A program made the position numbers and the translations under genes. Shown here piece by piece: positions 1 through 64,000 of a stretch of DNA of 64,000 nt. The notes under the pieces are model-generated. The model did not search any database. It worked only from the letters and a program-made list of their open reading frames with translations, and was not told the origin of the DNA. The stretch comes from Siphonodentalium dalli (taxonomy: Eukaryota > Mollusca > Scaphopoda > Gadilida > Siphonodentaliidae), in NCBI GenBank assembly GCA_032622095.1, contig CP136067.1, forward strand, positions 193,402,052 through 193,466,051. Reading direction: 5' to 3'. Every line of letters starts with the position of its first letter. Position 1 is the stretch's first letter.

Positions 1-79
1 ATCAATCAAGTACAAGTTGAATGTGTCTAGCTTGAATTGACTGAAGCATTTTAATATGTGGTGGGATTACTGTAATGCT

Positions 80-648
80 CCATGCACAGGGTAGGAACTG
101 CTCCGCGAGGCTGATACCTCTTCCGATCTTCGGTCCAGTTCTTATCCGATCTGGTCAATGTCACTGGGGATTTTCCCATGGTAAATAACGCAAGTTTTAC
201 ACAACAGAGATATATATGCAGTTCATTTGTTGTATATACCTTGCCAGCTACCTCAACTATCAAGACATACTAGTTGGAAATTGTTAAGTAAATGTGGAAT
301 AGTAGAATTTATCCATTTTAAGAAATGTTCCAGTTCACTAGTGATGGGTCCCAGTTCACCATTGATAAGATCCGTTCACTACCCGAACATCTATGCAACA
401 GACTTTTGGTAAAATAAGTGTGCACATGTGTATGTTTGAACTAAAACTTCACACTGGACTCACTTTTTTTAAAATTTAATAGCTAATGGTTATTGCGATA
501 CGGTAGTTTGGTACACGATGTAAAGGACGTCTGTTTTGGACCAAGTACAAAGAACTCGCAAGTGAACTGGACACTGATCGATAGTGAACTGGACCGAAAA
601 TTACAAGAGGAACTTTTCTCATGGAGCAGTTCCTACCCCGTGCCATGG
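80..648. repeat. Inverted-repeat pair, possible small transposon remnant
   Basis: Bases 80-141 and 586-648 are imperfect reverse complements. Both hold the block GGTAGGAACTGCTCC and both end at CGGTCCAGTTC, leaving about 440 bases between them. The spacing suggests a short terminal-inverted-repeat element, but I could not fix a target duplication. The interior has no convincing reading frame. Confidence 0.45.
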
Positions 649-763
649 CTGCATCTATTGCTTAGTTTATACATTTGTTGCAGTGACGACTTTTGTGAAT
701 TATCAGGACATTCTGATCTTAATGAAGTGGAATGCAACCCCCACTACCAGTGAGATCAGTGTA

Positions 764-910
764 TTAACTGTCATGTGGACTGTTTTTATGGAGATGTAAC
801 CGTGAGGTAAGTGGTCATAACTCGTGTAAAACCCGAACGTTTTTACATACAAGTTATGACCACTTACCTCACGGTTACATCTCCATAAAAACAGTCCACA
901 TGACAGTTAA
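764..910. repeat. Long near-perfect hairpin (59-bp arms)
   Basis: Bases 764-822 are repeated as their reverse complement at 852-910, with a 29-base centre (823-851) that itself pairs partly. The arms begin TTAACTGTCATG and end with the complementary CATGACAGTTAA. I saw no mismatch in the arms. This is a foldback or MITE-like unit, or a young inverted duplication. It could be transcribed as a hairpin RNA, but nothing shows that it is. Confidence 0.8.
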
Positions 911-2050
911 TCCTTATATTTATATACATTTAGCGAAAAAGCCACTTTTGTAAATGTATTTAAATCGAAAAGTTTATCGTGACAAAACCAGCCCAATATA
1001 TCCCATAGCACCCTTGGCAAAAGTTAACAGGAACAATTTCTCTTTATATTGAAACCTGATGATTTATTAAGTCAATCCTGCGCGAGTCCAAATGCGCCCA
1101 AAACATTACGCGTTCGTCTTTCCAAAACCTATGACGCGTCGATGTAATTATGAGGCTGCAGTTATGAGCTGTTGCGCGTTCACCGAGAAATAATTGAAAC
1201 TAGCCACGTGGGCGCCGACCAATCAGAATGCTGGATTTAGTGATAATCACACTTAGTATGTAAATATATTCAGATAACACTGTCTCATATGATCTATAAA
1301 TAGACTGCCAAGTACTTAATTCATTATAATCTCAGTAAGAGTTATGTAAATTAACATGACTCTGGGATTCCAGGAGTTGAATGTCACAAGGGAATTACAG
1401 CTAAACTCATTCGGCAAACCTCACAAGTCTCCATCCCATATATACTGTCATAGGTCAAGGAGTTCAGCATGATACATGTACAATTCAAATGGCAGATTTC
1501 AGTGCAACATGGAGATCGATGAAGTTTGATGATTACGAAAGTTCGAAAGCACATTTTAAAGAGTTACTCCCAATTCCACCACTCATCGCATTCAATGAAT
1601 CCCATCCATCAGTATTTATGAGGACAATGAGATGCATGCATATTCTGCAGAAGACAAATTAATATGGCTAGGTAATATACAATCCATTGCGTTCAGTTAT
1701 TAATTGTTTTGTTTTTTTTGGTTTGTTACAGTTACCAATTTAAGTGTTTCCTGAACTGTTCTACCTCTTCACTGTTGATATACTCGATCTAACAATTCGA
1801 TTCAAGATTCGATGTGATTTTGAATCTATTGGTTAAAAATTAAAATACCCGATTCGCAGGGCACTAGGCAATGAAGACAGACTTTCATTGGTCAGAATAG
1901 ACTACCTAGTTGAAGCATTTTTGGATCAACTTGACAAAGTCAAGTTTGAGCTATTGCCATGGGTTGGCATCCGTCATCTGTGAGTCCATCCATGATTCAT
2001 CTACAATTTCCTGTAGCACAGTCTACAAGTCGCATATCTCATCCAATCCT
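911..2050. other. Gene-poor stretch with a CpG-rich, promoter-like patch
   Basis: No supportable gene. Bases 1,078-1,250 are locally CpG-rich, with a CACGTG box near 1,205 and a CCAAT motif near 1,219. A TATA-like CTATAAATAG follows near 1,293. However, the stretch around 1,215-1,250 matches the reverse complement of about 62,336-62,385, so at least part of the patch is a dispersed repeat rather than a single-copy promoter. Confidence 0.4.
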
Positions 2051-2059
2051 TTTGGAACT

Positions 2060-2540
2060 TCATATAGATCTTTGAGGTGGCCTCTAAATGGGACCCATTG
2101 ATCTTTTCAGAAAGTTGTTGAAAAACATGGCCACCAGCAGCCATCTTTGATTTCAAATTTGAATATATCGGCACACCCTGCAGCCCACATTTTTTGGAGG
2201 ACTGTTTTTAAAACTTACAGGCATGTTTAGGATCACCTCTAGATGGGAGCTATATATTTTGAATGATTTTCTGTGAAAAACATGGCCATTGGCAGCCATC
2301 TTGGATTTTATTCTTCCCATGACTAAATCCTTTGGCATACCCTACATGCCACATCATTCATTCTATCACCACTAAATTTCATATGGAACTTTGGGGTGAC
2401 CTCTGGATGGGAGCCATAATTTTTTTCAAAATATGTTAAAAAACATGGCCTCCTCCAACAGCCATCTTGGATCTTGAATTTTAATCCATCAGCACATCCT
2501 GCTGCCCGAATTTATTGGGGTATTGTTTTGAATTTAGGCC
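2060..2540. repeat. Diverged tandem repeat, about 155-165 bp unit, three copies
   Basis: The phrase AAACATGGCC, followed by a CAGCCATCTT-like block, recurs near 2,121, 2,276 and 2,440. Each time it is preceded by a CCTCTAGATGGGA-like block. Another copy of this family runs into the repeated segment at 7,680-7,830. No coding frame is shared across the units. Confidence 0.6.
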
Positions 2541-2979
2541 CTGCCGCATTGAATAAAAAGGGCCGCATTAGGCCTTTTTATTGCAATGCCTGATGTTATG
2601 ACAAAAAAAACTTACGAAAAAATTAATTTGAAAAGTAGATTTGAAGTAGATGACTACAATTAAGAAAATGATTAGCTGATCCTCATGCTCTTCTTACAAT
2701 TAGTCATTGTGAACAACTTACACTAATCGTAACTTTATACAATTGAAAGGCACAGGACTAAATTCAGGATCACATATTAGAATGGGGAGGTATCAGTTTT
2801 TAGACAACAATAACAGTAGTTAATGTCAGGGGCATTATATAATGCTAGGTTATCCCAGTCATACACTGGTAGTACAATGTAATTTTTATATAAGACTAAA
2901 TGAGTTTATATGCATAACAGTTCCCTCTACATTTCTGGTTATTACTAGACAGAGAAAGGTATCTTTGTCCATGCTTACT

Positions 2980-3035
2980 ATGCGCAGAAAAAAAAAAAAA
3001 AAAAAAAAAAAAACCCTCCCTCCCTCCCTCATTGA
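2980..3035. repeat. Poly-A tract followed by (CCCT)n
   Basis: An uninterrupted run of more than 20 A residues at about 2,988-3,012 is followed by CCCTCCCTCCCTCCCT. It could be the tail of a retroposed copy or plain microsatellite. The short frames on either strand here are produced by the homopolymer. Confidence 0.8.
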
Positions 3036-3059
3036 TTTGAAAATAAAATTGCCCGAGAA

Positions 3060-3445
3060 CCAAAACACTTTCTATTTTTTTGGCCTTACAAACATTTTCA
3101 GGATCAGCTCTAGATGGGAGCTCTCAAATTTGAATGAATAGGCACAGTTTGCCATATAAGGTGATGTCAAGGTCGGTTAAAATGGCGATGGTGAGTAAAC
3201 AAACCAACTTAACATGGATTCGTTCAATGATCATTATGATGTTTTCTCACGATTTTCAGCCATATAATGCAATGCAAAGCAAAGACAAGATTGCAGACGG
3301 AGAGGGGTTGCTGAAGGGAGTTACGATGCTGTGTACTCAAGATGACGACGAATAAAAATATAAACAAGTGGATGAATAATGGTATATTGTTCATATTAAA
3401 AACATCATGTTCACTACTCTCGAACACTAAACTCCTAATTATGAT
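3060..3445. repeat. Duplicated segment, copy 1 (second copy 7,780-8,150)
   Basis: This stretch is closely matched, in the same orientation, by 7,780-8,150. Shared landmarks are GCCATATAAGGTGATGTCAA, AAAATGGCGATGGTGA and ACGATGCTGTGTACTCAAGA. The two copies flank one exon-like block each (3,260-3,355 and 7,951-8,037). The downstream segment 3,540-3,780 is also repeated (8,838-9,060), so the original duplication covered at least 700 bases. Confidence 0.8.
3260..3355 (+). pseudogene. Exon-like block A, copy 1, frameshifted
   Basis: A splice-acceptor-like GATTTTCAG ends at 3,259. The frame then reads PYNAMQSKDKIADGEG for its first 16 residues. That is nearly the same as the opening of the copy at 7,951. 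After the shared GGGTTG one base is missing relative to that copy (TTGCTGAAG against TTGACTGAAG), which shifts the frame and moves the stop to 3,353. I read this as a decayed duplicate of the terminal coding exon at 7,951-8,037. The parent gene is not identified. Confidence 0.35.
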
Positions 3446-3544
3446 AGCACTGTCATAATATATATAATGTTCCTAATGGTATATAGCCTTACTACGTCCC
3501 TAATGGTGAATAGTCAATATTTGTGTTTGGATATATATGTACCG

Positions 3545-3785
3545 GTATATAACTTGGTAACTAAAACATCAATCGAAATTCACCCACAATCTTCATTTTA
3601 AAAATTATTTCATTCATAATATGTAACCTCTGATGTACCGAGGGACTCACTTGGTTTAGCTGCAAGTATCCTTGTAAGCTACATGGTTCGAATCCATGGG
3701 GTTCCAATTGACGAGGTTTTATGCATATTATAGAAATAATTTTCTAGATATGTGTGTTACATGTATATACATGTAATTGGATTTT
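3545..3785 (+). repeat. tRNA-derived SINE-like element, copy 1
   Basis: Bases 3,642-3,705 fold as a tRNA-like body. A 7-bp acceptor pairs GGGACTC with GGGTTCC, including two G-U pairs. A 4-bp D stem is CTTG/CAAG, and a perfect 5-bp T stem CATGG/CCATG closes the loop TTCGAAT. A polymerase III B box (GGTTCGAATCC, 3,685-3,695) and an A-box-like TGGTTTAGCTG (3,652-3,662) are present. Only 15 bases separate the D and T stems, too few for an anticodon arm plus variable loop. The match to 8,838-9,060 extends on both sides of the fold, as expected for a SINE or for a shared larger duplication. Confidence 0.5.
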
Positions 3786-3939
3786 TTGTCAAAAACTGTT
3801 ATTAATTAAATTAAATTAAAATTTGGCCAATCGGTAAAAGCTGATGTTCAACTAATAGGTAAGATTTAATATGTGATGGGCTATTATTGGCTGATTCCGA
3901 TTATATAAACATCACTACTAACTTCCTTATTTTCCACAG

Positions 3940-4034
3940 GAAAATATCCATAATGTCAATGACCCAGCCAATGACTTCAATTGGCAGTGAAGAGGTTAAT
4001 AACGGTTGCAACATTTATGGCTCAAAAGGAGAAT
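3940..4034 (+). pseudogene. Candidate internal exon, unidentified gene
   Basis: A good acceptor (TTATTTTCCACAG, ending 3,939) and a consensus donor GTAAGT (4,035-4,040) bracket 95 bases. One frame stays open and reads SIGSEEVNNGCNIYGSKGE at its end, with a tyrosine in an acidic and glycine context. A second frame from the same acceptor reads ENIHNVNDPANDFNWQ and then stops. It lies between the two exon-like types A and C and could belong to the same cytoplasmic-tail gene. Its donor phase does not join in frame to the acceptor at 4,816, which would give a stop, so it may be a remnant or a chance pairing of splice signals. Confidence 0.22.
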
Positions 4035-4689
4035 GTAAGTATTATCCAGGAATGTTTTTTGAAGTGATAAAACTATGAGATAGTGAAAGGCAAAGGGATT
4101 TCAATGATCGTGAGTCAATGTTCACACAATGCAATGGATCGTTGATGTTCTGCAGCTGTCATTTCTAAGAAGAAAACAGGCCATAAGATCGATTAAAGAC
4201 ATTAGAAAATCCAGAAATATTAGGTTATTATTAGATGGAAAAAAAAAACAGATGAGAAAAAACAAAAACAGGCATGTAAAATTCAACTGATATTTAATAG
4301 TGATAATTTCAGACAGGCTGATCATGCTATTACAGAAAAAACAATATCGGAACTAGTACTATTGTGAACACTTCCTCAAATCATTGATAAAAAAGTAAAT
4401 GTTCCTCCATTGATAGTCACTGTCTATAATTTGTATGTAAGAACAGCAGTTGCGTGCGTCCAAGTTGCATGTAAAATTTGTCAAAATGACAATGCTACCT
4501 GTATATTCACAATTAATCACCAACGCAAATTTTTTATATCAATTTAACACTGAGAAATATGATGAATGAATATTTAAAATGACTGCTTCAACTTTTGGAG
4601 CATTTTGTATCATTCTCTTGAATAATACAGTAATAAATTAATTCCATGTTCATTAACTGGTCTATACGCTGTTGTGTGACAAACCCGCT

Positions 4690-5000
4690 TTCGAGCAGGC
4701 AACAAATCACGAGCAGCCGCAGTGTAACCTCTTGTTTAAATTGTACTTCATGTTACTATTGTTAATTGCATATCAAAAGAAGTTTCAACTGATTTTAATT
4801 TTAAATTAAATTTCAGAGTTCCATTGATGATTACAAGTATGAAAAGATGACACCACTAAGGCAGCCTTCGATATATGACTGAAGAGAGCATGATAAATAT
4901 TGAATACACCGCTCATAGCAAGGGAATGCAGACAGTGAATGTAAACTTTGGATGTAAACACCCCAAAATAAGTAAGTTCCCCCAGCATATTACACTGTAT
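4690..5000. repeat. Duplicated segment, copy 1 (second copy split over 5,290-6,120)
   Basis: The order of landmarks is the same in both copies: a GAGCAGCCG block, TTGTTTAAATTGTACTTCATG, TTAATTGCATAT, an acceptor with an exon-like frame, AGCAAGGGAATGCA, then CACCCCAAAATAAGTAAGTT. In the second copy the first two blocks are separated from the rest by an inserted repeat (about 5,345-5,830). Confidence 0.75.
4817..4882 (+). pseudogene. Exon-like block C, copy 1 (terminal exon remnant)
   Basis: The acceptor AAATTTCAG ends at 4,816. The frame reads SSIDDYKYEKMTPLRQPSIY, one more residue and then TGA at 4,880-4,882. The copy at 5,906 has the same start phase and frame, an in-frame 12-base length difference, and several silent third-position changes (GAT/GAC, TCG/TCA, ATA/ATT, GAC/GAT). 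That pattern suggests past coding constraint. Family and function are unknown. Confidence 0.33.
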
Positions 5001-5344
5001 CTCAAGAATCATGGCGGCCATTGTGTCACATTCCATAATCCATTGAAAGATCCATAAATGAGTTGATTATGGCTCAGAAAATACCCAATTAAAAGTTAGC
5101 CCATATGTTTATCAGAGGGGGCTTATGTAAGCACCCCTTTATATACACATTCCAAATATTTTGAGTGGGCAACAAATCCGGTGTCTCACTCAAATGTGGG
5201 CAACAATTGTATAGTTTGCATTCGGCCTTTTGTTTCATTAAAAATTGGGTCCTGTTCGACCCAGGTTTTGTGTTTACACAATAGTAGTAAGCGAGCAGCC
5301 GTGATGTGGTGTAACATCTTGTTTAAATTGTACTTCATGTTTAT

Positions 5345-5830
5345 TATAACGTTACTCTCAAAGAGAATGTGGGGTATACTGGATTCATTCCATCCTTCAC
5401 AACGTCCGGATATCTATCCCTCTTTTTTTCCTTCTGTCCGGGCAGATGTCTTCACCACCGTTTGACGAATCTCAATGAAATTTGGTATGGATGTTCACTA
5501 CTATGAGGGCAATCAATTGAGTGTTCAATCATATTTTTTCAGTTTTCTGTTCTGGTCATCATTTATAAATTTGGAAGTGTTGGTTTTTTGTCTGTATCGC
5601 CACCACCATAGCACCAGTTGACAGATATCAATGGAATTTGGTATGGATGTTCACTATTATGATGGCAGTCTGTTGAGTGTTCAATCGTTTTGTTCATGTT
5701 TTCCATTCTACAGTTATTTATCTGTGTTTATTTGAAAATGTTAGGGGGTTATTCCCGTTCAAGCAGATATCTCACCCATACTTTGTCAGTTCGAATTTGC
5801 CACCATGGTGGTATGCCAACACCACCGGTG
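5345..5830. mobile_element. Inserted dispersed repeat inside the duplicated segment
   Basis: This block is absent from the matching position in the 4,690-5,000 copy, where TACTTCATG runs on almost directly to TTAATTGCATAT. It contains two diverged units of about 160 bases, each with AATTTGGTATGGATGTTCACT followed by GAGTGTTCAATC. It ends near a CCACCATGGTGG palindrome and CACCACCGGTGCAGTCTC. It is a non-coding bivalve-type repeat. Boundaries come from comparing the two copies. Confidence 0.6.
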
Positions 5831-5905
5831 CAGTCTCTTGTTAATTGCATATAAAGATCAGGTTCAACTGATTTTAATTTTAAATTTTAATTTATGCTCT
5901 TTCAG

Positions 5906-6007
5906 AGTTCCGGTGATGACTACAAGTGCGAAAAGATGGCACCCATGGAAACGCCACCACTAAGGCAGGCTTCAATTTATGATGGAAGAGAACAAGAATT
6001 TTTTTGA
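5906..6007 (+). CDS. Exon-like block C, copy 2: possible terminal coding exon of a tyrosine-rich tail
   Basis: After the acceptor GCTCTTTCAG (ending 5,905) the frame reads SSGDDYKCEKMAPMETPP, continues LRQASIYDGREQEFF and stops at 6,005-6,007. Relative to the copy at 4,817 it carries four extra codons (PMET region) in frame. Short acidic and tyrosine-bearing motifs such as DDYK and IYDG are what cytoplasmic tails of single-pass receptors often look like. That assignment is inference and no domain can be named. No upstream extracellular or membrane exon is visible in this window. Confidence 0.33.
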   Translation, partial: SSGDDYKCEKMAPMETPPLRQASIYDGREQEFF

Positions 6008-6344
6008 AGACATGGTCATAGCAAGGGAATGCAAAGAGTGGTGAGTGCAACTTGGTAAGAGGTCAAATTGGTTATTAACACCCCAAAATAAGTAAGTTCC
6101 CCTAACACTGTATGAAGTATCCTGAGGTTGATTTTCAGGAAATGCTACATGTATATTCCGTATCTTGGCACTGCTGTCGACCAAGTATGTGCATGCTTGA
6201 GTGATCACTGTATGTGTGGAGATAGCGCTCAATTCATGTCACCAAATTGTTAAGAACTGGCCTCAACAGTGAATTTTCTTAAAATGGAAATTTGAAGTAA
6301 TCTGAAGAGAAAAATTAGTATCCTTTATAACCAATGTATGTTAT

Positions 6345-6912
6345 AATATTATAATAACATGTGTTTACCCTCACAATATGAGAGATATGTTCGAATTATG
6401 TCAACTTTTTTTTTTAAATTGTAATAACGGTCTGCGGGAAAATATATCAAACATTTTTCATTTTGTATTTAAGTTTTTGGCAGCCATTCGCAAAACTATT
6501 TTTGTTAGAATAAATCAACATAAAGCTAGCGGTACTTAATGTCTGAAAAGATGAAACAATATTGAGTATTTATGTCTGCCAGATTATTGAAAGCGTTGAA
6601 TAATATTTGTTTTATGTTGTTTTGGTCCTTTACCCGAGAAAAAAAATAGTCCTGCAAAATGGCTGCCAAAAAACTAAAATATACTGTGAAAAATATTTGA
6701 TTTATTTACTCGCAGACATTTATGATTTCAGATAGACTGAGCGCATACCCTAATTGAGTTCATGGTCTAGATAATGCAATGTGTTTTTTTTTTTATATTC
6801 CCAGTACAACTCGATAGACCTACATGAAAAAAAATTCTTTTGACTTTTTTAAACCACTTTTTTATATAATTCATATTGTGAGGGTATATTGTGAGTTGTT
6901 ATAATACTGTAT
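6345..6912. mobile_element. Probable MITE with imperfect terminal inverted repeats
   Basis: TACCCTCACAATATGA at about 6,366-6,381 is matched by its reverse complement at about 6,871-6,886. The flanking ATTATAATAAC- and GTTATAATAC-like sequences also pair. The interior is AT-rich and non-coding. I could not define the target duplication confidently. Confidence 0.45.
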
Positions 6913-7679
6913 CACACATTGCTTATAATGCATAATGATTTTTTCCTTCAAATTGATTGGAATATAGTGGGTTTTTTTAATTCACGAATGGCGCCTCCTT
7001 AAGATTGTAGATAACTTATTTAAAGGCTCAAGTCATGTGACGAGTAGCTTAGTTCTGCATTACTTGGAGCGACGTGCCCCCATTGTAACAAGTAGATACT
7101 GGATACAATACTACCAAGTGTCTCTGCCAGACTTTTGCAGTAGATGAGGAATGTTTATTGTCATTATCCTTTTGTAGACATTATCTGCATTCAGTTAGTG
7201 TTCATTCAACCATGTATCTAGTCACTATATCATTACTTATAAGTAGTGATGAGCCGATGATCGGATATGACAATCGGAATCGGCCGCTTATGGCCCGTCG
7301 GATGACAATCGGCACTTCGGTTTCAACATCGGCATTGCCAATTACCTAAATAATAATCAGGTGCTTATTTTTCTTCAATGAATTGTGTCAAATATGACGT
7401 TGTTTTATTGAATAAATGACCAGTAAACATAAGGAAAGTGTTACCAAACACAAACTTTGATATAAACCGAAAGTACATATCACGTGACACTTAATTACGC
7501 AGTTGACTGCACTATTTACACGCTTATCCATCTTAAGAATATATCAAGTAACAGTTGTTATATATCGAATGAATTGAAATGATTATGTAAAATAGCTGGT
7601 CTAGTGTGTTTACAACATCCTCATTGTTCACAATTAAGAACTACTATTCAACGTATTAATGACCGCTATTGACAAGTAT
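6913..7679. other. No gene or clear repeat recognised
   Basis: Non-coding sequence. The only pattern is a run rich in ATCGGC/GCCGAT words at about 7,248-7,335. It starts with TAGTGATGAGCCGAT, which resembles the end of a hAT-type element, but no partner end was found. Confidence 0.4.
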
Positions 7680-8150
7680 TCACACTGCCTCCAGCAGCCA
7701 TCTTGAATTTTGAATTTTAATCCATCGGCACATCCTATTGCCCGAATTTATTGGGCTATTGTTATGAAAATTTACAAACATGTTCAGGATGACCTCTAGA
7801 TGGGAGCTCTCAAATTTTAATGAATACATATAGACACATTTTGCCATATAAGGTGATGTCAAGGTGGTCAAAATGGCGATGGTGACCAAACAAACCAATG
7901 TAACATGGACACATTCAATGATCATGACGATGTTTTATCACAATTTTCAGTTGTATAATGCAATGCAAAGAAAAGACAAGATTGCAGATGGAGACGGGTT
8001 GACTGAAGGGAGTTACGATGCTGTGTACTCAAGATGACGACGAATATAAATAAAAACGAGTGGATGAATAATGGTATATTGTTTGTATTATAACTAATTT
8101 CATTGAAGATTTCATCATGTTCATTACTGTCGAACACTAAACTGCTAATT
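7680..8150. repeat. Duplicated segment, copy 2 (matches 2,470-2,540 and 3,060-3,445)
   Basis: It starts with a CAGCCATCTTG block like the tandem repeat at 2,060-2,540 and continues into the segment shared with 3,060-3,445. It is then interrupted at 8,151 by an inserted element. The match to copy 1 resumes at about 8,825 with TATGATAGCAC. Confidence 0.75.
7951..8037 (+). CDS. Exon-like block A, copy 2: possible terminal coding exon
   Basis: The acceptor CACAATTTTCAG ends at 7,950. The open frame reads LYNAMQRKDKIADGDG and then LTEGSYDAVYSR, followed by TGA at 8,035-8,037. This copy keeps one continuous frame where the copy at 3,260 has a one-base deletion. YNAM and YDAV resemble tyrosine-based signalling motifs of receptor tails, but this is inference from composition. 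The same genomic neighbourhood holds other short tyrosine-bearing exon-like blocks, which may all derive from one duplicated receptor gene. Confidence 0.38.
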   Translation: MYNAMQRKDKIADGDGLTEGSYDAVYSR

Positions 8151-8824
8151 GTCCCCCGAAAAATTTATTTTTGGGGGACTATAGAAACGGGGTCCGTCCG
8201 TCACACTTTTGAGTACCTTCATGGTGTAATCATCTCCTCCTACAGATTTCATCCCAGAGATTTGAAACTTCAGAATATTGTTGCCCATATATCGAAGATG
8301 TATACAGATGACGGAAAAATTATTTTTTGAGGGAGTTATTAACCCTTTTCGACTTAGAATATTTCAACATTTTTTTTAATTTTCTGTATGAGGGTACCTT
8401 CATGGTGTTATCAACTCCTCCTACAGTTTTCATCCTAGAGATTTGTAACTTCAGAATATTGTTGCCCATATATTGAAGATGTGCAACATGTATAAAGATG
8501 ACGGATTTTTTTTTTTTGACGGAGTTATTAACCCTTTTTGACTTAGAAAATTTCAACATTTTTTATAATTTTCTGTATGAGGGTACCTTCGTGGTGTAAT
8601 CAACTCCTCCTACAGTTTTGATTGTAGATATTTGAAACTTCAGTGTATTGTTACCCACATATTGGAGATGTGCAACATGTATATAGATGACGGAATTTTT
8701 TTTTTTTACGGAGTTATTAACCCTTTTCAACTTAGAAAATTTCAACAATTTTTTTTATATTTATTCAACAAAGCGGCATCGACTTGCCACTTTTTCGGGG
8801 GACACTGTGGTCTGCTGACCTTTT
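8151..8824. mobile_element. Inserted element with GTCCCCCGAAAA ends and internal tandem repeats
   Basis: It opens with GTCCCCCGAAAAAT and closes near 8,803 with TTTTTCGGGGGAC, a terminal inverted repeat. Inside are about three and a half units of about 180-195 bases, each with GTACCTTC(A/G)TGGTGT, CTCCTCCTACAG, and GGAGTTATTAACCCTTTT. Comparison with the uninterrupted copy at about 3,430-3,445 shows the insertion point directly, with a short AT-rich duplication. The same family lies in the opposite orientation at 23,660-24,387. Confidence 0.75.
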
Positions 8825-8837
8825 ATTATGATAGCAC

Positions 8838-9060
8838 AGAATATAACTAAAACATCAAACGATATTCACCCACAATCTTCAATTTCAAAATTATTTTAGT
8901 CATAGCATGTAACCTCTTATGTACCCAGGGACTCACTTGGTTTAGCTGCAAGTATACTTGTAAGCTACATGGTTCGATTCCATTGGGTTCCAACTGACGA
9001 GGTTTTATGCATATTATAGAAATAATTTGTTAGATGTGTGTTATATAATTGGATTTTGTG
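8838..9060 (+). repeat. tRNA-derived SINE-like element, copy 2
   Basis: It matches 3,545-3,785. The tRNA-like body at 8,928-8,991 keeps the acceptor (GGGACTC with GGGTTCC), the D stem CTTG/CAAG and the T stem (CATGG with CCATT, one wobble). It keeps the B box GGTTCGATTCC and again only 15 bases where the anticodon arm should be. The missing arm is thus a property of the family, not damage to one copy. Confidence 0.5.
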
Positions 9061-9984
9061 TCAATAAGACCAAATGAAAAAAGATATTTGATTCTCAGGC
9101 AATTGTTTTGGAAAATAAATGGGGGCGCGAGGGTTTTATTTTTATGTTTTATTTTTTTATGCCCACAGACTGGCATAATAAGCGTGGGTTATTATACCTT
9201 CCCAAGTCCAGAAATTGTAAGGAGCACTTTGTAATGAATATAAACTAATATAATCTGATATAAAGAATGATAAATTATGACATTGTACTACCCGTACATC
9301 ATATAGGGATTACCTTGACTGATATATAATATCGATATGATTTTTAATATCGGCACAATCATTTTTAACACCAGATATCAGATTCATATAAAAATATGGT
9401 GCGTAAATACAGACAAAACAAAGATAAAGTGATCTTCCAAACTATCATAGAAAGTCTTGGTTCACTTATTCCACTGACTAATTAGACTATATGTACCGCA
9501 ATGGATGATCGACAATAAAACTTTTAAAAACATGGCCAATATACACTGATTGTCAAACTGAATTTTTGTTGCATTCCATGTTTGCATTCTCAATTTTTTT
9601 TTTTTTCAATATCAAACTTCCTGCTGACCGCAGATCGAAATGTTCAACAAATACTACCAATAAACTAGGGGGTTTGGACAGCCTGTGGTGACAATGTACC
9701 TGATAGTTATCATTGCCAACGGTCTTTTGTTGGAAACCCACACATACACTGTTGTATTTAGCTCCTATTTGATATTTGAAACATAAATAATTTCCATGGT
9801 ACAGTTTCCTATTTTCATGTTGCGTGGTTTACAACTACGATGAGATCCAAATTGTAATAAAATGGTCCAATGCAAAAAAAAATATTTCCGATGCGGCTAT
9901 GCCTGAGAATCAACACTTTTTGCCTAACAGTCATTAATTAAATTATATTAAACTCACAGAAAGCATATCAAATAATATATGATA
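9061..9984. other. AT-rich non-coding stretch, nothing recognised
   Basis: No gene, RNA or clear repeat was identified. Short open frames here have no protein-like features. Confidence 0.4.
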
Positions 9985-11089
9985 TAATATTCTTTCTGTT
10001 TATAGCCGTTTTAGCGGAGTTGACTATACCAATCGCCTAGGCTGCCCGTATCCTTAAGATTGCTGTTATTGATATCATGCATCCCTGAATTGACGCATCG
10101 GTGTTCCACAATTTTCTAAGCCATGGATCAATTTGAGTTAGTTTTTTTCTTTTTTATATGCTATTTATGAATGTGTTCCAAAATGTTTTTTAAACTGTTT
10201 TGGGTTTTCTCTTTTCTGAAATGGAAAGATCTTGGAAGGTTCAATTACCACCAATAACGGCTTGTTTTCAGAAAAGTTTTGTGAAGTAGATATATTGCAG
10301 AAATGAGTGAAGAATGTATATCGGATATAGCAATAGTTTGGAGTTGGCTATGTGTTGGAAAATTGTTTGGAAAATATCATGATTAGGATAGCCTGTAGAT
10401 TGAAGCTATTTCAAAATTTTCAAATTACTCATTGGTACACCCTACAGGCCACATCCCTCATCTGAATATCACCAGAAATCATGTATATTCAAGGTTCTCC
10501 TGTGCTGCCCATTTCCCTAATAATTACTTGCTTCGTGATTTGCTGCCAGATGAACATCTTTGGATATTAAAGACATATTATGGACTTGTTCGGGTGCGTG
10601 GAATTTATAAGTTAGTACTCAGGCAGAATGTCAATATGGGGAATGTAGCAATCTACTAACATCGCCAAAATTTCGAAGATATCAACCATACCACTCCATA
10701 GAAAACATCGTCGGAACTGCGCCCAATTGTAAATATTTACATCTCGATCCGGGACGCAAATATCGGCGATAATCTAACACAAATGATTTCGCCATCGAGA
10801 GCCATTGCATTTAATTAATATATAAGAATGACAATGTGTATCGTCAATTTGGATTGATGATATTAGTAACAAATTACTACTTTGAGGAAGATTATTCTCA
10901 ATTTCTATTTGATCACCCAACCGGAGTATTTCACATAACTTTAAGGCAAATGATATTATGCATATTAAGTGGTTATGAGGTAACTCTTCCAATTTTGTCT
11001 CAATTAATTATCTGTTAAAGATACGGTCTTGGGTACTGCTGTTAAAATATTCACATCCTTTAAAACTGCCATAAACAGAAAGAATATTA
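9985..11089. mobile_element. Possible 1.1-kb element with ATATTCTTTCTGTTTAT ends
   Basis: TAATATTCTTTCTGTTTA with the following GCCGTTTTA at 9,985-10,015 is matched by its reverse complement at about 11,058-11,089 (TAAACAGAAAGAATATTA). The arms are about 40-45 bases and diverge inward. A related end also lies at about 50,620-50,679. The interior includes a dispersed repeat (10,567-10,945) also found at 63,597-63,985. Confidence 0.45.
10567..10945. repeat. Dispersed repeat, copy 1 (second copy 63,597-63,985)
   Basis: Both copies start ATTAAAGACATATTATG and share CTTGTTCGGGTGCGTG, ACCACTCCATAGAAAACAT, AATTGTAAATATTTAC, GATTTCGCCATCG and TTTCTATTTGATCACCC in the same order over about 380 bases. 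Divergence is visible but moderate. No frame is conserved between copies, so this is a non-coding transposon fragment. Confidence 0.8.
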
Positions 11090-11799
11090 AAATGTAGACA
11101 GATCTTGTTCATATGCCAATCATAAATAATGTGTAGATAGCATGTTATTGTAGTTTGTATGCTTTGTTATGTAAACAAACAGTATGCAAATAGTGTGCGA
11201 TAAGCAAGACATTCAACATCAGGTAGACCCCACTATTTGAACTTGGTTAAAACTGCCACCCTGTTGCTTAAAACTTACTGGTATAGCCCCTGCTAATCCT
11301 TGCCACTCAAAATTTTGGTGTTGAATGGGTCACCGTGAACCAATCTGTCAAAAATATTGCTGTGGTGTTCAGTGTTTTGCTTATCGCACATCCTGTATGT
11401 GCTGTATATAAACAAACGATCAGCTCACACAAAGTGTGTTTTGTTGATAGTATCGCATTTATACTATCATTATAATATACTTTGGTATATTCTTGAGGAA
11501 ATGTTCATAATTTGGTAACTGTTATTTCTAAATGTAACCTAAAACCTGTCTGTGCATTTAATACTGAAAGTTCAATAAAAATCTAATAACAAAAACCTCA
11601 ATGAACAATTTCATTTTGTATATGCGCCCTATCACCCTTAAGGCTTAATCGTCCTCTGAGTTGAATGCCAGCGGGCAAGATGTAACATAATCTCAACACG
11701 AGTGGCTTTATACACTTCTTCTGCAGCTAATTGACCTTATTTGAATGGCTTACAGCCAAATGATACCCGAGTCAAATGATACCATAAAAAGTTATATCC

Positions 11800-11951
11800 T
11801 AATTGGTCAAATGGTACCCAAGATGGTCAAGTCTTTTGATACCTTTTTGAGTCAAATGGTACTTTTATCAAAAACGTTGATTTACATACATTTGATCTCA
11901 AAATGACCTGCATCAAATGACTCGGCCATTTTGGGTATAATTTGACCAATT
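11800..11951. repeat. Inverted repeat, TAATTGGTCAAAT ends
   Basis: TAATTGGTCAAATGGTACCC at 11,800 is paired by a degenerate reverse complement ending at 11,951 (ATTTTGGGTATAATTTGACC then AATTA). The interior repeats GTCAAATG(G/A)TACC-like words. It is a short foldback unit sitting in the part of the left arm that the right arm lacks. Confidence 0.5.
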
Positions 11952-11999
11952 AGCGTATCTCTTTGCAAACAAAAATATGTTACTCATAGTTTTTAGCTC

Positions 12000-12360
12000 A
12001 CCTGAGACAAAGTCTCTGGTGGAGCTATAGTCATCACTCCTCGTCCATCCATCCGTCTGTCCGTCCGTCAAGAATCGTCTTCTTCTCCAGAACTATTATA
12101 CCGAATGGGTTCATATTTGATGTGGATGTTCCCTAGGTGACTCACATTAAGATTTGTTCAAATGAGGTCACCAGGTCAATTAGTTGCAAAACCAGGGCCA
12201 TAACTATATTCCTCTATGGTAACTTCTTGTCTAGAACCATTGGGCCGTTTTAGCTTAAATTTGGTATGGAGGGTCCTTGAATGACTGTGGTTCAGATTTG
12301 TTCAAATGGGGTCAAATAGGGGTGGCGCCAGAGACATAACTCCGAAAATAAATAATTCAG
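12000..12360. repeat. Dispersed element with CTCCTCGTCC motif, copy 1
   Basis: It starts with the foldback AGCTCACCTGAGACAAAG...GGTGGAGCT, then CTCCTCGTCCATCC and two diverged units containing TTCATATTTG, TTCCCTAGGTGAC, GATTTGTTCAAATG and GGGCCATAACT. Related copies are at 54,322-54,870 and 57,170-57,670, with a partial copy at about 56,745-57,050. This tandem-bearing element type is common in bivalve DNA and is non-coding. Confidence 0.7.
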
Positions 12361-13587
12361 ATTTAACTCCTTTATTAATTTAACATAAATTTATTTTTTA
12401 TTTTTTATGTTTGCCCATACCATAGTATGGTAAACATAGTGTCGATGTCCGGATTGACCACTCATCATTAGTCCGTCCGTCTGTCTGTCCATAGACACTT
12501 TACGCATGGTGCGATAACTCAAATATTTTCTATCTGATCGGAACCAAATTTTGTATATCAATTTCTCAGCACAAAAGACAGATCGAGTTCGATTATGGGT
12601 TTGAGCCGACTATTTTAACTGAGTTATGGCCCTTTTTCGAAAACATATTCACTCTTAAAAAAAAAAAATTGATTAAATTCCTTGCTCAATTTAACAAAAA
12701 ATAAAATATAAATAAATACAAAAAAATATATATATATATTAATTTTTTTAAATAATTTAAAAACAGTTTTTTTTTAAATTAGCAAAATTTGAAAAACTAA
12801 CACCATTATGACTCTGCCAGTACCCCGAGTCACCACACCAAATTTCGTTTAAATCGGTCCAAAATCTTGTGTTATGTTCTGGTAAATTTGTTTGGAGCGA
12901 CATTAAACCCAATTCACCAATTGAATCCCATGCCTTTGGACTACTTAGCTATTTCTAAGGCTATATTATTTTCTGATGTCTCTTATGCCAATGTGCAGAT
13001 AAAGAAAGATATGGTATCTAATTTTTTTTTAAGTTTCAACAATAAACATCACATGACATTAACAGTAGACTAGAACATCTGTGCTGCATAGCACAGCTGA
13101 GTATATCACTCTACAGATGGTCTGAGGTCATTATAAATGTCATTGGTTTAATATAGGTGCCAGCCTTCAACATAAACACTGCCTGTGATTTGTTGACAGC
13201 TCTGTTATATAATTGATATTAATGGGTCAGCAGTGAGGTGTTTTATCATGATGGCTGTTGTTGGTAGAATTTTATACATTATCATTGTAAACTTAAATTG
13301 GACTCTCTTAACCCAAGTATTCCATGTCCAGGTCACCTTTTCACATTTAACCCAAGGCTCCTGATCCTGGTACAGATCCTGTACCAGTGCATTCTCTTAT
13401 ATAAATGCGAGTGACCCATAAATTCCAATAATTTGTGCTTTGTACATTTGTCTATAATAGTACATGTAACAGTATACTCTATAATTCAACATCAAAACTC
13501 TCAGTTATGATTCTGATCATAGTAATTTACTCTCACCAAGGGATGGGTTAACATCTGCCGATCGTGATCGGCCTCTCGTTTTTTAAA

Positions 13588-13986
13588 GGCCCACTTAATT
13601 TTCGAACCCCAAATTATATTATATAAAATATATGCCATATTATATATATTACATTATCAACTTATCTGGTGTAATAAACTGTGGATATGTTGTTTTTGTT
13701 GAGTTGCCAACGCGTTTTGTCATCAAGAATTAAAACATCAGTATTTTCAATGCAGGGGAAATAACTCTATATATTAAAGATAGAGTTCTTCCCCTTCCAT
13801 TGAAAAACTTTGAATTATGCTGCATTATGGGTGACAGAGGGGGAAGTCTTCTATTTATCTGTGGGCATCTTCAAATAGTGGTGAATTATAGCATTTTAAT
13901 CATATTTTATGGCATAGATTGTTATTAAAACCGTATATCAAGTCACTATAAAAATAATAATTGGCGACTTGAAAATTAAGTGGGCC
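13588..13986. mobile_element. TTAA-type MITE, 399 bp
   Basis: The terminal inverted repeats are GGCCCACTTAATTTTC at the left end and GAAAATTAAGTGGGCC at the right end, flanked on both sides by TTTAAA (13,582-13,587 and 13,987-13,992). Taking TTAA as the target gives termini reading TTAAAGG, like the MITEs at 59,462 and 61,627. The interior is non-coding. It sits at the inner edge of the left inverted arm and is absent from the corresponding point of the right arm. Confidence 0.75.
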
Positions 13987-14019
13987 TTTAAACATGTTAA
14001 AAAATTAGAAAAACTAACA

Positions 14020-14770
14020 CCATTGTAACATCCGCAGAGTTATGAAAATCTTTAATGAAATCATTGAAACTTTCCCTTTCCATCACCCCCCCCCCCCCCC
14101 CCCCTCCACATGACCCAGATCACCACCCTGCGCCCAACCAACAGCACCTCCACCCCATCTCCTAACTCACCTCTCCCACCAGCAGATTCAGTCAATTGTA
14201 TTAGCTACAGACAGAGAGAGTTAATAACACAGTCATCAATTGAGATGTTATCAGGCTGACAGGTATAAACAACTGCTTAGCTAGCACTCATGCCAGTGTG
14301 TGTCATTAATATCAAATCAAAACAAATTATTGTTCCCAAACCTGAATTCAGTGTGTCTGACATTTGCAGAATGAGGTCCCCAGAGGGTGAATTTAGTTAT
14401 GCTACCCTGCACAGCAGGCTAGCATCACCAAATATACTACCTATGGAACTCATTCTGCTTATGCCTCGTCTTCTGGGAAGTATATAGGGTCTTAAATTTA
14501 TATTTTTCTTACTTTTTCCCATCTGTTCAGTTTCTATATCCCCTAATTTGCAGAAGATAAAATGCATAATTGAGGTGCCCAATGCGTGCACATCACCAAC
14601 TTTAACTGGAGAACTTCAATATGATGCTATATCTCCCATAGCGGTTGAGGCTTAAACAGAATGAGGTCCCCATAGGGTGAATTTGATGATGCTAGCCCGC
14701 CGATTGCGTCACTAAATTCACCCTTTGGGGACCTCATTCTGCAAATGTCAGACACTATATTCAGGCTTGG
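14020..14770. repeat. Dispersed foldback repeat family, copy 1
   Basis: Landmarks GCAGAGTTATGAAA, a C-rich run, GTGTCTGACATTTGCAGAAT, GAGGTCCCCAGAGGGTGAAT and CTCGTCTTCTGGGAAGTATA recur in order at 55,370-56,110 and 56,215-56,650. Within it, 14,656-14,742 is a hairpin with CAGAATGAGGTCCCC pairing GGGGACCTCATTCTG. A C homopolymer of about 16 bases lies at 14,089-14,104. The satellite begins directly after this repeat. Confidence 0.7.
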
Positions 14771-14793
14771 CTGTTCGAATATTATTTTCTAAA

Positions 14794-17700
14794 CAGTGGG
14801 CTCTACAATATATGTATATGGGAGTCATAACACTTCTAAAGATGCATTCTTGAGTTGATCATGGCTCCAAAAGTTGAAATATAGCCAATTGAAATTTTGC
14901 CCATAGACTTGCAGCTGCATGGTCCTCCGGAGGACCCTCTGCTAAACATACGGGGATTCCTTATACCCGGTCTGTTGCCTTATATCGACAACTCTGCGAC
15001 AGTGGGCTCTACAATATATGTATATGGGAGTCATAACACTTAGAAAGATGCATACTTGAGTTGATCATGGCTCCAGAAGTTGAAATATAGCCAATTGAAA
15101 TTTTGCCCATATGCTCACAGCGGGTCCTCCGGAGGACCCGCTGCTAAACATACGGGGATTTCTTATACCGGTGGGTTGCCTTATATCGACATACGGAGAC
15201 AAGATCACTTAGAAAGATGCATATTGGAGTTGATCACGTTTCTAAAAGTTGAGATTAACCCAAATGAAATTGTTCCCATATGTAAAACGCAGTCATTCTC
15301 GGGAGGACCCTCTGCTCAACTTAGGGAATTCCTTATATATACTCGTGCTGTTGCATGCCTTATATCGACAATTATGCGACAAAGGGCACTACAGTAGATG
15401 TATACGGGACCAGAACACTTAGAAAGATGCATATTTGAGTTGATCATGGCTCCAAAAGTTGAAATAGAGCCTATTGAAATTTTGCCCATATGCTAGAAGT
15501 GGGTCCTCCGGAGGACTCGCTGCTAAACATACGGGGATTTCTTATACAGGTTTGGTGCCTTATATCGACAACTCTGCGACAATGGGCCATACAATATATG
15601 TAAATGGGAGTCATAACACTTCTAAAGATGCATTCTTGAGTTGATCCTGGCTGCAGAAGTCGAAATATAGCCTATTGAAATTTTGCCCATATGCTAGAAG
15701 CGGGTCCTCCGGAGGACCCTCTTCTAAACATACGGGGAGTACTTATACGCGTCCTGTTGCTTTATATCGCCAATTCTGCGACAATGGGTTACACAATACA
15801 TGTATATGGGAGTCATGACACTTAGAACGATGCATTCTTGGGTTGATCATGGCTCCAAAAGTCGAAATATAGCCTATTGAAATTTTGACCATATGCTAGA
15901 AGCCGGTCCTCCGGAGGACCCTCTTCTAAACATACGGGGATTTCAAATACCCGATCTGTAGCGTTATATCGGCAAATATGCGACAAAGGGCCCTACAGTA
16001 GATATATACGGGACCAGAACACTTAGAAAGATGCATACTTAGGTTGACAATGGCTCCAAAAGTCGAAATATAGACTATTGAAATGTTCGCCCATATGCTA
16101 GAAGCGGGTCCTCCGGAGGACCCGCTGTTAAACATACGGGGACTTCTTATACCGGTTTGGTGCCTTATATCGACAACTCTGCGACAGTGGGCCATACAAT
16201 ATATGTACATGGGAGCCATAACACTTAGAAAGATGCATTCTTGAGTTGATCCTGGCTCGAAAAGTCGAAATATAGCCTATTGAAATTGTGCCCATATGCT
16301 AGAAGCGGGTCCTCCGGAGGACCCGCTGTTAAACACACGGGGATTTCTTATACCGGTTTGGTGCCTTATATCGACAACTCTGCGACAGTGGGCCATACAA
16401 TATATGTACATGAGAGTCATAACACTTAGAAAGAAGCATTCTTGGGTTGATCCTGGCTCGAAAAGTCAAAACATAGCCTATTGAAATTGTGCCCATATGC
16501 TAGAAGCGGGTCCTCCGGAGAACCCGCTGTTAAACACACGGGGATTTGTTATACCCGATCTGTAGCGTTATATCGGCAAATATGCGACAGTGGGCCATAC
16601 AATATATGTACATGAGAGTCATACCACTTAGAAAGATGCATTCTTGGGTTGATCCTGGCTCCAAAAGTCGAAATATAGCCTATTGAAATTTTGCCCATAT
16701 GCTAGAAGCGGGTCCTCCGGAGAACCCGCTGTTAAACACACGGGGATTTGTTATACCCGATCTGTAGCGTTATATCGGCAAATATGCGACAGTGGGCCAT
16801 ACAATATATATACATGAGAGTCATAACACTTAGAAAGATGCATTCTTGGGTTGATCCTGGCTCCAAAAGTCGAAATATAGCCTATTGAAATTGTGCCCAT
16901 ATGCTAGAAGCGGGTCCTCCGGAGGACCCGCTGTTAAACACACGGGGATTTCTCATACCGGTTTGGTGCCTTATATGGACAACTCTGCGACAGTGGGCCA
17001 TACAATATATGTACATGAGAGTCATAACACTTAGAAAGAAGCATTCTTGGGCTGATCCTGGCTCCAAAAGTCGAAATGTAGTCTATTGAAATTGTGCCCA
17101 TATGCTAGAAGCGGGTCCTCCGGAGGACCCGCTGTTAAACACACGGGGATTTCTCATACCGGTTTGGTGCCTTATATGGACAACTCTGCGACAGTGGGCC
17201 ATACAATATATGTACATGAGAGTCATAACACTTAGAAAGATGCATTCTTGGGTGATCCTGGCTCCAAAAGTCGAAATATAGCCTATTGAAATTGTGCCCA
17301 TATGCTAGAAGCGGGTCCTCCGGAGGACCCGCTTTTAAACACACGGGGATTTGTTATACCCGATCTGTAGCGTTATATCAGCAAATATGCGACAGTGGGC
17401 CATACAATATATATACATGAGAGTCATAACACTTAGAAAGATGCATTCTTGGGTTGATCCTGGCTCCAAAAGTCGAAATATAGCCTATTGAAATTGTGCC
17501 CATATGCTAGAAGCGGGTCCTCCGGAGGACCCGCTGTTAAACACACGGGGATTTCTCATACCGGTTTGGTGCCTTATATGGACAACTCTGCGACAGTGGG
17601 CCATACAATATATGTACATGAGAGTCATAACACTTAGAAAGATGCATTCTTGGGTGATCCTGGCTCCAAAAGTCGAAATATAGCCTATTGAAATTGTGCC

Positions 17701-20700
17701 CATATGCTAGAAGCGGGTCCTCCGGAGGACCCGCTTTTAAACACACGGGGATTTGTTATACCCGATCTGTAGCGTTATATCAGCAAATATGCGACAGTGG
17801 GCCATACAATATATGTACATGAGAGTCATACCACTTAGAAAGATGCATTCTTGGGTTGATCCTGGCTCCAAAAGTCGAAATATAGCCTATTGAAATTTTG
17901 CCCATATGCTAGAAGCGGGTCCTCCGGAGAACCCGCTGTTAAACACACGGGGATTTGTTATACCCGATCTGTAGCGTTATATCGGCAAATATGCGACAGT
18001 GGGCCATACAATATATGTACATGAGAGTCATAACACTTAGAAAGATGCATTCTTGGGTGATCCTGGCTCCAAAAGTCGAAATGTAGCCTATTGAAATTGT
18101 GCCCATATGCTAGAAGCGGGTCCTCCGGAGGACCCGCTTTTAAACACACGGGGATTTGTTATACCCGATCTGTAGCGTTATATCAGCAAATATGCGACAG
18201 TGGGCCATACAATATATGTACATGAGAGTCATACCACTTAGAAAGATGCATTCTTGGGTTGATCCTGGCTCCAAAAGTCGAAATATAGCCTATTGAAATT
18301 TTGCCCATATGCTAGAAGCGGGTCCTCCGGAGAACCCGCTGTTAAACACACGGGGATTTGTTATACCCGATCTGTAGCGTTATATCGGCAAATATGCGAC
18401 AGTGGGCCATACAATATATATACATGAGAGTCATAACACTTAGAAAGATGCATTCTTGGGTTGATCCTGGCTCCAAAAGTCGAAATATAGCCTATTGAAA
18501 TTGTGCCCATATGCTAGAAGCGGGTCCTCCGGAGGACCCGCTGTTAAACACACGGGGATTTCTCATACCGGTTTGGTGCCTTATATGGACAACTCTGCGA
18601 CAGTGGGCCATACAATATATGTACATGAGAGTCATAACACTTAGAAAGAAGCATTCTTGGGTTGATCCTGGCTCCAAAAGTCGAAATGTAGCCTATTGAA
18701 ATTGTGCCCATATGCTAGAAGCGGGTCCTCCGGAGGACCCGCTTTTAAACACACGGGGATGTGTTATACCCGATCTGTAGCGTTATATCAGCAAATATGC
18801 GACAGTGGGCCATACAATATATGTACATGAGAGTCATAACACTTAGAAAGAAGCATTCTTGGGTTGATCCTGGCTCCAAAAGTCGAAATATAGCCTATTG
18901 AAATTGTGCCCATATGCTAGAAGCGGGTCCTCCGGAGGACCCGCTGTTAAACAAACGGGGATTTCTCATACCGGTTTGGTGCCTTATATGGACAACTCTG
19001 CGACAGTGGGCCATACAATATATGTACATGAGAGTCATAACACTTAGAAAGATGCATTCTTGGGTGATCCTGGCTCCAAAAGTCGAAATATAGCCTATTG
19101 AAATTGTGCCCATATGCTAGAAGCGGGTCCTCCGGAGGACCCGCTTTTAAACACACGGGGATTTGTTATACCCGATCTGTAGCGTTATATCAGCAAATAT
19201 GCGACAGTGGGCCATACAATATATGTACATGAGAGTCATACCACTTAGAAAGATGCATTCTTGGGTTGATCCTGGCTCCAAAAGTCGAAATATAGCCTAT
19301 TGAAATTTTGCCCATATGCTAGAAGCGGGTCCTCCGGAGAACCCGCTGTTAAACACACGGGGATTTGTTATACCCGATCTGTAGCGTTATATCGGCAAAT
19401 ATGCGACAGTGGGCCATACAATATATGTACATGAGAGTCATAACACTTAGAAAGATGCATTCTTGGGTGATCCTGGCTCCAAAAGTCGAAATGTAGCCTA
19501 TTGAAATTGTGCCCATATGCTAGAAGCGGGTCCTCCGGAGGACCCGCTTTTAAACACACGGGGATTTGTTATACCCGATCTGTAGCGTTATATCAGCAAA
19601 TATGCGACAGTGGGCCATACAATATATGTACATGAGAGTCATACCACTTAGAAAGATGCATTCTTGGGTTGATCCTGGCTCCAAAAGTCGAAATATAGCC
19701 TATTGAAATTTTGCCCATATGCTAGAAGCGGGTCCTCCGGAGAACCCGCTGTTAAACACACGGGGATTTGTTATACCCGATCTGTAGCGTTATATCGGCA
19801 AATATGCGACAGTGGGCCATACAATATATATACATGAGAGTCATAACACTTAGAAAGATGCATTCTTGGGTTGATCCTGGCTCCAAAAGTCGAAATATAG
19901 CCTATTGAAATTGTGCCCATATGCTAGAAGCGGGTCCTCCGGAGGACCCGCTGTTAAACACACGGGGATTTCTCATACCGGTTTGGTGCCTTATATGGAC
20001 AACTCTGCGACAGTGGGCCATACAATATATGTACATGAGAGTCATAACACTTAGAAAGAAGCATTCTTGGGCTGATCCTGGCTCCAAAAGTCGAAATGTA
20101 GTCTATTGAAATTGTGCCCATATGCTAGAAGCGGGTCCTCCGGAGGACCCGCCTTTAAACACACGGGGATTTGTTATACCCGATCTGTAGCGTTATATCG
20201 GCAAATATGCGACAGTGGGCCATACAATATATGTACATGAGAGTCATAACACTTAGAAAGATGCATTCTTGGGTGATCCTGGCTCCAAAAGTCGAAATAT
20301 AGCCTATTGAAATTGTGCCCATATGCTAGAAGCGGGTCCTCCGGAGGACCCGCTTTTAAACACACGGGGATTTGTTATACCCGATCTGTAGCGTTATATC
20401 AGCAAATATGCGACAGTGGGCCATACAATATATGTACATGAGAGTCATACCACTTAGAAAGATGCATTCTTGGGTTGATCCTGGCTCCAAAAGTCGAAAT
20501 ATAGCCTATTGAAATTTTGCCCATATGCTAGAAGCGGGTCCTCCGGAGAACCCGCTGTTAAACACACGGGGATTTGTTATACCCGATCTGTAGCGTTATA
20601 TCGGCAAATATGCGACAGTGGGCCATACAATATATATACATGAGAGTCATAACACTTAGAAAGATGCATTCTTGGGTTGATCCTGGCTCCAAAAGTCGAA

Positions 20701-21385
20701 ATATAGCCTATTGAAATTGTGCCCATATGCTAGAAGCGGGTCCTCCGGAGGACCCGCTGTTAAACACACGGGGATTTCTCATACCGGTTTGGTGCCTTAT
20801 ATGGACAACTCTGCGACAGTGGGCCATACAATATATGTACATGAGAGTCATAACACTTAGAAAGAAGCATTCTTGGGCTGATCCTGGCTCCAAAAGTCGA
20901 AATGTAGTCTATTGAAATTGTGCCCATATGCTAGAAGCGGGTCCTCCGGAGGACCCGCCTTTAAACACACGGGGATTTGTTATACCCGATCTGTAGCGTT
21001 ATATCGGCAAATATGCGACAGTGGGCCATACAATATATGTACATGAGAGTCATAACACTTAGAAAGATGCATTCTTGGGTGATCCTGGCTCCAAAAGTCG
21101 AAATATAGCCTATTGAAATTGTGCCCATATGCTAGAAGCGGGTCCTCCGGAGGACCCGCTTTTAAACACACGGGGATTTGTTATACCCGATCTGTAGCGT
21201 TATATCAGCAAATATGCGACAGTGGGCCATACAATATATGTACATGAGAGTCATACCACTTAGAAAGATGCATTCTTGGGTTGATCCTGGCTCCAAAAGT
21301 CGAAATATAGCCTATTGAAATTTTGCCCATATGCTAGAAGCGGGTCCTCCGGAGAACCCGCTGTTAAACACACGGGGATTTGTTA
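14794..21385. repeat. Satellite array, left block: about 33 monomers of 201-202 bp
   Basis: Each monomer has the dyad core GGGTCCTCCGGAGGACCC (a full 22-bp perfect palindrome in most). It then has AAACACACGGGGATTT, a variable 45-base part, GCGACAGTGGGCCATACAAT, CACTTAGAAAGATGCATTC, GATCCTGGCTCCAAAAGTCG and GCCCATATGCTAGAA. Two main types differ in the variable part: type A reads CTCATACCGGTTTGGTGCC and type B reads GTTATACCCGATCTGTAGCG. Monomers at 14,794-16,300 are diverged and those further in are nearly identical. The array stops in mid-monomer at 21,385 where a large element is inserted. Recurrent 60-70 codon frames on both strands are a by-product of the repetition and not genes. Confidence 0.95.
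17485..21337. repeat. Higher-order satellite blocks (7-mer, about 1,410 bp; 4-mer, 806 bp)
   Basis: The same ordered set of marked monomers recurs with an offset of 1,410 bases (for example 17,485 to 18,895 and 18,492 to 19,902). At the end it recurs with an offset of 806 bases (19,902 to 20,708 and 20,174 to 20,980). The 806-base block is type A, type B with GCCTTTAAAC, type B with GCTTTTAAAC, and type B with the broken dyad GGAGAACCC. Copies within a block series look identical or nearly so, which indicates recent amplification by unequal exchange. Confidence 0.85.
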
Positions 21386-21413
21386 CCCATATAAAAATGT
21401 ACCTGGGTAAATC
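21386..21413 (+). repeat. Left terminal inverted repeat of the giant element
   Basis: These 28 bases begin CCCATATAAAAATGTACC and end GGGTAAATC. They are the exact reverse complement of 38,824-38,851 and are immediately preceded by the target dinucleotide TA at 21,384-21,385. Confidence 0.9.
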
Positions 21414-21414
21414 C

Positions 21415-22140
21415 ACCCAGGTTTTTTGGGCCGAAACCCAGGTAAATCTATCTACCAAGATATCCACCAACCATCAAGACCCCCTGAAACCTGGGTTTTA
21501 CCATGATTTACCCACCTGAAACTGGACAAAAAACCCTGGTATGGATAAACCTGGGTGTATTTACCCAGGTGACCACACCCAGGTGTACCCTACCTGGGTG
21601 TTTCCCACCCAGGTGTACCCTGGTGTTTCCTACCTGGGTGTTTCCCCCACCCATGTGTACCATGGTGTTATTCACCCAGGTGTTTCCCCCACACAGGTGT
21701 ACCATGGTGTTATTCACCCAGGTGTACCCTGATGTTTCCTACCTGGGTGTTTCCCACCCAGGTGTACCTTGGTGTTATTCACCCAGGTGAACCCTGATGT
21801 TTCCTACATGGGTGTTCCCCACCCAGGTGTACCTTGATGTTTCCAACCCAGATGTACCTTGGTGTTTTCTTACGCCGGTGTACCTTGGTGTTTTCTTACC
21901 CAGGTGGATTTCCCACTGAGATGCACCTGGTTAGAAAACACCAAGGTACACCCAGGTAAGGAAACACCAAGGTACACCTGGGCAGGAAAACACCAAGGTA
22001 CACCTGGGTAAGAAAACACCAAGGTACACCTGGGTAAGAAAACACCAAGGTACAACTGGGTGGGAAACACCAAGGTACACATGGGTAGGAAACACCAAGG
22101 AACACCTGGGTGAATAACACCAAGGTACACCTGGGTGGGG
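21415..22140. repeat. Left subterminal CCCAGGTGTACC array with a strand switch
   Basis: From about 21,541 to 21,915 the sequence repeats ACCCAGGTGTACC joined by TGGTGTTTCC-like linkers on the plus strand. From about 21,925 to 22,140 the same words appear reverse complemented (GGAAACACCAAGGTACACCT). The two halves can fold into a large hairpin with centre near 21,920. Irregular repeat frames in all six phases arise from this and are not proteins. Confidence 0.85.
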
Positions 22141-23655
22141 ATCCAAAGTGAAATGATGAGGATGGCAATGAAGTAGATTTGGATGGGATGCAGGGGTATT
22201 GTTATCAATATGGAGTTGTTTTAGTATAATAGAACATTAAGGAAACTGATTGTGCAGCAATACAAGTTTATTCAAGGACAACAAACTAACTAAAGATAAA
22301 ATACATGTATAGAAACACATGTAATACATAAATATATAAACTCATTAAACTGCATGGGTTAAAACTTACTGACAACAAGAGTTGGGTTAAATTTTTGATT
22401 AAAAAACACTTGCAAATTCCCTCTGCGTACATGTATATGGTATGTTAGGCAAGTTACATGTACATGTAGTTGCAATGTATACCGGTACATGACATACCGG
22501 TGGACACAAAAATCATTATTTTAGTTCCAATGTCATTTACCAGTATACATGTACATGTTTTACCTTGCAACTACATCTACAGTGAGGTAGTTTTGACTCA
22601 TTTAAACTTTCTAAATGGGTTTCTCCCTTTGAATGACATAAACTAATGTGAGTATACACATGAGCTGTGATGTGAAATACACACCAAAAAAATATTTTTT
22701 GGTCTAAGGACATGTTTCCTGTCATTATCTCACTGCTTACAAATATATATTTGTAATAGTGTGCTGTAATGCTCCAGAAATAGTCATATTTTGTCCTGGT
22801 TCATAAGAACACATTATTTCTTAGTGTTAGAAGGACATGTTGTCTATTATTATTTGACTCATAAACCCCCAAATGTACATGTAAACAGAACATTTGGGAA
22901 AGAGACACACCATCTTTATCCTTTTTTATATCAGTAGCAATTGATCAGATAGCAAAATATGCTATAAAAAATAGATGTCAGATGGTAGAGATTAAACAAT
23001 CACATTAATTGCACCAACTCGAAACAGTTAACATACCCTGTAGAATACAGACTATGATCAAGGAGGGTGTCACACACACCCCCACCCCGCTTTGGCATGT
23101 GATATTCAGGCCATTTTCAGGTGGTATGCTCTATACATACCCAATGTTATCTGGTACCAGGATTCACACAGTAATATAACCGGCATTCATGATTCAGCAA
23201 AAAGGCTAGTATGCAGATATAATACCGGTAGCAGAAAATTATACAAATTTTGAGTATTTTCCAGCCTAAACAGACCCAAGTGATATATTTTTATCTAATT
23301 CAGTCTAATACCTCTTGATATGTTGATGTTTTGGATACTATTTCAGCAAATGTAAGAAAACTGTGAACTGGTATTCAGTATTCATGGGTGATAGGAGGGG
23401 TAACACCCTCATAAAGGCCACTCACAATTGAATACACCAGTATGGAAGGTGTCACCACCCCCACCTCCCTGGTCCCAATACCAGTTAATGTAAAAGGTTG
23501 AATCATGCGTACCAGTTACAAGTAAGGAAATATTGAATGAAAACTAATATTACACTAATAATATAGTTTTCATATACATGTACTAGTATTTGCTGAAGTT
23601 GTATCCATAACTTCTACATACCTATAGATAATAGATTGAATAAAAGGACGTCCGG
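22141..23655. other. Interior of giant element, no gene recognised
   Basis: AT-rich sequence with several ACATGTA runs and short CA/CCCC tracts (about 23,070-23,090 and 23,455-23,470). No reading frame, RNA or repeat pair could be supported. Confidence 0.4.
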
Positions 23656-23659
23656 CCGC

Positions 23660-24387
23660 AGTGTCCCCCGAAAAAGTGGCTTCATTGGGGCATCAGCTTG
23701 TCTGAAAAAAATATCAAGGACCCTAAATCTGATAAAACATTTCAGAACAATCCAACCAGTGTCCCATGAAATGGTGAATAATAAACTATCATACTAAATT
23801 TGATTCAGATATGATCACACAAACTAAAATTATGATCCGGAAACCAGAAATTAACACGAGTCTAAGTCGAAAAAGGACCATAACTCTCGCAAATATGGGT
23901 AAACCCATATTCGAACTTGACCTGTTAATAGGGCTGATAAACTCACATACCAAATTTGGTTCAGATATGATCACACAAACTGAAGTTATCATCCGGAAAC
24001 CAGAAAATTAAAAAATTCTAAGTAAAAAAGGGCCATAACTCTTGCAAAAATGGGCGGAGCACACCCATATTCGAACTTGACCTGTATTTTGGTCTGATAA
24101 ACTTACATACCACATTTGTTTCAGATATGATCACACAAACTGAAGTTATCATCCGGAAACCAGAAAATTACAAAATTCTAAGTAAAAAAAGGGCCATAAC
24201 TCTCGCAAAAATGGGCAGAGCAAACCCATATTCGAACTTGATCTTTAGTTTGGTCTGATAAACACACATACCAAATTTGCTTTTGATCTCATAACCGAAA
24301 CTAAAGTTATCATCTGGAAACCATTTCCGGACAGACGGACGGACGGACACCGGCTATTTTAATAGTCCCCTGAAATTTTCGGCGGAC
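23660..24387. mobile_element. GTCCCCCGAAAA-type element, inverted relative to 8,151-8,824
   Basis: The left end GTGTCCCCCGAAAAAGTGGC is the reverse complement of the right end of the 8,151 element. Its right end, AGTCCCCTGAAATTTTCGG, is a decayed form of the other. The interior has three units of about 165 bases, each with GGGCCATAACTC, CCCATATTCGAACTTGA, CAGATATGATCACACAAAC and ATCATC(C/T)GGAAACCA. It is followed by ACGGACGGACGGACA. The element is non-coding. Confidence 0.65.
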
Positions 24388-24869
24388 AATTACATCATAA
24401 ATGTCATTTGGGCTGGAAACTAGTAAAACAAAATTAATTTTGTGCTAGAAAAGCTGCGAACCAGCCTTTTTGTTGAATCCTGAATACCGGAATACCGGTT
24501 AAACTGCGCAAATGAATCCCGACTACCAAATTAGCAGAGGGGTATGAATCATGCATGCCACCTGAAAATTGTGCATCAATGTTTTCAATTTACTTCATTT
24601 ACAAGTACATGTACCTGTACAATTTTTTTTATTTTCAAATATGTGAGATCCAAGCGGAAATCATGAGTACTGTGCATTAGTCCGAGAGTCTGATAACCTG
24701 GGTGTTTGGTTATTATAGAGTGTACATTGTCTCAAAATTTTTAATCTTCATGCCCAGTTTATAGCGAGAGTCATGTTAGGTCTAATTATCTCCCCCAAAG
24801 CATCAGTACATGTATGCGTAAACTATAAATTGCATAAATATTGCATTAATTTGTGTATATTTTCATGGG

Positions 24870-25650
24870 TAATATATGTTATGTCTCGGGTAATTTATTT
24901 TGTATGAGGGTAATACTATTACCATACATGTACATGTATATAACTGACTAAATTAATGTGTTGTAAAACACAATCGATTCTTTCAAACCTATGTACCATC
25001 AATTGAACCTTGGACCATTTGAACCCTCAAACTATTGAACTTCATGACACTCGAACCCATCGAACTACATGTACTAGTAATGAACACTCTGACTAATGCA
25101 CTGTACATGATTGAGTTAATGGTTATGTGACCTCAGGAATTGGTCCAAGTAATTTTTCTGCTTTACTAGTAAATGTCCTTTAACCCTTTACCCAACAAAC
25201 CGGCCAAAACCGGCCAAATAAAGCTTCAACAGCCTAAAATATCTTCTCAATATAACCATACAAATATGGATATCATTGGAACCGGCTCCTTGACCACATT
25301 GTGATAGTTACAGTTATGCCCTGTGCCAATGCATTCTCTTATATATGCGAGTCGACCATAGGTCGCCTCGCATATATAAGAGAATGCATTGGCTTAAAAA
25401 AATCTTTTTTTAACACTTTTTACCATTTTTTCTTACATTCTTTAACAATTTTATAATTTTTAATGTGTTAAGCCAATGCATTCTCTTATATATGCGAGGC
25501 GACCTATGGTCGACTCGCATATATAAGAGAATGCATTGGCACAGGGCCGTTCTGTTGGGTAAAGGGTTAATTGTTCCAATTGTATCGACACTGATTTTTT
25601 GTTTTCATCCAAATTGCAACGAAGAACTACTAGTATACACATGTACCGTC
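24870..25650. repeat. Direct duplication, copy 1 (copy 2 at 26,660-27,040)
   Basis: Shared in order are TATGTTATGTCTC, TGAACCCTCAAACTATTGAACTTC as two overlapping words, ATCG(A/G)ACTAC, ACTAGTAATGA, AATGGTTATGTGACC, TTTCTGCTTTA and GTTTTCATCCAAA. Copy 1 contains a 391-bp MITE that copy 2 lacks, so the pair also serves as a filled and an empty insertion site. Confidence 0.7.
25180..25570. mobile_element. piggyBac-like TTAA MITE, 391 bp, built of two mirrored hairpins
   Basis: TTAA at 25,180-25,183 and 25,567-25,570 flank the terminal inverted repeats CCCTTTACCCAACA and (T)GTTGGGTAAAGGG. TTAA targets with CCC-starting ends are the hallmark of the piggyBac superfamily. The body has two 69-base hairpins (25,326-25,394 and 25,472-25,540), each running from GCCAATGCATTCTCTTATAT to its complement. 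The second is the exact reverse complement of the first, and a T/A-rich spacer separates them. The empty site is visible near 26,940-26,965. Confidence 0.85.
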
Positions 25651-25784
25651 CAATGAGGCCGCAATAATAATAGTCTCCCAAGTTGTAATCTTCATGACCA
25701 GTTTATAGTGACAGTTACATGTACAATTAGGTAACATACATGTAGTAGACACCCAATTATACACAAAATATCTTCCCCAAAGCT

Positions 25785-26645
25785 ATGGGAGGCCAAATTC
25801 ACATTTAATAATGAATTTCGCTTAAGCGCAATTGATTGCGCTTAAGCGCAAATAATTGCGCTTAAGCACATTCAATTGCACTTAAGCGCAAATACCACAT
25901 ATTGTGCTTAAGCGCAAATACCACATATTGTGCTTAAGCGCAAATAGGGCATTTACGCTTAAGCGTAATTAATTGCGCTTAAGCGTAATTGTGACTACTA
26001 TCTAACCTACCCATAAACTATTAGCATGACCTGGATAACTTTTCAGGATTTAGTCGGAAATATGGCTTGTTGCCATTCATCGGAAAGCTCTCGAGAGCTT
26101 TTCGATGAATGGCAACAAGCCATATTTCTGACTAAATCCTGAAAAGTTACCCATAATTCTGCTGTGGTTAAGAAGTCGATTAAATAGAGCATTACCGTAT
26201 GAGGTAAGAAAGCTCTCATGCAGTGACACCACATGCATGTATAGGATAAAGGCTAAAAGGATATAAGGCTAAAATCTGTGCAAAAATACATTAAAAATAT
26301 CATACAAAACATTACTAGAGTTCCGGGAAGGCCACATCATTTCTTTGGATAGAGGGATGCTGATAATATGTAATTAGGGGATTCTCCTTGTTGAACACAT
26401 ACTCACAGTTTGACTGTTGAGTACAGGTCAAAATTAGCCCAATGCGCATCTTGTGTTGCTAGGTGATACACCAGGTCATGCTAATAGTTTATGGGTAGGT
26501 TGATTAATTGCGCTTAAGCGTAAATGCCCTTATTGCGCTTAAGCACAATATGTGGTATTTGCGCTTAAGCGCAATTGATTGCACTTAAGCGCAATCAATT
26601 GCGCTTAAGCGCAATTCATTATTAAATGTGAATTTGGCCTCCCAT
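25785..26645. repeat. 861-bp palindromic unit with TTAAGCGCAA repeats in the arms
   Basis: The outer ends ATGGGAGGCCAAATTCACAT and its reverse complement lie at 25,785 and 26,645. The arms carry a series of GCGCTTAAGCGCAA words, each itself palindromic, and ATATTGTGCTTAAGC variants. The inner arm ends ACCCATAAACTATTAGCATG (about 26,009-26,028) and its complement (about 26,478-26,497) close the structure. The centre holds a nested hairpin and part of a TA-type MITE. No reading frame is present. Confidence 0.8.
26036..26200. mobile_element. Partial TA-type MITE with a perfect central hairpin
   Basis: Bases 26,036-26,149 form a hairpin centred on AGCTCTCGAGAGCT, with arms from TAACTTTTCAGG through GCCATATTT. 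Downstream, AATTCTGCTGTGGTTAAG and GAGCATTACCGTA match the right end of the complete element at 29,336-29,497. The left terminal part is missing here, replaced by the inner edge of the larger palindrome. Confidence 0.7.
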
Positions 26646-27689
26646 ATCATTGTGTACATGTATATCGACAATACATGTTATGTCTCAAGTAAATAACTTT
26701 GTACTACGGTACAGTAATTGATACTCTCAACGCGGTTACCATTGCACATTTGGACTATTGAACCCTCAAACTATTGAACTTCTTGACAATCGAACCCATC
26801 GGACTACTAGTAATGACCACTCGGTCTAACGCACTGTCATTGAATCATCATAAATATGATTGAGGTACATGTAATAATGTACATAATTGCGGTAATGGTT
26901 ATGTGACCCTATGAATTGCTCCAAGCTATATTTCTGCTTTAAATTTCAATCAAATTGTCCCTATTGTATGGACTTATCGAGTTTTGGTTTTCATCCAAAA
27001 AGCCAAATTGCACTGAGAAACTATACACATGTAAATGTATTAAGAGACCTCCATTTGCAATGAGTTAGGCAGTGATGCAGTGTGCAACTGCACCAATTCT
27101 ATAAACTTAACCCACATAGTGACATACTAGTATCATGGTCTATCCCCAAATAGAACATATGGTACATGTACATGGTAAGTACTGTAAAGAATGATCTGGC
27201 TGAAAGGCGGTCATGAGAAAAATTAATGCGGTTTACCGTGGTTGAAACACTGCAGTAATTCACTTGGTTACAACAAAAATATTACTGCAGTAAGATTTAA
27301 TACCAGCAGATACTGCATTAGTATTGAAATGGCTTGGGTTTTTCATAGTTGACTAATCGACAGTAAAAAAATCAAGTCGAAGTAGACTAATCGACAACAC
27401 AAATTTCCATGGAAAACTTCCAATTTACTATGTGGTTATTGAGTTAAAATCAATGAGAGATAACTGCAGTTCCAATTTTTTGTGGGACTGTAATGATTCA
27501 TAGCGAATTCATGCATTGTATTGGGATACACTATCAATGATACGCATATCATGATATAATGTGTATTGCGATACAGGAAATCAAATAATTTTTTAAGATG
27601 GGAATGTGTAAATTTAGAGCAAAACCTGCAATTTTCAAAGTTTAAATGTCTATTATGCGTGTAAATTCTTTGGGTTCATGAAATGGAAA

Positions 27690-27745
27690 AAAAGTTGTAG
27701 GAGGTGTTCGTAAACCGGACTTAAAAATTGGTGTCGCCTTATGTG
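27690..27745. mobile_element. Solo end of the GGCGACACC MITE family
   Basis: TGTAGGAGGTGTTCGTAAAC followed by CGGACTTAAAAATTGGTGTCGCC matches, as reverse complement, the left end of the element at 30,933-31,301. No partner end was seen nearby, so this is a fragment. Confidence 0.6.
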
Positions 27746-27770
27746 TATTTAGCTCATATAGTTAACTATT

Positions 27771-28040
27771 AAAGGTGCTCAATCAGATTCGATGGTCCCC
27801 ATATAATCAGATTCCAACAACATTTTTTTTAGAAATGCTGCTTCAGTTATCAGAATCGATCAATTGCCCAAAAATAATGCTAACCACTGTCAACTGCATG
27901 TATAATATAAAATTGCCCGATACATTATATTTATCAACATGCTGTTCGATGAAGTTTGGCCTTATTATCAACACAAAGCCTCTTGATTTTAGAGTTATCC
28001 ATCTTCATCTGCAATTTGGTCTGAGACCGTCGGCTCGTCA
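27771..28040. mobile_element. Fragment of the TTAAAGGTACTCAATC MITE family
   Basis: It starts ATTAAAGGTGCTCAATC and shares with 61,627-61,920 the blocks TTATCAGAATCGAT, AAATAATGCTAACCA, GTCAACT, a GGCC(T/G)TATTATCA block and TTTTAGAGTTATC. The 3' end of the element is not recognisable here. Confidence 0.6.
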
Positions 28041-28738
28041 AATTTTTCTGGGCCACTATTAAGTCTCGATGAACTGTATCCAGTATAAACATGTTAAACC
28101 TGATAATAATTAGAGCATGCAGTCACTGTTGACATGCGGTATCCGCTAGTAATCTTACCACAGTAATATGACTGATAACCAAGTTAATTGTTTTACCACA
28201 AAAATTCTGAATTCTATCTAGACATTTTGAAACAATAAAACAAAATTCTGGTGTGGTTACAATGTCAACTTAAAAAAAAAATTCATTTAAACATCGCATG
28301 AAAAATACAACCTAACTGCAAATGTGAGGTGGACCACATTCTGCAGCCGTATAACTGACTGCGGTTGATCACATGAACACGCCTGAATACTGCAGTAATA
28401 CCCGATGGTCAACCTTTATAAGGCGAGTTGATTAATTAAAGCATAGCTGTAATTTTACATGTATGTTCTATGGACTTTGTTGGGAAAGAGAATATAGCTG
28501 TGCGAAAATGGATGATATTTCCCCACCTCAGCAGGTGTCGATTACAGAAAAATATACCAAACATACCAGTAGTCTGTTAATCCTGATGTGCTAAGTTAGA
28601 AATTTTTCAATCGAAACCTCATAAAAAAAAATATAAATTCAGTTCTCAATTTTCAAACACTTCTAGGAAATTGTTAAAAAATATTGTTAAAAGATGCCCA
28701 TTCGATTTGACACTGTAAATATACCCCTGTTCAAGTGT
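28041..28738. other. No gene or repeat recognised
   Basis: AT-rich non-coding sequence in the giant element. The word CTGCAGTAAT and its variants recur here and at about 27,250-27,320, but no period could be defined. Confidence 0.35.
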
Positions 28739-28850
28739 TCCTGCTAATGTGCTATGATATGCGGTTGGGTCCTGCTGAATTGCTATGAATTGCGCTACCA
28801 GCATCATAGCAATTCAGCAGGACCACCAGCATCATAGCATATTAGCAGGA
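28739..28850. repeat. Composite hairpin with CAGCATCATAGCA words
   Basis: The left arm has TCCTGCTAAT, GTGCTATGAT and GTCCTGCTGAATTGCTATGA. The right arm has TCATAGCAATTCAGCAGGAC and ATCATAGCATATTAGCAGGA. The central loop is about 15 bases. The left arm has a slight bulge (ATGCGGTTGG against ACCAGC). It is a foldback unit with no coding content. Confidence 0.7.
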
Positions 28851-29335
28851 CCACTTGGCCAGTGGTAAAATAGTTTGTTTTCCATACGGATATGTGTTTT
28901 CAAATAATCATGTAATGATATCTAACATACATGTATATGATCCCATTTATAGGTTTCATTCATCACGGTCAGATAAATTTTGTATACAGACAGTTTTACC
29001 AAACTTAGAATTTTTATTAGGTGCCCAAACCAAAATATCAAAACATCACCTAACTCAGTGGTATTATAAAGAAGCTCAAACTGTATGCTTTCATTGTAGC
29101 TGTAATTACTAGTATTAAAAATGTGCTCAATAAAGTTTGTTTTATCATTTATGGTCATTTGGAATTTGGATGCTATTTAATTCTGTTTATCTATATAATT
29201 GGCTGCACTGCTAAATTTTGACTCATTTCAGTCATTGATGTCAGTACATGTAGTCCATCGAAATGGCGAACACAATCAAAGACAAATTACAAGAGGAAAT
29301 ACAACAAATCAATTTGATGTGCACTAAAACAGATA

Positions 29336-29497
29336 CAGTAATGTCCTAAGTAATCGACCCCTTAACCACAGCAGAATTATGTGTAACTTTTCAGGATTTA
29401 GTCGGAAATATGGCTTGTTGTCATTCATCGGAAAGCTCTCCCCGAGTTACCCATAATTCTGCTGTGGTTAAGGAGTCGATTAATTAGAGCATTACTG
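29336..29497. mobile_element. Complete TA-type MITE, 162 bp
   Basis: It starts CAGTAATG and ends CATTACTG, with TA at 29,334-29,335 and 29,498-29,499. The inverted repeats extend inward through TAATCGAC, CTTAACCACAGCAGAATTAT and GTAACT, about 50 bases with few mismatches. The interior matches the hairpin at 26,036. TA duplication with such ends fits a Tc1/mariner-like non-autonomous element. Confidence 0.8.
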
Positions 29498-29499
29498 TA

Positions 29500-30240
29500 G
29501 TTACAAATGTATGTCTAGCCTCTTGTGAAGTGTTGTGTCACTAATAAGATCTTTAATTCACATACATGTACTATATACCCGTTCAAGCGTTTACAAGTGT
29601 CAGACATCGAGAAACCGACCAAAAGTTTTGGTAGTATATAGGCTAGCACTGCACCTGGGCTACATGTACATGTACTGTAGGTGATTATAATGTACTATTT
29701 TTTTATTCTGCTGTGAAAGTTTTGCTGAATGAAATTTAAGTTTACCCCGATATTCTAAGTCTGCTCGACTAAGATGGGGTTTTTCTCGAAAACTGATAGA
29801 TATCTGAATATACATGTACGTCTTCCACTGGTTGGTATAACCTCTAAATTGACCAATTTTAATTGATTAAACTAACCCTGGTATGGAAAACTCTAATTTT
29901 TATAGCCCGATGAGCGGTTTACTGATGCCCGCCGGGGTTTATTGCCCACAGTGGTGATGATATGATGACCAGCGTTGTGCATGGCATATGTTTATCCAGG
30001 TACTAGTAAGAATGCTACCATACATTCCAAACATTCATTAAATATCTTATTAATAGTAACCCAAACTACACAAGAGACTAGTTTAACATAAATATAGCTA
30101 TGTTCTAATTAAATGACCCCACCCCACAACAAGATTGACCACCGGTATTTGACTGTTCAACCACATTCAATTACAATGCCGCTGGAATGCCTCATAGTAT
30201 TTACGGTATTTTGATTAATCGACAACATCGCTGTTGCAAA
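29500..30240. other. No gene recognised
   Basis: Non-coding AT-rich interior of the giant element with scattered ACATGTACATGT runs. No repeat pair or frame is supportable. Confidence 0.35.
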
Positions 30241-30245
30241 CATTA

Positions 30246-30656
30246 CTCTTGAGTGCCTAATAAAAGTACAGGGTGGAATAATAGACTACATGTAGTACAG
30301 GTTGGAAAATGTCGCGTAACTGAATAATAGTACAGGGCGGAATAAACGTACAGACTGGAACTATTAGTACCATACATCCCAACAAAACGCACCATCTGAC
30401 TGCCAGTGACTGGTTTATATACTGATGCCATGTGACAGAAATAGTTTTGATTGATAGCCAGGTCTGTGAATCTACAGTGTGCTGATCACTGTCAACAATC
30501 AGAGTTCATTTATCTATGAATAACACAATTTAAGATTGGTGAATTATTTCTTTTGGTTAATTTAATAAACGTACAGGACCAAATAACGATCGTACAGGTG
30601 GAAATTTTACCTCGATTTTAATAATCATACATGTATGTTTATTAGGCACTCAAGAG
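30246..30656. mobile_element. TA-type MITE, 411 bp, with internal GTACAGG words
   Basis: It starts CTCTTGAGTGCCTAATAAA and ends with its reverse complement. TA is present on both sides (30,244-30,245 and 30,657-30,658). Inside, GTACAGGGTGGAATAA and its variants occur at both ends and the middle (GTACAGGTTGGAA, GTACAGGGCGGAATAA, GTACAGGTGGAAA). It is non-coding. Confidence 0.8.
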
Positions 30657-30932
30657 TACATATTCAAGTATGTGGCATACCAAAACACAACATGATACAT
30701 ACATGTACATGTACTACATACCATCTATAATAATTATTTGGTTTTTTAAAACCACAGTTGATGTTTTGCTCAGAGCATGACCACGTTGCATGTAACTTGG
30801 ATCAACACTGGAACAGTATTGATGGTAATTTTCAACATGGTCTCACTGAGGTTCTATCAGATATAAATACTAGTACGGTTGAGGGAGACAATTATTTTGA
30901 GAATATGTGAACCTGTGTTAACATGAGCCTAA

Positions 30933-31301
30933 GGCGACACCAATTTTTAAGTCTGGTTTACGAACACCTCCTACAACTTTTTGTCCATTTCATGAAAAAA
31001 AATAAAACTGTTTTCTCCCAAAATATTTTACATGCGTACTGATTTTCATGTGTTGTCGCATCCGGTTCTGCTTATGATCATTTACGTATCCATATTTTCA
31101 TGTATTTCATGACAAGATATGTCTTGTTTGGTTCAGAATTTTATTCAAAAACATTTTTTCACAATTTATGTGAAATTCCACGATTTACTTGATATAAATT
31201 GGGGGGACAATCTTTTTTTTTCTTTTCCCTCCTGCACTGTCCTGCATCTACTTTTTTTATCCCCACATTATAGTAAACCAGACTTAAAAATTGGTGTCGC
31301 C
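30933..31301. mobile_element. PIF/Harbinger-like MITE, 369 bp, TAA target duplication
   Basis: The terminal inverted repeats are GGCGACACCAATTTTTAAGT continuing to CTGGTTTA, with the complement at the right end. The trinucleotide TAA is repeated directly outside (30,930-30,932 and 31,302-31,304). Three-base TNA/TAA duplications with GG-starting ends are typical of PIF/Harbinger. The interior is T-rich and non-coding. A solo end of the family lies at 27,690-27,745. Confidence 0.75.
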
Positions 31302-32377
31302 TAAATATCATCTGATGGAGTCAAAATCATTGAACCGTCACTTATGCATGCACATGTAGTCTTGAACTCTTGATGTTGAGTCTGGGTTTCATCATTTTCA
31401 TTAGTTTGCTGTAGCCTGTTATCCACCAAAGGTTGAGGTGTTATGGAACAACTGTATGGCATCGTATACTGTTATCTTTTGAGTAAATATGGAGTCTCTA
31501 ATTCTTTTATCAGTCACGCATCTACTCATCAAATTGACATTAGTATAATCCTTAAATATTTGTAAATTGTAACAATTGTCACCATGAACTTGTTGATAAT
31601 TTTCTTTGTCGTGTAACAACTGTTGTACCAAGTTTCAATGCTGCGTCCTCCTGGTATGTAGGGATTACTGGTGCCTTTAATAGTGATGCATCATTGCCAG
31701 TTAATGTACATTAGAGTGGAACTGAATTAACAATGTCACATTGACACAGTAAGACCAGTAAAACAGCAAAAGTAGTATTATTGTAACAGCAGGCTTAACA
31801 CTATCAGTACCGTATGAGTCTATGGCCACATGTACATGTACAGTAGTACAGACCCCTCACTATCGCAGATCAAACTTCTCAATTTTCTTCTGGACAGGTG
31901 CATGATCAGGCCACTGCCACTGCATCATGCTTGTACCGGTACCACAAATTCAATTTTGCGTATTGTCGTAGCGTGACAATTACAAATAATTACAATGTAC
32001 TGTACATGTATTACTTTTCAATTCAATCCCAATGCACTATGTCCACTGTCAGTGGTTTTCATGTGATACAAATATTCCAGGTCATACAGATGTGTCAGCG
32101 GGAATATTCTGGTTATGGGCAGATGGCCGTTCAATACTATAGTTGATCCGTTTCGTTATCGTAGCTTAATTCTTACTGTTCCGGGAATTGAAATATTTTT
32201 TGTCACATGAAATTCAGTCTTTTTCGATATTTGCGCACATCCATGCAGACAAAATCGGCGAATCTTATTTATAAGTCCACAGTTTATCCGTTTGTAGCGA
32301 ATACACCATTTCCTTCTGTCATTCCGCGTTGATTCGCGACAAAATTAACTCAAAACACCACAAGGAATTATCGGCGC
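31302..32377. other. No gene recognised
   Basis: Non-coding interior of the giant element. A 71-codon minus-strand frame at 31,419-31,631 has moderately protein-like composition, but it has no splice signals I would trust and no recognisable motif. Confidence 0.35.
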
Positions 32378-34326
32378 TTCTTTTCGAGCTATATGCGTAA
32401 AACCGACATCATTCGCTGGCCAAATTGTAACCTATATTTAGATCATGTATGACGTCAGGAAATTCCCAGCTCAAGGTGATCTCTTAAAGTTTTTGGCGCA
32501 CCGTGAGTAAACTGATTTCATATGTGTTGAGGAATTATTTCGTTTAATCTATTGTATACAAAAGATAAAAACTGTTTTATTTCATAGCAAAGCTCAGTTC
32601 TATTTAACTATCCACTAAATAGTATAAAACATATATGTTTCATTCATGAAAATAATGTATTTTGGGAATTTTGACGAAAAATTTATCATTTTTAAATTAA
32701 AAGTTTGCTTGTAAGGCCATAATAAATATATTGCTAGATGATCATCGGCGCCCCCCCCCCCCCACCCCCGATTTTTTTGGCCTGCCTCGGATGTATTTAT
32801 TATACCATTTACGAAAGTGAAACACATTTAAAAAAAAATAAAAATGCATGTAATGTTTAATGCATGTAATATGTAATGCACCTATATCGCTAAATATATA
32901 CTATATACTATGTTTACATTAAGCAGCAATAATTTTAGATGGAATTTTTAAAAACAATTTACTTCTATCAAAATACATGTATGTCCATTTGTGGTTGCAG
33001 ATGAATCCCAATCTCACCAATAAATATGCAGTCTTTAAAACATGCTTGTGGTAATCTTGTTTGTTCAACTCCCATCTCTTGTGGGAAGAAGTCTTATCTG
33101 TTAGAGAGCAATATACATGTAGTAGACTTCCTATATCAGAATTTAAAGTTCCTCTCCCCAGTCAATCAAGGATTCATAGTGTCCATGCGTAGTTACTAGT
33201 ATGGACACAGACAGTATAAATAGGACTGCATGTCTACCATATCAAACACCCTTCTGGGATGGGCACTATTTAAAAACATTATATGGAATTATTTACTGGT
33301 TTGTATGGGTGTATACAACTTACAAGCATGCAATGCCAGTGTGCATAAGGAACTTCAAAGTTGGGGGCAATTTGAATCAGCGCTGAGGTTTGGTACCTCA
33401 GTCCTCAGTCAAGGTGTGGCCTGTGGTACCGGTACCATTTTCAATGTGGTGAGGGTCCTTATATTTCAATGCAATCGAGGGACATTTACACCCTGTGCAA
33501 TGTGACTGAGGCGCATGTGAGATATCCTGCCAGTGGAGGTGTGTCTTAGGTCCTGAGGTGTATGACCAAATATATAAGTGAGGTTTTAATTAATATCATA
33601 CAAGTTATGTTATTATAAAGTCATAGAAAAGCCCTATTATGGTGTTCATCTTGTGCCTGTTGATATGTCAATATTGTGCTCTGAGGAAGATGTGCCACCA
33701 CAATCTAAACTGAGAGAATAATTACAAGAGAACTGCATAGTTGAGTGCTTGGGAGGCATTTGTTTGTCCACATTGACAATACTTATCATATTGTTGTGCT
33801 ACATTAACTGTTTTCTTACAATATACATGGACAGCATTAACACAAGTATAAAGAGTAAGCATTAATGCAATTCTTAACTGTTCGGGGAAAAAATAAAAAA
33901 ATTACCCAAACAAAAAAAATCCCTACCTACCTACCTGGATTTTTTGGCATAGTACATGTAATACGAAACAAATATTTTATTTTTTTCGGCCTAATCGTGC
34001 TTGTTCCGTACCGCAAGCATTTGCTCATTTCTCGGGATCCCAAACGCCACATAGAAATAGGGCATGCGAATATGCTTGACATGGGCATCTTTTGGCATAT
34101 AGTTTGCACCACAACATATGTGTGTGTGATATTAATATATACATATGTGTTTTATTATAAATGAAGTAAATTATTGTTAGGTATTATATATTTATTTCCA
34201 TCTTTCACTTCATTTAACTCACATTTTATTAATATTGCACATGTATACAACATAGCAATGAATTGAATCAACTTTACTTGGTTCATCTATGCCGAGCTGG
34301 AAATAAATAATAAATAATAAATACCT

Positions 34327-34377
34327 CCCCCCCCCCCCCCCCCCCCCCCCGCCCCCCCCCCCCCCCGCCCCAATTTT
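34327..34377. repeat. Long poly-C tract interrupted by G
   Basis: About 50 bases are almost entirely C with two lone G residues. Shorter C runs lie at about 32,751-32,766 and 35,136-35,150. On the minus strand these are G runs able to form G-quadruplexes, and they are likely sites of sequencing or assembly length error. Confidence 0.85.
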
Positions 34378-34790
34378 CAAAAAACTTCCGATGATCATCT
34401 AGGAATATATTTATTATGGCCTAATGTAAGTAGCATACGAGGCTACGGGCATACGGCTACATGTATATACGAAGTTGTAATTTGTGAATAGCATCATTTA
34501 ATGTTGACTTGATCAGACATGACTGGGATTTTTACCGTAGGCATTTGAATATACTAGGAATATTCAACATTTTTATTCATGAAATTAAAGTTTCCAAGTT
34601 CAAGTTCAAATGATTTTATTGTCATTGTCAATGCCATGAGAAAATATATTATCTGTTTCGAATTCCGACCGATCATAAAAAATAAGGATGATCATTGATC
34701 AGAATATTTAAATTACACCCTCCCAAAATGAATTGACATAGTGATTGTAAATAATATAAGCTGCTATCATATATTGATATCACTGATCTA

Positions 34791-34973
34791 TTATATATCA
34801 GAAGTGTCAAAACTTGACAAGTGATGATATAGCACCTTCACAGATGCTCTGGTTTTTGGCACATATATACATGAGTACTCGTTCAAGGACAATGTATGAA
34901 TATTCTCTGGATTGAAAGAGACATTCTGGCTACCACCATCTTTCTTCAAATTCTTGGCAACGGAATCAGCCAT
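34791..34973 (-). CDS. Candidate first coding exon, unidentified protein
   Basis: On the minus strand a 3' splice-site-like TTTCATGTTTTAG precedes GAACAAAATGG, a good start context with A at -3 and G at +4. The frame opens MADSVAKNLKKDGGSQNVSF, continues NPENIHTLSLNEYSCIYVPK and ends at a TAA after 60 codons. A possible donor (AAG followed by GTGCTA) would end the exon after about 46 codons. The mix of charged and polar residues looks more protein-like than neighbouring frames, but I recognise no domain. It lies inside the 3.8-kb inverted-arm unit within the giant element and could be captured cargo or chance. Confidence 0.28.
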   Translation of the reverse strand: MADSVAKNLKKDGGSQNVSFNPENIHTLSLNEYSCIYVPKTRASVKVLYHHLSSFDTSDI

Positions 34974-36564
34974 TTTGTTCCTAAAACATGAAAGTAAAGA
35001 AATTTAACATCTTATTCTGATCATTGTTTTGTGTCGACCCAAAAATATTACCATTATATATATATTAATACATTTATCGATTTCATTTCAGTGAAGAATG
35101 AGATCAACAACACCTAGTGAGGCTATCCCGTGATCCCCCCCCCCCCCCCAAGACATTTTGCTTTTGTACACCAATGTTTCCACATAACATCTGGGCTAAT
35201 AATAAACAATCTTTATTGATCGTATAATTTATTAGTCCCCCTTTACTGTAAGTCATCTGAAGTCAAAGGTGCCTATCACATGACAATCCCCTGGTCAGGT
35301 ATAACCCATCTGTAATAATGTTCATACATATCGTCTAATCTCAGGCTGATAAGAAATGCTCTCTATTGCTCATATTTTCCCTGAGGTCAACGGCATTTAT
35401 CCCATGACATTCTAGTACGGGACCAATTTATCCCCATGTTTCAATTTTTACCGACCAGATTGCAACCATTTTGCATATTTGAATATATGACTCATTATGA
35501 GATGATGGGGATTTATAAATTGTGATATTAATGTATAGTATTATTATATTTATATTTAGAAACTTACTTTCAACCATATCAGATGGTAGATTTTCAAATG
35601 AATGGGAATTACTTTTACAAATTTGAATTGCCCTCAATTATTTTCGATATTTTAAATTAGTTATCTAAGTACTTGTACTTCGGGTATCTCTCTTCAACAC
35701 CAGTGGATAATTCAATGAAATCACATTTTAACTAACATTATAATATAATTTATAAATCCTAAATATCATTGTACTATACAATTCAAAACTTAAAAACAAA
35801 ATTAGATTGATATGTATTTTATATGTTGATTTTCTGACTGTATATTTTCATTTATGTGTTGAATAAACTATTGAATCTGAATCTAATTTAAATTTAAAAA
35901 TAAACGTGATAATTTTTTCTGTCAAAATTCCCCAAAATACATTGTTTTCATGAATGAAACATATATTTTTTATACTATTCAGTGGAGAGTTAAATAGAGG
36001 TATCCTTTGCTATAAAATTTACTTTATACTTTGGATATTAAATAGATTGAACGGGATAATTCCCCATTCATCTGAAAACAAATTACTCACGGCGCGTCAA
36101 AAACTTGAAAAGATCACCTTGAGCCGGGAATTTCCTGACGTCATTACATAATCTAAATATAGGATAAAATTTGGCCAGCGAATGATGTCGGTTTTACGCA
36201 TATAGCTCTTTTCGAAGTAACGATAACTAAAAGTTAAGATTGTAATTTGGCTGCAGAAACGAAACGAAACGAATTTTGAAACACAATAATTGTATTCACT
36301 AATATTTTCCTGTTGATATATGGTCTACTATAGTATACGCAATCATTTATTTGAAATAATAAGTATCACTTAGAGAATAATTCTTACTGATAATTAGAAA
36401 TATCTTTATTTTGTATCCCTTTAATATTAAATACCGGTAATGGCCCTGAAAATTGTCTGTTTGTCAGCTTAATGTTCACTAGTTATAGCTAGGCTGTTAG
36501 ATAAAGTGTGATATTGCTTCATTTGTCAGGGGTAGTGTATTGTCATACTGTCATAATAAACTTC

Positions 36565-38482
36565 AAGTAATATGGTAACTACTCGCCAATGATGCTTGAA
36601 TACAGAAATGGTTAATAAGGTAACTACCTGTCAATGACCGACGTCTTAATATAGAAAGGGCTAATAAGGTAACTAACTACACGGCAATGATACTTAGTAT
36701 AGAAAGGTTAATAATTTAACTTCTTGTCAATGATGCTTCAATATAGAAAGGGTTAATAAGGTAACTACATGTCAATAATGCTTTAATAAAGAAATGGTTA
36801 ATAAGATAAAGTTCTACACGTCAATGATGCTTTAATACAGAAAGAGCTAATAGGGTAACTACACGACAATGATGTTTTAATATAGAAAGGGTTAATATGG
36901 TAATTACACGCCAATGGTGCTTTAATATAGAAAGGGTTACTATGGTAACTACCGTCAATGATGCTTTAATATAGAACTGGCTAATATGATAACTACATGT
37001 CAATGATACTTTAATATAGAAAGGGTTAACATGGTAACTACACGTAAATGATGTCTCAATATAGAAAGGGTTAATAAGGTAACTACACGTCAATAATTTT
37101 TTAATACAGAAATGGTTAAGGGTAACTTCATGTCAATGATGCTTTATTGTAGAAAGGGTTAATAATGTAACTAATCTCCAATGACACTTATTATATAAAG
37201 GGTTAATAAGGTAACTAGGGCCTTCCTGTCAATTATTGCTTAAATATAGAAAGGGTTAATAAGGTAATTACACGCCAATGATGATTCAATACAAAAATGG
37301 TTAATAATGTAACTACCCATCAATGGTGCTTTTATATAGAAAGGGTTAATAAGGTAACTACACGTCAATGATACTTAGTATAGAAAGGGTTAATAAGGTA
37401 ACTACACGACACTGATACTTAGGTATATACATGGTTAATAAGGAAACTACCCGTCAATGATACTTTAATATAGAAAGGGTTAATAAGGTAACTACACGTC
37501 AATAATTCTTTAATACAGAAATGGTTAATAAGGTAACTTCATGTCAATGATGCTTTATTGTAGAAAGGGTTAATAATGTAACTAATCACCAATGACACTT
37601 ATTATAGAAAGGGTTAATAAGGTAACTAGGGCCTACCTGTCAATTATTGCTTCAATATAGAAAGGGTTAATAAGGTAATTACTCGCCAATGGTACTTTAA
37701 TATAGAAAGGGTTAATATGGTAACTATCCGCCAATGATGCTTTAATATAGAAAGGGTTATAATATGGTACTGCACGTCAACGATGCTTTGATACAAAAAT
37801 GGTTAATAAGGTAATTACCCGTCAATGGCGCTTTAGTATAGAAATGGTTAATAATGTAACTACTCACCTATGATACTTGGTATAGAACGGGTTGTTTAAG
37901 GTAACTACCTGTCAATTAATGCTTTAATATAGAAGGGTTAATAAGGTAACTACATGCCAATGATACTTAGTATAGAAAGGGTTAATAAGGTAACTGCCTG
38001 TCAATTAATGCTTTAATATAGAAAGGGTTAATAAGGTAACTACACGTCAATGTATATGAAGGGTTAATAAGGTAACTACACGACAATGGTACTTTAGTAT
38101 ATACAGGGTTAATAAGGCAACTATCCATCAATGGTGCTTTAATATTGAAAGGGTTAACATGGTAACCACACGTCAATGATGCTATAATATAGAAAGGGTT
38201 AACATGGTAACTACACATCAATTATGTTTTAATATAGAAAGGGTTAATAAGGTAACTACACGTCAATGATGCTTTAATACAGAAAGGGTTAATAAGGTAA
38301 CTTCACGTCAATGATGCTTTAATATAGAATGGGCTAATACTGTAACTACTCACCAATGTTACTTACTATAGAAAGGGTTAATAAGGTAACTACCTGTCAA
38401 TTAATGCTTTAATATAGAATGGTTAATAATGGTTAACTACACGCCAATGATGCTGTAATATAGAACGGGTTAATACGGTAAC
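36565..38482. repeat. Minisatellite, about 46-bp unit, roughly 40 copies
   Basis: The unit reads approximately GAAAGGGTTAATAAGGTAAC, TACACGTCAATGATGC and TTTAATATA in order. Copies differ by point changes and small indels and some include longer insertions (AGGGCCT before a TGTCAATTATTGC variant). A longer block near 37,095-37,240 recurs near 37,500-37,650, a hint of higher-order duplication. The minus-strand frame with CSYHVNPFYIK-like repeats is a consequence of the period and not a gene. Confidence 0.9.
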
Positions 38483-38851
38483 TTCAAGTGCAGATTATAC
38501 AGTTTAACAAAATACCACAGGTGTATATATCCGGGTGAACACTGTAGTAAATACATGGGCGAAAACCTGGTGTAAATACCTGGGTGTAAATACTCCGGAT
38601 AACCTGGGTTTAAATACCACCCGGGTGTGACAGCGTTTTTCTAAATTATATCCGTAAAAACCCGGGTAAACTGGGGTTTAACCTAACATAAATAGAAAAC
38701 ACCAGGGTAAATCTTTATAAAGCCCTGATTTACCTGGGTGTAACCTGGGTGTGACCTGGGTGGAACCAGGGTAAAACCTACATTTACCGGGGTTCATCAG
38801 GGGTATACCTAGGTAAACACCAAGATTTACCCAGGTACATTTTTATATGGG
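38483..38851. repeat. Right subterminal ACCTGGGT-rich zone of the giant element
   Basis: The words CCTGGGTGTAAATA, ACCTGGGTTTAAATAC, CCGGGTGTGA and ACCTGGGTGTGACC repeat irregularly up to the right terminal inverted repeat. This mirrors the left subterminal zone without being an extended inverted match to it, as in transposons that carry arrays of transposase-binding sites near both ends. Confidence 0.75.
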
Positions 38852-41800
38852 TATACCCGATCTGTAGCGTTATATCGGCAAATATGCGACAGTGGGCCAT
38901 ACAATATATGTACATGAGAGTCATAACACTTAGAAAGATGCATTCTTGGGTGATCCTGGCTCCAAAAGTCGAAATGTAGCCTATTGAAATTGTGCCCATA
39001 TGCTAGAAGCGGGTCCTCCGGAGGACCCGCTTTTAAACACATGGGGATTTGTTATACCCGATCTGTAGCGTTATATCAGCAAATATGCGACAGTGGGCCA
39101 TACAATATATGTACATGAGAGTCATACCACTTAGAAAGATGCATTCTTGGGTTGATCCTGGCTCCAAAAGTCGAAATATAGCCTATTGAAATTTTGCCCA
39201 TATGCTAGAAGCGGGTCCTCCGGAGAACCCGCTGTTAAACACACGGGGATTTGTTATACCCGATCTGTAGCGTTATATCGGCAAATATGCGACAGTGGGC
39301 CATACAATATATATACATGAGAGTCATAACACTTAGAAAGATGCATTCTTGGGTTGATCCTGGCTCCAAAAGTCGAAATATAGCCTATTGAAATTGTGCC
39401 CATATGCTAGAAGCGGGTCCTCCGGAGGACCCGCTGTTAAACACACGGGGATTTCTCATACCGGTTTGGTGCCTTATATGGACAACTCTGCGACAGTGGG
39501 CCATACAATATATGTACATGAGAGTCATAACACTTAGAAAGAAGCATTCTTGGGTTGATCCTGGCTCCAAAAGTCGAAATGTAGCCTATTGAAATTGTGC
39601 CCATATGCTAGAAGCGGGTCCTCCGGAGGACCCGCTTTTAAACACACGGGGATGTGTTATACCCGATCTGTAGCGTTATATCAGCAAATATGCGACAGTG
39701 GGCCATACAATATATGTACATGAGAGTCATAACACTTAGAAAGAAGCATTCTTGGGTTGATCCTGGCTCCAAAAGTCGAAATATAGCCTATTGAAATTGT
39801 GCCCATATGCTAGAAGCGGGTCCTCCGGAGGACCCGCTGTTAAACAAACGGGGATTTCTCATACCGGTTTGGTGCCTTATATGGACAACTCTGCGACAGT
39901 GGGCCATACAATATATGTACATGAGAGTCATAACACTTAGAAAGAAGCATTCTTGGGTTGATCCTGGCTCCAAAAGTCGAAATATAGCCTATTGAAATTG
40001 TGCCCATATGCTAGAAGCGGGTCCTCCGGAGGACCCGCTGTTAAACAAACGGGGATTTGTTATACCCGATCTGTAGCGTTATATCGGCAAATATGCGACA
40101 GTGGGCCATACAATATATGTACATGAGAGTCATAACACTTAGAAAGAAGCATTATTGGGTTGATCCTGGCTCCAAAAGTCGAAATATAGCCTATTGAAAT
40201 TGTGCCCATATGCTAGAAGCGGGTCCTCCGGAGGACCCGCTGTTAAACACACGGGGATTTCTCATACCGGTTTGGTGCCTTATATGGACAACTCTGCGAC
40301 AGTGGGCCATACAATATATGTACATGAGAGTCATAACACTTAGAAAGATGCATTCTTGGGTTGATCCTGGCTCCAAAAGTCGAAATGTAGCCTATTGAAA
40401 TTGTGCCCATATGCTAGAAGCGGGTCCTCCGGAGGACCCGCTTTTAAACACACGGGGATTTGTTATACCCGATCTGTAGCGTTATATCAGCAAATATGCG
40501 ACAGTGGGCCATACAATATATGTACATGAGAGTCATACCACTTAGAAAGATGCATTCTTGGGTTGATCCTGGCTCCAAAAGTCGAAATATAGCCTATTGA
40601 AATTTTGCCCATATGCTAGAAGCGGGTCCTCCGGAGAACCCGCTGTTAAACACACGGGGATTTGTTATACCCGATCTGTAGCGTTATATCGGCAAATATG
40701 CGACAGTGGGCCATACAATATATATACATGAGAGTCATAACACTTAGAAAGATGCATTCTTGGGTTGATCCTGGCTCCAAAAGTCGAAATATAGCCTATT
40801 GAAATTGTGCCCATATGCTAGAAGCGGGTCCTCCGGAGGACCCGCTGTTAAACACACGGGGATTTCTCATACCGGTTTGGTGCCTTATATGGACAACTCT
40901 GCGACAGTGGGCCATACAATATATGTACATGAGAGTCATAACACTTAGAAAGAAGCATTCTTGGGCTGATCCTGGCTCCAAAAGTCGAAATGTAGTCTAT
41001 TGAAATTGTGCCCATATGCTAGAAGCGGGTCCTCCGGAGGACCCGCCTTTAAACACACGGGGATTTGTTATACCCGATCTGTAGCGTTATATCGGCAAAT
41101 ATGCGACAGTGGGCCATACAATATATGTACATGAGAGTCATAACACTTAGAAAGATGCATTCTTGGGTGATCCTGGCTCCAAAAGTCGAAATATAGCCTA
41201 TTGAAATTGTGCCCATATGCTAGAAGCGGGTCCTCCGGAGGACCCGCTTTTAAACACACGGGGATTTGTTATACCCGATCTGTAGCGTTATATCAGCAAA
41301 TATGCGACAGTGGGCCATACAATATATGTACATGAGAGTCATACCACTTAGAAAGATGCATTCTTGGGTTGATCCTGGCTCCAAAAGTCGAAATATAGCC
41401 TATTGAAATTTTGCCCATATGCTAGAAGCGGGTCCTCCGGAGAACCCGCTGTTAAACACACGGGGATTTGTTATACCCGATCTGTAGCGTTATATCGGCA
41501 AATATGCGACAGTGGGCCATACAATATATGTACATGAGAGTCATAACACTTAGAAAGATGCATTCTTGGGTGATCCTGGCTCCAAAAGTCGAAATGTAGC
41601 CTATTGAAATTGTGCCCATATGCTAGAAGCGGGTCCTCCGGAGGACCCGCTTTTAAACACACGGGGATTTGTTATACCCGATCTGTAGCGTTATATCAGC
41701 AAATATGCGACAGTGGGCCATACAATATATGTACATGAGAGTCATACCACTTAGAAAGATGCATTCTTGGGTTGATCCTGGCTCCAAAAGTCGAAATATA

Positions 41801-44800
41801 GCCTATTGAAATTTTGCCCATATGCTAGAAGCGGGTCCTCCGGAGAACCCGCTGTTAAACACACGGGGATTTGTTATACCCGATCTGTAGCGTTATATCG
41901 GCAAATATGCGACAGTGGGCCATACAATATATATACATGAGAGTCATAACACTTAGAAAGATGCATTCTTGGGTTGATCCTGGCTCCAAAAGTCGAAATA
42001 TAGCCTATTGAAATTGTGCCCATATGCTAGAAGCGGGTCCTCCGGAGGACCCGCTGTTAAACACACGGGGATTTCTCATACCGGTTTGGTGCCTTATATG
42101 GACAACTCTGCGACAGTGGGCCATACAATATATGTACATGAGAGTCATAACACTTAGAAAGAAGCATTCTTGGGTTGATCCTGGCTCCAAAAGTCGAAAT
42201 GTAGCCTATTGAAATTGTGCCCATATGCTAGAAGCGGGTCCTCCGGAGGACCCGCTTTTAAACACACGGGGATGTGTTATACCCGATCTGTAGCGTTATA
42301 TCAGCAAATATGCGACAGTGGGCCATACAATATATGTACATGAGAGTCATAACACTTAGAAAGAAGCATTCTTGGGTTGATCCTGGCTCCAAAAGTCGAA
42401 ATATAGCCTATTGAAATTGTGCCCATATGCTAGAAGCGGGTCCTCCGGAGGACCCGCTGTTAAACAAACGGGGATTTCTCATACCGGTTTGGTGCCTTAT
42501 ATGGACAACTCTGCGACAGTGGGCCATACAATATATGTACATGAGAGTCATAACACTTAGAAAGAAGCATTCTTGGGTTGATCCTGGCTCCAAAAGTCGA
42601 AATATAGCCTATTGAAATTGTGCCCATATGCTAGAAGCGGGTCCTCCGGAGGACCCGCTGTTAAACAAACGGGGATTTGTTATACCCGATCTGTAGCGTT
42701 ATATCGGCAAATATGCGACAGTGGGCCATACAATATATGTACATGAGAGTCATAACACTTAGAAAGAAGCATTATTGGGTTGATCCTGGCTTCAAAAGTC
42801 GAAATATAGCCTATTGAAATTGTGCCCATATGCTAGAAGCGGGTCCTCCGGAGGACCCGCTGTTAAACACACGGGGATTTCTCATACCGGTTTGGTGCCT
42901 TATATGGACAACTCTGCGACAGTGGGCCATACAATATATGTACATGAGAGTCATAACACTTAGAAAGAAGCATTCTTGGGTTGATCCTGGCTCCAAAAGT
43001 CGAAATGTAGCCTATTGAAATTGTGCCCATATGCTAGAAGCGGGTCCTCCGGAGAACCCGCTTTTAAACACACGGGGATTTGTTATACCCGATCTGTAGC
43101 GTTATATCAGCAAATATGCGACAGTGGGCCATACAATATATGTACATGAGAGTCATACCACTTAGAAAGATGCATTCTTGGGTTGATCCTGGCTCCAAAA
43201 GTCGAAATATAGCCTATTGAAATTTTGCCCATATGCTAGAAGCGGGTCCTCCGGAGAACCCGCTGTTAAACACACGGGGATTTGTTATACCCGATCTGTA
43301 GCGTTATATCGGCAAATATGCGACAGTGGGCCATACAATATATATACATGGGAGTCATATCACTTAGAAAGATGCATTCTTGGGTTGATCCTGGCTCCAA
43401 AAGTCGAAATATAGCCTATTGAAATTGTGCCCATATGCTAGAAGCGGGTCCTCCGGAGGACCCGCTGTTAAACACACGGGGATTTCTCATACCGGTCTGG
43501 TGCCTTATATGGACAACTCTGCGACAGTGGGCCATACAATATATGTACATGAGAGTCATAACACTTAGCAAGAAGCATTCTTGGGTTGATCCTGGCTCCA
43601 AAAGTCGAAATGTAGCCTATTGAAATTGTGCCCATATGCTAGAAGCGGGTCCTCCGGAGGACCCGCCTTTAAACACACGGGGATTTGTTATACCCGATAT
43701 GTAGCGTTATATCGGCAAATATGCGACAGTGGGCCATACAATATATGTACATGAGAGTCATAACACTTAGAAAGATGCATTCTTGGGTGATCCTGGCTCC
43801 AAAAGTCGAAATATAGCCTATTGAATTTGTGCCCATATGCTAGAAGCGGGTCCTCCGGAAGAACCCGCTTTTAAACACACGGGGATTTGTTATACCCGAT
43901 CTGTAGCGTTATATCAGCAAATATGCGACAGTGGGCCATACAATATATGTACATGAGAGTCATACCACTTAGAAAGATGCATTCTTGGGTTGATCCTGGC
44001 TCCAAAAGTCGAAATATAGCCTATTGAAATTTTGCCCATATGCTAGAAGCGGGTCCTCCGGAGAACCCGCTGTTAAACACACGGGGATTTGTTATACCCG
44101 ATCTGTAGCGTTATATCGGCAAATATGCGACAGCGGGCCATACAATATATGTACATGAGAGTCATAACACTTAGAAAGATGCATTCTTGGGTGATCCTGG
44201 CTCCAAAAGTCGAAATGTAGCCTAATGAAATTGTGCCCATATGCTAGAAGCGGGTCCTCCGGAGGACCCGCTTTTAAACACACGGGGATTTGTTATACCC
44301 GATCTGTAGCGTTATATCAGCAAATATGCGACAGTGGGCCATACAATATATGTACATGAGAGTCATACCACTTAGAAAGATGCATTCTTGGGTTGATCCT
44401 GGCTCCAAAAGTCGAAATATAGCCTATTGAAATTTTGCCCATATGCTAGAAGCGGGTCCTCCGGAGAACCCGCTGTTAAACACACGGGGATTTGTTATAC
44501 CCGATCTGTAGCGTTATATCGGCAAATATGCGACAGTGGGCCATACAATATATATACATGGGAGTCATATCACTTAGAAAGATGCATTCTTGGGTTGATC
44601 CTGGCTCCAAAAGTCGAAATATAGCCTATTGAAATTGTGCCCATATGCTAGAAGCGGGTCCTCCGGAGGACCCGCTGTTAAACACACGGGGATTTCTCAT
44701 ACCGGTCTGGTGCCTTATATGGACAACTCTGCGACAGTGGGCCATACAATATATGTACATGAGAGTCATAACACTTAGCAAGAAGCATTCTTGGGTTGAT

Positions 44801-47800
44801 CCTGGCTCCAAAAGTCGAAATGTAGCCTATTGAAATTGTGCCCATATGCTAGAAGCGGGTCCTCCGGAGGACCCGCCTTTAAACACACGGGGATTTGTTA
44901 TACCCGATATGTAGCGTTATATCGGCAAATATGCGACAGTGGGCCATACAATATATGTACATGAGAGTCATAACACTTAGAAAGATGCATTCTTGGGTGA
45001 TCCTGGCTCCAAAAGTCGAAATATAGCCTATTGAATTTGTGCCCATATGCTAGAAGCGGGTCCTCCGGAAGAACCCGCTTTTAAACACACGGGGATTTGT
45101 TATACCCGATCTGTAGCGTTATATCAGCAAATATGCGACAGTGGGCCATACAATATATGTACATGAGAGTCATACCACTTAGAAAGATGCATTCTTGGGT
45201 TGATCCTGGCTCCAAAAGTCGAAATATAGCCTATTGAAATTTTGCCCATATGCTAGAAGCGGGTCCTCCGGAGAACCCGCTGTTAAACACACGGGGATTT
45301 GTTATACCCGATCTGTAGCGCTATATCGGCAAATATGCGACAGCGGGCCATACAATATATGTACATGAGAGTCATAACACTTAGAAAGATGCATTCTTGG
45401 GTGATCCTGGCTCCAAAAGTCGAAATGTAGCCTAATGAAATTGTGCCCATATGCTAGAAGCGGGTCCTCCGGAGGACCCGCTTTTAAACACACGGGGATT
45501 TGTTATACCCGATCTGTAGCGTTATATCAGCAAATATGCGACAGTGGGCCATACAATATATGTACATGAGAGTCATACCACTTAGAAAGATGCATTCTTG
45601 GGTTGATCCTGGCTCCAAAAGTCGAAATATAGCCTATTGAAATTTTGCCCATATGCTAGAAGCGGGTCCTCCGGAGAACCCGCTGTTAAACACACGGGGA
45701 TTTGTTATACCCGATCTGTAGCGTTATATCGGCAAATATGCGACAGTGGGCCATACAATATATATACATGAGAGTCATAACACTTAGAAAGATGCATTCT
45801 TGGGTTGATCCTGGCTACAAAAGTCGAAATATAGCCTATTGAAATTGTGCCCATATGCTAGAAGCGGGTCCTCCGGAGGACCCGCTGTTAAACACACGGG
45901 GATTTCTCATACCGGTTTGGTGCCTTATATGGACAACTCTGCGACAGTGGGCCATACAATATATGTACATGAGAGTCATAACACTTAGAAAGAAGCATTC
46001 TTGGGTTGATCCTGGCTCCAAAAGTCGAAATGTAGCCTATTGAAATTGTGCCCATATGCTAGAAGCGGGTCCTCCGGAGGACCCGCTTTTAAACAAACGG
46101 GGATTTCTCATACCGGTTTGGTGCCTTATATGGACAACTCTGCGACAGTGGGCCATACAATATATGTACATGAGAGTCATAACACTTAGAAAGAAGCATT
46201 CTTGGGTTGATCCTGGCTCCAAAAGTCGAAATGTAGCCTATTGAAATTGTGCCCATATGCTAGAAGCGGGTCCTCCGGAGGACCCGCTTTTAAACACACG
46301 GGGATTTGTTATACCCGATCTGTAGCGTTATATCAGCAAATATGCGACAGTGGGCCATACAATATATGTACATGAGAGTCATACCACTTAGAAAGATGCA
46401 TTCTTGGGTTGATCCTGGCTCCAAAAGTCGAAATATAGCCTATTGAAATTTTGCCCATATGCTAGAAGCGGGTCCTCCGGAGAACCCGCTGTTAAACACA
46501 CGGGGATTTGTTATACCCGATCTGTAGCGTTATATCGGCAAATATGCGACAGTGGGCCATACAATATATATACATGAGAGTCATAACACTTAGAAAGATG
46601 CATTCTTGGGTTGATCCTGGCTCCAAAAGTCGAAATATAGCCTATTGAAATTGTGCCCATTATATGCTAGAAGCGGGTCCTCCGGAGGACCAGCTTTTAA
46701 ACACACGGGGATTTGTTATACCCGATCTGTAGCGTTATATCGGCAAATATGCGACAGTGGGCCATACAAAATATGTACATGAGAGTCATACCACTTAGAA
46801 AGATGCATTCTTGGGTTGATCCTGGCTCCAAAAGTCGAAATATAGCCTATTGAAATTTTGCCCATATGCTAGAAGCGGGTCCTCCGGAGAACCCGCTGTT
46901 AAACACACGGGGATTTGTTATACCCGATATGTAGCGTTATATCGGCAAATATGCGACAGTGGGCCATACAATATATATACATGAGATTCATAACACTTAG
47001 AAAGATGCATTCTTGGGTTGATCTTGACTCCAAAAGTCGAAATGTAGCCTATTGAAATTGTGCCCATATGCTAGAAGCGGGTCCTCCGGAGGACCCGCTG
47101 TTAAACACACGGCGATTTCTTATACCGGTTTGGTGCCTTATATCGACAACTCTGCGACAGTGGGCCATACAATATATGTACATGAGAGTCATAACACTTA
47201 GAAAGATGCTTTCTTGGGTTGATCCTGGCTCGAAAAGTCGAAATGTAGCTTATGGAAATTGTGCCCATATGCTAGAAGCGGGTCCTCCGGAGGACCCGCT
47301 GTTAAACACACGGCGATTTCTTATACCGGTTTGGTGCCTTATATCGACAACTCTGCGACAGTGGGCCATACAATATATGTACATGAGAGTCATAACACTT
47401 AGAAAGATGCATTCTTGGGTGATTCTGGCTCCAAAAGTCGAAATATAGCCTATTGAAATTGTGCCCATATGCTAGAAGCGGGTCCTCCGGAAGACCCGCT
47501 TTTAAACACACGGGGATTTGTTATACCCGATCTGTAGCGTTATATCAGCAAATATGCGACAGTGGGCCATACAATATATGTACATGAGAGTCATAACACT
47601 TAGAAAGAAGCATTCTTGGGTTGATCCTGGCTCCAAAAGTCGAAATGTAGCCTATTGAAATTGTGCCCATATGCTAGAAGCGGGTCCTCCGGAGGACCAG
47701 CTTTTAAACACACGGGGATGTGTTATACCCGATCTGTAGCGTTATATCGGCAAATATGCGACAGTGGGCCATACAATATATGTACATGAGAGTCATACCA

Positions 47801-48336
47801 CTTAGAAAGATGCATTCTTGGGTTGATCCTGGCTCCAAAAGTCGAAATATAGCCTATTGAAATTTTGCCCATATGCTAGAAGCGGGTCCTCCGGAGAACC
47901 CGCTGTTAAACACACGGGGATTTCTCATACCGGTTTGGTGCCTTATATGGACAACTCTGCGACAGTGGGCCATACAATATATGTACATGAGAGTCATAAC
48001 ACTTAGAAAGATACATTCTTGGGTTGATCCTGGCTCCAAAAGTCGAAATATAATCTATTGAAATTTTGCCCATATGCTAGAAGCGGGTCCTCTGGACGAC
48101 CCCAACGGGACAAAGGGCCCTAAGGTAAATGTAAACTGGGACAACATAACTTAGATAGAAGCATATTTGAGTTGATCATGGATACACAAGTTGAGATATA
48201 CCCAATTTAAATTGTTCGGATATGTAAACCACAGGTGTCCTCTGGAGGACCCGCTAATAAATATATCGGAATTTCAGATACCCCTTATGTTGACTTATAT
48301 CGACAGTGGGGCCTAAAATATATGTGTATGCCAGTT
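38852..48336. repeat. Satellite array, right block: about 47 monomers of 201-202 bp
   Basis: It resumes at TATACCCGATCTGTAGCG, the exact continuation of the monomer cut at 21,385. Monomer types and variants are the same as in the left block (types A and B, the broken dyad, a one-base deletion giving GGGTGATCC, and the rarer AAACAAACGGGG and CATTATTGGG). From about 46,650 monomers become more varied, and those after 48,080 are strongly diverged and end near 48,336. It is non-coding. Confidence 0.95.
39000..45700. repeat. Higher-order satellite blocks (13-mer, about 2,620 bp; 6-mer, 1,210 bp)
   Basis: Marked monomers at 39,385, 39,788 and 40,191 recur at 42,005, 42,408 and 42,811, an offset of 2,620. 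The rare variant GCATTATTGGG, at about 40,149 and 42,769, confirms it. Further on, 43,217-44,283 recurs at 44,427-45,493, an offset of 1,210, with shared private variants (TGGGAGTCATATCAC, TTAGCAAGAAGC, CCTCCGGAAGAACCC). The 4-monomer type A/B block of the left array is also found at about 40,822-41,430. Confidence 0.85.
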
Positions 48337-48439
48337 GTACCATATACACCCATCCAAACCTGTCAGCTTAGAAATCATTAATATTCTAGATATTATTATT
48401 ATACAAGTACCAAACTCGAATTCAACAGCATAGATACAG

Positions 48440-50679
48440 GTAAGGTGGATGAGTGAGTCACGATGATCCATTCAACACCGAAATCTTGAGAGGCGAGGAT
48501 TAGCAAATGATAATGAGAGGCCGATCACGATCGGCAGATGTTAACCCATCCCTTGGCGATAAAAATTTACTATGATCGGAATCATAAATGAGAGTTTTGG
48601 TGTTGAATTATATGAGTATACTGTATGTACTATTATAGACAAATGTACATAACACAAATATTGGAATGTATGGGTCACCGGCATTTATATAAGAGAATGC
48701 ACTGCTACAAGATATGTAATGCTAAACCACCACAGCCTTGGGTTAAATGTTAAAGGTGTGACCTGAACATGGAATACTTGGGTTAAGAGAGTCCAAGTCT
48801 ACTGCTAATATCATGTGATGTTTATTGTTGAATCTTTATTTTAAATTAGATACCATAGCCTTCTTTATCAGATTATGTGTACATTGGCATAAGAGACATC
48901 AGAAAATGATATAGCCTTATCAATAGCTAAGTAGTCCAAAGGCATGGCATAAAATTGGTGAATTGGATTTAATGTTACTCCAAACAGATTTACAGGTACA
49001 TAACAAGATTTTGGACCGATTTAAACAAATTTGGTGTGGTGATTCGGGGTACCCTTGGCAGAGTTATAATGGTGTTAGTTTTTATCCGGACATCACAATA
49101 TGTGTACCATACTATGGTGAATTGGATTTAATGTTGCTCCAAAACAGATTTACCAGTACATAACACAAGATTTTGGACCGATTTAAACAAATTTGGTGTG
49201 GTGATTTGGGGTACCCATTGGCAGAGTTATAATGGTGTTAGTTTTTCAAATTTTCAAACTTAAAAAAATAATTATTTTTAATTATTTAAAAAAAGGGACA
49301 CATTGGGAATCTTTTTAATCAACTTGTATCATAATCATCAATATCTAAATGAAAACAAGTGGTCAATCCGGACATCACAATATGTGTACCATACTATGGT
49401 ATAGGTACACATAAAAATCAAAATAAATTAATCAATCAATAGGGGCAAAGAGTGTGTCAAAATAAACCAATATAAAATGAGACATGGTATCAGATGAAAG
49501 TATCAGGAATGTTGAGATTTAACTACAGAAATCCATGCAAGTGAATGAGGAGAAACCTGGAGATAACAGAAGAATGATTAATTGAAATTTAAAATGAGAA
49601 CATCCCTACAAATGAATAATAGAGTATTCCAATTAAAACTTTAGAACTGAATGGGACAGTCCATTGAATCATGAATGGGTTCAGCTTCACCACTATCATA
49701 GAGCTATGTCCTATATACAGTGGCTAAAAATAACTAATATTTCAATAAGACATCAGTTCTGCAGTCTCTCAGAACACTATCTATGCAGTTAAGCTTGCAT
49801 TACTGGTAGTTAATTGTAATCTACCTGGGTTATCAAAAACTCAAATCTGTTCAATTCTTAGTTGAAAAAGGGCCATAACTCTAGTATAACAAATCAGATC
49901 TAACCCATATTCGAACTTGATCTGTATTTTGAGTTGAGAAACTCAAAAAACTTTGGTTCCTATCAGTTGAAAAATTGTTGATTTAACGAAGCATTCATGA
50001 ATTCTATGTCAAAGGGCCATAACTCCATAAAAAAATATCGGATCAAACCCATATTCGAACTCGATATGTATTTTGGACTGAGCAACTCACATACCAAATT
50101 TGGTTAGTCAGATAATATTTTTTTGAGTTATGGCAGCATACATGAATTCTAAGTTGAAAAAGGGCCATAACTCCATAAAAAAAACTCGGATCAAACCCAT
50201 ATTCGAACTCGATCTGTATTTGGTGCTGAGAAATTGATATAAAAAAATTTGTTCCGATCAGATAGAAAATATTTCAGTTATCGCACCATGCGTAAAGTGT
50301 CTACAGACAGACAGACGGACGGACGGACTAACGACGAGTGGTCAATCCGGACAACGACACTATGTTTACCATACTATGGTATGGGTAAACATAAAAACCT
50401 ATATGTTGTAAACAACTTGGTGGCATTTCTAACCAAAGTTCAGTTAGTGGAGGTTTTCTCGGTGTTGCTTATTGCATAGTATTTCCATAATGTTTGTTTA
50501 CATAACATGTCGTTTGTTTACATAACACACAGTACTAGTACTAACATCACAGTAACATGACAATAACATGTAATTCATGCGATATTAATGATCGGAATAA
50601 GAACAGAATTTGTCTATAAATTAATATTATTTCCGTTTATGGCGGTTTTAACGGATGTGACTATTTTAACAGCAATACC
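48440..50679. repeat. Right arm of long imperfect inverted repeat
   Basis: It is the reverse complement of 11,031-13,585 in pieces. 48,515-49,050 matches 12,830-13,585, about 50,250-50,395 matches 12,400-12,550, and 50,400-50,679 matches 11,031-11,265. The inner part holds an internal duplication (GGTGAATTGGATTTAATGTT near 48,956 and again near 49,119). The arm ends at AGCAATACC (about 50,671-50,679), facing GGGTACTGCT at 11,031. Sequence outside these points no longer matches. Confidence 0.72.
49840..50290. repeat. Tandem repeat with GGGCCATAACTC, about 145-bp unit, three copies
   Basis: Each unit has AAGGGCCATAACTC, then CCCATATTCGAACT(T/C)GAT, CTGTATTTTG and a TTGGTT/TTGTTCC block. It ends in GACAGACAGACGGACGGACGG at about 50,308-50,328 and the palindromic CCATACTATGGTATGG. 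The same class of unit occurs inside 23,660-24,387. It is non-coding. Confidence 0.65.
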
Positions 50680-51560
50680 AACTGCCAACACTTACTATAA
50701 TTAACGTCAGAAGGTTGTACCATGGACATTTTAATGATTAAATTATTATTAACATTTGATAAAATATTTATAGTGTTAGAATCATAAGTGGGTCCCAGTT
50801 ATGTTGACATATGCCCTTTAAATTTTACGTAGCTTATTTCTTGGAGTAGCTAACATATTTCCCTGAATGTAAAATAAATTTATATTTATATAATCACAAA
50901 CGATCTTCGTCGGGCTTTTTAGAGTCTTTAAGTTAAGCTACTCGTATCCGGTCCTCATACACTACAGAAGGAAATGCTGTGTCACAATCATCACTGATAT
51001 GAAAATAATGTGTTTGGCTAAATGGTCAAAATTTAGATCCAAAAAGATGAATGCCTGGAGTGAGAATATCTACCACGAGGTCTCAAGCAGTCTACCTCTT
51101 CACATGCAAAATAGCAAAATAACATTGAATGTCTCAATGACACCATGGCTTGAGGGTGGGAACGACCCACCATATGGTAGATATTCAACCAGGCTCTGCT
51201 TAAGTTAAATTTTAAAGTTTAAACTAAATTCAACACATTAAAAAATATCAGTTTTTGAATTGATGACTATTGTACATGTACAGTACACATCAAATAGTAA
51301 TAACAATTAACATTATGATCTTGTAACTAAACATGATAGAATATTGACAGTATTGTGGTATTAACTACTACGAGTAATATTAGTACTAATAGTACTAGTC
51401 TATCATAATATATAGGCACATGATGTATGGGGAATTTAAGGACAATAACAATAGTTACAACATTCTTTATTGCGATTAAGCCTTTAGAGGGCGTTCTCTA
51501 GTAGATTATCATATTTTATCTGCATGATAAGATTCCATAATTTTGAGACAACTTTAGCAG
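50680..51560. other. No gene recognised
   Basis: AT-rich sequence. A 69-codon plus-strand frame at 50,999-51,208 has no identifiable motif or splice context. Nothing else could be supported. Confidence 0.35.
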
Positions 51561-51564
51561 AAGT

Positions 51565-51785
51565 TGGCGTTAATGAAGCTTTGTTTTCATTAACGCCCAC
51601 TTGCGGTTAAATCACCGATCACGTAATGACATGAGGACGAGTGGTAATAATAGTAACAACATGATATTGTCGAGCACAATGGTTTATTAACAGCCCTACA
51701 GGAATGATTAACAGCCCTTGGTACAATTAGAGGCATGGGGCTGTTAATCATTCCTATCGAGCCCATCATGTTATTATTATATATC
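51565..51785. repeat. Two adjacent foldback structures
   Basis: TGGCGTTAATGA (51,565) pairs TCATTAACGCCCA (to 51,600). Then GGAATGATTAACAGCCC (51,701-51,717) pairs GGGCTGTTAATCATTCC (51,738-51,754). Outer GTAACAACATGAT and TCGAGC words pair with GAGCCCATCATGTTAT. This is probably a small foldback element inserted within another. Confidence 0.55.
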
Positions 51786-52359
51786 AATGCACTATCATGT
51801 TATTTTGTCATTGTTATCAGTAGTATGTTGTCGTTTATATTTCATATGATAAAATAAATAAAGAATGATTTTAAACAATGTTTATGGTATATATGGGGCC
51901 AACTTTGCATTAATTACTTTTACACAGGTCAATTAACATGATGAATAGACCTGTTAAATATCACGGATTGTACGTGATACTCCCAGATTGTCATAGATAA
52001 AACCTCCAAAATACGAAAGAGAATCGATTTCTCCCGCATGTGCAGATGTCTTAACATCAAGAGTAATTTCATATTAATCATTATAAATCCATAATGATAA
52101 CATAGGCAAGCATGAATGACAATGTCTGGGCATGCGCATTGATGTCTGAGGTTAATATTTGAGACGAGTATAGTGATAAAACGATCATAAAATTAGTCAA
52201 TCCCTTAATGTGATAGTCTGTTAATTGGGGAAAAAAACACTACATATATGTCTGAAGTGTAATATTAGTGTAAGGATGCAACACGATATACGAAAATATA
52301 TGAAACGTAAGTCGCGACAAGATAAGCTGGTAAAGTCAACTCAGTACACACTTCAAAAA

Positions 52360-52490
52360 TTTATATCTGATCACTGTGAGCTTTGATGGCCGGGTATGTT
52401 CCTCGACACGAATCAAATCGATGATTTTTACACCCAAACCAAAGAAATATTAATTTAGGAGCATCTGATCAAATTGAGTACCTGTAATAG
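52360..52490. mobile_element. 3' fragment of the TTAAAGGTACTCAATC MITE family
   Basis: ATCACTGTGAGCTTTGATG, TTCCTCGACACGAATCAAAT, AAACCAAAGAA and GATCAAATTGAGTACCT match, in order, the right half of the complete copy at 61,627-62,102. The left half is absent. Confidence 0.65.
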
Positions 52491-52809
52491 CATGTAATTA
52501 ACCCTACCCACATAAGGTCATGCAATGTGAACTACCCGAGCAGCTACATACATTGGCATTATCTGGGATAACTTCCCAAAACATGCAAAAGAGTCACTAT
52601 AATTATCTTTCAAGTTTTCAACCAATATACATCGAAAAAAAATTATTCCAATTTCTTTTAAAATTAATGAAACACACAGAATATTTATTTATTGATACTA
52701 TTCATTATTATATGACTATCGCTTTTCTTTCCCCAATACCGCTATTGTATAGCGATCATTTCCTGGCCATCGGATCAGCTGCAGTTTGATCCGATCATAT
52801 AATAAACCT

Positions 52810-52975
52810 GTTATTGCTGCAGTGAATTGATCTGGGGCGAAGTATCACGTCTCGTTGAAGAGGTCAGATCGCTGGATCAAACTCGACGCCTGTGGTGGCT
52901 CGTTTGATCCAGCGATCTGACCTCTTCAACGAGAACGTGATACTTCGCCCCAGATCAATTCACTGCAGCAATAAC
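52810..52975. mobile_element. Hairpin MITE, copy 1 (73-bp arms)
   Basis: The arms run from GTTATTGCTGCAGTGAATTG through GATCTGGGGCGAAGTATCAC and GAGGTCAGATCGCTGGATCA to a 19-base GC-rich loop and back. One arm carries a short slippage (CACGTCTCG against CGAGAACGTG). The copy at 54,111-54,274 has the same arms and a loop that is its reverse complement, so the two are in opposite orientation. Flanking AATAAACCT on this left side matches the right flank of the other copy. Confidence 0.8.
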
Positions 52976-53299
52976 ATGTATTTATCACAAATCGATTTAG
53001 TTTAGCCAGATGTGTAACTTGTGTTGTTCGCCCTGATCTGTTACTAGTGTTACACTGTGTTACTGTTAGGTAGTTTTATAGACGAAGTTAGGATACTTAT
53101 TTAACTTTCCCAATTGGCATTCACTCCTTGGCCTATAGAAAAATTCCCGATTACCTTCCATACGAAACTACATATATTTTCCTCGTTTTAGTGTATTTGG
53201 CAGCTATTCTTTCTCTTATATAAGGAATGGCAACGATTATTTCACTCATCCTATTCCACTAATTTGCCTCGTATTGTAGTCACCGGAAGTTGTCCAGAA

Positions 53300-53395
53300 A
53301 CAGCTGATAAGCACATGTTGAAACCACGTGTATTCTGATAAGCACCCTTTGAAACCACGTGTATTCTGATGAGCACATGTTTGAGACCACACCCC
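53300..53395. repeat. Three short tandem units with CACGTG
   Basis: TTGAAACCACGTGTATTCTGAT followed by (A/G)AGCAC recurs with a period of about 35 bases, and a third unit has GAGACCACACCC. CACGTG is an E-box palindrome, but the simplest reading is a short tandem repeat. A related GAAACCACGCC lies just downstream. Confidence 0.55.
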
Positions 53396-53479
53396 AAATC
53401 TCCATATTTGGATGAAACCACGCCTATTTTTGGTTCCCATACCGTAGAAGCGGGGGCTGATTCAGACCTTTCCCACATC

Positions 53480-54110
53480 CATGTATCTTCATATTTTGTG
53501 AAGTTTTATCATTTCTGTCACGTACATCACACTGCTTGATTATGTCGACGATAATGATATTAGAATTTAGACGATGATGAATGATGACTCAGATGAGGAT
53601 GAAATGAAACAAAAAAATGTTGTTGACAAAAAAAAAAATCGGAATCGACAAATCTCCCGCCAAGGTGAAGGTCAATGACTGAATCAGTGAATGAGGAGTA
53701 TATAATAAGTTGGAATTACGGAATTCGTTAACCTAGCCGAATCGAAATCGAAGGGTACACTTTCACTGTGATAGGTTTTGTGATCGGCACTAACACTTAA
53801 ATTTTAACTGTGTTCTTGAAAGTCTGCCGCCAATCACGGGTACTGCGTTGTATTTTTGCATTGATTTGTGTGGCTTTTGGAGCAGAAAATAAGAGGATTA
53901 TCAGATTTCTCGATTCTTAACTATAGGTGAGTGGGCATGGATGCGTTAGCTAGGAGAATTTGATAATGTTCATAGTTTATTGAATATAAAAATATACAAA
54001 TAAAATGGTAAGTATAACATTGAAATTAAATTATTTATTTGTCACTCATCTATAAAGCATGCACTCTTGCATTACTACGGGAACCTAAATAAATGCAAAA
54101 ATACATACAT
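53480..54110. other. No gene recognised
   Basis: Non-coding AT-rich sequence between the two hairpin MITEs. No repeat or frame is supportable. Confidence 0.35.
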
Positions 54111-54274
54111 GTTATCGCTGCAGTGAATTGATCTGGGGCGAAGTATCACGTCGAGTTGAAGAGGTCAGATCGCTGGATCAAACGAGCCGCCGCAGGCGTC
54201 GAGTTTGATCCAGCGATCTGACCTCTTCAACGAGACGTGATGCGAAGCCCAGATCAATTCACTGCAGCGATAAC
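54111..54274. mobile_element. Hairpin MITE, copy 2 (inverted relative to 52,810-52,975)
   Basis: The ends are GTTATCGCTGCAGTGAATTG and its complement, with the same arm sequence as copy 1. The loop GAGCCGCCGCAGGCGTCGA is the reverse complement of the copy 1 loop except for two C-to-T changes at CpG sites. A small deletion shortens the right arm (GACGTGATGCGAAGCCC). Confidence 0.8.
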
Positions 54275-54321
54275 AGGTTTATTATATGAAATGCTTTTTA
54301 TTTAAAAACCACATGCTTTTT

Positions 54322-54870
54322 AGCTCACCTGAGACAAAGTCTCCGGTGGAGCTATAGTCATCACTCCTCGTCCGTCGTCCGTCCGTCCGTCCGTCTGTCC
54401 GTCTGTCCGTCTGTCCGTCAACTTTTTTAAAAACATCTTCTCCTCTTAAACCATCATACCGAATTGGTTCATATTTGGTGTGTATGTTCCCTAGGTGACT
54501 CTCATTCAGATTTGTTCAAATGAGGTCACTGGGTCAAATAGTTGCGAAACAAGGGCCATAACTCTATTCCTCCATAGTAATTCTTACAACAACTTCTTGT
54601 CCATAACCATTGGGCCAATTTAGCTAATATTTGGTATGGAGAGTCCTTGGGTGACTGGTGTTCAGATTTGTTCAAATGAGGTCACCCGGTCAATTAGTTG
54701 AGAAACCAGGGCCATAACTCATAGTGATTCTTACAATGACTTCTTCTAAAAAAATATTTGGCCGATTTAGCTTATATTTGGTACAGAGATACCTTGGGTG
54801 ACTGGGGTTCATATTTGTTCAAATGGGGTCACTGGGTCAAATAGGGGCAGAGCCAGGGACATAACTTTAA
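54322..54870. repeat. Dispersed element with CTCCTCGTCCGTC motif, copy 2
   Basis: It starts with AGCTCACCTGAGACAAAGTC and GGTGGAGCTATAG, then a (CCGTCTGT)n-like run. Three units of about 140-165 bases follow, with TTCATATTTGGTGTG, CCCTAGGTGAC, TTGTTCAAATGAGGTCAC and AGGGCCATAACTC. It is related to 12,000-12,360 and 57,170-57,670. Confidence 0.75.
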
Positions 54871-55369
54871 AAAAAAAAAAATTATTTTTGCATTTTGACC
54901 TTTAATTTTTGTTTAGGACACATCACAGCCTCATATTTCTTACCTAGATTTTTCTTAGCATGTTCTTCATCTGTATGGATTTTGGTATTGTTTATTTAAC
55001 CCCTTCCACTCTTGTTTTGATATAGAATTCATCCAAGACAGGATTACTCTAACATTTTTCATCTGATCAACACCAAATTTGGTATATGAATTTTTGACAC
55101 TTATATACAGATCAAGTTAAAATATGGGTTTGATCCGATATATTTTAACAGAGTTATGGCCCTTTATAATTCACACCCCTTTGCTATGCACTATTAATTT
55201 TTAAGAGGACACTCTAGCCTGTATTATTGAAAAAGCCAATTTATCATAGTGTGGTCACCCGATCCTCTTGCTGAATACTGCTTGCTTCAGACCAGTTTAC
55301 CATCTGTCATTACAAGACATGACATTAGCTAAACAACTACCAGAGTCTACAAGGAATAACCATTATATA
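54871..55369. repeat. Diverged repeat related to the inverted arms
   Basis: A CATCTGATCAACACCAAATT block, GGGTTTGATCCGATATATTT and AACAGAGTTATGGCCCTTT resemble 12,520-12,640 in the left arm and its mirror at about 50,100-50,280. The rest shows no feature. Confidence 0.45.
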
Positions 55370-56650
55370 TAACATCTGCAGAGTTATGAAACTTTACTCT
55401 TTAATGAAATTATGGAAACATTCCACCCTCCCCCCACCCACCCCCTCCCATATGGCCCAGGCCCAACCCTGCCATCAACCAAGATACCTTCCAAGCCATA
55501 TCACCTCTCAATTTAATATGTCTTCTCACCACAGAGGCATATATATCTGTAAAGGTACAGGTCATTAATTATATAAACTGGCCAGATGACATGTATTATT
55601 CTAATCTAAACATATCTGTAGCAATTTAATTACTGACATTCAATGATACTGTGAATGGCTTTGATTTCTTCAAGTCTGGAAATAGTGTGTCTGACATTTA
55701 CATAGTGAGGTCCCCAGATGGTGAATTTAGTGTTGCTATTCCATACAGCATGCTAGCATCACCAAATACACCTGCCAGGGACCTAATTCTGCTTAGTCCT
55801 CATCTTCTTGGAAGTAACCTAAGTATAAAATTGACAGTTTGATTTAGTCACTTTTTCCACCTGTTCAGTTTCAATGTCCCCCTAATTTGCAGAAGATAAA
55901 ATGCATAATTGAGGTGCTCAATGGGTGTGTATCACCAACTTCAACTGTAGGACTTCAATCTGTTCCTTGGTTGTATTGGCCATTGAGGCCTAATCAGATT
56001 GAGGATGAATTTGGTGATGCTAGCCTGCCTTACAGAATATTGTCATTAAATCCACATTTTTGGGACCTAATTCTGCAAATGTCAGACATACTAAATTCAG
56101 GTTTGGCCATTTCATATTATTGTTTTAATCACCACTTATCCAGATGAAATCATACGACTAATATTCAAAGAAAAATGGGGGGGGGGGGGGTATATATTGG
56201 ATTAAATTTGTCTTCTATCTGGCATTTGCAGAATGAGGTCCCCAGAGGGTGAATTTAGTTATGCTACCCTGCACAGCAGTCTAGCATCACCAAATACACT
56301 AGCCAGGGTCCTCATTCTGCTTAGGCCTCATCTTCTGGGAAGTATATAGGCACTTAAATTGACATTTTTACTTACTTTAGCCCTTCTGTTTAGTTTCTAT
56401 ATCCCCTAATTTGTGAATATAAAATGCATAATTGAGGTGCCCAATGGGTGCACATCACCAACTTTAACTGGAGAACTTCAATCTAATGCTATGTCTCCCA
56501 TAGCAGTTGAGGCCTACACAGAATGAGGTCCACAGAGGGTGAATTTGGTGATACTAGCCCGCATTGCAGGATTGTGTCATTAAATTCACCTTTTGGGGAC
56601 CTCATTCTGAAAATGTCAGACACTATGTTCAGGCTTGTCTGTTCGAATAT
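55370..56650. repeat. Two copies of the GAGGTCCCCAGAGGGTGAAT foldback family
   Basis: Copies at about 55,370-56,110 and 56,215-56,650 follow the order seen at 14,020-14,770. Bases 56,517-56,612 again form a hairpin between CAGAATGAGGTCC and GGGGACCTCATTCTG. A G homopolymer of about 14 bases lies at 56,176-56,190 between the copies. Short open frames here run through the repeat and are not conserved. Confidence 0.7.
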
Positions 56651-56744
56651 TATGTTCTTAACCACCAGTATCCAGTTGAACTCATTATACCCTGATTTTG
56701 CAAAGAAAACTTGGGGGGTATATTGTATTGAATTTGTCAGTCTC

Positions 56745-57670
56745 TATGTCAGACTGTTCTCCCATCCATCCATCTGTCATTATGTCTCTATCCGTCCATC
56801 AATTGTTTTCTTCTCCAGATACATATTAAAGACCAAATGGGTTTATATATTTAGGTGTGGATGTCCCCCAGGTGACTCACATTCAGGGCCATAACTCTTT
56901 CCTTCCATAGTAATTCTTAAAACAATTTCTTCTCAAGAACCATCTGGACTATTTAGATTATGTTTGGTATGGATGGTCCTTCGGTGACTGGGGTTTAGAT
57001 TTTTTCAGATTTGGGGTCATTTTAGGAAAATCAGTTCAGTTCAACTCTTAAAATCTAATGTCTGAAATTACCAAATGAATGGATCTCATAGATGGGGATT
57101 CACGTTTGTTCAAATAGGGGCGGAGATAAGAGATTTAATTATCAACCAGCCACCCTACCTGTGCTCCGGCGGAGCTATAGTCATCACTCCTCGTCCGTCC
57201 ATCCGTCCGACAACAATTATTTGAACATCTTCTCCTCTGGAACCATAAGACCAAATGGGTTCATATTTGGTGTGGATGTTCCCTAGGTGATTCTCATTCA
57301 GATTTGTTCAAATGCGGTCACTGGGTCAAATAGTTGCGAAGCCAGGGCCATAACTCTTTCCCACCATAGTAATTCTTTTAAACATCTTCAGAACAATAAG
57401 ACCGAATGGTTTCATATTTGGTGTGGATGTTCCCTAGGTGACTCACATTCAGATTTGTTCAAATGAGTTTACTTGAAATAGTTGCGAAGCCAGGGCCATA
57501 ACTCTTTCCCTCCATAGTATTCTTAAAGTGACTTCTTCTCAAATACCATCAGGCTATATGGGTTCATATTTGGTATGAAGGATCCTTGGGTGACTGGGGT
57601 TCAGATTTGTTCAAATCAGGTCACTGGGTCAAATGTGGGCGGGGCCAGGGACATAACTCCAATTTTTTTG
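56745..57670. repeat. Dispersed CTCCTCGTCCGTCC element, copies 3 and 4
   Basis: A partial copy (about 56,745-57,050) and a fuller one (57,170-57,670) contain the GGAGCTATAGTCATCACTCC head (fuller copy) and units with TTCATATTTGGTGTGGATGT, TTCCCTAGGTGA, GATTTGTTCAAATG and CAGGGCCATAACTC. They are non-coding. Confidence 0.7.
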
Positions 57671-59461
57671 TTTTAGATTTAACTCTTTAGATATCTACTT
57701 CTTTTAAAGTGATTATGAAAAGTTCTGACTGTTGTGGTCTCCAGAGTCCCAGTCTTATCAGTCTTTGCAGTCTGGTGAGCGACCCCACAGTCATTGACTG
57801 TCTTTTTTATTTAAAAAGCACAATTTCTCTCATTAATTATGAAATGAAACCAATTCACACGCTCGTTAGTATCAAAAATAAAGAAAGAACTGTCCTGCTT
57901 TTTCCGGACCTACTATATATTACATTACTGCGGGGACCTACGCGAATTGAGTGACCTACGGAGACCTACGCAAATCTAGGGACCTACTGCATAACGCGTC
58001 ACCGCCAATCACTGGCATCAGCAGTTCGTTTTCAGTTCAGTTTAAATAATAAATTTCGTTGGGGCATTAAATATATCGTGAGAGTCAGATGATGATGTGA
58101 ATTATTAATTAAAAATCTAAAGTACAGGCCTGCCTAACTAGTAACCAAGAATGGTACGATTTATGTTGGTGTTTTCAATGAAATTCCACAACTAAATGAA
58201 AAATAATGAACCCAAAACATTGCCGTGTTTCCTTTACCACGATTCCGACATGTCGACAATCTGTACTCACATGAAAATTCAACGATTCCCACGGATAAAG
58301 AATATTTTATGCACTCATCAAGTTCAGACAAAATGGCGTTACTAAAATAATGACGTGCGCGAAAATGACGTTGCACATCGGCACGTGGTCACTGTATACT
58401 CAAAAAAGTGTAGATATCTTAGATGTGTACACTTAATTTGTGTATATCTCAATCGCTTCCCTATCAGGCTATAGCAAAACTACTCTTTGTATGAGTAATA
58501 ATAATTCCTACTCTTTAACAAAGTAGGAATAAGTACTCTGTTTTGTTCAGTGTAGTACATACGTGTATCTGATAATCCATCGATATCATATAATCCTACT
58601 ATTTATTGAATAAGAAGAAACATTATAATAACGAACAAAGCAGAAGATATATCCATGCAGGTTCACATGAATTCGGTCAATGGTGACGTATCCGCCGAAT
58701 TAGAAATCGACATGCGTTCGGCGGGCGGTATTTTATGGATGGAATTATGAAAGTGACAATGAAATCGACAATAATTTGCTTCGCCATCAACCGAAGTGCT
58801 CCCCCCAGCGTTACTATCAATAGCGTTATTATTTGGCTAATTTCAGTAATATTCTCCCAGTTTACATTCGATAAAACAAATTTGTCTCCGCATTTAAAAT
58901 TCATTGATATAGATCGTTTATATTCTGCAATAATTTGTACACAAGAGACGGATTATTCCTATTAGGAGACTTATGTTTTATTGTGTTTTTAAACTCCGAG
59001 GTGGCGAAATCTCGGTTTGTTTACATTACGAACATTTGAGTCCGTAATCGGAATCCGAATCTGGATTACCACGAGATTACGATTATACGGTCTGTTCGTT
59101 TACTGATTCTGGTCTGTTCGTTTAGCGAACCAAGTCGTACGGGGACTAATCCATAATCTGAATCCAGATTCTGTATCCAGATTCCCACGAAATAACGACT
59201 CTGGACTTTCTGTTTAATGCATTAGTGCTGCAGTCTTCTTGATAAAATCCAGGTCGACCACAAGGTTTTTTGTTTTTTTTTGGACCCACCACCACGGGGA
59301 AAATTCGAAATTGGGACCCCCTTCTCTTAGTTACTGCTCTATTTGGGTCCAGTTTTTAAGCATGAACAATTATATTCCTTCATTTTGGTACTCATAATTT
59401 GTCTTTGAAAGATGCATTATTCGAATTAACGCTCCTAAATTACTATTTATTTGGATTCGGC
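57671..59461. other. Gene-poor stretch, nothing firmly recognised
   Basis: No supported gene. Short GGACCTACG words recur at 57,930-57,985. AATC(C/T)GAATC/GATTC words recur at 59,035-59,200 as a loose inverted pattern. A 76-codon minus-strand frame (58,677-58,904) with a hydrophobic middle has no splice context or motif that I recognise. Confidence 0.35.
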
Positions 59462-60101
59462 TTAAAGGGGTACTGTACCCCAATTTCAATAAATTCCTGG
59501 TGACAATAGCTATCTAATATCAATATTATATTTTAAAATAACTAATTTGAGTCGATGATGCCTACTGAAAACCTTCCGGTTAACAGGCTATCATAAAAGT
59601 AAAATTGAATTATTTAATATAAATCAATTTATGGCTGGAGTCATAAAATGGAGAATTATGCCATTACGAGTTACCGTTCTTGAAATCTCATATGTTGGGT
59701 GACTTTTATCGACGGCCGTTCGCGAACATTATTGAGTGGCAAACAAAACATGTTACCTGCAAAAGAAAGGCCCGCTATAACCGATTCGGAAACAAACGAG
59801 AAAGAAACAAGATTCAAAGCGTCAAGTATTTTTATAGGGAGTGAGATTGTTCGATGAAAGAGATTGAAGCTGCGAACAACGAACTTCCGGTACTTCATGC
59901 GACCTGCGTTTTCTCTGGTGAAGGTCAAAAACATGGCGCGTAGTTTGAAATCGTAATATTTTTGTTTCCAAGATCAATATTTTCTTCGCTAAATTAGGTT
60001 TATACGAAACTCGTATAAACGCGAACACAATCTAACTTGAAAGTTATTTCAGTGGGAGTAAATAAAAAAATCGTCTATCTCTGTGTACAGTACCCCTTTA
60101 A
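59462..60101. mobile_element. TTAA-type MITE, 640 bp
   Basis: TTAA at 59,462-59,465 and 60,098-60,101 flank the inverted ends AGGGGTACTGTAC and GT(G)TACAGTACCCCT. The left end is itself a palindrome (GGGGTACTGTACCCC). The interior is non-coding. A similar end (GTACAGTAGCCCTTTAA) lies near 60,941-60,956 without a visible partner. Confidence 0.75.
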
Positions 60102-60104
60102 ACA

Positions 60105-60412
60105 TATTTTATTCGAGTCGAGGAACAAACCCATCAAAGCTCAGTGTGATCAGATATCGACTTTTGAAGTTTGTTACTTCTCGAGATTTGTGATACTCAA
60201 GTGATAGGCCTAATTAATACGGCCATATTTCGTTGAACAAACTGTTGATAAATAACACGTTTTTGTAAATTTGATAACATAGTTGACAGTGGTTAGCATT
60301 ATCTTATTGCAATTCATCGATTCTAATAACTAAAGCGTATTTTGAAGAAATGTTGTCGTTGTTGTATCTTGGTGATATGGGAACCGTCTGGTCGGATTGA
60401 GTACCTTTAAAT
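60105..60412. mobile_element. Truncated, inverted copy of the TTAAAGGTACTCAATC MITE
   Basis: It ends CGGATTGAGTACCTTTAA, the reverse complement of the left end at 61,627. Inside, TTCGAGTCGAGGAACAAACC, CATCAAAGCTCAGTG, GGTTAGCATTAT and AATTCATCGATTCT match reverse-complement blocks of that copy. The outer right end of the element is missing. Confidence 0.65.
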
Positions 60413-61005
60413 AAAAACGTGGATTTGTAAAAAAAAACAAACAAAAAAACAAAAAAAATACATTGCATTGGTTAAATCTGTGATTGTGGCCTTGGACTCC
60501 ACCCGCTCGAATCTGTTATCCCGATTTTGTGTCACATGCACTTGGAATATTAATACCATATGCACAGACAATGACAATTGTCATGTAGTTTGATTTTTCA
60601 ACCAACATGTAATGCTAAGGGGAAACCCACGTTTTGCATAAATCCAGCCAAAAAAGAGCAAATTTATTACGTTGGTAAAATATCTTTAAAAATTAATCTT
60701 CTCGGAGTATAATAATGTGACACGCATTGCCCAATCCACTTTCCGTCAATTAATTTGATTACGTCTTGAACATTAAATACATATCATACATTAAATTTAT
60801 ATCAAATTATTGACTTTGATTTTAAGATAACATGTTAACCTGGACGTATCCGAATACATCTTCGACTGAAATTACTTGTTTCTATATTTTATCGATATTA
60901 GATAATTGCTATTACCGGGAATTTATTGACATTGGCGTACAGTAGCCCTTTAAGAGACGACAAAAACAATGGGTTTAAATACATTTGATAGGTTTAAAAT
61001 ATTGT
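60413..61005. other. No gene recognised
   Basis: AT-rich sequence with an A/CAAAA-rich stretch (about 60,429-60,460). A solo CCCTTTAA MITE-like end lies near 60,950. Confidence 0.35.
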
Positions 61006-61009
61006 CCAT

Positions 61010-61170
61010 ACATATATATTGGCAAATAATATATACATTTTCATATATTGGCAAATTATTATACATATATTGACAAACGATAAAGTATACATTGACAAAC
61101 ACTATACATATATTGACAAGTGATATAGATAATATTTATTAACGATATACATATATTGACAAACGATATA
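61010..61170. repeat. Short degenerate tandem repeat, ATATATTGACAAACGATA
   Basis: The word ATATTG(G/A)CAAA recurs about every 20-35 bases over 160 bases, with AT-rich linkers. It is a microsatellite-like array with no coding sense. Confidence 0.7.
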
Positions 61171-61626
61171 CATGTATGTATATATGTAGCAAGGGTGATT
61201 GAAAGCTTCCTTATTAAACGATGCGATGATCAACACACGCCGCGTGCTTATATCGATGGTTTCCTTGTTAGGAAAATTGTTGTCATATAAACATGTGTGC
61301 TCATTGATCCTCATTAGCGTTTATGCTCATCGTTCCACGGATTAAACAATTATGGTCTGGTAAGCTTTATCAATCGTTCGTGAGATTCTATAGTTATTAT
61401 ATCATAGTTTTAGACAGGGGCGTGGCTATACAGGGTGGGGCCCTATATAGGGGATGTCTAACGAAACCTCCAACTAAATTTGGCCAACATTTTCAACAGT
61501 TGGGCATTTCATGTCTGACACAACTTAAGTTGGAAATCTCAAACCAAAGATATGCTGACATTGCTCTGATATATAGTTTTAACAGTAACTCTATTTCAAC
61601 GGACATCGGGCCTCATTCGGATGGAT
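61171..61626. other. No gene recognised
   Basis: Part of the longest open frame in the window (138 codons, plus strand, 61,323-61,739) lies here. It starts in unremarkable sequence and runs on through a MITE end and an (AAC)n tract, giving a poly-asparagine run, so I do not accept it as a gene. Confidence 0.4.
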
Positions 61627-62102
61627 TTAAAGGTACTCAATCCGATCAGAGGGTAACCATGTCATCAAGATACAACAACAACAACAACAACAACAACAAC
61701 ATTTCTTCAAAATACGCTTTTGTTATCAGAATCGATTAATTGCAACAAAATAATGCTAACCATGTACTGTCAACTATAGTATCAAATTTCCTAAATGTGT
61801 TGTTTATCAAAATTTTGTTCAACGAAATATGGCCGTATTATCACTTGAGTATTCACGACATCTGGCCGTATTACCACTTGTTTTTAGAGTTATCATCTTC
61901 ATCCGCAATTTTTACCGAGACTATATCCTTTTGACGGTGTGTTTCTGTCCACAAACAATTGAAATAACAAACTTCAAACATCGATATCTAATCACTCTGA
62001 GCTTTGATGCGTAGGTTCCTCGACTCGAATCAAATATTTTTTTACCCCCGAAACCAAAGAAGTAGTAGTTTAGGGGTGCTTAATCGGATTGAGTACCTTT
62101 AA
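61627..62102. mobile_element. Complete TTAA-type MITE, 476 bp
   Basis: TTAA at 61,627-61,630 and 62,099-62,102 flank AGGTACTCAATCCGATC and its imperfect complement GATTGAGTACCT. An (AAC)n tract lies at about 61,672-61,700. This copy anchors the family, with fragments at 27,771-28,040, 52,360-52,490 and 60,105-60,412. It has no coding capacity. Confidence 0.8.
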
Positions 62103-62335
62103 TATTCAAAATGTTATTGTGAGCGTAAAGTATGACATTCTGTTTGTGATTGTTCGTGTTTATTGAAAGATTTCGACATATTCCATTTAGTAAAACTTGT
62201 AATGATAAACAGAAAAACATTAATAATATTTTAGTGAAATGGTACACGAAAACGGCTTACAAATTACAAAAACACGTTTTCTCGCGAATGTGCAACTCCC
62301 GAAACTAGAACATTTTACATTGTGCATTGTAATTC

Positions 62336-63000
62336 AATTGAGTATTTGTCACTAAAATCAAGCATTCTGATTGGCCGAGAGCGGCTAACTTTCGTTTTCG
62401 ATTCACCGACATCGGCCGCTTCAGCGTGCATCAAATCTGATTATTATATGATCATAAGTTTCTTTCCCCAATTCCTATGTTAAAACGTAACGAAAAAATC
62501 GAGATATCTAACGATGTTCACCTCATTAATGAAACAACAGGTTAATATCAGTTCTGAGTGACGTCAGAAAATTCCGGGGTTAACATAACTTATTATCAGA
62601 CCTGAAAATTGATCAGGTTTTCCAGCGACGTTGTACGTCACAACGTCTTGTCCAATCAAAGCGCGTTTCATATAATAAAACAGTTATCGCATTATTTCTT
62701 GGTTGACACGAGGAATTGTCAGCCCTCGGAAGCCAATATTCACCTCGGCCTACGGCCTTGGTGAATATTGACTTCATCGGGTTGACAATTCCTCGTGTCA
62801 ACCTCGAAACAATGCGATAACTGTATAATGTAGCACGGTCAAATGTAATCGGCGCAGAACGAGTAGCGAAACGAGCACACCCGCGCGTTGTTGTCTATAG
62901 ATACCGTTCATCGGCCGCTTCAGCGTGCATCAAATCTGAATGTGGTACGGTACAATTTGATCGGCGCAGAACGGAGTAGCGAAACGAGCCAACCCGCCCC
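62336..63000. mobile_element. CpG-rich repeat element with a 143-base hairpin
   Basis: A direct repeat (ATCGGCCGCTTCAGCGTGCA then TCAAATCTGA) occurs at about 62,410 and 62,909. Between them, 62,681-62,823 is a hairpin from CAGTTATCGCATT through TTGACACGAGGAATTGTCA and back. A further unit with AATCGGCGCAGAACG and AGTAGCGAAACGAGC is duplicated at about 62,850 and 62,960. The hairpin ends (TATAATAAAACAGTTATCGC) resemble those of the 52,810/54,111 elements. CCAATCAA(A)GCGCG adds a promoter-like look, but the repetition argues for a mobile element. Confidence 0.65.
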
Positions 63001-63596
63001 GCAGGAAATGGTTACGGAGCAGTGTTCCGAGTAACGCAATGGACACACCCAATGATTTGTGCACGGTGACAACGGCGAAATGAAAGTCTCGATTCGTGTC
63101 ATGAAAATGACTAAATGATACTTTTTATACAGTTTTTTTGCAAATTTAAAGACAATTAAAGCCAGTTTATTTTGGCCTTATTTAAGTCAAATTCTGCATT
63201 GTGTCTGTTTACTGTATCTATTTGTCTGTGATTTTTAGAACGCAATGTTCAATGAATTCTTCATAGATTAACAGTCTTCTTGGATGTTGTGGTATCGTGA
63301 AAATGAGGTAAGTTTATATCTATGGTATTAGCAAGAAGTAATGCGGATATAATCGCTCTAAATCGAAATTAAAAGGATATAGTTTTGGGGGCTGGCCTCA
63401 CCAGTGGCAAAACCAAATTTAAAGTGGCACATTATTTTCAAACCCTTTATTATAAAATCATTATTATTGACCGTATATTATGTATCTGTCTTGCACGTAC
63501 ATGTTGGTGGAGGTCCCAGCTCGCGATTGCATGATTTAAGTGACTTTGGTGAGCGATTTTGATTTGCATCTCTTACATTGATGGAATTTCTCCCGT
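63001..63596. other. No gene; one consensus splice donor
   Basis: Non-coding. ATGAG followed by the perfect donor GTAAGT lies at about 63,304-63,314, directly downstream of the CpG-rich element. An upstream promoter plus first exon is conceivable, but nothing else supports it. Confidence 0.25.
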
Positions 63597-63985
63597 GTAT
63601 TAAAGACATATTATGTACTTGTTCGGGTGCGTGAAACTGATAAATTAGTATTCAGGTGCTACGCCAACTGGAGGAATGTAGCATTCTACTAACATCACCG
63701 AAAATCTCAAGCAAATCGACCGTACCACTCCATAGAAAACATTGTCTGAACTACGCTAAATTGTAAATATTTACTACTCGAACCGGGACGCTTCTATCGG
63801 CGATAAACTAAAGTAAAGGATTTCGCCATCGGCAGTCGTTGCATTTAATTAATGTATAAGAATGACGGTGTGTGTTGTCAATTTAGATACAATATTTGTA
63901 AAAATAACTACTTTGAACAGGATTATTCTCCATTTCTATTTGATCACCCTACCGGAGTGTTTCACATCACTTTAATCAATTCAAT
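63597..63985. repeat. Dispersed repeat, copy 2 (matches 10,567-10,945)
   Basis: It is in the same orientation as the first copy, from ATTAAAGACATATTATG through TTTCTATTTGATCACCC to the near-terminal TTTCACATCACTTTAA. The repeat may continue beyond the window. It is non-coding. Confidence 0.8.
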
Positions 63986-64000
63986 GTTCCCTGCATTGGT

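Follow-up and report, generated by a model that had tools for sequence, protein, structure and literature searches.

A giant element of Siphonodentalium dalli, probably a non-autonomous DNA transposon of the TRC (animal CACTA) type

Structure of the element and its insertion site

The window, i.e., the whole 64,000-nucleotide stretch of DNA that was analysed, contains a complete element of 17,466 bp on the forward strand (21386..38851), delimited by perfect inverted ends and a 2-bp duplication and compared here with 11 other complete copies. As originally predicted, its two 28-bp terminal inverted repeats, read from the sequence, start with CCC at position 21386 (left repeat, forward strand, 21386..21413) and end with GGG at position 38851 (right repeat, reverse strand, 38824..38851), with an unstranded copy of the dinucleotide TA on either side (21384..21385 and 38852..38853). 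The host sequence is a tandem satellite array with a 202-bp unit, of which the left and right parts, both on the forward strand, occupy positions 15360..21385 and 38852..48102.

When the element and one TA were taken out, the 202-bp array was restored. The satellite was found to resume in register, which had also been predicted: the joined flanks were identical to unbroken satellite at about 17,811-18,108 (298 of 298 bases alike), the sole difference being the extra TA. After removal of one TA, the joined flanks could be aligned over 4 kb to the right-hand array at 98.4%, with 60 mismatches and 5 gap openings. Since the joined flanks reproduce the array in both comparisons, we conclude that it was split by a single insertion.

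The arrays of the motif ACCTGGG/CCCAGGT announced for both termini were borne out, with 29 of the 31 sites in the window copy lying within the first 800 or the last 400 bp of the element; in each of eight other copies counted, only 2 sites were found outside these terminal regions. The left subterminal array (21400..22140, unstranded; 23 sites in the first 800 bp) carries the motif in both orientations and consists partly of tandem units of about 26 bp, and the right cluster (38540..38851, unstranded) has 6 sites in the last 400 bp. The inverted end itself includes ACCTGGGT. Near the right end lies a 45-bp minisatellite of 42 tandem units (36568..38483, forward strand), which comprised 36 to 86 units in the 11 other copies measured, from both of the subfamilies described below.

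Moreover, 3.8 kb of the element's 17.5 kb correspond to a second, nested insertion that had been overlooked in the original prediction. It is 3,819 bp long (32388..36206, unstranded), foreign to the family, bounded by inverted ends of about 320 bp that are 84% alike, and flanked by a probable 9-bp duplication, TCTTTTCGA. Without it and one 9-bp repeat, the element measures 13,638 bp. The insertion was missing from eight other copies (c2, c3, c4, c5, c7, c8, c9, and c10), as well as from two copies of the second subfamily (d1 and d2). No Pfam match was obtained within it (window 32388-36206); from its layout, we take it to be Mutator-like.

Mutually related tandem units of about 150-160 bp were observed both inside and outside the element (window 23781-24323 and 49853-50233, respectively), with weaker matches near 12.5 and 55.1 kb of the window. 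The motif GGGCCATAACTC is present in the repeats at 23781-24323 and 49853-50233, and is, to our eye, reminiscent of bivalve genomes.

Copy number, length and subfamilies

We searched the window's own genome (2.23 Gb, nine contigs) for the 28-bp inverted end, allowing at most 3 mismatches. This search returned 576 and 569 occurrences in the two orientations (1,145 ends), compared with 0 for the control, and therefore indicates roughly 570 elements. A 515-bp query from the left end gave 777 candidates, and all 40 of those scored matched nearly the whole query at 97-100%. Further copies were present on all nine contigs, which excludes chance or misassembly as the origin of the element.

Among the perfect ends listed, 97 were located on contig C1, and 74 of these formed 37 inward-facing pairs (at most 40 kb apart). 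Among the matches listed, these pairs spanned 8.7 to 20.3 kb, with a median of 14.5 kb, and 36 of the 37 fell between 13.3 and 20.3 kb. For the 23 ends left unpaired, the partner may carry mismatches or the copy may be truncated. Copies in which both ends are perfect are probably the most recent, which skews the length distribution on C1 towards young ones. Compared with copy c2, the 8.7-kb copy (L029) lacks about 6.8 kb of the interior. Ten copies were fetched, eight of them with both ends and two (c9 and c11) in which 20 kb of sequence contained no right end; c11 ceases to match the family after 2.5 kb. Multiplying about 570 elements by the C1 median of 14.5 kb, we estimate that the family adds roughly 8 Mb to the genome. 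The original prediction had anticipated other copies at TA sites, of variable length and ideally including one with a transposase. Hundreds of copies of variable length were indeed found; their sites are not only TA, and no transposase was recognised in the two copies scanned or beside the ends listed.

There are at least two subfamilies, each made up of nearly identical units with lengths from about 14 kb upwards. Over 1.25 kb of the left arm, the copies sampled from the window's subfamily diverged by 0.2-1.3%. Copies d1 and d2 (14.2 kb each, 1.0% apart) represent the second subfamily, which differs from the window's by 2.8-3.4% in the left arm. Copies d1 and c2 could be aligned to each other over about 69% of their length, and the 45-bp minisatellite is carried by both subfamilies.

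Assignment to a transposon superfamily

The family has precise ends, varied but exact 2-bp duplications and hundreds of ends, with no coding capacity recognised in the two copies scanned. We assign it, with a probability of about 0.7, to the giant non-autonomous DNA transposons of the TRC (animal CACTA) type; the transposase that moves it would then be of TRC/CACTA identity. The prediction of a giant non-autonomous transposon with nested cargo was supported, with several hundred copies, no gene recognised and a 3.8-kb nested insertion. No family could be named for it in that prediction; the end features fit the animal TRC branch of CACTA, although no transposase was found as proof.

All 12 complete copies begin with CCCATATAAA and end with its complement, all 12 carry a 2-bp duplication without fixed sequence, and the direct and inverted motif repeats are subterminal (29 of the 31 sites). 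In the excerpts of the literature available to us, animal TRC elements are described as having CCC ends and a 2-bp repeat, the latter present in only 7 of 14 copies of SmTRC1 (DeMarco 2006, PMC1636069); Spongebob of Hydra was assigned to TRC from its CCC ends and 2-bp duplication (PMC4298943); and subterminal direct and inverted repeats are reported for CACTA elements (PMC8978399). A Transposase_21 gene was not found inside the element, in the frames read through in the window copy and in d1. Non-autonomous members lack this gene by definition, and our claim is therefore limited to TRC-type ends.

The CCC start and the 2-bp duplication are short and weak characters for TRC membership, and the alternative with the most weight, though distinctly less probable than the TRC assignment, is a non-autonomous element of another or undescribed superfamily whose transposase likewise duplicates 2 bp of any sequence. 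The search around the listed ends revealed no linked transposase, and the match to TRC ends amounts to three bases and the length of the duplication. On the other hand, the other 2-bp groups we compared differ from the family: ISL2EU is described as duplicating AT, and PHISTA and ESTA as duplicating TA, while the ends given for PlavakaA (TGT..ACA) and PlavakaB (CATCA..TGATG) are not those seen here; in addition, the subterminal repeats fit CACTA. Membership in ISL2EU (PHIS) was rejected separately, the duplications not being confined to AT.

Among known systems, as far as the cited excerpts describe them, the TRC elements (SmTRC1 of Schistosoma and the Tribolium and Aedes elements) share the CCC start and the 2-bp duplication, and the 27-bp inverted end of the Tribolium element is close to the 28 bp found here. 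However, the Tribolium and Aedes elements, of about 5.2 and 9.2 kb, were found via their transposase gene, whereas copies here are mostly 14-20 kb and none was found in those scanned (PMC1636069). Spongebob_HMa/EnSpm-4N1_HM of Hydra has CCC ends, a 2-bp duplication and, as here, hundreds of copies (441); its authors report that they did not find the exact transposase owing to stops and frameshifts, and it differs in its 5.8-kb consensus and its end sequence (PMC4298943). The enlarged En/Spm elements of the red alga Chondrus are of similar size (16-20 kb) and share the proposed superfamily, but have 4-5 open reading frames, compared with none recognised here (PMC6431247). Wheat high-copy CACTA elements are described as combining short tandem repeats with high-copy amplification, as in this family (PMC4290129). 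The likeness is one of description, and plant CACTA elements differ from the family in their ends and in their 3-bp duplication.

A search for a related family with only the first 15 bp of the end gave 8 matches, versus 16 for the reversed control, and in the whole genome just 3 ends continued with a base other than the two known subterminal ones. No match was obtained in two pattern scans of viral contigs. In the largely open-access literature listings searched, we recognised no giant non-autonomous animal CACTA element as this family.

Coding capacity and Transposase_21 genes

To describe coding capacity, one copy per subfamily (the window copy and d1) was read through in six frames at a Pfam threshold of E 0.1, and no match was obtained. 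The reading covered window positions 22200-36560 on both strands, the last 350 bp on the plus strand, and most of d1, outside the terminal arrays and, in the window copy, outside the minisatellite. The same read-through recovered Transposase_21 and DUF4218 in a positive control locus (L035). The earlier observation that no transposase was visible stood in the frames of the window copy that were read. Mismatches between the subfamilies were distributed over the three phases as 97/105/109 in a plain count in which some aligned rows overlap, and as 80/82/87 without two overlapping rows; 14 of the 69 indels were multiples of three. The longest open frame of c2 has 140 aa, fewer than the 148 aa that mark the 95% level in random sequence. 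Among the open frames of at least 125 aa listed for the ten fetched copies, the maximum within the elements, terminal arrays excepted, was 151 aa (c9). By eye, a frame of 127 aa in d1 and 124 aa in d2 seems to us to resemble the tail of a LINE reverse transcriptase; it gave no Pfam match in d1. Hidden coding capacity was rejected, the Pfam read-through of two copies, the phase and indel counts and the open-frame comparison all being without sign of it.

An autonomous element, with its transposase gene divided into small exons or lying outside any Pfam family, is improbable. Pfam is blind to unknown families, the copies are long enough for a gene, and only two were scanned with it. Against this stand the absence of any match over the greater part of the window copy and of a copy from the second subfamily, with a positive control locus, the phase counts, the indel lengths and a longest frame in c2 below the random level.

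Transposase_21 was matched 78 times in the genome, 27 times within an open frame of at least 900 aa, and a source acting in trans therefore exists in principle. None was found adjoining the ends of the family: on contigs C1 and C2, all 17 matches were more than 80 kb from any listed exact end (both lists hold ends without mismatches, that of C2 almost only exact left ends), and on C3 to C9, 0 of the 61 matches were within 50 kb of the 198 exact ends in a partial list.

Two lineages were considered as partners and rejected. The most repeated lineage, with a 909-aa frame, has twelve matches in the genome. The sequences fetched for two of its loci on contig C1 (L035 and L036) were 99.7% identical over their full 9.5 kb and reached no boundary; this could reflect either an autonomous element of large size or the duplication of a still longer segment. 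No ACCTGGG/CCCAGGT site was present in L035, and the lineage showed short matches to the family interior (25-139 bp, 75-96%), which we read as dispersed repeats rather than shared ends. The 903-aa lineage (L034) had one ACCTGGG/CCCAGGT site, a best match of 19/28 to the 28-bp end and no convincing inverted ends in 10 kb; its DNA matched the family only within the window's nested insertion.

Twelve Transposase_21 matches, with one TAG each, were clustered in about 5 Mb of contig C7 (G000:C7:18.8-24.0 Mb), which suggests a regional duplication.

Target site duplications

An exact 2-bp duplication was found in each of the 12 complete copies (the window copy, eight fetched copies, two second-subfamily copies and the 8.7-kb deletion copy; c9 and c11 were not scored), and in none did it reach a third base. 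Eight different dinucleotides were represented. In the whole genome, we counted 472 exact left ends in which, as in the window copy, the next base is C. Two G/C bases preceded 39 of them (CC, CG, GC and GG were all seen) and G/C then A/T preceded 119. The share of TA, the sole dinucleotide tallied individually, was 16.7% as a raw share, possibly reflecting a mild TA preference.

The TA duplication of the window copy, on which the original prediction had based a comparison with Tc1/mariner, was one case among many, and the comparison fails on the duplication of any 2 bp. Although the window copy is flanked by TA and 79 of the 472 left ends follow it, a Tc1/mariner-type element is exceedingly unlikely: 393 left ends are preceded by a different dinucleotide, whose first base is C or G in 158 cases, and in 10 of the 12 complete copies the duplicated dinucleotide is not TA. 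Misassembly is a known risk in satellite flanks, but an artefact joining unrelated satellite blocks is just as improbable, the same unit with the same ends occurring at unrelated sites on all nine contigs.

Mobilisation and length of the element

If the family is of the TRC type, a transposase encoded elsewhere would bind the ACCTGGG/CCCAGGT motif where it occurs in the inverted ends and in the arrays next to them, the terminal clustering of the motif being the layout expected of a transposase that binds repeated sites at both ends, as described for CACTA elements (PMC8978399). It would then excise the 14-20 kb unit by cut-and-paste, mobilised in trans, and the unit would be inserted where a cut with a 2-bp stagger is made, with almost no constraint on the target sequence.

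The expectation for non-autonomous DNA transposons is that they shorten, and a 14-kb non-coding unit present at hundreds of copies without shrinking is unusual. Among the 37 C1 pairs, only one was shorter than 13 kb (8.7 kb), and no miniature version was seen apart from one 5.9-kb palindromic derivative on C7. According to the available parts of two reports, transposition efficiency falls with the distance between the ends (PMC6431247), and, in a curated bivalve library, Sola1 and Academ are generally the longest DNA transposons, with means near 5.5 kb, and small non-autonomous copies are mentioned (PMC10294476). The length, the arrays and the minisatellite are kept in subfamilies that share only about 69% of their length, and we therefore propose, tentatively and as a rather unlikely reading, that the 14-kb length itself is kept and that internal non-coding sequence may serve movement or survival. 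If true, such a need would run against the rule of shrinkage in non-autonomous DNA transposons. With several hundred copies of 14-20 kb and no recognised gene, the size question can be tested in one genome.

Some ends were also found in unusual arrangements. At G000:C7:2398566-2404518 (L037), a pair of left-type ends is oriented inward at a distance of 5.9 kb, each with TA on its outer side; the central 2 kb consist of the second subfamily's left arm fused to its own inverse, giving the palindromic derivative. At G000:C4:147166531-147166596, two copies are arranged with their left ends back to back and some 8 bp between them, and further closely neighbouring ends were observed on C3 (93.37 Mb), C6 (18.77 Mb) and C1 (244.44-244.47 Mb).
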